Shown one piece after another: positions 1 to 20,948 of a DNA stretch of 20,948 bases. The notes beneath the pieces are model-generated. The model was not told where the DNA came from and searched no databases. It worked only from the letters and a program-made list of their open reading frames with translations. The DNA is taken from the IMG/VR virus record IMGVR_UViG_3300006917_000186, positions 1 to 20,948 of that record, one strand, 5' to 3'. This stretch comes from a virus. Within the stretch, counting starts at the first letter, position 1. The number at the start of each line of letters is the position of its first letter. A program made the position numbers and the translations under genes.

Positions 1-335
1 CCCATAGCGTACTTGCGGGCGTATGAGCTTGCCATACCTGTAACCTGGCTTGCGTCTAGCCCTCGGTTCAACTCACCCTCCCATGCCCATCCATGGACTT
101 CTAACACTGATTCGTTCCAGCGGAGACAAGCTGTGGCTTTGATATAGTTGCGTTCTCCTACCTGTACTATCTCATCTGCTAGGGTTATTGCTGCACCATG
201 CTTTGCAAGTATTGGCTTAGCTTGGGCAATGATGTCCTCTGCGGAACGACTCTTACCAAAGCGACCCTGTTGAGACTTTGGAGCTTTAATCTCGGTCTGT
301 ATCTTTTGCAATACAGTTACTATTGTATCTGTCAT
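1..335 (-). CDS. ERF-family single-strand annealing protein, partial (3' end outside window)
   Basis: This gene reads leftward from ATG at 335-333 and is cut by the left edge, so only about 111 N-terminal residues are visible. The N-terminus reads MTDTIVTVLQKIQTEIKAPK. The visible end contains a DASQVTGMASSYARKYAMG stretch, which matches the conserved core of the ERF (essential recombination function) superfamily, where Gly-x-x-x-Ser/Thr-Tyr-x-x-(R/K)-Tyr is typical. ERF proteins coat single-stranded DNA and anneal complementary strands during phage recombination or genome circularisation. The start overlaps the stop of the upstream 57-aa gene by ATGA, which implies translational coupling. 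Seen: motif and overlap. Known: the family role. The C-terminal part cannot be judged. Confidence 0.85.
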   Translation of the reverse strand, partial: MTDTIVTVLQKIQTEIKAPKSQQGRFGKSRSAEDIIAQAKPILAKHGAAITLADEIVQVGERNYIKATACLRWNESVLEVHGWAWEGELNRGLDASQVTGMASSYARKYAM

Positions 336-505
336 ATATCTAGCTCCTCTTCCTGCTCCGGGTCAAACCCGTAGAGTGCTGCGTGTTTGAACTGGTCATA
401 TTCAACGACCGCAAGCACAAGGCCAGCCTCTATCAAGTTCTCGTGGTATATGGCTAGAAGTTCCAGCTCGTGTACCGTCAGCTCAGACTCGTTGATAGGT
501 ATCAT
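332..505 (-). CDS. small acidic protein of unknown function (57 aa)
   Basis: A 57-residue protein starting MIPINESELT and ending in an acidic tail, DPEQEEELDI. I do not recognise a family. It is rich in Glu and Leu and probably helical in the first half. The ATG at 505-503 shares a base with the stop of a 21-codon ORF (TAATG), and a GAGGGTG Shine-Dalgarno-like stretch lies just upstream, which makes this a better start than the in-frame ATG at 586, which has no Shine-Dalgarno site. Its stop overlaps the ERF start (ATGA), so it probably belongs to the same leftward early operon and may assist recombination. That role is inference from position only. Confidence 0.6.
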   Translation of the reverse strand: MIPINESELTVHELELLAIYHENLIEAGLVLAVVEYDQFKHAALYGFDPEQEEELDI

Positions 506-570
506 TAGAACACCCTCACACGGACTCTGTAGGCGACCCGAGGTATTAGTTTTATATTGATTGTTTGCAT
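505..570 (-). CDS. 21-aa ORF with strong ribosome-binding site, first in leftward operon
   Basis: ATG at 570-568 is preceded by AGGAGGG with a 5-base gap, the best Shine-Dalgarno site in the left arm. The 21-residue product is strongly basic at its end, with alternating Arg and Val (RVAYRVRVRV). The stop TAA overlaps the next ATG as TAATG, so translating this peptide would feed ribosomes onto the 57-aa gene. The predicted start site of the upstream promoter (about 598) leaves a 28-base leader, the normal layout for a first gene. It could be a functional micropeptide or merely a coupling leader. It matches nothing I know. Confidence 0.5.
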   Translation of the reverse strand: MQTINIKLIPRVAYRVRVRVF

Positions 571-604
571 GGTTGCCCTCCTGCATTTACTTGATTGTAC
601 CCCT

Positions 605-633
605 ATCATACTACTTACGCCACATGGATGCAA
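605..633 (-). promoter_or_regulatory. sigma70-type promoter for leftward early operon
   Basis: On the minus strand, TTGCAT (633-628) and TATGAT (610-605) are separated by exactly 17 bases. Initiation would fall near 598, about 28 bases before the 21-codon ORF. This is the natural promoter for the ERF operon. Confidence 0.7.
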
Positions 634-655
634 GCCTTTTATGCTACATTCTTTC

Positions 656-670
656 TGTGATATTTGTCAC
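656..670. promoter_or_regulatory. TGTGA-N6-TCAC dyad, possible repressor or CRP/FNR-family operator
   Basis: TGTGA (656-660), six bases, then TCAC (667-670) form a near-perfect dyad of CRP/FNR-family form. It lies about 25 bases upstream of the -35 of the leftward promoter and about 100 bases upstream of the rightward one. The symmetry is seen; the identity of any bound protein is unknown. A phage repressor site is as likely as a host regulator site. Confidence 0.35.
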
Positions 671-696
671 TATATATTTGTGGTATTATTACGAGG

Positions 697-753
697 TAGC
701 CAGGGAGTATACTATTTTATCGTATATGGTTGCCCACCTTTAATCCCTGGCTA
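697..753. repeat. perfect 10-bp inverted repeat, 37-base separation
   Basis: TAGCCAGGGA at 697-706 is exactly repeated in inverted form as TCCCTGGCTA at 744-753. The right arm ends 17 bases before the -35 box of the promoter at 771. The AT-rich interior contains GTATAC and GTATAT. The arms could be paired operator half-sites or an RNA stem. On the plus strand the right arm is followed by TTTTAG, but the 37-base loop is long for an intrinsic terminator. Confidence 0.5.
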
Positions 754-770
754 TTTTAGTGCCAAAGGGC

Positions 771-799
771 TTGACATAACATAAGAGGTATGCTACAAT
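771..799 (+). promoter_or_regulatory. near-consensus sigma70 promoter, rightward
   Basis: TTGACA (771-776) and TACAAT (794-799) are spaced by 17 bases, the closest match to consensus in the window. Initiation is expected near 806. No gene with a ribosome-binding site follows; instead there is structured sequence and an intrinsic terminator at 890-917, so its product appears to be a small RNA. Confidence 0.8.
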
Positions 800-805
800 G
801 TAGCT

Positions 806-917
806 AGTGTTATGCGTAACATTATGACACTTACCGAGAGCGTAAACGTAACGTACCGGTAAGAATAACAGCTAGCCTCTGACACAGAAAAAGAACCTTG
901 CATCAGCAGGGTTTTTT
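806..917 (+). ncRNA. candidate structured small RNA (about 112 nt)
   Basis: The unit is bounded by the promoter at 771-799 and the terminator at 890-917. The transcript can form a hairpin TGTTA-TGCG-TAACA (808-821) and a 7-bp stem CTTACCG (830-836) with CGGTAAG (857-863) around a 20-base loop carrying repeated CGTAA. As an alternative, GCTAGTGTTAT (803-813) can pair with ATAACAGCTAGC (865-876) with one bulge, but the predicted start near 806 may remove the first bases of that arm. It contains a 16-codon ORF (812-862) without a Shine-Dalgarno site. I recognise no known RNA family. It could be a regulatory RNA, an attenuator leader or a processed early RNA. Confidence 0.5.
890..917 (+). terminator. 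intrinsic terminator of the rightward small RNA
   Basis: AACCTTGC (894-901), loop ATCA, GCAGGGTT (906-913) form an 8-bp stem with one G-T pair, continuing into a run of six T residues (912-917) with an A-rich stretch on the 5' side. This is a classical rho-independent terminator on the plus strand. Confidence 0.75.
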
Positions 918-960
918 GTTTATAGTTACGATCACTGTTTGCTTAACGCTTCGCTAGCAA

Positions 961-1001
961 ATAGAAAAACCCACCGGTTAGGGTGGGTTGCTCAACGCTT
1001 C
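961..1001 (-). ncRNA. candidate ultra-short leftward transcript (about 40 nt)
   Basis: The promoter at 1008-1036 should initiate near 1001, and a strong intrinsic terminator lies immediately downstream. The predicted product is about 40 nt: a short 5' tail (GAAGCGTTGAGC) followed by the terminator hairpin. No ORF fits. Read-through would run antisense to the rightward small RNA. Whether a stable RNA accumulates cannot be told from sequence. Confidence 0.4.
963..989 (-). terminator. intrinsic terminator, leftward
   Basis: AACCCACC (968-975) and GGTGGGTT (982-989) form a perfect 8-bp stem with a 6-base loop. Read leftward, the stem is followed by a T run (complement of the A run 965-969), so it terminates minus-strand transcription. 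There is no T run on the plus-strand side. Confidence 0.75.
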
Positions 1002-1007
1002 ACACTA

Positions 1008-1036
1008 AATGTAGCGTATGAACATCTATTTGTCAA
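1008..1036 (-). promoter_or_regulatory. sigma70-type promoter, leftward
   Basis: On the minus strand TTGACA (1036-1031) and TACATT (1013-1008) are separated by 17 bases. It points at the terminator 963-989 less than 50 bases away and faces the promoter at 771-799. Confidence 0.7.
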
Positions 1037-1337
1037 CACAGAAAATAAGCACACAGTACTTTAAAAACCTGGGTGCTGGATGGTTCGCAGCCCATCAGAA
1101 AACAAAACTGCCGGATTGTGTATTCTCAGAACCGCTGCTCTGTCTGCCCTGACAACAGCGACTCTAATGAGTACACAAGCAAAGACTGAGAGTAGTTCTA
1201 TCAAGGGACATATCAAAGGATTCATGCATCGCTGCATACGAATCGGGTTCAACTACATCAGTAGCACTCAGGTCATCAACCCCCAGCCCCTGCTTTAGAG
1301 GGACAGAGGGTGCTATTGCCTGTGGATAAGATTAGTA
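1037..1337. other. non-coding stretch, no convincing gene; one perfect DnaA-box match
   Basis: About 300 bases between the leftward promoter and the late-operon promoter. Short ORFs on both strands lack ribosome-binding sites and recognisable products. I see no tRNA cloverleaf. Visible elements are a spaced direct repeat TATCAAGGGA/TATCAAAGGA (1199-1208, 1211-1220), a distant inverted pair TAGCAC (1262-1267)/GTGCTA (1310-1315), and TGTGGATAA at 1321-1329, which is an exact match to the DnaA box TTATCCACA on the minus strand. Function is unassigned. Confidence 0.5.
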
Positions 1338-1366
1338 TTGAGTTCTTGAATTGGTAGTGCTAAATT
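1338..1366 (+). promoter_or_regulatory. promoter of the rightward glycan and head operon
   Basis: TTGAGT (1338-1343) and TAAATT (1361-1366) are spaced by 17 bases, with initiation expected near 1373. The leader to ATG 1396 is about 23 bases and contains the Shine-Dalgarno-like AGAAAGGG at 1383-1390. No terminator is seen between here and the intergenic gap at 19954, so this promoter may drive the whole rightward array. Confidence 0.6.
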
Positions 1367-1395
1367 ACTAGTACGACACTTAAGAAAGGGCAGCC

Positions 1396-1698
1396 ATGAC
1401 AAAGAAATACAAAGTCACTTGTCTCAAATGCAAAGAATCTGATGTGCTTACTATCCTTGACGAACGGTATGTGACAGCCCAAGAGAGAGAGCTACAGACA
1501 AACATATTAGCCGCAAGGTTACGCACAGATGGCCTGTGGGGTTTTGAGTGTAAGTGTGGCAATGACAATCGTTTAGCAGCAAATGAAGTGGGGAGGATCG
1601 ATGAGCTAGTCATTCATGCAACAGGTGACCAAATGGATAAAATCAAGAGTCAGTTACTAACACCAGATAATAAGCAATTTACAATGGAGGCAGTATGA
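1396..1698 (+). CDS. small zinc-ribbon-like protein, function unknown (100 aa)
   Basis: The 100-residue protein has a CLKC pair at residues 9-12 and a CKC at 52-54, a spacing that suggests one treble-clef or zinc-ribbon site holding a metal ion. The middle segment (residues 24-48) is charged and probably helical. I recognise no specific family. It is the first gene of the rightward operon and its stop overlaps the next start (ATGA at 1695). A regulatory or nucleic-acid-binding role would fit a zinc ribbon in this position, but that is inference. The start is supported by AGAAAGGG upstream and by the promoter at 1338-1366. Confidence 0.65.
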   Translation: MTKKYKVTCLKCKESDVLTILDERYVTAQERELQTNILAARLRTDGLWGFECKCGNDNRLAANEVGRIDELVIHATGDQMDKIKSQLLTPDNKQFTMEAV

Positions 1699-2516
1699 AA
1701 GTAGCAATCGTAGGGTTTGGCAAAGTTGGTCAGTCATATAGCAAGATGTTCCCAGAGGCATTAGTTTACGATCCACCAAAGTTTCTATTTGCAGACGAAG
1801 AGGACGAAAAGAAAGGCAAAAAAGCAGTCAACAAGTGCGATGTTGCCATTGTTGCTGTATTCACTCCCCACAACAAAGACGGTAGCCTTGATATTTCTAT
1901 CGTCGAGGATGTAGTTAGCTGGATAGACTGTCCGCTTATAATTATCAAGTCAGCGTTGATGCCAGGCACAACAGATATGCTTGTCAAAAAATACAAGAAA
2001 CGTATCGCCGTATCAGTCGAGTATGTTGGAGAGGGTAACTATCCAGTACACTTCTGGAAGTACCCAGACCAGTCAGATCCACGCTTACACTCCATGCTAG
2101 TAGTGGGCGGTGAAAAAGAAGTTGCCGATGAAGCCGCCGAGGTTCTATGGTCTAGGATGTCGCCGGATGTAGATATACATGTTGTTACCGCTCTTGAAGC
2201 CGAGATCACAAAGCTGGTCGAGAATAGCTATGGTGCACTTAAGGTTACGTTTATCAATACCCTATTAAGCCTCGCACAGAAATCAGATACCAGCTTCATA
2301 AACATACACCAAGCGTGGCAGTCAGACCCCAGGACTGATTCTATGCATCTCAGAGCTGTACGGCACAATAGAGGCTGGGCTAGTAAATGTTGGGATAAAG
2401 ACGTTCCGGCACTTGCGGCCTATGCAAAGTCGGTGGGTGCAGATGATATGGCTAAACTGTTTAAAACCGTCATAAATCTAAACAAAGGGCACAGAAAACT
2501 CAATGATAAGGCTTAG
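1695..2516 (+). CDS. short UDP-glucose/GDP-mannose dehydrogenase-family protein (273 aa)
   Basis: Members of this family oxidise the C6 hydroxyl of a nucleotide sugar to a uronate using two NAD+. The N-terminus has a Rossmann motif GFGKVG (residues 7-12). The central domain shows ENSYGALKVTFIN with the expected Lys and Asn, and GWASKCWDKD carries the presumed catalytic Cys at 232. The protein ends 41 residues later, so the C-terminal UDP-binding domain of full-length enzymes (about 390-450 aa) is missing. It could still be a nucleotide-sugar dehydrogenase with another substrate mode, or a related hydroxyacid-type dehydrogenase. GGAGG precedes the ATG. It is followed, with a 14-base overlap, by a polysaccharide deacetylase gene, consistent with sugar modification. 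Confidence 0.75.
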   Translation: MKVAIVGFGKVGQSYSKMFPEALVYDPPKFLFADEEDEKKGKKAVNKCDVAIVAVFTPHNKDGSLDISIVEDVVSWIDCPLIIIKSALMPGTTDMLVKKYKKRIAVSVEYVGEGNYPVHFWKYPDQSDPRLHSMLVVGGEKEVADEAAEVLWSRMSPDVDIHVVTALEAEITKLVENSYGALKVTFINTLLSLAQKSDTSFINIHQAWQSDPRTDSMHLRAVRHNRGWASKCWDKDVPALAAYAKSVGADDMAKLFKTVINLNKGHRKLNDKA

Positions 2517-3069
2517 TTGCGACGATGGGTGTGCAAGCGATGTTCGTGTCGCTGCTATTGCCGAGAAGTACGAGCTTGAGTGTACGTTCTACTGGCCAGT
2601 TGAATGGCAGTCTCTAGCGTATGACTCAGGCTATAACCCGTTGACCTACGATGAGGCGTGTTATATTGCTAATCGCTTTGAGATAGGCTCCCATACAGTC
2701 ACACATAGACACCTAACTAACTTGCATGATGATGTAGCAGAGCGTGAGATCATGGAATCAAAATTCCAACTCGAAGCGTTGTTTAACACAAAGGTTACAA
2801 AGTTCTGCCCACCACGAGGCTATACCACACCAAGTCTATCCACCTTCACACACCAGATATATGATAGCCAACGCCTAACACGAGGTCGTGGTTTAGTCCA
2901 TGTTCACCCAAACAGTGGAGCAAACAACAATATACCCTGGCGTGAATATTACAAATCTATCAAAGATACAGTAGAGGATGTCGAACTGTGGATGCACTCC
3001 TGGGAGTTAAACAAATATGAACTTTGGGATGAGTTCGAGGAGTTTTTGAGTGAAAATCTATCTCGCTAA
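2503..3069 (+). CDS. NodB-homology polysaccharide deacetylase (CE4 family, 188 aa)
   Basis: CE4 enzymes remove N- or O-acetyl groups from glycans such as peptidoglycan, chitooligosaccharide or capsule, using a divalent metal. The motifs appear in order: SCDDG (residues 5-9, Asp7 and Asp8), GSHTVTH (62-68, metal ligands His64 and His68), PPRGY (103-107) and WMHSWE (163-168) with the late His165. The length fits a minimal single-domain enzyme. There is no signal peptide or membrane segment, so it should act in the cytoplasm, on a glycan intermediate or nucleotide sugar, rather than on the cell wall. It overlaps both neighbours. A role in making a free amino sugar for the cluster's product is inferred from context. 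Confidence 0.85.
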   Translation: MIRLSCDDGCASDVRVAAIAEKYELECTFYWPVEWQSLAYDSGYNPLTYDEACYIANRFEIGSHTVTHRHLTNLHDDVAEREIMESKFQLEALFNTKVTKFCPPRGYTTPSLSTFTHQIYDSQRLTRGRGLVHVHPNSGANNNIPWREYYKSIKDTVEDVELWMHSWELNKYELWDEFEEFLSENLSR

Positions 3070-3847
3070 TTATGAGCCTGAACGTAAAGGTGGTGGCTGG
3101 ACATTTGCCAGAAACTTCGTGAAAGGCATGGGCGATCTTATTACCCAAGACTATGCCGAAGCAACACATTACTTCATTACATCTGCCAGTATGGTGCAGA
3201 GAGCCGAAGTCCAACAGGCACAGGCAGACGGTAAAAAGATAGTTCTTAGGGTAGACAACGCAATCCGCAATTCCAATAATCGTAACACGGGTATGACACG
3301 CCTCAAAGACTTTGCTGACATGGCCGATACTATCATCTACCAAAGCCAGTGGGCTAGAAAGTTCCTACTACCATTTACCAAAAAAGACGGAGTAGTGATC
3401 TTAAATGGCATAGATACCTCTGTATATAACGACCAAAACCGACACGCCCCAGAAAGTTCCTACCTCTACGCTCGTAGCTCACGAGACGAGGGCAAAGGCT
3501 GGATTGATGCATGGTACTGGTTTGTTAACCACATCGGCACACTAGAGATAGTTGGCAAGTTCTCGGGCGAGAATATCGAGTACAATTTTGACTTCTACAA
3601 TGGCGAGAACTTTAGGTTCATGGGTGAGCAACCCTCACTCGTCGATAGCATGAAACGAAACAAGTATTTTCTGTATACCTATCTCAACGATGCATGTAGC
3701 AACACCTTGCTTGAAGCTAGAGCCAGTGGCATGGAGATTATAGATGTACACGGACGCTTGCAGACAGGTGGAGCACCAGAGATCATGGAGCTAGAGGATT
3801 TAAGTTTAGAGCGAATGTGCGATCAGTATCGAGAGGCACTATGTTAG
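3050..3847 (+). CDS. GT-B fold glycosyltransferase, GT4-like (265 aa)
   Basis: Starts at GTG 3050, with GAGGAG about 8 bases upstream inside the previous gene. The N-terminus carries GGGWTF (residues 14-19), a glycine loop typical of acceptor-side GT-B domains. NGIDTSVYN (119-127) is the usual linker before the donor domain, and DACSNTLLEARASG (214-227) is the donor-site region resembling the E-x7-E element of GT4 enzymes. At 265 aa it is shorter than the usual 350-400, with a compact donor domain, but the ends look natural. There is no membrane segment. The sugar and acceptor cannot be told from sequence. Confidence 0.8.
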   Translation: MKIYLANYEPERKGGGWTFARNFVKGMGDLITQDYAEATHYFITSASMVQRAEVQQAQADGKKIVLRVDNAIRNSNNRNTGMTRLKDFADMADTIIYQSQWARKFLLPFTKKDGVVILNGIDTSVYNDQNRHAPESSYLYARSSRDEGKGWIDAWYWFVNHIGTLEIVGKFSGENIEYNFDFYNGENFRFMGEQPSLVDSMKRNKYFLYTYLNDACSNTLLEARASGMEIIDVHGRLQTGGAPEIMELEDLSLERMCDQYREALC

Positions 3848-4272
3848 ATAGATTTAACACAAAATATAGGGTTAATGTCTATGGGTGCTGGGAATGGATT
3901 GCAGCTAGAACACCAGGCGGTTACGGGCTGTTTCACATAAACAAAAAGTTGGAATATTCACATAGAGTTAGTTATAAAATGTATATTGGCTCGATACCAA
4001 AGGGTCTACAAATAGATCATTTATGTAGAAACAGATCGTGCTGCAACCCCAATCATCTAGAAGCAGTTACGCCCCAAGAAAATGCCAAAAGAGGCACAGC
4101 AGGAGCCAAACTAGCCCAAAAAAACCTGGAAAAGACCAAATGTCCACAGGGACACAAATACCGAGGGGATAACCTGTATCTCAGAAGAGACAAACTTCAG
4201 AGAGGATGTAGAGCGTGTAGGATACAAGCATCCAGGGCGTATAGGACTAAAATTAAGGAGGCGTTACTATGA
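3841..4272 (+). CDS. HNH endonuclease, probably free-standing homing type (143 aa)
   Basis: The ATG at 3841 follows GAGAGG closely and overlaps the previous gene's end; an upstream in-frame GTG at 3817 is less likely. The protein has the HNH_3-type layout: CWEW (residues 16-19), GGYGLF, His41, IDHLC (58-62), then CCNPNHLEAVTP (67-78) supplying the Asn and second His. A C-terminal Cys/His cluster (CPQGH at 101-105, CRAC at 123-126) probably binds zinc. Such enzymes nick or cut DNA and often move themselves. It sits between glycan genes with ATGA coupling on its right side. Its A-rich sequence and use of AGA and ATA codons look unlike its neighbours, consistent with late insertion. Confidence 0.88.
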   Translation: MLDRFNTKYRVNVYGCWEWIAARTPGGYGLFHINKKLEYSHRVSYKMYIGSIPKGLQIDHLCRNRSCCNPNHLEAVTPQENAKRGTAGAKLAQKNLEKTKCPQGHKYRGDNLYLRRDKLQRGCRACRIQASRAYRTKIKEALL

Positions 4273-5312
4273 GCGATGATATGTGGGATGAACAACCCAA
4301 GAAGGTAAAACGAGTACTCATCACCGGTATAGGCGGGGCAATCGGTGTACACATTATGGCTCATTTTATGCATAACACAGACTGGGAAATTGTTGGTTTG
4401 GACTCGTTCCGACACAAGGGCTACAAAGACCGCATCACAACCTTTTGCCGTAACCACCCCGATTGGCTGCCACGGCTTACAATTATTCAGCACGATCTGG
4501 TATCTAATATCGGCGAAAAGCAAAAGAGTGATATAGGTCACATTGATTATGTGATAAATCTCGCATCTATATCTGATGTTGATCTAGCAATCACTAACCC
4601 AGTCTATACAATCAAGACTAACTCTGACCTGATGCTCACCATGCTCGAGTATGCCAGAGAGACAAAACCAGAGGTGTTTATCCAGTTCTCTACCGATGAG
4701 GTGTATGGAGCTGCTCCCGAGGGCTACTCACATGAGGAGTGGTCAACTATCCTGCCATCAAACCCATACAGTGCCAGCAAAGCAGCCCAAGAGGCATATG
4801 CAATAAGCTATTGGCGTACATATGGTGTGCCGCTTATCATCACAAACACTATGAACAACTTTGGCGAGACACAAGCACCCAGCAAGTTTCCTGCTATGAT
4901 TCAACGCAAATTACTCAAGGGCGAGACGGTGACTATCCACGGCACACCAGAGAAGGTCGGCTCACGATTCTATATGCACTCACGCAACACCGCAGACGCT
5001 CTATTATTTATCCTCAAGAATACTAAACCCTACCTGCATCAGGACGGCCATATCGACCAGCCCGATAGATACAACCTAGTGGGCGAGAAGGAGCTAACGA
5101 ACTTAGAGCTAGCCCAACTGATTGCCAAGCTAATGAACAAAGAACTTAAGTATGAGTTTGTAGACTTCCACGCAGCTCGCCCAGGCCATGATAGACGCTA
5201 TGGGTTAGATGGCAAGAAGCTAGACGATATGGGCTGGAAACCGCCTGTACCATTTGAGGAGAGCCTAAAAAATACTCTAGAGTGGACAATGAGACACGAG
5301 GAGTGGTCGTGA
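4269..5312 (+). CDS. extended SDR nucleotide-sugar epimerase/dehydratase, dTDP-glucose 4,6-dehydratase-like (347 aa)
   Basis: An extended short-chain dehydrogenase with all the key motifs: TGIGGAIG NAD-binding loop (residues 19-26), STDEVYG (141-147) with the Asp143-Glu144 pair typical of 4,6-dehydratases, and NPYSASK (165-171) with the catalytic Tyr167 and Lys171. Length is normal. Enzymes with TDE in this place usually make 4-keto-6-deoxy nucleotide sugars, the branch point to rhamnose and many unusual deoxysugars; a plain epimerase is also possible. It has a strong AAGGAGG site and an ATGA overlap with the HNH gene. It would supply an activated sugar to the neighbouring glycosyltransferases. 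Confidence 0.87.
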   Translation: MSDDMWDEQPKKVKRVLITGIGGAIGVHIMAHFMHNTDWEIVGLDSFRHKGYKDRITTFCRNHPDWLPRLTIIQHDLVSNIGEKQKSDIGHIDYVINLASISDVDLAITNPVYTIKTNSDLMLTMLEYARETKPEVFIQFSTDEVYGAAPEGYSHEEWSTILPSNPYSASKAAQEAYAISYWRTYGVPLIITNTMNNFGETQAPSKFPAMIQRKLLKGETVTIHGTPEKVGSRFYMHSRNTADALLFILKNTKPYLHQDGHIDQPDRYNLVGEKELTNLELAQLIAKLMNKELKYEFVDFHAARPGHDRRYGLDGKKLDDMGWKPPVPFEESLKNTLEWTMRHEEWS

Positions 5313-5869
5313 GTAGTAGTTACCGGCAGTCGCTTAATGATTGGTTGTCACGTCTCGATGTCAAGGCCGAGAAGGTACTAGATATTGGCGGTAGCCAGGT
5401 AACGATGCCAAAGCGTGTTCGGAGCTGGGACGTTGAACAGTACACGATCAGTGATCTACCTGAACCCCACGAGGATAGCCCCAAGCCAGACATAGAAATG
5501 GACTTAAACCTGGTCTACGAACCCTTTGGCAGTTATGATCTGGTCTTTTGTCTTGAGGTCTTTGATTATGTATATAACCCCATGCAAGCGTTTATTACTA
5601 TTGCAAACCAACTAATAACCGGTGGGGTAGCATGGGTGACGTTCCCTAGTATCTATCCCTTACACCAACCAGTCGAGGACGACGCACTTCGCTATATGCC
5701 TGGAGGTATTAGGAAACTAGCACAATCTGTTGGCCTGACCATTGAGGAGATGATACCCCGCCGCTTTGAGACAGATGCATGGGACAGAACTATCCGAGCG
5801 GAACGTTTGAGAGCAGCTAAACATCAAGACCACAATTTTAGTGGTTGGATTGTGAAGTTCAAAAAATGA
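5309..5869 (+). CDS. class I SAM-dependent methyltransferase (186 aa)
   Basis: The preferred start is GTG at 5309, which overlaps the previous stop as GTGA and has GAGGAG about 6 bases upstream; an in-frame GTG at 5282 would add nine residues. VLDIGGS (residues 23-29) is the SAM-binding loop, and SYDLVFCLEVFDYV (75-88) is the motif before the fourth strand of Methyltransf_11-type enzymes. There is no DNA- or RNA-specific motif such as DPPY. In this cluster it most likely methylates a sugar hydroxyl, a frequent capping step, but small molecules or proteins are possible. Confidence 0.78.
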   Translation: MSSSYRQSLNDWLSRLDVKAEKVLDIGGSQVTMPKRVRSWDVEQYTISDLPEPHEDSPKPDIEMDLNLVYEPFGSYDLVFCLEVFDYVYNPMQAFITIANQLITGGVAWVTFPSIYPLHQPVEDDALRYMPGGIRKLAQSVGLTIEEMIPRRFETDAWDRTIRAERLRAAKHQDHNFSGWIVKFKK

Positions 5870-6408
5870 AGGCGTATATTACTAGCGTAGGCGAGCCAAC
5901 AACAGACCTATGTGTCTACAGTGTTGAGCGAAATGGCTTTGAAGCTGTATTGATACAAGATGCTAACACCACTCTGGCACAAAAGCTCAAACAGATATAT
6001 GAACAAGCAGATGATGATTTTATACGAGTGGACGCTGATGTGGTGCTCAACAAGACCTTAAATAGTAAGAGTGTAGTCTATCACCAGGGCGACAAGGTAT
6101 GGACGCAGTTTAAGACGTGGGATTGGTTGCAGCAAGCCGTTTGTCATGGCGGTGTGCAATTTATTCGCAAGGCTGCACTACCAATACTCCGCAAGAATAT
6201 AGATACATTTATGGAAGCCGAGAGACCAGAGAGCCAGATGTTTCGGCTAGATGAGTTCCACAACCCTCGAAAATGTGAGACATCGAACTGGATAGTTGGT
6301 CTACACGCATACAAAAGTGACCTAGAAGCAGTCAAACTGGTTAAGACAAGACGCAAACAACTAGACAACTACGACTTTGAATTAGCAGAGAGGTTGAACG
6401 AGCTATGA
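5866..6408 (+). CDS. small GT-A-like glycosyltransferase (180 aa)
   Basis: The ATG at 5866 overlaps the preceding stop (ATGA). The segment DDDFIRVDADVVLN contains a DxD motif (Asp56-Ala-Asp58) at the end of a short nucleotide-binding half, as in GT-A glycosyltransferases, where the two Asp hold metal and nucleotide sugar. The rest holds a WxQ/HGG-type stretch (CHGGVQFI) and ends in a Lys/Arg-rich helix. At 180 aa it is shorter than usual (about 230-300), so it may be a minimal enzyme. Assignment rests on the DxD context and on the neighbours, so it is less certain than the others. Confidence 0.6.
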   Translation: MKAYITSVGEPTTDLCVYSVERNGFEAVLIQDANTTLAQKLKQIYEQADDDFIRVDADVVLNKTLNSKSVVYHQGDKVWTQFKTWDWLQQAVCHGGVQFIRKAALPILRKNIDTFMEAERPESQMFRLDEFHNPRKCETSNWIVGLHAYKSDLEAVKLVKTRRKQLDNYDFELAERLNEL

Positions 6409-7214
6409 AGCTATCCATATTCACCACTGTCACCAATGCAGAGGAACGAGGCGATAACTGGCGAGATGCGTTTGACTGTTACCGAGAGTTAGCTGATGAG
6501 TTGGTAATTGTAGACGGTAGCCGAACAGCAATGTCTGAGTCCGATTGGGATGGCAAAGAGACTATCGTACACCACAAATGGCCACAAAACTTTGATTGGC
6601 CGTTCATTGGCCAGCAGTTTCAACGTGGGTACGAGGCTGCTACAGGTGATTGGGTCATCCATGCAGATGTTGATTTCATATTCCATCAAGGTGACTTTAC
6701 TGCTATACGTCAGGCAATGGAGAACAACCCAGACGCACCGGCTCTGAGTTTTTACAAGTGGCAGTTTACGTTGCCCGATAGGTATAACCTCAAGTCAAGA
6801 CTCGTCATAGCAGTAAACAAGAAGGTATACGGAGATCGTATACGCTTTGACTCTGGTGGCGATCTATGTCAACCCTCATTAGACGGCAAATACATAGACC
6901 CTTCTGATGTGCCAGAGGCTCGTATACCTATCTATAATTACGAGAAGTTGCTCAAAACCGAGGCACAGATCAGAGACGATGTAACCCGCATGGCTCGTGC
7001 GTGGCACAAACATTTCAAGGAACCGAAACTTGGTACAGAGGATAGTGCCTACTTTGAATGGTTGAATATGTCACTAGGACGGTTCAAGAAGCCACAAAAG
7101 CAGATAGCGTTAAGTGACCACCCGAAATATGTGCAGAAAACTATACAAAACTTAAAGCGTAGCCAGTGGGGGTACTCAGGGCTGGGGCATTTGAAGGAGA
7201 TCAAATATGTTTAG
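6405..7214 (+). CDS. GT-A glycosyltransferase, GT2-like (269 aa)
   Basis: The N-terminus MKLSIFTTVTNAEERGDNW is the first strand and loop of a GT2-like fold, followed by DELVIVDGS (residues 31-39), where the Asp contacts the base. Then GDWVIHADVDFIF (81-93) carries the DxD motif Asp88-Val-Asp90. These give an inverting GT-A glycosyltransferase with a roughly standard single-domain length. No membrane segment is visible, so it is soluble. It is coupled to both neighbours (ATGA at 6405 and an overlap with the next start at 7207). Donor and acceptor are unknown. Confidence 0.78.
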   Translation: MKLSIFTTVTNAEERGDNWRDAFDCYRELADELVIVDGSRTAMSESDWDGKETIVHHKWPQNFDWPFIGQQFQRGYEAATGDWVIHADVDFIFHQGDFTAIRQAMENNPDAPALSFYKWQFTLPDRYNLKSRLVIAVNKKVYGDRIRFDSGGDLCQPSLDGKYIDPSDVPEARIPIYNYEKLLKTEAQIRDDVTRMARAWHKHFKEPKLGTEDSAYFEWLNMSLGRFKKPQKQIALSDHPKYVQKTIQNLKRSQWGYSGLGHLKEIKYV

Positions 7215-8772
7215 GGTAGTGTGTGTTGTAGACAAAGAGAGAACAGCATTAGATCGTTTGGCTCAAGGTGTAAAACCTTATCACCAAAACATTGACTATC
7301 ATGTTGTGGCTGTACACCCAAAGCGACCGTCACCAGAGCAACTACAGGAGTTCTTGAGTCTTGCACAGACATCTGATGTTATAGATTACCAGTACTTTAG
7401 AACGGCAGAGATGTTACGCAAAAACTATGAGTGGTTAAAAGACATCCCGAGTATCCTCACGCATAACAATCCCTACTCAATCAAAGAGAGCGATTGGAAC
7501 GACTATCAGATCAACGTGGGTAACAACAACGAGATATACGGCAACCTCAAACAAATCACGACAACACGAGTGGAGAAAATCCCCATTGTTGTAGACCCCC
7601 ACCAGTGGACGTTCAATGATAGCTACGAGTACAACCGTTCAGTTATCATGGTAGCCAACAGGATAGAGAGCAAGAAGGGCATATTGCCGGTAGCTCTGGC
7701 ATGTAAGGCACTCGGTATTAAAATGTACCTAGTCGGAGCTATATCAGATATGGCTTACTGGCAAGAGGTTATGGCTACACAAGCAGTCGAGTTTGCCCAA
7801 GAAGTGACTGATGATGAGTTAAAAGCCCTCTACTACAAAGCAGGTATATTAGTTTGCAACTCGGTAGATGGGTTTGAATCTGGCACAATGCCTGTACTTG
7901 AGGCTATATTCTGCGGCGTTCCTGTTATAAGTCGTCCAGTTGGTCACGTTCCCGACATCTTGAACGGCGACAACATAATGATTCAAGACAAAGCCCCAGA
8001 TGATGTTATACGCATACAGGAGCTTATTAGTGAATTGCTGGCAGATAAGAAGCGTATTGAACGTGTTAGGCACGAGGCATGGCTCAAGATCAAAGACCGT
8101 AACTTTGAACGCCGAGCGTATATGTATCAACGGCTGTATCGTAGCCTGACACCAGGCGAACCAGTGTCTATAGTAATACCAGTAGCAAATAAGCCAGAGG
8201 TTACCTCAAAATGCCTCACCGCAGCACTTAACCAGACATACCCAAACATCGAATTGTTAGTTGTTGATGATGGGGTAGAACCTCAACACCAAACAGTTGC
8301 TAGTATTGCCCTTACAGCGAATATCCCTATCCGCTACATACGACTGGGGGATGATAAATATAACCTGGCCAAAGCCCGCAACATCGCAGCCATCGAAGCT
8401 ACATCAGACATATTAGTGTTCTGTGACCAGCGTATGATTATGGACAAGGATTGTGTCGACGAGTTTGTGAAAAACCTAGAGCCAAAGAAGTGGCTATATG
8501 GTAGCAAAGGCGTAAAAAAGGATTTCATTGAGAACATATCTTGTATCAATCGCAATGAGTTCTTCACCTTTGGCATGTTTAGTGAACGATGCGAGCAGTA
8601 CGGAGCACTAAGCCAAGAGACACGGCTGCGAGCCAGGAGGCAAGGGTTTGATCTAAAGTATGCAGAAACAGCAAAAGCCACCCCAGAGGGTAAGTCCTCG
8701 AACAAGAGAAGTAAAAAATATGAAATAATGGCTAGTAAAAACTGGCTATGGAAGGCAGGGCTAGAGGGATGA
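7207..8772 (+). CDS. two-domain glycosyltransferase: GT4-type GT-B plus GT2-type GT-A (521 aa)
   Basis: Residues 1 to about 310 form a GT-B enzyme: KIPIVVDPHQW linker, SVIMVANRIESKKG at the donor-domain start, and GFESGTMPVLEAIFCGVPV, with the E-x7-E pair Glu224 and Glu232. From residue 318 a second enzyme begins, EPVSIVIPVANKPE, with LNQTYPNIELLVVDDG and NLAKARNIA, clear GT2 signatures. Its metal motif reads DQR (407-409) rather than DxD, so the second Asp is replaced by Arg; this site may use another ligand or be weak. AAGGAG precedes the ATG. A fused pair suggests two consecutive sugar additions, perhaps of a repeated disaccharide. Sugars are unknown. Confidence 0.85.
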   Translation: MFRVVCVVDKERTALDRLAQGVKPYHQNIDYHVVAVHPKRPSPEQLQEFLSLAQTSDVIDYQYFRTAEMLRKNYEWLKDIPSILTHNNPYSIKESDWNDYQINVGNNNEIYGNLKQITTTRVEKIPIVVDPHQWTFNDSYEYNRSVIMVANRIESKKGILPVALACKALGIKMYLVGAISDMAYWQEVMATQAVEFAQEVTDDELKALYYKAGILVCNSVDGFESGTMPVLEAIFCGVPVISRPVGHVPDILNGDNIMIQDKAPDDVIRIQELISELLADKKRIERVRHEAWLKIKDRNFERRAYMYQRLYRSLTPGEPVSIVIPVANKPEVTSKCLTAALNQTYPNIELLVVDDGVEPQHQTVASIALTANIPIRYIRLGDDKYNLAKARNIAAIEATSDILVFCDQRMIMDKDCVDEFVKNLEPKKWLYGSKGVKKDFIENISCINRNEFFTFGMFSERCEQYGALSQETRLRARRQGFDLKYAETAKATPEGKSSNKRSKKYEIMASKNWLWKAGLEG

Positions 8773-9848
8773 CACCAGAAAAAGACAGGATCAAAGTATT
8801 TGGGGTACTGAACCACTTGGGCAATCAGTACGATATGCTAAAGATCACCAAAAAGTACCCTATTAAGTTCTATTGGCTAGAGAACAACGTCCGTAAATGG
8901 AACAAGTTTTCACCTCGTCCGGCTCCGGAGACTATATACACCAAAGATGAATTTGAATATGTACAGTATTACGAGCCAGGCAAATATGATATAGCGATGT
9001 TGCACGTTGATCAGCAGCATGTCAATCCGCATATTGGCAAGGGCTATCTCTATAAACAGATGAACGAGATCATCCAAGACATACCCAAGATAGTGATCAA
9101 TCATGGTACGCCCATGTATGCAGAAATGTATGATGAGGAGACTGTCATTAACGGCGGCGATACTATAAACTCACGGGGCGAAAAAGTCCATGTTAAGGGC
9201 ATGAAAGAGCTGATTGGTGATAACTTCATGATTGTGAACTCCTACGAGGCAGCGGAGCGATGGGGATGGGGCTATCCTATCATCCACGGTATGACTGCAG
9301 ACGAATGGTGGGATCTACCAAAAGAACCTCGTGTGACTGTAATGATTTCCCCTGGTGGGCTAGACAAATACTATAATCGTCAACTACTCTCAGCCATAAA
9401 GTTCAAGGTTAAGGAGCGTACCGGTATTGATGTGCAGCACATTACGGTAAATTACAAAGCTCATGATTGGGATGACTACCGAGACTTCCTCGGCCGTTCC
9501 CTGATATACATAAACCCAACACTCGACAGTCCTATGCCAAGAGCGAGGACAGAGGCTATGTTGTCTGGTTGCTGTGTGCTGACATCACGCTACCACGGAG
9601 CAGAGGACTTTATCCAAAGCGGTAAAAATGGCTTTATTATGCCTGACAACCCCGACAGCTACGCTGAGACTATCAATGAGCTAGTCCACAAACACTATCA
9701 AGAAACGGTAGCAATTGGGCGGCGGGGCAAAGAAACAGCTCAAAAGCTATTCAACGTTGAACGGTATCACAAGCAGCTGTTCAAGATAATAGAAAAGGTG
9801 GCTAATGGCCAGAAACCAGTCTGGCATGGAGTAGACAAGATATGGTAG
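8769..9848 (+). CDS. GT-B glycosyltransferase (359 aa)
   Basis: ATG 8769 overlaps the preceding stop (ATGA); the in-frame ATG at 8748 lies inside the previous gene and is not preferred. The N-terminal half ends with KIVINHGTPMYAEMY, the nucleotide- and acceptor-facing cleft. The donor half contains PRVTVMISPGGLDKYYNR (residues 187-204) and then SPMPRARTEAMLSGCCVLTS (254-273), the region equivalent to the GT4 E-x7-E loop (Glu262), followed by GKNGFI. Length is normal for GT-B. No signal peptide or membrane helix is present. The exact family is uncertain. Confidence 0.8.
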   Translation: MTPEKDRIKVFGVLNHLGNQYDMLKITKKYPIKFYWLENNVRKWNKFSPRPAPETIYTKDEFEYVQYYEPGKYDIAMLHVDQQHVNPHIGKGYLYKQMNEIIQDIPKIVINHGTPMYAEMYDEETVINGGDTINSRGEKVHVKGMKELIGDNFMIVNSYEAAERWGWGYPIIHGMTADEWWDLPKEPRVTVMISPGGLDKYYNRQLLSAIKFKVKERTGIDVQHITVNYKAHDWDDYRDFLGRSLIYINPTLDSPMPRARTEAMLSGCCVLTSRYHGAEDFIQSGKNGFIMPDNPDSYAETINELVHKHYQETVAIGRRGKETAQKLFNVERYHKQLFKIIEKVANGQKPVWHGVDKIW

Positions 9849-10699
9849 TACGATGGCAAACATTTGAGCAGTATCACAACAAAAAGGATATTGGGTCAAC
9901 AAGAATCAGGGTTCATAACCTCAATAAGTTCTGGCCTGAATCTGGTCTATACAGATACGGAGAAAAAGCTGATGTAATGATCTTCCAAAAGGTGTACTGC
10001 ACCTATGATTACAAACTCCCAGCCCATTACCCAGGTGTTCGCATACTTGATACTTGCGACCCTGACTGGCTGCAAACCCCAGACATCTATATCAAAGAGA
10101 CACTAGACAACGTTCACGCTGCTGTCGTTCCAACCGAATCAATGCGTGAGTATCTACAAGGTATGACAGACACACCAGTACGGATTATTAAAGACCGGTT
10201 TGTGATTGAGGATTTCCCGAAGCCAAAAGTTCACAATGGCGAGCTAAAAACTGCAGTATGGTTTGGCTATGCCCACAATGCGGAGCTTTTGCAATCTGCT
10301 ATACCTAGTCTTGAGAAACGAGGCATTAGCCTAATTGTCATCGCTAATGATGACCCTATGCTTTACCGCTATGCCAACGACTCGGTAGCCTACCAAGAAA
10401 AATACCAGTACATTAAGTTCAACCAGGATACACTCTATACCGATATACAAAAGGCTGACATTTGCATTATGCCCAAAGGCTATAGACACGAGGACAGATG
10501 GAAGTCCGAGAACAAGACAGTCATTGCACAGCTCTGTGGGTTACCAGTCTGTCAGACCGCAGAGGAACTGGATGAACTGGTAGAGGCCGAGGATAGGCAA
10601 AAGCACATTGACCCGATTTATGATATAGTAAAGGTTGAATACGACTGTCGTAAGAGCGTACAAGAATATAAGGATTTGATCGATGAAGTTAAAAGCTGA
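9842..10699 (+). CDS. GT-B glycosyltransferase-like protein (285 aa)
   Basis: The N-terminal STRIRVHNL and VMIFQKVY resemble the acceptor domain of GT-B proteins, and LKTAVWFGYAHNAELL (residues 135-150) opens a donor-like domain. ADICIMPKGY and WKSENKTVIAQLCGLPV (220-236) form the donor loop, close to the KSxNR-like sequence seen in many predicted glycosyltransferases. It overlaps the previous gene by seven bases and the next by 17, the last of the sugar genes before the DNA methyltransferase. The family is not certain, and a non-catalytic or regulatory homologue is possible. Confidence 0.65.
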   Translation: MVVRWQTFEQYHNKKDIGSTRIRVHNLNKFWPESGLYRYGEKADVMIFQKVYCTYDYKLPAHYPGVRILDTCDPDWLQTPDIYIKETLDNVHAAVVPTESMREYLQGMTDTPVRIIKDRFVIEDFPKPKVHNGELKTAVWFGYAHNAELLQSAIPSLEKRGISLIVIANDDPMLYRYANDSVAYQEKYQYIKFNQDTLYTDIQKADICIMPKGYRHEDRWKSENKTVIAQLCGLPVCQTAEELDELVEAEDRQKHIDPIYDIVKVEYDCRKSVQEYKDLIDEVKS

Positions 10700-11864
10700 A
10701 CAGATCGTTCCCAACCTAGAGAACCCTCGCTACATTAAAGACGAGAACTTTCGCAAGTTAGTCCAAAGCCTCAAAGACTTCCCTGAAATGGCAGAGGTGC
10801 GACCGCTAGTGGTCAACAAAGATTATGTGATACTTGGCGGTAATATGCGGTTTAAAGCCATGCAGCAAGCCGGATGGAAAGAGATACCCGTCACAGTAGT
10901 AGATTGGCCGGAGGATAAGCAAAAAGAGTTCATTATCAAAGACAACGTGTCTGGCGGTGATTGGGATTGGGATGTGTTGGCTAATGAATGGGACGCCACG
11001 GAGCTAGAGGCTTGGGGGCTAGATTTACCAGCCAAGTTTGGCGATGAAGAAGTCGAAGAAGATGAAGCCCCAGAGGTTAGCAAAGACCCCCCCCAGTCTG
11101 TCCTAGGTGCGGTCTACCAGTTGGGGAGGCATAGGGTTATGTGTGGGGATAGTACGGACAAAGCTAGTGTTGAGTTACTGATGGACGGACAGAAGGCTGA
11201 TTTGATACTGACCGACCCACCCTATAACATCGCCAGCGACAGTACTAATTTTGCCAGCGATGTATCAAAAGCTATGAAAGACTTGTCGGAGTCAGAATGG
11301 GACAAAGGGTTCGATACTATGACAGTAGTGCCTATATTGCAGGACATTGCGAACGACAACTCTACAACCTATATATTCACTAGCCACTTTCTATTTGGCG
11401 AACTGTTCGAGCAGTATAAAAATTGGGCAGACTTTACCGGCTACAATGTATGGAGCAAACCTAACCCTATGCCTAGCTTGGCAAAGCGACATTGGACTTG
11501 GAGTAGTGAGTTATGTCTTTACGCTACAAAAGGCAAGCAGGTATTTAACTTTATAAACGGTGAGCATAACCTAAGTGTATGGAGTATCACTAAAAAGTCA
11601 GATGGCTCACACCCTACGCAAAAGCCGATAGAGTTACTGGCTAATATCGTTCAGCACAGCTCTAACAAAGGGCAATTAGTAGCTGACCTATTCCTCGGCT
11701 CTGGCTCTACTCTAATAGCATGTGAACAAACAGACCGCACTTGCTACGGCATGGAGCTAGACCCCAAGTATGCAGATGTCATACGCAAACGCTATGCGAA
11801 GTTCATACAGCCAGACAATCAATTACCAGAGAATTGGGAGGAGCTTACACCAGCTATAAACTAA
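10683..11864 (+). CDS. ParB-like domain fused to beta-class N4/N6 DNA methyltransferase (393 aa)
   Basis: Residues 1 to about 115 form a ParB/Sulfiredoxin-like domain: IVPNLENPR, then RPLVVNKDYVILGGNMRFKA (GGNMR at 52-56 in place of the ParB GxRR box). After an acidic linker (EEVEEDEAPE, 122-131), the methyltransferase part begins with the VYQLGRHRVMCGDS lead-in. DPPY at 178-181 precedes FLGSGS at 337-342, so the catalytic motif comes before the SAM motif, the beta-class order, with target recognition between. It methylates adenine N6 or cytosine N4. No restriction enzyme lies beside it, so self-protection, packaging control or gene regulation are the likely roles. Confidence 0.88.
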   Translation: MKLKAEQIVPNLENPRYIKDENFRKLVQSLKDFPEMAEVRPLVVNKDYVILGGNMRFKAMQQAGWKEIPVTVVDWPEDKQKEFIIKDNVSGGDWDWDVLANEWDATELEAWGLDLPAKFGDEEVEEDEAPEVSKDPPQSVLGAVYQLGRHRVMCGDSTDKASVELLMDGQKADLILTDPPYNIASDSTNFASDVSKAMKDLSESEWDKGFDTMTVVPILQDIANDNSTTYIFTSHFLFGELFEQYKNWADFTGYNVWSKPNPMPSLAKRHWTWSSELCLYATKGKQVFNFINGEHNLSVWSITKKSDGSHPTQKPIELLANIVQHSSNKGQLVADLFLGSGSTLIACEQTDRTCYGMELDPKYADVIRKRYAKFIQPDNQLPENWEELTPAIN

Positions 11865-11865
11865 T

Positions 11866-12267
11866 ATGGAAGAAACTACAAAGCAAGTTACTCCACCAGA
11901 GAAACGTAACCCAACGGGCAAGGGTGGTTTTGGTGATAATCCACAGAATAGATCAGACGGTGGCTGGAAGAAAGAGAATACCATCAGCTATCAATACAAA
12001 CGATTCCTCAATATGTCACCAGACGAGCTCAAAGCATTTGCAAGCGTACCGGAATCAGAGCGTACAGTTGCAATGGATATAGCATACTCGCAGGTGTTAG
12101 CCAGCCGTAAATCATTGCCTCATGCTAAGGAGATCACCGATAGAACCGAAGGCAAACCAGCTCAACACCTCGACCATACAATCACCACGAATCCTGTAGA
12201 CAAAATATTGGGCAAATTTGAAATAGAGGATGGGGCTATAGATGCTGGACAAACTCCGGAGGCTTAG
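11866..12267 (+). CDS. putative terminase small subunit (133 aa)
   Basis: The gene lies directly upstream of the large terminase and overlaps it by 26 bases. The N-terminus is a polar, Gly/Asn/Lys-rich segment (KRNPTGKGGFGDNPQNRS), the kind found in DUF5681-type proteins next to phage terminases. The middle, ESERTVAMDIAYSQVLASRK, is predicted helical and could provide DNA binding or oligomerisation. The small subunit recognises the phage genome's packaging site and hands it to TerL. Assignment is by position and by the N-terminal pattern; no clear helix-turn-helix is visible. No good Shine-Dalgarno site is seen, so the start is provisional. Confidence 0.6.
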   Translation: MEETTKQVTPPEKRNPTGKGGFGDNPQNRSDGGWKKENTISYQYKRFLNMSPDELKAFASVPESERTVAMDIAYSQVLASRKSLPHAKEITDRTEGKPAQHLDHTITTNPVDKILGKFEIEDGAIDAGQTPEA

Positions 12268-13789
12268 AAAAGAGTATCTCAAAAACGTTCATGGTGTTAC
12301 GTTTTATCCGTATCAAGAGGTTATATCTGACCGCATTATTGTAGCGTTGCTAGAGAATCTCCGCATAACAGCTGGAGCGACAGAGGATGATATTAAGAAG
12401 TTACGCCGGCACGAAATACACATCGAGATAAGTCGTCAGGCTGGCAAAACAACAGCGGTGGTTCATACTATCGACTTCATTATGGTGTTCCTAACCAGGC
12501 ATTTTCGCCGGCAACTCGCAATTGGCATCTTTGCACCGCAAAAGGAACAGGCCAAGACCGACTTTGATAGGTTAAAGGTAGCACTCAAACGATCTAGCCC
12601 ATTATGGCTTAATAGCGAACCTCTAGGGGATGATGATGCAGAGTGGGGCAAATACTACCAGGAGCAGAGCAATAGTAATACAATCGTGCTGCCAGACGGC
12701 TCGTCTTGCTATATCTTCCCTGTAACTAAAACCTCAAAGCCTGAGAGTAAGTCGCTCGACCTTATTGTGTTTGAGGAGAGCCAAGACCTAGAGGACAGGA
12801 TTGTTAAAGAGCAGATATGGCCTATGGGTGCTAATACAAACGCTCCAATGGTATATATCGGCACAGCCGGTACACGCATCTGCTACTTCTATAGGCTAGG
12901 GCAGAACCCCGAAAGCATAAAGCTATACTTCGATCAGATAGCAGTACAACGCCGTGAGGTGTACGACGAAACGGGGGATGTGCGTCACCTTGTGTATGAA
13001 CGCACTATAGATCAGGAGATAGAGAAGCATGGTAGGGAATCGGACGAGATAGCTAGGCCATACTTCGGTAAGTGGCTGATCGGTACAGGGCAGTTTGTCA
13101 CACAAGAGGACTTAGATAAGCTACAAAGTGATCGCAAAGAGACGTTCCACGATAAACAAAGCCCTTGTTTTGTAGGCATAGACACGGCAAAAAACCCAGA
13201 CAGTACAGTTATAACCATACTTCGTTACAATAACGGTCAAAAGGTAAAAGAGGTTATACGTTGGGGTGAGCTACGAGGTGAGAACTACCAAAGCCAGTTT
13301 GATGTAATAAAAAACCTATTGGGCAACTATAATGTTGTAGCAATTGCAATAGATAGTACAGGCCAGGGCGACTTTATGCCGGATATGTTCCAAGCACACA
13401 CTAGCTGGCGTGACGAGAACAGCGGATTGTATCGTGTTAAGTTTTCATCTGTTAGCAAGGACAATCTATACAAAAACCTCAAAGTAACTATCAAAGAGTT
13501 GTTGACGACACTACCTAAATTAGATACAAAGGTAGGTGAGAAGTTCAAACTACAGATGCTTGATCTTCAACAAGAATATAAAGGACAATTGTTAAGTGTT
13601 CATCACCCAGATGCATCAGATGCACACGATGACTACCCTGACAGTTGGGCATTAGCTGAATGGGCGTATGCAAAATACAATGAGAATCAAGCAGAAATAC
13701 AATTCATTCAATACATTGACCCGAACGAGAGGGCAGTAACCTATGACGATAAGGGAGCGGTTACAGACTATTGGCCAGGCATTTCGTAG
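12242..13789 (+). CDS. terL: terminase large subunit (515 aa)
   Basis: This is the ATPase-nuclease motor that cuts and pumps phage DNA into the prohead. The Walker A-like sequence is SRQAGKTT (residues 64-71). The Walker B is LDLIVFEESQD, with the acidic pair Glu178-Glu179. The nuclease half, with an RNase-H-like fold, has acidic residues at FVGIDTAKN (Asp314), IAIDSTGQGD (Asp371) and DAHDDYPDSWALA (Asp463, Asp464 and Asp467). Length is normal. It overlaps the small subunit upstream and the portal downstream by 47 bases. The organisation identifies a headful or cos packaging phage, but which type cannot be told here. Confidence 0.93.
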   Translation: MLDKLRRLRKEYLKNVHGVTFYPYQEVISDRIIVALLENLRITAGATEDDIKKLRRHEIHIEISRQAGKTTAVVHTIDFIMVFLTRHFRRQLAIGIFAPQKEQAKTDFDRLKVALKRSSPLWLNSEPLGDDDAEWGKYYQEQSNSNTIVLPDGSSCYIFPVTKTSKPESKSLDLIVFEESQDLEDRIVKEQIWPMGANTNAPMVYIGTAGTRICYFYRLGQNPESIKLYFDQIAVQRREVYDETGDVRHLVYERTIDQEIEKHGRESDEIARPYFGKWLIGTGQFVTQEDLDKLQSDRKETFHDKQSPCFVGIDTAKNPDSTVITILRYNNGQKVKEVIRWGELRGENYQSQFDVIKNLLGNYNVVAIAIDSTGQGDFMPDMFQAHTSWRDENSGLYRVKFSSVSKDNLYKNLKVTIKELLTTLPKLDTKVGEKFKLQMLDLQQEYKGQLLSVHHPDASDAHDDYPDSWALAEWAYAKYNENQAEIQFIQYIDPNERAVTYDDKGAVTDYWPGIS

Positions 13790-16124
13790 TAAGCCGGAAG
13801 TAGTTGTTCGTGAAGTTGAGGCGAAGCAAAAGGCAAGTGCGGGTTATGTCGACATATTCAACAATACGACCGGACTTGTTACCCAGACACGAGCCTCTAG
13901 TAAGCTGTTAGATGCAAACGAGGGCTGGGTTTATAAAAACAACGATGCTATAGCTAAAGAGGTAGCGACTATTGAGTTCGAGCTATTTACTACACGAGTA
14001 GTAGCCGGCGAGATTGAGCTAGTGCCTATCCTCTCGCACCCTATCCTCGATGCACTAGACCGTTTTAACGAGTTTACTGATGCAAGTAGCGGTTTCTATC
14101 TAACCAGTTCACACAAGACGCTGGCTGGTGATGCAATCTGGTATATAGACGGTACGCCCCCGAACATACGAGGCATTTACCTATTGCAGCCGGATAAAGT
14201 AGAGATTAAGCTAGGCAAGCCATCATTTGGCCAGGCCATCATACAAGCCTACGAGTTTAAGGATAGTGTCAACGGTAAACAAGTCACAGAGACGTATAAA
14301 GCCGAGGAGATCGTCCACTTTAAGGCTCCTAATCCAAATAATGCCTATCGTGGTAAGTCAAAGGTACAAGCTGCGGCAGAAGCTATCGACACAGATAACT
14401 TTGCTATAGAGGCAAACAAAGGTCTGTTCCAACGTGGACTGATTGGTAACTTTGTATTGTCTACTCAAAACGCTATGACACCAGAGCAAATGAAAGTAGT
14501 CCGTACTGAGCTACAAGCTAACTATGGCGGGGTTACTAACGCGTATAAAGCTATGATCCTATCTGGTGGGCTGAAACCAGAGACTATTCAGCTCACCAAC
14601 AAGGAAATGGAGTTTATAGACCAACAGAAGTGGAACAGAGACAAGATAATGTCTATCTTTGGCAACGTCCCACCTGTGCTTGGTATCACTGACGACGTGA
14701 ACCGAGCCAACGCAGATGCTACGATCATGCACTGGAAGCGAACCACCGTTAAACCTGAAATGAAAGCCATTACCGATACACTCAACGAGTTCTTTGTACC
14801 AAAGTTTGGCGACAACCTGATACTAGGTTTCAAAGACCCAGTACCAGAGGACAGAGAAACCAAAGTCAAAGAAGCTGTTGACCTTCATACTGCTAATATC
14901 ATAACAACCAACGAGGCTCGTGAAAGTCTTGGACTAGAGGCTAGCACTGAGGAAGGTGCAGACATACTAGCTCAGCCAACCCCCGAAGCTATCCCAGTGG
15001 ATCTACCAAAGAGCGTTAAAAACGTTGATTACATGAGGGTATTCCGCAAGCATGGTGTATTTGAGGAGCGAACCAAGCAAATAGAAGCTCGGCAAGCAGC
15101 TATTGCCATTCGTGATACAGCCCGACAGATCATCAAGGGCAAACGTAAGGTTGTCACAAAGGCAACAGAGACACCAGAGCACGAGTCATTTACCAATGAG
15201 CAGGTTTGGTCGTTCCACAGGCGACAGATAGATGTCGTTGAGCATACTGAGCAAAAGTTCCACAATAAAGTCACCCAGTACATTGATGGCCTAGTAGATC
15301 GAGCGTTGGAAGCTGTGCCAGGCGAGGTTGCCGAAATGAGTAAGGCATTGATTAATGAAGATGCTGAGATCACTAGAGCAATGATTGACTTTACCCCGAT
15401 ACTTACAGAGGTTGCAGCCCTATCCGGTCAGCTAGCGATGAGCTTAGTTGGCGATTCAACCTACATACCGACCGACATTACTGGCTTTATCGAGAGAGAA
15501 GTCAAACGCTTTGCTACTTCCATGATAGAAACAGACCGAGATAAGATGATCGACCTGTTAGTGCAGGGCATTGCTGATGGTAAGTCAATCCCTCAAATCA
15601 AAGCCGATATACGGCAAGTATTTACTGAATATAGCAAGACACAGGCTGACAGAGTAACCCGAACCGAGGTAATCAAGGCTTCTAACTACGCTACAATGGA
15701 CGCTTGGGACAAGAGTGGGGTTGTGGTAGCAAAACAGTGGCTAACAGCCTTAGACGACCGTGTAGACCCTCTATGTGCCGAAATGAACGGCAAGATCATA
15801 CCACTTAAAAAGAATTACTTTGATAAGGGCGATACACTAGAGGTTGGCGATGTATCCACCAAGTTTGACTATGCATCTGTCAAAAACCCACCGCTGCATG
15901 TCAACTGTCGCTGCACAATGCTGCCAGTCCTCGTAGACCAGAAGGCATTTGATACCGAGACATATATAAAAATGAAAACATTAGAGCGAGATGCAGAGGA
16001 ACTAACCTCTAAGATTGATACAATGGATAAGCGAACAAAGGAAGCAAAGCAGATAATAGCTACCAGAGATGAGCGTATAACTGAACTGGAGAACTTGATA
16101 GATGAAATCTCCGCAGCAGATTAA
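13743..16124 (+). CDS. portal protein fused to MuF-type head morphogenesis domain (793 aa)
   Basis: Residues 1 to about 420 are an HK97-type portal: ANEGWVYKNNDAIAKEVATI, AEEIVHFKAPNPNN and FGNVPPVLGI are typical of phage_portal proteins, which form the dodecameric DNA gate. A helical linker follows (about 420-600). Then a MuF domain (about 637-735) has RVTRTEVIKASNYATMDAW and the conserved end PPLHVNCRCTML (Cys722 and Cys724). MuF proteins are minor capsid components ejected or placed at the portal vertex. The last 60 residues are a predicted coiled coil. Portal and MuF are usually separate genes; here they form one chain. The start lies within the terL end, with GAGGGC upstream. Confidence 0.9.
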   Translation: MTIRERLQTIGQAFRSKPEVVVREVEAKQKASAGYVDIFNNTTGLVTQTRASSKLLDANEGWVYKNNDAIAKEVATIEFELFTTRVVAGEIELVPILSHPILDALDRFNEFTDASSGFYLTSSHKTLAGDAIWYIDGTPPNIRGIYLLQPDKVEIKLGKPSFGQAIIQAYEFKDSVNGKQVTETYKAEEIVHFKAPNPNNAYRGKSKVQAAAEAIDTDNFAIEANKGLFQRGLIGNFVLSTQNAMTPEQMKVVRTELQANYGGVTNAYKAMILSGGLKPETIQLTNKEMEFIDQQKWNRDKIMSIFGNVPPVLGITDDVNRANADATIMHWKRTTVKPEMKAITDTLNEFFVPKFGDNLILGFKDPVPEDRETKVKEAVDLHTANIITTNEARESLGLEASTEEGADILAQPTPEAIPVDLPKSVKNVDYMRVFRKHGVFEERTKQIEARQAAIAIRDTARQIIKGKRKVVTKATETPEHESFTNEQVWSFHRRQIDVVEHTEQKFHNKVTQYIDGLVDRALEAVPGEVAEMSKALINEDAEITRAMIDFTPILTEVAALSGQLAMSLVGDSTYIPTDITGFIEREVKRFATSMIETDRDKMIDLLVQGIADGKSIPQIKADIRQVFTEYSKTQADRVTRTEVIKASNYATMDAWDKSGVVVAKQWLTALDDRVDPLCAEMNGKIIPLKKNYFDKGDTLEVGDVSTKFDYASVKNPPLHVNCRCTMLPVLVDQKAFDTETYIKMKTLERDAEELTSKIDTMDKRTKEAKQIIATRDERITELENLIDEISAAD

Positions 16125-16884
16125 GATTGACCTGGCTAAGAAAAGGCGAGCTAAAGCAGAGCAACAGCACTCTGAGTCTACAAAGTTGCAAACAGAACTG
16201 TTGGATGAGCTTAGAAGTCTCAACGAGTCTATCAACGACCAAAAGACCATTGATATTAGTGAGTTGAGTGACCAAGTTTCTAAAATATCAGAAGCAGTGG
16301 ACATAAAGGAACAGCTTGAGCTTTTAGCTGCAAAACTTGACTTTAAGCCCCAAGAGGTAGACTTATCTGGTATAGAAATGGCAATAAAAGACAGCAAACC
16401 AGTCATAAATGTCGATCTTGAGGACATGAAGAAGGCTATTATAGAGATACGCCAGCGAGTAGAAGAGAACATTGTACCCGCCCCAGAGCCAGGACAACTC
16501 CCAGAGGACTATCGACCCTATAGGCGTGTAATCAAAGCTGGCAATAGACTTATCTTTGATGACAATATAACTAGTGCAAGCAGAGGTGGTGGTGGTGTTG
16601 ATACAACTGGGCTTGCCACAACCGCCAAGCAGGATGAAATAGTCACTGCTATAGGGAGCATTACTACAACACCTAAACCAACTGACGCTTACTCTATATC
16701 AAACATAGAAGCAACGGCCACCTATAAATACTTTGGTTTTGAAGATAAAGATGGTGCATGGTATATCATGCGTAAGACTCTAGCCGACAATACGTTCTTG
16801 TATACGGCTGGAGCGTCAGATTACTCAACTGCTTGGACTGATCGTGCATCACAAAGCTATGCTAGTTATGGGAGCACTTTCTAA
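16102..16884 (+). CDS. putative structural protein with N-terminal coiled coil (260 aa)
   Basis: Residues 1 to about 130 are charged and helical with heptad-like Leu spacing (LQTELLDELRSLNESI), a likely coiled coil. Residues about 150-195 are a Gly/Thr-rich linker (GGGGVDTTGLATTAKQ). The C-terminus is a small beta-rich domain, ATYKYFGFEDKDGAWYIMR, ending in Tyr/Ser-rich sequence, a pattern I associate with small phage virion proteins. It overlaps the portal-MuF gene by 23 bases and the next gene by one base (TAATG). A joining or adaptor role in the head or neck is possible; no family was identified with certainty. Confidence 0.55.
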   Translation: MKSPQQIKIDLAKKRRAKAEQQHSESTKLQTELLDELRSLNESINDQKTIDISELSDQVSKISEAVDIKEQLELLAAKLDFKPQEVDLSGIEMAIKDSKPVINVDLEDMKKAIIEIRQRVEENIVPAPEPGQLPEDYRPYRRVIKAGNRLIFDDNITSASRGGGGVDTTGLATTAKQDEIVTAIGSITTTPKPTDAYSISNIEATATYKYFGFEDKDGAWYIMRKTLADNTFLYTAGASDYSTAWTDRASQSYASYGSTF

Positions 16885-17243
16885 TGGCTACTTTTACAAT
16901 TACCTCAGATACTAACATTGACGCTCTATCTGGTAAGGCTGGAGATGATACTTATAACATCAACGGTAACTTCACACTAACCATTGACCAAGATACTCGT
17001 GGCGGCCTAAACAACGACACTAGCTCAATCATGGGGCCAGTAAACCCATCTGCTACTCTGGGCGGAAACGTCAACATAAATGCCGAGGGAGTACGTCTAA
17101 TACCGTATAACACTGGTACTGGTAACGTCCCCGCATGGAACACAGCAATCGCTGGTACTACTGGCTTAGTTAAGCTGTTCGCAGATGGCGATGATTCATT
17201 CAACAACATCTGGAGCAACAGAGAAAGCTTGAGTTACTCATGA
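16884..17243 (+). CDS. small beta-rich putative virion protein (119 aa)
   Basis: It begins MATFTITSDTNIDALSGKAG and continues in short beta-like repeats (TYNINGNFTLTIDQDT, ATLGGNVNINAEGVRLIPYN). This arrangement resembles the N-terminal unit seen in several phage structural or tail-associated proteins, here as a stand-alone gene. It is rich in Asn, Gly and Thr, with no Cys. It overlaps its neighbours by TAATG and ATGA. The function is unknown; its position between head and adhesin-like genes argues for a decoration or baseplate-type role. Confidence 0.55.
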   Translation: MATFTITSDTNIDALSGKAGDDTYNINGNFTLTIDQDTRGGLNNDTSSIMGPVNPSATLGGNVNINAEGVRLIPYNTGTGNVPAWNTAIAGTTGLVKLFADGDDSFNNIWSNRESLSYS

Positions 17244-17428
17244 AGGCTACTTACAAGAAATACTACAATCTTGATTCTGATACCGAAGCTTCGTATGTTA
17301 AGTGGAATATATCAGATGGGGGTGATGTTGAAGTCCCTGACCTTACCACTACGGGAGAGATGGGTTCAACTAAAGAAGACTTAGATATTCTGATAGACCA
17401 AGTAATACAAGGATATGAGGTGATCTAA
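17240..17428 (+). CDS. very small acidic protein (62 aa)
   Basis: A 62-residue protein with a basic and aromatic start (KATYKKYYN) and an acidic remainder, including KEDLDILIDQVIQGYEV. I recognise no family. The ATGA overlap on the left and the TAATG overlap on the right, with AGGTGA near its end serving the next gene, suggest that it is translated as part of the operon. It could be a small chaperone or linker for the following 841-aa protein; this is inference from position only. Confidence 0.5.
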   Translation: MKATYKKYYNLDSDTEASYVKWNISDGGDVEVPDLTTTGEMGSTKEDLDILIDQVIQGYEVI

Positions 17429-19953
17429 TGGCAGTAATTATTTCAAATGGTAACACTGATCTACATACCGTTAGCGGGCACTACCGAGTAGAATCGTATA
17501 ACTTGTCTGCTTTTAATAGCACTAGTTTATCTCTAGCCTCTACCCGTACGATTTCCTTAACATATGCTAACGCTGGTAACGCCCAGGGAATTGTCATTGC
17601 ACTTGGAGGATCGTCAACATTCACAAAAGATGTTACCGTCACCCTTAAAGAGTCAGGAACCATCCGAGCCTCAAAGACGCTTACCGCATCAACCATTTGT
17701 AATAGCACAGACCCATCGGGATTTTGGATTACGCCATTCACGTTTACCACTCCCTATGCAGTTACCACTGCTGGTGGTGTATGGACACTAGAAATAACTC
17801 AAGGTGCAGGTACGGGTGACTGGACAATATTAACATCTAATGGAACTGCCCCGTTCTATGCTGCCTGGTGCGATAACGCCGTTACATTCAGCAATAACGA
17901 TACGGTAATCTGTAAAGATATCGTTACGGTATCTCAAACCTGCACTATAAAAGGTACACTTGGCACAGGTGACACAGCGAATGCTGTAGCTGTTTGGGTC
18001 TGCAAATCAGATTCTCCGCCAACTGCTACTAATAATGTTGCAAAGTTCCAGATACAACCCGCCGCAACAATGACATTATCTATTAATGGCCTTATAACAC
18101 TAGGAGCACATTCTGGTTGGCAGGCTGGCACTCAAGCATCACCAATACCAGCTTCAAAAGCTCTTACGTATGACCAAATCCCATTAACAGTTGGAACAGC
18201 ACATGGTATTAAAAGTATTGGACCATTCTCATCCTTACGCTCATCATATTTTTTCTTTGGTGAGGTACCAGCTAACCGACAGTACACCCTTACTGCTCAA
18301 GCAAATACTGGGGCATCTTCATTTTCAGTTGCTAGTACAACAGGCATATCTAATGGTGACGTCTTCTTCATCAACAATATGGCAGCAACTAGCAACACTA
18401 CGGTTACTTACTACACCGTAACTGGTACGACCGCCACCACTGTTTCTGTTACGCCTACGATAGCTACAAGCAATAGAATCGCTGGGGCTACCGCATACAG
18501 AGTAAATGGGTTTGGTATAAACTTCGTAAGAACCAATACTACGGGGGCACAAACATTCTCATTTGGGGTTCCATCAAATTTCTATATGTCTGGCGTTAGT
18601 ATGTATGTAACCAATCAAGCAACTAATAACTCCTTCAACTTCAACTATGCGGCGACTTCTCAATCCCTTGAGCTAAATGCGAGTTATCGTTCTCAGTGGG
18701 TTATAGAGAATTGTGTAAGAGGAACCACTAGTTCAGTATTCCTTGCTATTGGATATTCTCCGTACGATGGCATAAGGATAGAGGGATGTCATGGATTTGG
18801 TTCAACAACAACTATATCAGGATTTACTCAATCAGATGCATGGACAGCAGGTACCTATGTGATAAAAAATAACTTTAATGGGTTGCAGTATAACGGGTAT
18901 ATGCTGCCTGGTAATACAGGCTATATAGTCTGGGATATAGAAGACAACTATTTTGAAGCACTTTCAATAGGGGTGTTGCGTGGGAAAAACTCCACGATAA
19001 AGAACAACTACATACGTGGTGGTTCAAGTGGAGGCTGGCAATGGTATCTTGAGAACTTCATCAACTGCACAGAATGGTCTGGCAACACTTGGGATGGTAC
19101 ACCAACATCACTACGCTTCCAGCAGTCTGTTATCAATCTAACAATGCGAAATGAGCTTGGGTTAAATAGTCCTGGAACGACCTCACATATATATCCAGAT
19201 GCTGGCTGTAATCTTATCAACGTAGTTATGGAAAAACCGAACTTCGTACCAATTATTTCAACAACTAACCAACTTGTAGTTATTGAGGGTACACGACTCG
19301 CTATTACTAACTCAAATTCTGTCAACAACGCCGATATGAGTTGGACACGTACTGGTGAGATAGTACGAACTGGAACAAGTCTGGCAGACACTACGGTTAG
19401 ATCTGCTGGCGGGTTTGCTATGCGATTCATGCCCATATCTAGTACACAACTGTTAAAGTGGGAACAGACTATCCCGATTGGCGACATCTCAACTAAAACT
19501 ATGACCATTACTTGTTGGGTGTACATTAACAATGCGGCTTACTACGCTGGTACACATACCAAGCCAACACTTTCAGTGAATTACGACAACGGCACAACCC
19601 TCTCATCAGTAGCTACTGGTGCAACGGGCTGGCAACAACTCGCCGTTACATTCACCCCTGCAACTTCTTATGGACAAGTTACCGTTAAAGTAACTGGTGC
19701 AACTGACGCTACTGGGACTAACCGATACTTCTATGTAGATGACGTAAACGTAGCTTATCCCGCTGGCTACCAGGTAGATCTCGGAAGTTTGGATTTATGG
19801 GCTGCTGGTTTACCTGTTGCCCCTACTATAGCCACTATGCCAAGTATCACTGGGGTATGGGACGAGCCACTATCTGCACATACGATTACTGGTAGTGCTG
19901 GTAAAACCCTAAACGATGCAGCGGATAGTGCGGAATTGGCAAGTGTGAGCTAG
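17428..19953 (+). CDS. large beta-rich surface/adhesin-like virion protein (841 aa)
   Basis: A long Ser/Thr/Asn/Gly-rich protein without signal peptide or membrane helix. The first 400 residues are beta-rich with repeated short strands. Residues about 480-560 (IKNNFNGLQYNG, IEDNYFEALS, TIKNNYIRGG) have the short NN-x-x-x-G turns of a right-handed beta-helix, common in tail fibres. Residues about 640-775 resemble a carbohydrate-binding or LamG-like jelly roll (MTITCWVYINNAAYY, GWQQLAVTFTPATSY, YFYVDDVNVAYP). The C-terminus has GVWDEPLSAHTITGSAGKTL, a recurring end in phage tail proteins. It is probably a receptor-binding or head-surface protein. Finding it between portal and protease rather than in a tail module is unusual. 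Confidence 0.65.
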   Translation: MAVIISNGNTDLHTVSGHYRVESYNLSAFNSTSLSLASTRTISLTYANAGNAQGIVIALGGSSTFTKDVTVTLKESGTIRASKTLTASTICNSTDPSGFWITPFTFTTPYAVTTAGGVWTLEITQGAGTGDWTILTSNGTAPFYAAWCDNAVTFSNNDTVICKDIVTVSQTCTIKGTLGTGDTANAVAVWVCKSDSPPTATNNVAKFQIQPAATMTLSINGLITLGAHSGWQAGTQASPIPASKALTYDQIPLTVGTAHGIKSIGPFSSLRSSYFFFGEVPANRQYTLTAQANTGASSFSVASTTGISNGDVFFINNMAATSNTTVTYYTVTGTTATTVSVTPTIATSNRIAGATAYRVNGFGINFVRTNTTGAQTFSFGVPSNFYMSGVSMYVTNQATNNSFNFNYAATSQSLELNASYRSQWVIENCVRGTTSSVFLAIGYSPYDGIRIEGCHGFGSTTTISGFTQSDAWTAGTYVIKNNFNGLQYNGYMLPGNTGYIVWDIEDNYFEALSIGVLRGKNSTIKNNYIRGGSSGGWQWYLENFINCTEWSGNTWDGTPTSLRFQQSVINLTMRNELGLNSPGTTSHIYPDAGCNLINVVMEKPNFVPIISTTNQLVVIEGTRLAITNSNSVNNADMSWTRTGEIVRTGTSLADTTVRSAGGFAMRFMPISSTQLLKWEQTIPIGDISTKTMTITCWVYINNAAYYAGTHTKPTLSVNYDNGTTLSSVATGATGWQQLAVTFTPATSYGQVTVKVTGATDATGTNRYFYVDDVNVAYPAGYQVDLGSLDLWAAGLPVAPTIATMPSITGVWDEPLSAHTITGSAGKTLNDAADSAELASVS

Positions 19954-19956
19954 TTG

Positions 19957-19985
19957 TTGACGAAATATTAAATGCAATGTATCAA
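19957..19985 (+). promoter_or_regulatory. possible promoter for protease/capsid genes
   Basis: TTGACG (19957-19962) and TATCAA (19980-19985) are separated by 17 bases in the only sizeable intergenic gap (62 bases) of the rightward array. Initiation would fall near 19992, about 24 bases before the protease start. The -35 is good and the -10 moderate. A separate promoter would let capsid genes be made in excess. Confidence 0.45.
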
Positions 19986-20015
19986 TAGGGCAGAACAATA
20001 AACCTGGAGTAAAAC

Positions 20016-20789
20016 GTGAACTATACAAAGGCAGTCATCACAGAAAAATCGGCAGACGAATTTACTGCCGTTGCTTCTAGTGACACCAGAGATCGACATG
20101 GCGACATAGTGAAGCAAGATGGATGGGATCTAAAGAGTTACAAAGACAATCCTATTCTATTATTCATGCATGACCACACCAAACCTATAGGTAAATCGAC
20201 AAAGGTGTGGATTGAGAAGTCAGGTAAGACTGCGAAACTGATGTTCAAGGGCGTTATAAGCTCCGCTACCGAAGAAGCACGAGCCGCAAAGCAATTGATG
20301 ATGGAAGGTATACTAAACTCCTTCTCGGTGGGTTTTATGCCTATGGAAATGGATGGCAGCACCATTACTAAGTCTGAGCTGCACGAAATATCCCTGGTAT
20401 CCGTTCCCGCCAACCCAGATGCACGTTTACAAGTGGCCAAGTCACTGAAAGAGGCAGGATTTGAGGATAGTATTATTGAGAAGTTTGCACCAGAGGCTGA
20501 CGACAACCGTGAGGTCGTTGAGCTGAGAGAGTTAGTCACGGAACTTAGAAGTGAGCTTGAATCCGTAAAGGACAAAGCTGATATGGCGGTAAAGGGGTTG
20601 CAACACCTCGCACCGCAAAGGTCGAAGCCGGAAGTCGCTACAGAGCGTCTCCGTATGAGTAAAGCGATCGCACGAGCTGCGGACAAACTACTTGTGGGAG
20701 GCGTATCTCGTGAAAAAGCGATGTACCAGGCAAAAATAATAAAACGTTCTAGCGAAATGCTAATACGTTCTAACAAAGGAGACCTATAA
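20016..20789 (+). CDS. HK97-family prohead protease (peptidase S78, 257 aa)
   Basis: Starts at GTG 20016 with GGAG seven bases upstream. The S78 protease domain shows DRHGDIV (residues 26-32), LFMHDHT (49-55) with the catalytic His region, NSFSVGF (101-107) with the nucleophile Ser104 expected, and ELHEISLVSVPANPDA (121-136) with the acidic residue of the triad. It cleaves the scaffold or delta domain of the capsid protein and itself during prohead maturation. The C-terminus (about 165-257) adds a coiled coil (LRELVTELRSELESVKDKAD) and a basic tail, a likely scaffold-type extension. Its neighbour downstream is the presumed capsid gene. Confidence 0.92.
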   Translation: MNYTKAVITEKSADEFTAVASSDTRDRHGDIVKQDGWDLKSYKDNPILLFMHDHTKPIGKSTKVWIEKSGKTAKLMFKGVISSATEEARAAKQLMMEGILNSFSVGFMPMEMDGSTITKSELHEISLVSVPANPDARLQVAKSLKEAGFEDSIIEKFAPEADDNREVVELRELVTELRSELESVKDKADMAVKGLQHLAPQRSKPEVATERLRMSKAIARAADKLLVGGVSREKAMYQAKIIKRSSEMLIRSNKGDL

Positions 20790-20790
20790 T

Positions 20791-20948
20791 ATGGGTAAAC
20801 TAATAGAATTACGCAAGAAACTTGCAGACGGTACGATTACCGAAGAGGAAAAGACACTCTTAAAAGGTCTTGAAGAAGATGTCGCTGCCGAAGAACAAGT
20901 TGTTCCAAGCAAAGATGACGAAGAGAAGGCCATTGACGAGCTTGCAAC
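20791..20948 (+). CDS. probable major capsid protein, N-terminal scaffold part only (partial)
   Basis: Begins at ATG 20791, one base after the protease stop, with AAAGGAG about nine bases upstream. The 52 visible residues are strongly charged and predicted helical (KLIELRKKLADG, EEEKTLLKGLEED), as in the cleaved delta domain that begins HK97-type capsid proteins. Being next to the protease supports this. A separate scaffold protein is the alternative; the main fold lies beyond the window edge. Confidence 0.55.
   Translation, partial: MGKLIELRKKLADGTITEEEKTLLKGLEEDVAAEEQVVPSKDDEEKAIDELA

Follow-up and report, generated by a model that had tools for sequence, protein, structure and literature searches.

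Why does a phage carry a long run of sugar enzymes immediately ahead of its packaging genes, and what would such enzymes decorate? The question is raised by a 20,948-nucleotide stretch of viral DNA (IMG/VR record IMGVR_UViG_3300006917_000186, positions 1 to 20,948), here called the window.

Organization of the sugar-enzyme block

The window holds an uninterrupted run of forward-strand genes with overlapping starts. Between 1396 and 11864 each gene overlaps the next by 4-31 nt, and the overlaps continue nearly unbroken from 1396 to 17243, through the methylase, terminase and portal genes (Table 1). The sugar-enzyme block (1695-10699) sits directly upstream of the DNA methylase, the probable small terminase, the large terminase and the portal, and its GC content is that of the neighbouring genes. 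A single late transcript probably covers the block and the head genes; a promoter and terminator scan of the sequence returned sites no commoner than in shuffled sequence. The Cys-rich protein at the start of the operon has a weak, sub-cut-off match to CapR and a 109-aa relative in G008.

The original prediction described nine gapless sugar genes with overlapping starts. The overlaps are as described, whereas the count is not: its own list sums to ten, and a homing endonuclease (HNH_3) among them was overlooked. The block holds ten sugar-related genes and this one inserted gene. The predicted kinds of gene are all present—a dehydrogenase, a deacetylase, an RmlB-type dehydratase, a methyltransferase, five single-domain glycosyltransferase (GT) candidates and one two-domain GT4+GT2 enzyme. 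Two of the GT assignments, 5845-6408 and 9842-10699, lack an informative family match; structure prediction backs a GT-A-like fold for the former and GT-B for the latter.

Table 1. Annotated genes of the window, with the matches or features on which each annotation is based
Position (strand)	Product	Basis or remark
1396..1698 (+)	100-aa Cys-rich (zinc-ribbon-like) protein	Opens the rightward operon
1695..2516 (+)	Short nucleotide-sugar dehydrogenase (UDP-glucose dehydrogenase family)	PF00984 8.7e-14, PF03721 1.7e-9
2503..3069 (+)	Polysaccharide (NodB-type) deacetylase, no signal peptide	PF01522 2.4e-10
3050..3847 (+)	GT candidate, GT4-like	PF13692 0.038 by single sequence (weak)
3817..4272 (+)	HNH homing endonuclease, not a sugar gene	PF13392 1.9e-16, phrog_826 1.4e-46
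4269..5312 (+)	dTDP-glucose 4,6-dehydratase-like SDR (RmlB type)	TIGR01181 5e-60 (below curated cut-off), PF16363 1.9e-41
5282..5869 (+)	SAM methyltransferase	Methyltransf_11/23 ~1e-3
5845..6408 (+)	Small GT-A-like protein, probable GT	R-x-D-A-D (DxD) invariant in alignment A10
6405..7214 (+)	GT2-like glycosyltransferase	PF00535 2.9e-4, slightly under cut-off
7207..8772 (+)	Two-domain GT4+GT2 enzyme (core)	PF00534 8.4e-12, PF00535 3e-17
8748..9848 (+)	GT4 glycosyltransferase (core, GTy)	PF13692 1.9e-10
9842..10699 (+)	GT-B fold glycosyltransferase (core, GTz)	Closes the block, ahead of the packaging genes
10683..11864 (+)	ParB_N + N6/N4 DNA methyltransferase	PF01555 1.4e-29, PF02195 2.9e-8
11866..12267 (+)	Small terminase subunit, probable	Position and size, without family match
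12242..13789 (+)	Large terminase subunit (TerL)	phrog_2 1.1e-19, alignment A6
13743..16124 (+)	Portal fused to Mu F-like head morphogenesis domain	PF04860 7.8e-52, PF04233 1.9e-15
17428..19953 (+)	841-aa Ser/Thr-rich virion-like protein	24.5% S+T
20016..20789 (+)	S78 prohead protease	PF04586 9.1e-11

Conservation and linkage to head genes

Querying viral contigs with the GT4+GT2 enzyme or the short dehydrogenase as single sequences returned only one to three contigs, and profiles were therefore needed. With GTy as the query family, 54 additional non-redundant contigs prove to hold the block with its gene order largely kept. The recurrence of this arrangement among dozens of divergent phage contigs exceeds what chance would give. 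GTz (51 of 54) and the GT4+GT2 enzyme (47) are nearly always present, followed by the methyltransferase (32), the GT4-like candidate at 3050..3847 (27), which is a conserved block member, and the GT2-like gene (22). The RmlB-type dehydratase occurs in 10 of the 54. Used as a query it recovers 80 loci, almost none of which has the block, so this widespread accessory gene was rejected as a block marker. The homing endonuclease has no relatives in the block-bearing contigs surveyed.

The proximity of the block to head genes is also conserved: in 45 of the 54 contigs GTz is followed within ~5 kb, on the same strand, by TerL, the portal or the head protease. The linkage holds across terminase families (phrog_2, phrog_38) and also in an alternative arrangement (L151, L171, L178) that puts the terminase within the block or upstream of it, with GTz directly beside the portal. 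GTz distances track those of the portal across 38 phages (r = 0.86, 0/2000 permutations), as closely as TerL distances do (0.85). The search for the block beside terminase genes in related contigs, proposed in the original prediction as a check, thus recovers it many times. The same prediction took the block for an island spliced into the virion operon. Because GC content is uniform and conservation is deep, recent insertion was rejected; the block core is an old, clade-wide module that is co-inherited with the head genes.

Relatives carry inteins in GTz, the GT4+GT2 enzyme and the portal, and, by a Hint match, in TerL, a placement typical of conserved essential genes. Unusually long versions of the first three proteins were considered as GT-virion protein fusions and turned out to be intein-bearing; no such fusion was found among the relatives' long proteins inspected.

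Properties of the encoded enzymes

The dehydrogenase family is short (~264-284 aa). The alignment of the window protein with solved UDP-glucose dehydrogenases spans their first ~290-300 residues, the match stopping near residue 287-320 of 390-490-residue enzymes, and the C-terminal UDP-binding domain is missing. The catalytic Cys and the Lys/Asp motif are kept, with C232, K235 and D236 invariant in relatives (alignment A5). In the deacetylase D7, D8, H64 and H68 are invariant, and PDB deacetylases are matched at 1.8e-14. GTz is modelled with high confidence (AF2 pLDDT 95) and has PDB GT-B matches from 5e-9 (PimA, BshA, SenB). The model of the 5845..6408 protein (pLDDT 90) has fold matches to nucleotidyltransferases as well as GTs, and the protein is probably a glycosyltransferase. 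Together, these assignments suggest sugar oxidation, 4-keto-6-deoxy formation and the other activities invoked below.

A hydropathy scan finds no convincing membrane helix or N-terminal signal in the block proteins. The SDR has the highest hydropathy window (1.67), followed by the GT4+GT2 enzyme (1.63); both are read as buried Rossmann-type segments. Within the block interval, a protein with at least three hydrophobic segments occurs in only two of the 54 contigs, one of them being an intein-bearing portal. Profile searches detect neither the PF02397 initiating transferase nor the PF01943 flippase in any of 38 block-bearing virus records, which may be fragments; controls were positive for both. 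The hydropathy scan and these searches agree with the earlier statement that flippase, initiating transferase, signal peptide and membrane helix are lacking, and the export families searched were likewise not found beside the block in related phages, where a complete export system had been named as contrary evidence.

Possible hosts of the block-bearing phages

The head module seems to point to Patescibacteria as the host of at least one phage of the group, and an apparent prophage with the block lies in a Magasanikbacteria contig. Most Patescibacteria prophages whose portal and protease are homologous do not carry the block, so such head proteins do not always need it. The GTy profile matched 140 of 380 Patescibacteria genomes; all matches except that in G016 are weak and confined to the C-terminal GT4 part. 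Single matching contigs also occur in MAG bins named Nitrospirae, Cloacimonadota and Bacteroidales, each possibly misbinned.

What the block may glycosylate

In our best reading, which stands an even chance of being correct, a glycan synthesized late in the cytoplasm is joined to a virion protein. The block would be an old module for assembling glycans in the cytoplasm, belonging to a clade of uncultivated tailed phages and expressed on one rightward transcript with the terminase, portal and head genes. Its enzymes would draw on host NDP-sugars, the short dehydrogenase oxidizing them and the RmlB-type dehydratase forming a 4-keto-6-deoxy sugar. In the cytoplasm, up to seven GT domains would next assemble a short glycan, to be deacetylated and methylated. 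Joined to a virion protein during particle assembly, the glycan would let the phage exit sugar-coated. Virion glycosylation was also the original prediction; the soluble enzymes, the conserved head linkage and the searches that found no export system favour it; splicing-in is not supported, and the proposed acceptor is doubtful. From the same observations we infer a virion protein as the acceptor. For it the original prediction offered, as a possibility, the 841-aa protein, which has no Pfam match. Among the related contigs inspected, full-length homologues occur in only L142, L173 and L019, a lower bound because many contigs stop short of the gene, as against a block present in more than 50. 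With so few relatives having it, the protein is unlikely to be a general acceptor and was rejected as such; a clade-shared acceptor, if any, is more likely a conserved protein such as the capsid, tail tube or portal.

The linkage to head genes could, however, persist by vertical inheritance alone; the mostly block-free Patescibacteria prophages and the failure to find a GT-virion protein fusion also count against virion glycosylation. A host lipid-linked acceptor likewise needs no phage flippase, and modification of the host surface is the main rival, although we consider it distinctly less probable. Here the phage GTs would work on a host lipid carrier, assembling or modifying an oligosaccharide that host enzymes would flip and export, the changed surface blocking superinfection or altering adhesion. 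The enzyme set resembles those of exopolysaccharide and O-antigen synthesis, an apparent prophage carries the block, and groundwater Patescibacteriota phages carry O-antigen nucleotide-sugar genes, including rmlB, that have been read as surface modification (PMC12911398). This explanation fits less well with a deacetylase without signal peptide, the stable linkage to portal and terminase, and a block without a multi-helix membrane protein or phage export enzymes of the searched families.

Two further explanations appear improbable. The product could be a soluble or lipid-bound glycan with another purpose, such as a glycolipid or an infection metabolite, head linkage being a by-product of vertical inheritance. 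The virion acceptor is putative, and the fold neighbours of GTz include the small-molecule GTs BshA and SenB; the number of GT domains and their steady position beside head genes are nevertheless hard to explain for a small molecule. Slightly less probable still is that the GTs glycosylate a modified DNA base ahead of packaging, in the manner of T-even and related phages; the adjoining DNA methyltransferase and the position just upstream of the terminase would suit this. Against it, the thymidylate synthase/dCMP hydroxymethylase family is found in none of the 38 block-bearing records (controls positive), no hydroxymethylase-type enzyme is seen among the early genes of G001 examined, and a deacetylase and dehydrogenase would be unusual in such a role. 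A TET/JBP dioxygenase search also gave 0/38, but the control genomes likewise gave no match.

Comparison with known systems

In mycobacteriophages (Che8, Corndog, Myrna), GTs of the phage itself add sugars to virion proteins, namely capsid and tail tube (Freeman et al. 2023, as cited in PMC12363180). Phage-encoded GTs without a membrane anchor are common to these phages and the block, as is the virion protein target proposed here. In the account of PMC12363180, the mycobacteriophage enzymes are single essential capsid GTs (Che8 gp110, Corndog gp38), whereas the window has up to seven GT domains plus a dehydrogenase, deacetylase, dehydratase and methyltransferase in a head operon. Among the block GTs searched by tblastn against the GenBank phage collection (GTy, GTz and the GT4+GT2 enzyme), none matches those of the characterised mycobacteriophages. 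GTy, GTz and the methyltransferase have no match in its 50,697 records, and the GT4+GT2 enzyme has one weak partial match, in an unannotated faecal phage record.

In chloroviruses, virus-encoded GTs, most of them soluble, act with a methyltransferase to glycosylate the capsid protein within the cytoplasm (PMC5408694). Likened by enzyme kind, the block and PBCV-1 share soluble cytoplasmic GTs (GT4, GT-A), a methyltransferase and nucleotide-sugar enzymes, without ER, Golgi or export. PBCV-1, however, is a eukaryotic virus whose capsid glycan is proven by chemistry and genetics (PMC5408694), whereas the glycan of the block is putative and its genes lie in a cluster with those of the head. The gtrABC serotype-conversion and Wzx/Wzy clusters also place GT2/GT4 enzymes in a phage or surface-polysaccharide cluster; the block family differs in having no membrane flippase, polymerase-like multi-helix proteins or initiating transferase, and none of the block proteins corresponds to the GtrA flippase or the bactoprenol GT with membrane helices.

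If virion glycosylation is correct, it would extend from a few mycobacteriophage transferases to a multi-enzyme head-operon pathway of a large uncultured clade, offering many new soluble glycosyltransferases. It would also raise the question of why a phage of ultra-small, surface-dependent bacteria wears sugars. More tentatively, and rather doubtfully as a whole, we picture a phage clade, at least some of it infecting Patescibacteria, with a self-sufficient machinery for making glycoproteins in the cytoplasm, a bacterial-virus counterpart of the chlorovirus system; its particles would bear a glycan of several sugars, methylated and deacetylated, and the GT genes would be a clade-wide part of the head module. 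Even with a host-surface target, it is unusual for a pathway of this kind to stay so stably tied to packaging genes. A smaller parallel, with two genes only, 25-30% identity and no GT block, comes from Microbacterium phages (e.g. Metamorphoo), where a short UDP-glucose dehydrogenase (260 aa) stands beside a GT, near a ParB-like gene.

Gene content and position of the glycan block

The window (20,948 bp) is probably a fragment of the viral genome. Neighbouring genes on the plus strand between 1396 and 17243 overlap at nearly all junctions, by 1 to 47 nt, and a single junction has a 1-nt gap. The run of sugar genes in the original prediction is confirmed, but it contains ten sugar-related genes instead of nine and is interrupted by an HNH homing endonuclease between the first glycosyltransferase (GT) and the dehydratase. 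Relatives of the endonuclease are absent from the related block-bearing contigs surveyed. As had been claimed, the block proteins display no convincing membrane helix or signal peptide.

Two GT assignments receive no useful support from sequence families. The predicted structure of the 9842-10699 product, GTz (28 relatives, pLDDT 95), matches GT-B enzymes, e.g. PimA, BshA and SenB. The 5845-6408 product has an invariant DxD and is predicted to fold like GT-A enzymes (pLDDT 90), but is only a probable glycosyltransferase, because sugar nucleotidyltransferases match the fold about equally well. The dehydrogenase is a short form: the window and four aligned relatives keep the catalytic motif and lack the C-terminal UDP-binding domain. 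Such short UDP-glucose dehydrogenases occur in this clade (1695-2516) and in Microbacterium phages (L015:12016-12798).

A 99% identical contig of 29,625 bp (G001) overlaps window positions 1-10988. Beyond the overlap it carries opposite-strand early genes, followed by genes for lysis, tail, tape measure and major capsid proteins, and it stops within a gene closely related to that of the S78 protease at the right end of the window. By arithmetic on these two similar, non-identical contigs, this implies a circular or permuted phage map of ~38.7 kb, on which the block would stand at the head of the rightward operon. No polysaccharide export genes were noticed in the window or G001.

Conservation and homing

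Profile searches yielded 58 viral loci and five metagenome-assembled-genome contigs; iterative profile building and near-duplicate removal left 54 contigs besides the window bearing the GT4 glycosyltransferase GTy. Many are truncated, and gene counts among them are lower bounds: GTz is present in at least 51, the GT4+GT2 enzyme in at least 47, the methyltransferase in at least 32, the first GT in at least 27, the dehydrogenase and the deacetylase in at least 21 each, but the RmlB-type dehydratase was counted in only 10. The large terminase (TerL), portal or protease follows GTz within ~5 kb on the same strand in 45 of the 54; among the other nine, some contigs end first, one has no nearby phage genes and some matches are marginal. 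Some phages (L151, L171, L178) carry the terminase, from two PHROG families, inside or upstream of the block, with GTz directly before the portal. Pairwise distances of GTz and portal are correlated (r = 0.86, 38 phages; none of 2000 permutations reaches this value), as are those of TerL (0.85), while the dehydrogenase reaches only 0.36. The block core is therefore inherited together with the head genes, the dehydratase and dehydrogenase being exchanged more often. Among GenBank phages, GTy, GTz and the methyltransferase have no matches.

In relatives, proteins of unusual length contain inteins or Hint insertions. These elements and the HNH gene of the window show that GT genes are homing targets, as are classic essential phage genes, which indirectly supports the importance of the GT genes.

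Homing elements in the window and in related contigs (L-numbers)
Element	Location	Coordinates
HNH homing endonuclease	inserted in glycan block	3817-4272
Intein or Hint insertion	GTz	L181:11115-13043
Intein or Hint insertion	GT4+GT2 enzyme	L148:5583-8192
Intein or Hint insertion	portal	L171:12041-15526; L178:12081-15269
Hint hit	TerL	L115:11904-14162

Host

Full-length relatives of the portal-MuF protein (470-1004 bits) are found in 7 of 380 Patescibacteria genomes, and no match exceeds 250 bits in 395 Bacteroidota genomes; it is plausible that the window phage infects Patescibacteria. A 78.6-kb contig from a Magasanikbacteria MAG carries a block-bearing phage, which follows genes for ATP synthase and seryl-tRNA synthetase. 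This is consistent with a prophage, or possibly a chimeric join; neither an integrase nor an attachment site was recognized. Five of the six other hits are readable upstream of the portal: four lack the block, and the fifth (L217) has a different GT-like and SDR gene set before the terminase. Portal-MuF phage regions of Patescibacteria genomes include L212, L213, L214 and L216; a GAPDH-like gene, which may be an integration site, adjoins those in L213 and L214.

Function of the block

The best-supported account is that the block would make a glycan in the cytoplasm and attach it to a virion protein, as suggested by gene architecture and analogy with mycobacteriophages (PMC12363180) and chloroviruses (PMC5408694). 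The main rival is modification of the host surface by the block enzymes using host lipid carriers. PF02397 initiating transferases and PF01943 flippases are missing from all 38 block-bearing records, some possibly fragments, while control genomes were positive; the absence of a phage flippase is compatible with host-surface modification, and nucleotide-sugar genes of groundwater Patescibacteriota phages have been interpreted in that way (PMC12911398). DNA glycosylation by the block enzymes is less likely: PF00303 thymidylate synthase/hydroxymethylases are likewise absent from these 38, possibly fragmentary, records (control genomes positive). A TET/JBP search of these records, run without a positive control, gave no match.

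For a virion glycan, the proposed acceptor of 841 aa is indeed Ser/Thr-rich (24.5%), but its distribution appears too patchy for a common acceptor. This protein (17428-19953) and its relatives conserve the C-terminal ~200 residues and vary in the middle, like exchangeable fibres. Adjacent proteins that are variable in sequence (16102-17243; L019:3270-4055) have similar C-terminal ends of the pattern W-x-N/D-R-x(4)-Y, which may be a shared tag for assembly or folding. A 186-aa early protein encoded at L017:4496-5056, which has no Pfam match, contains a PPC motif and resembles a short cytosine methyltransferase.
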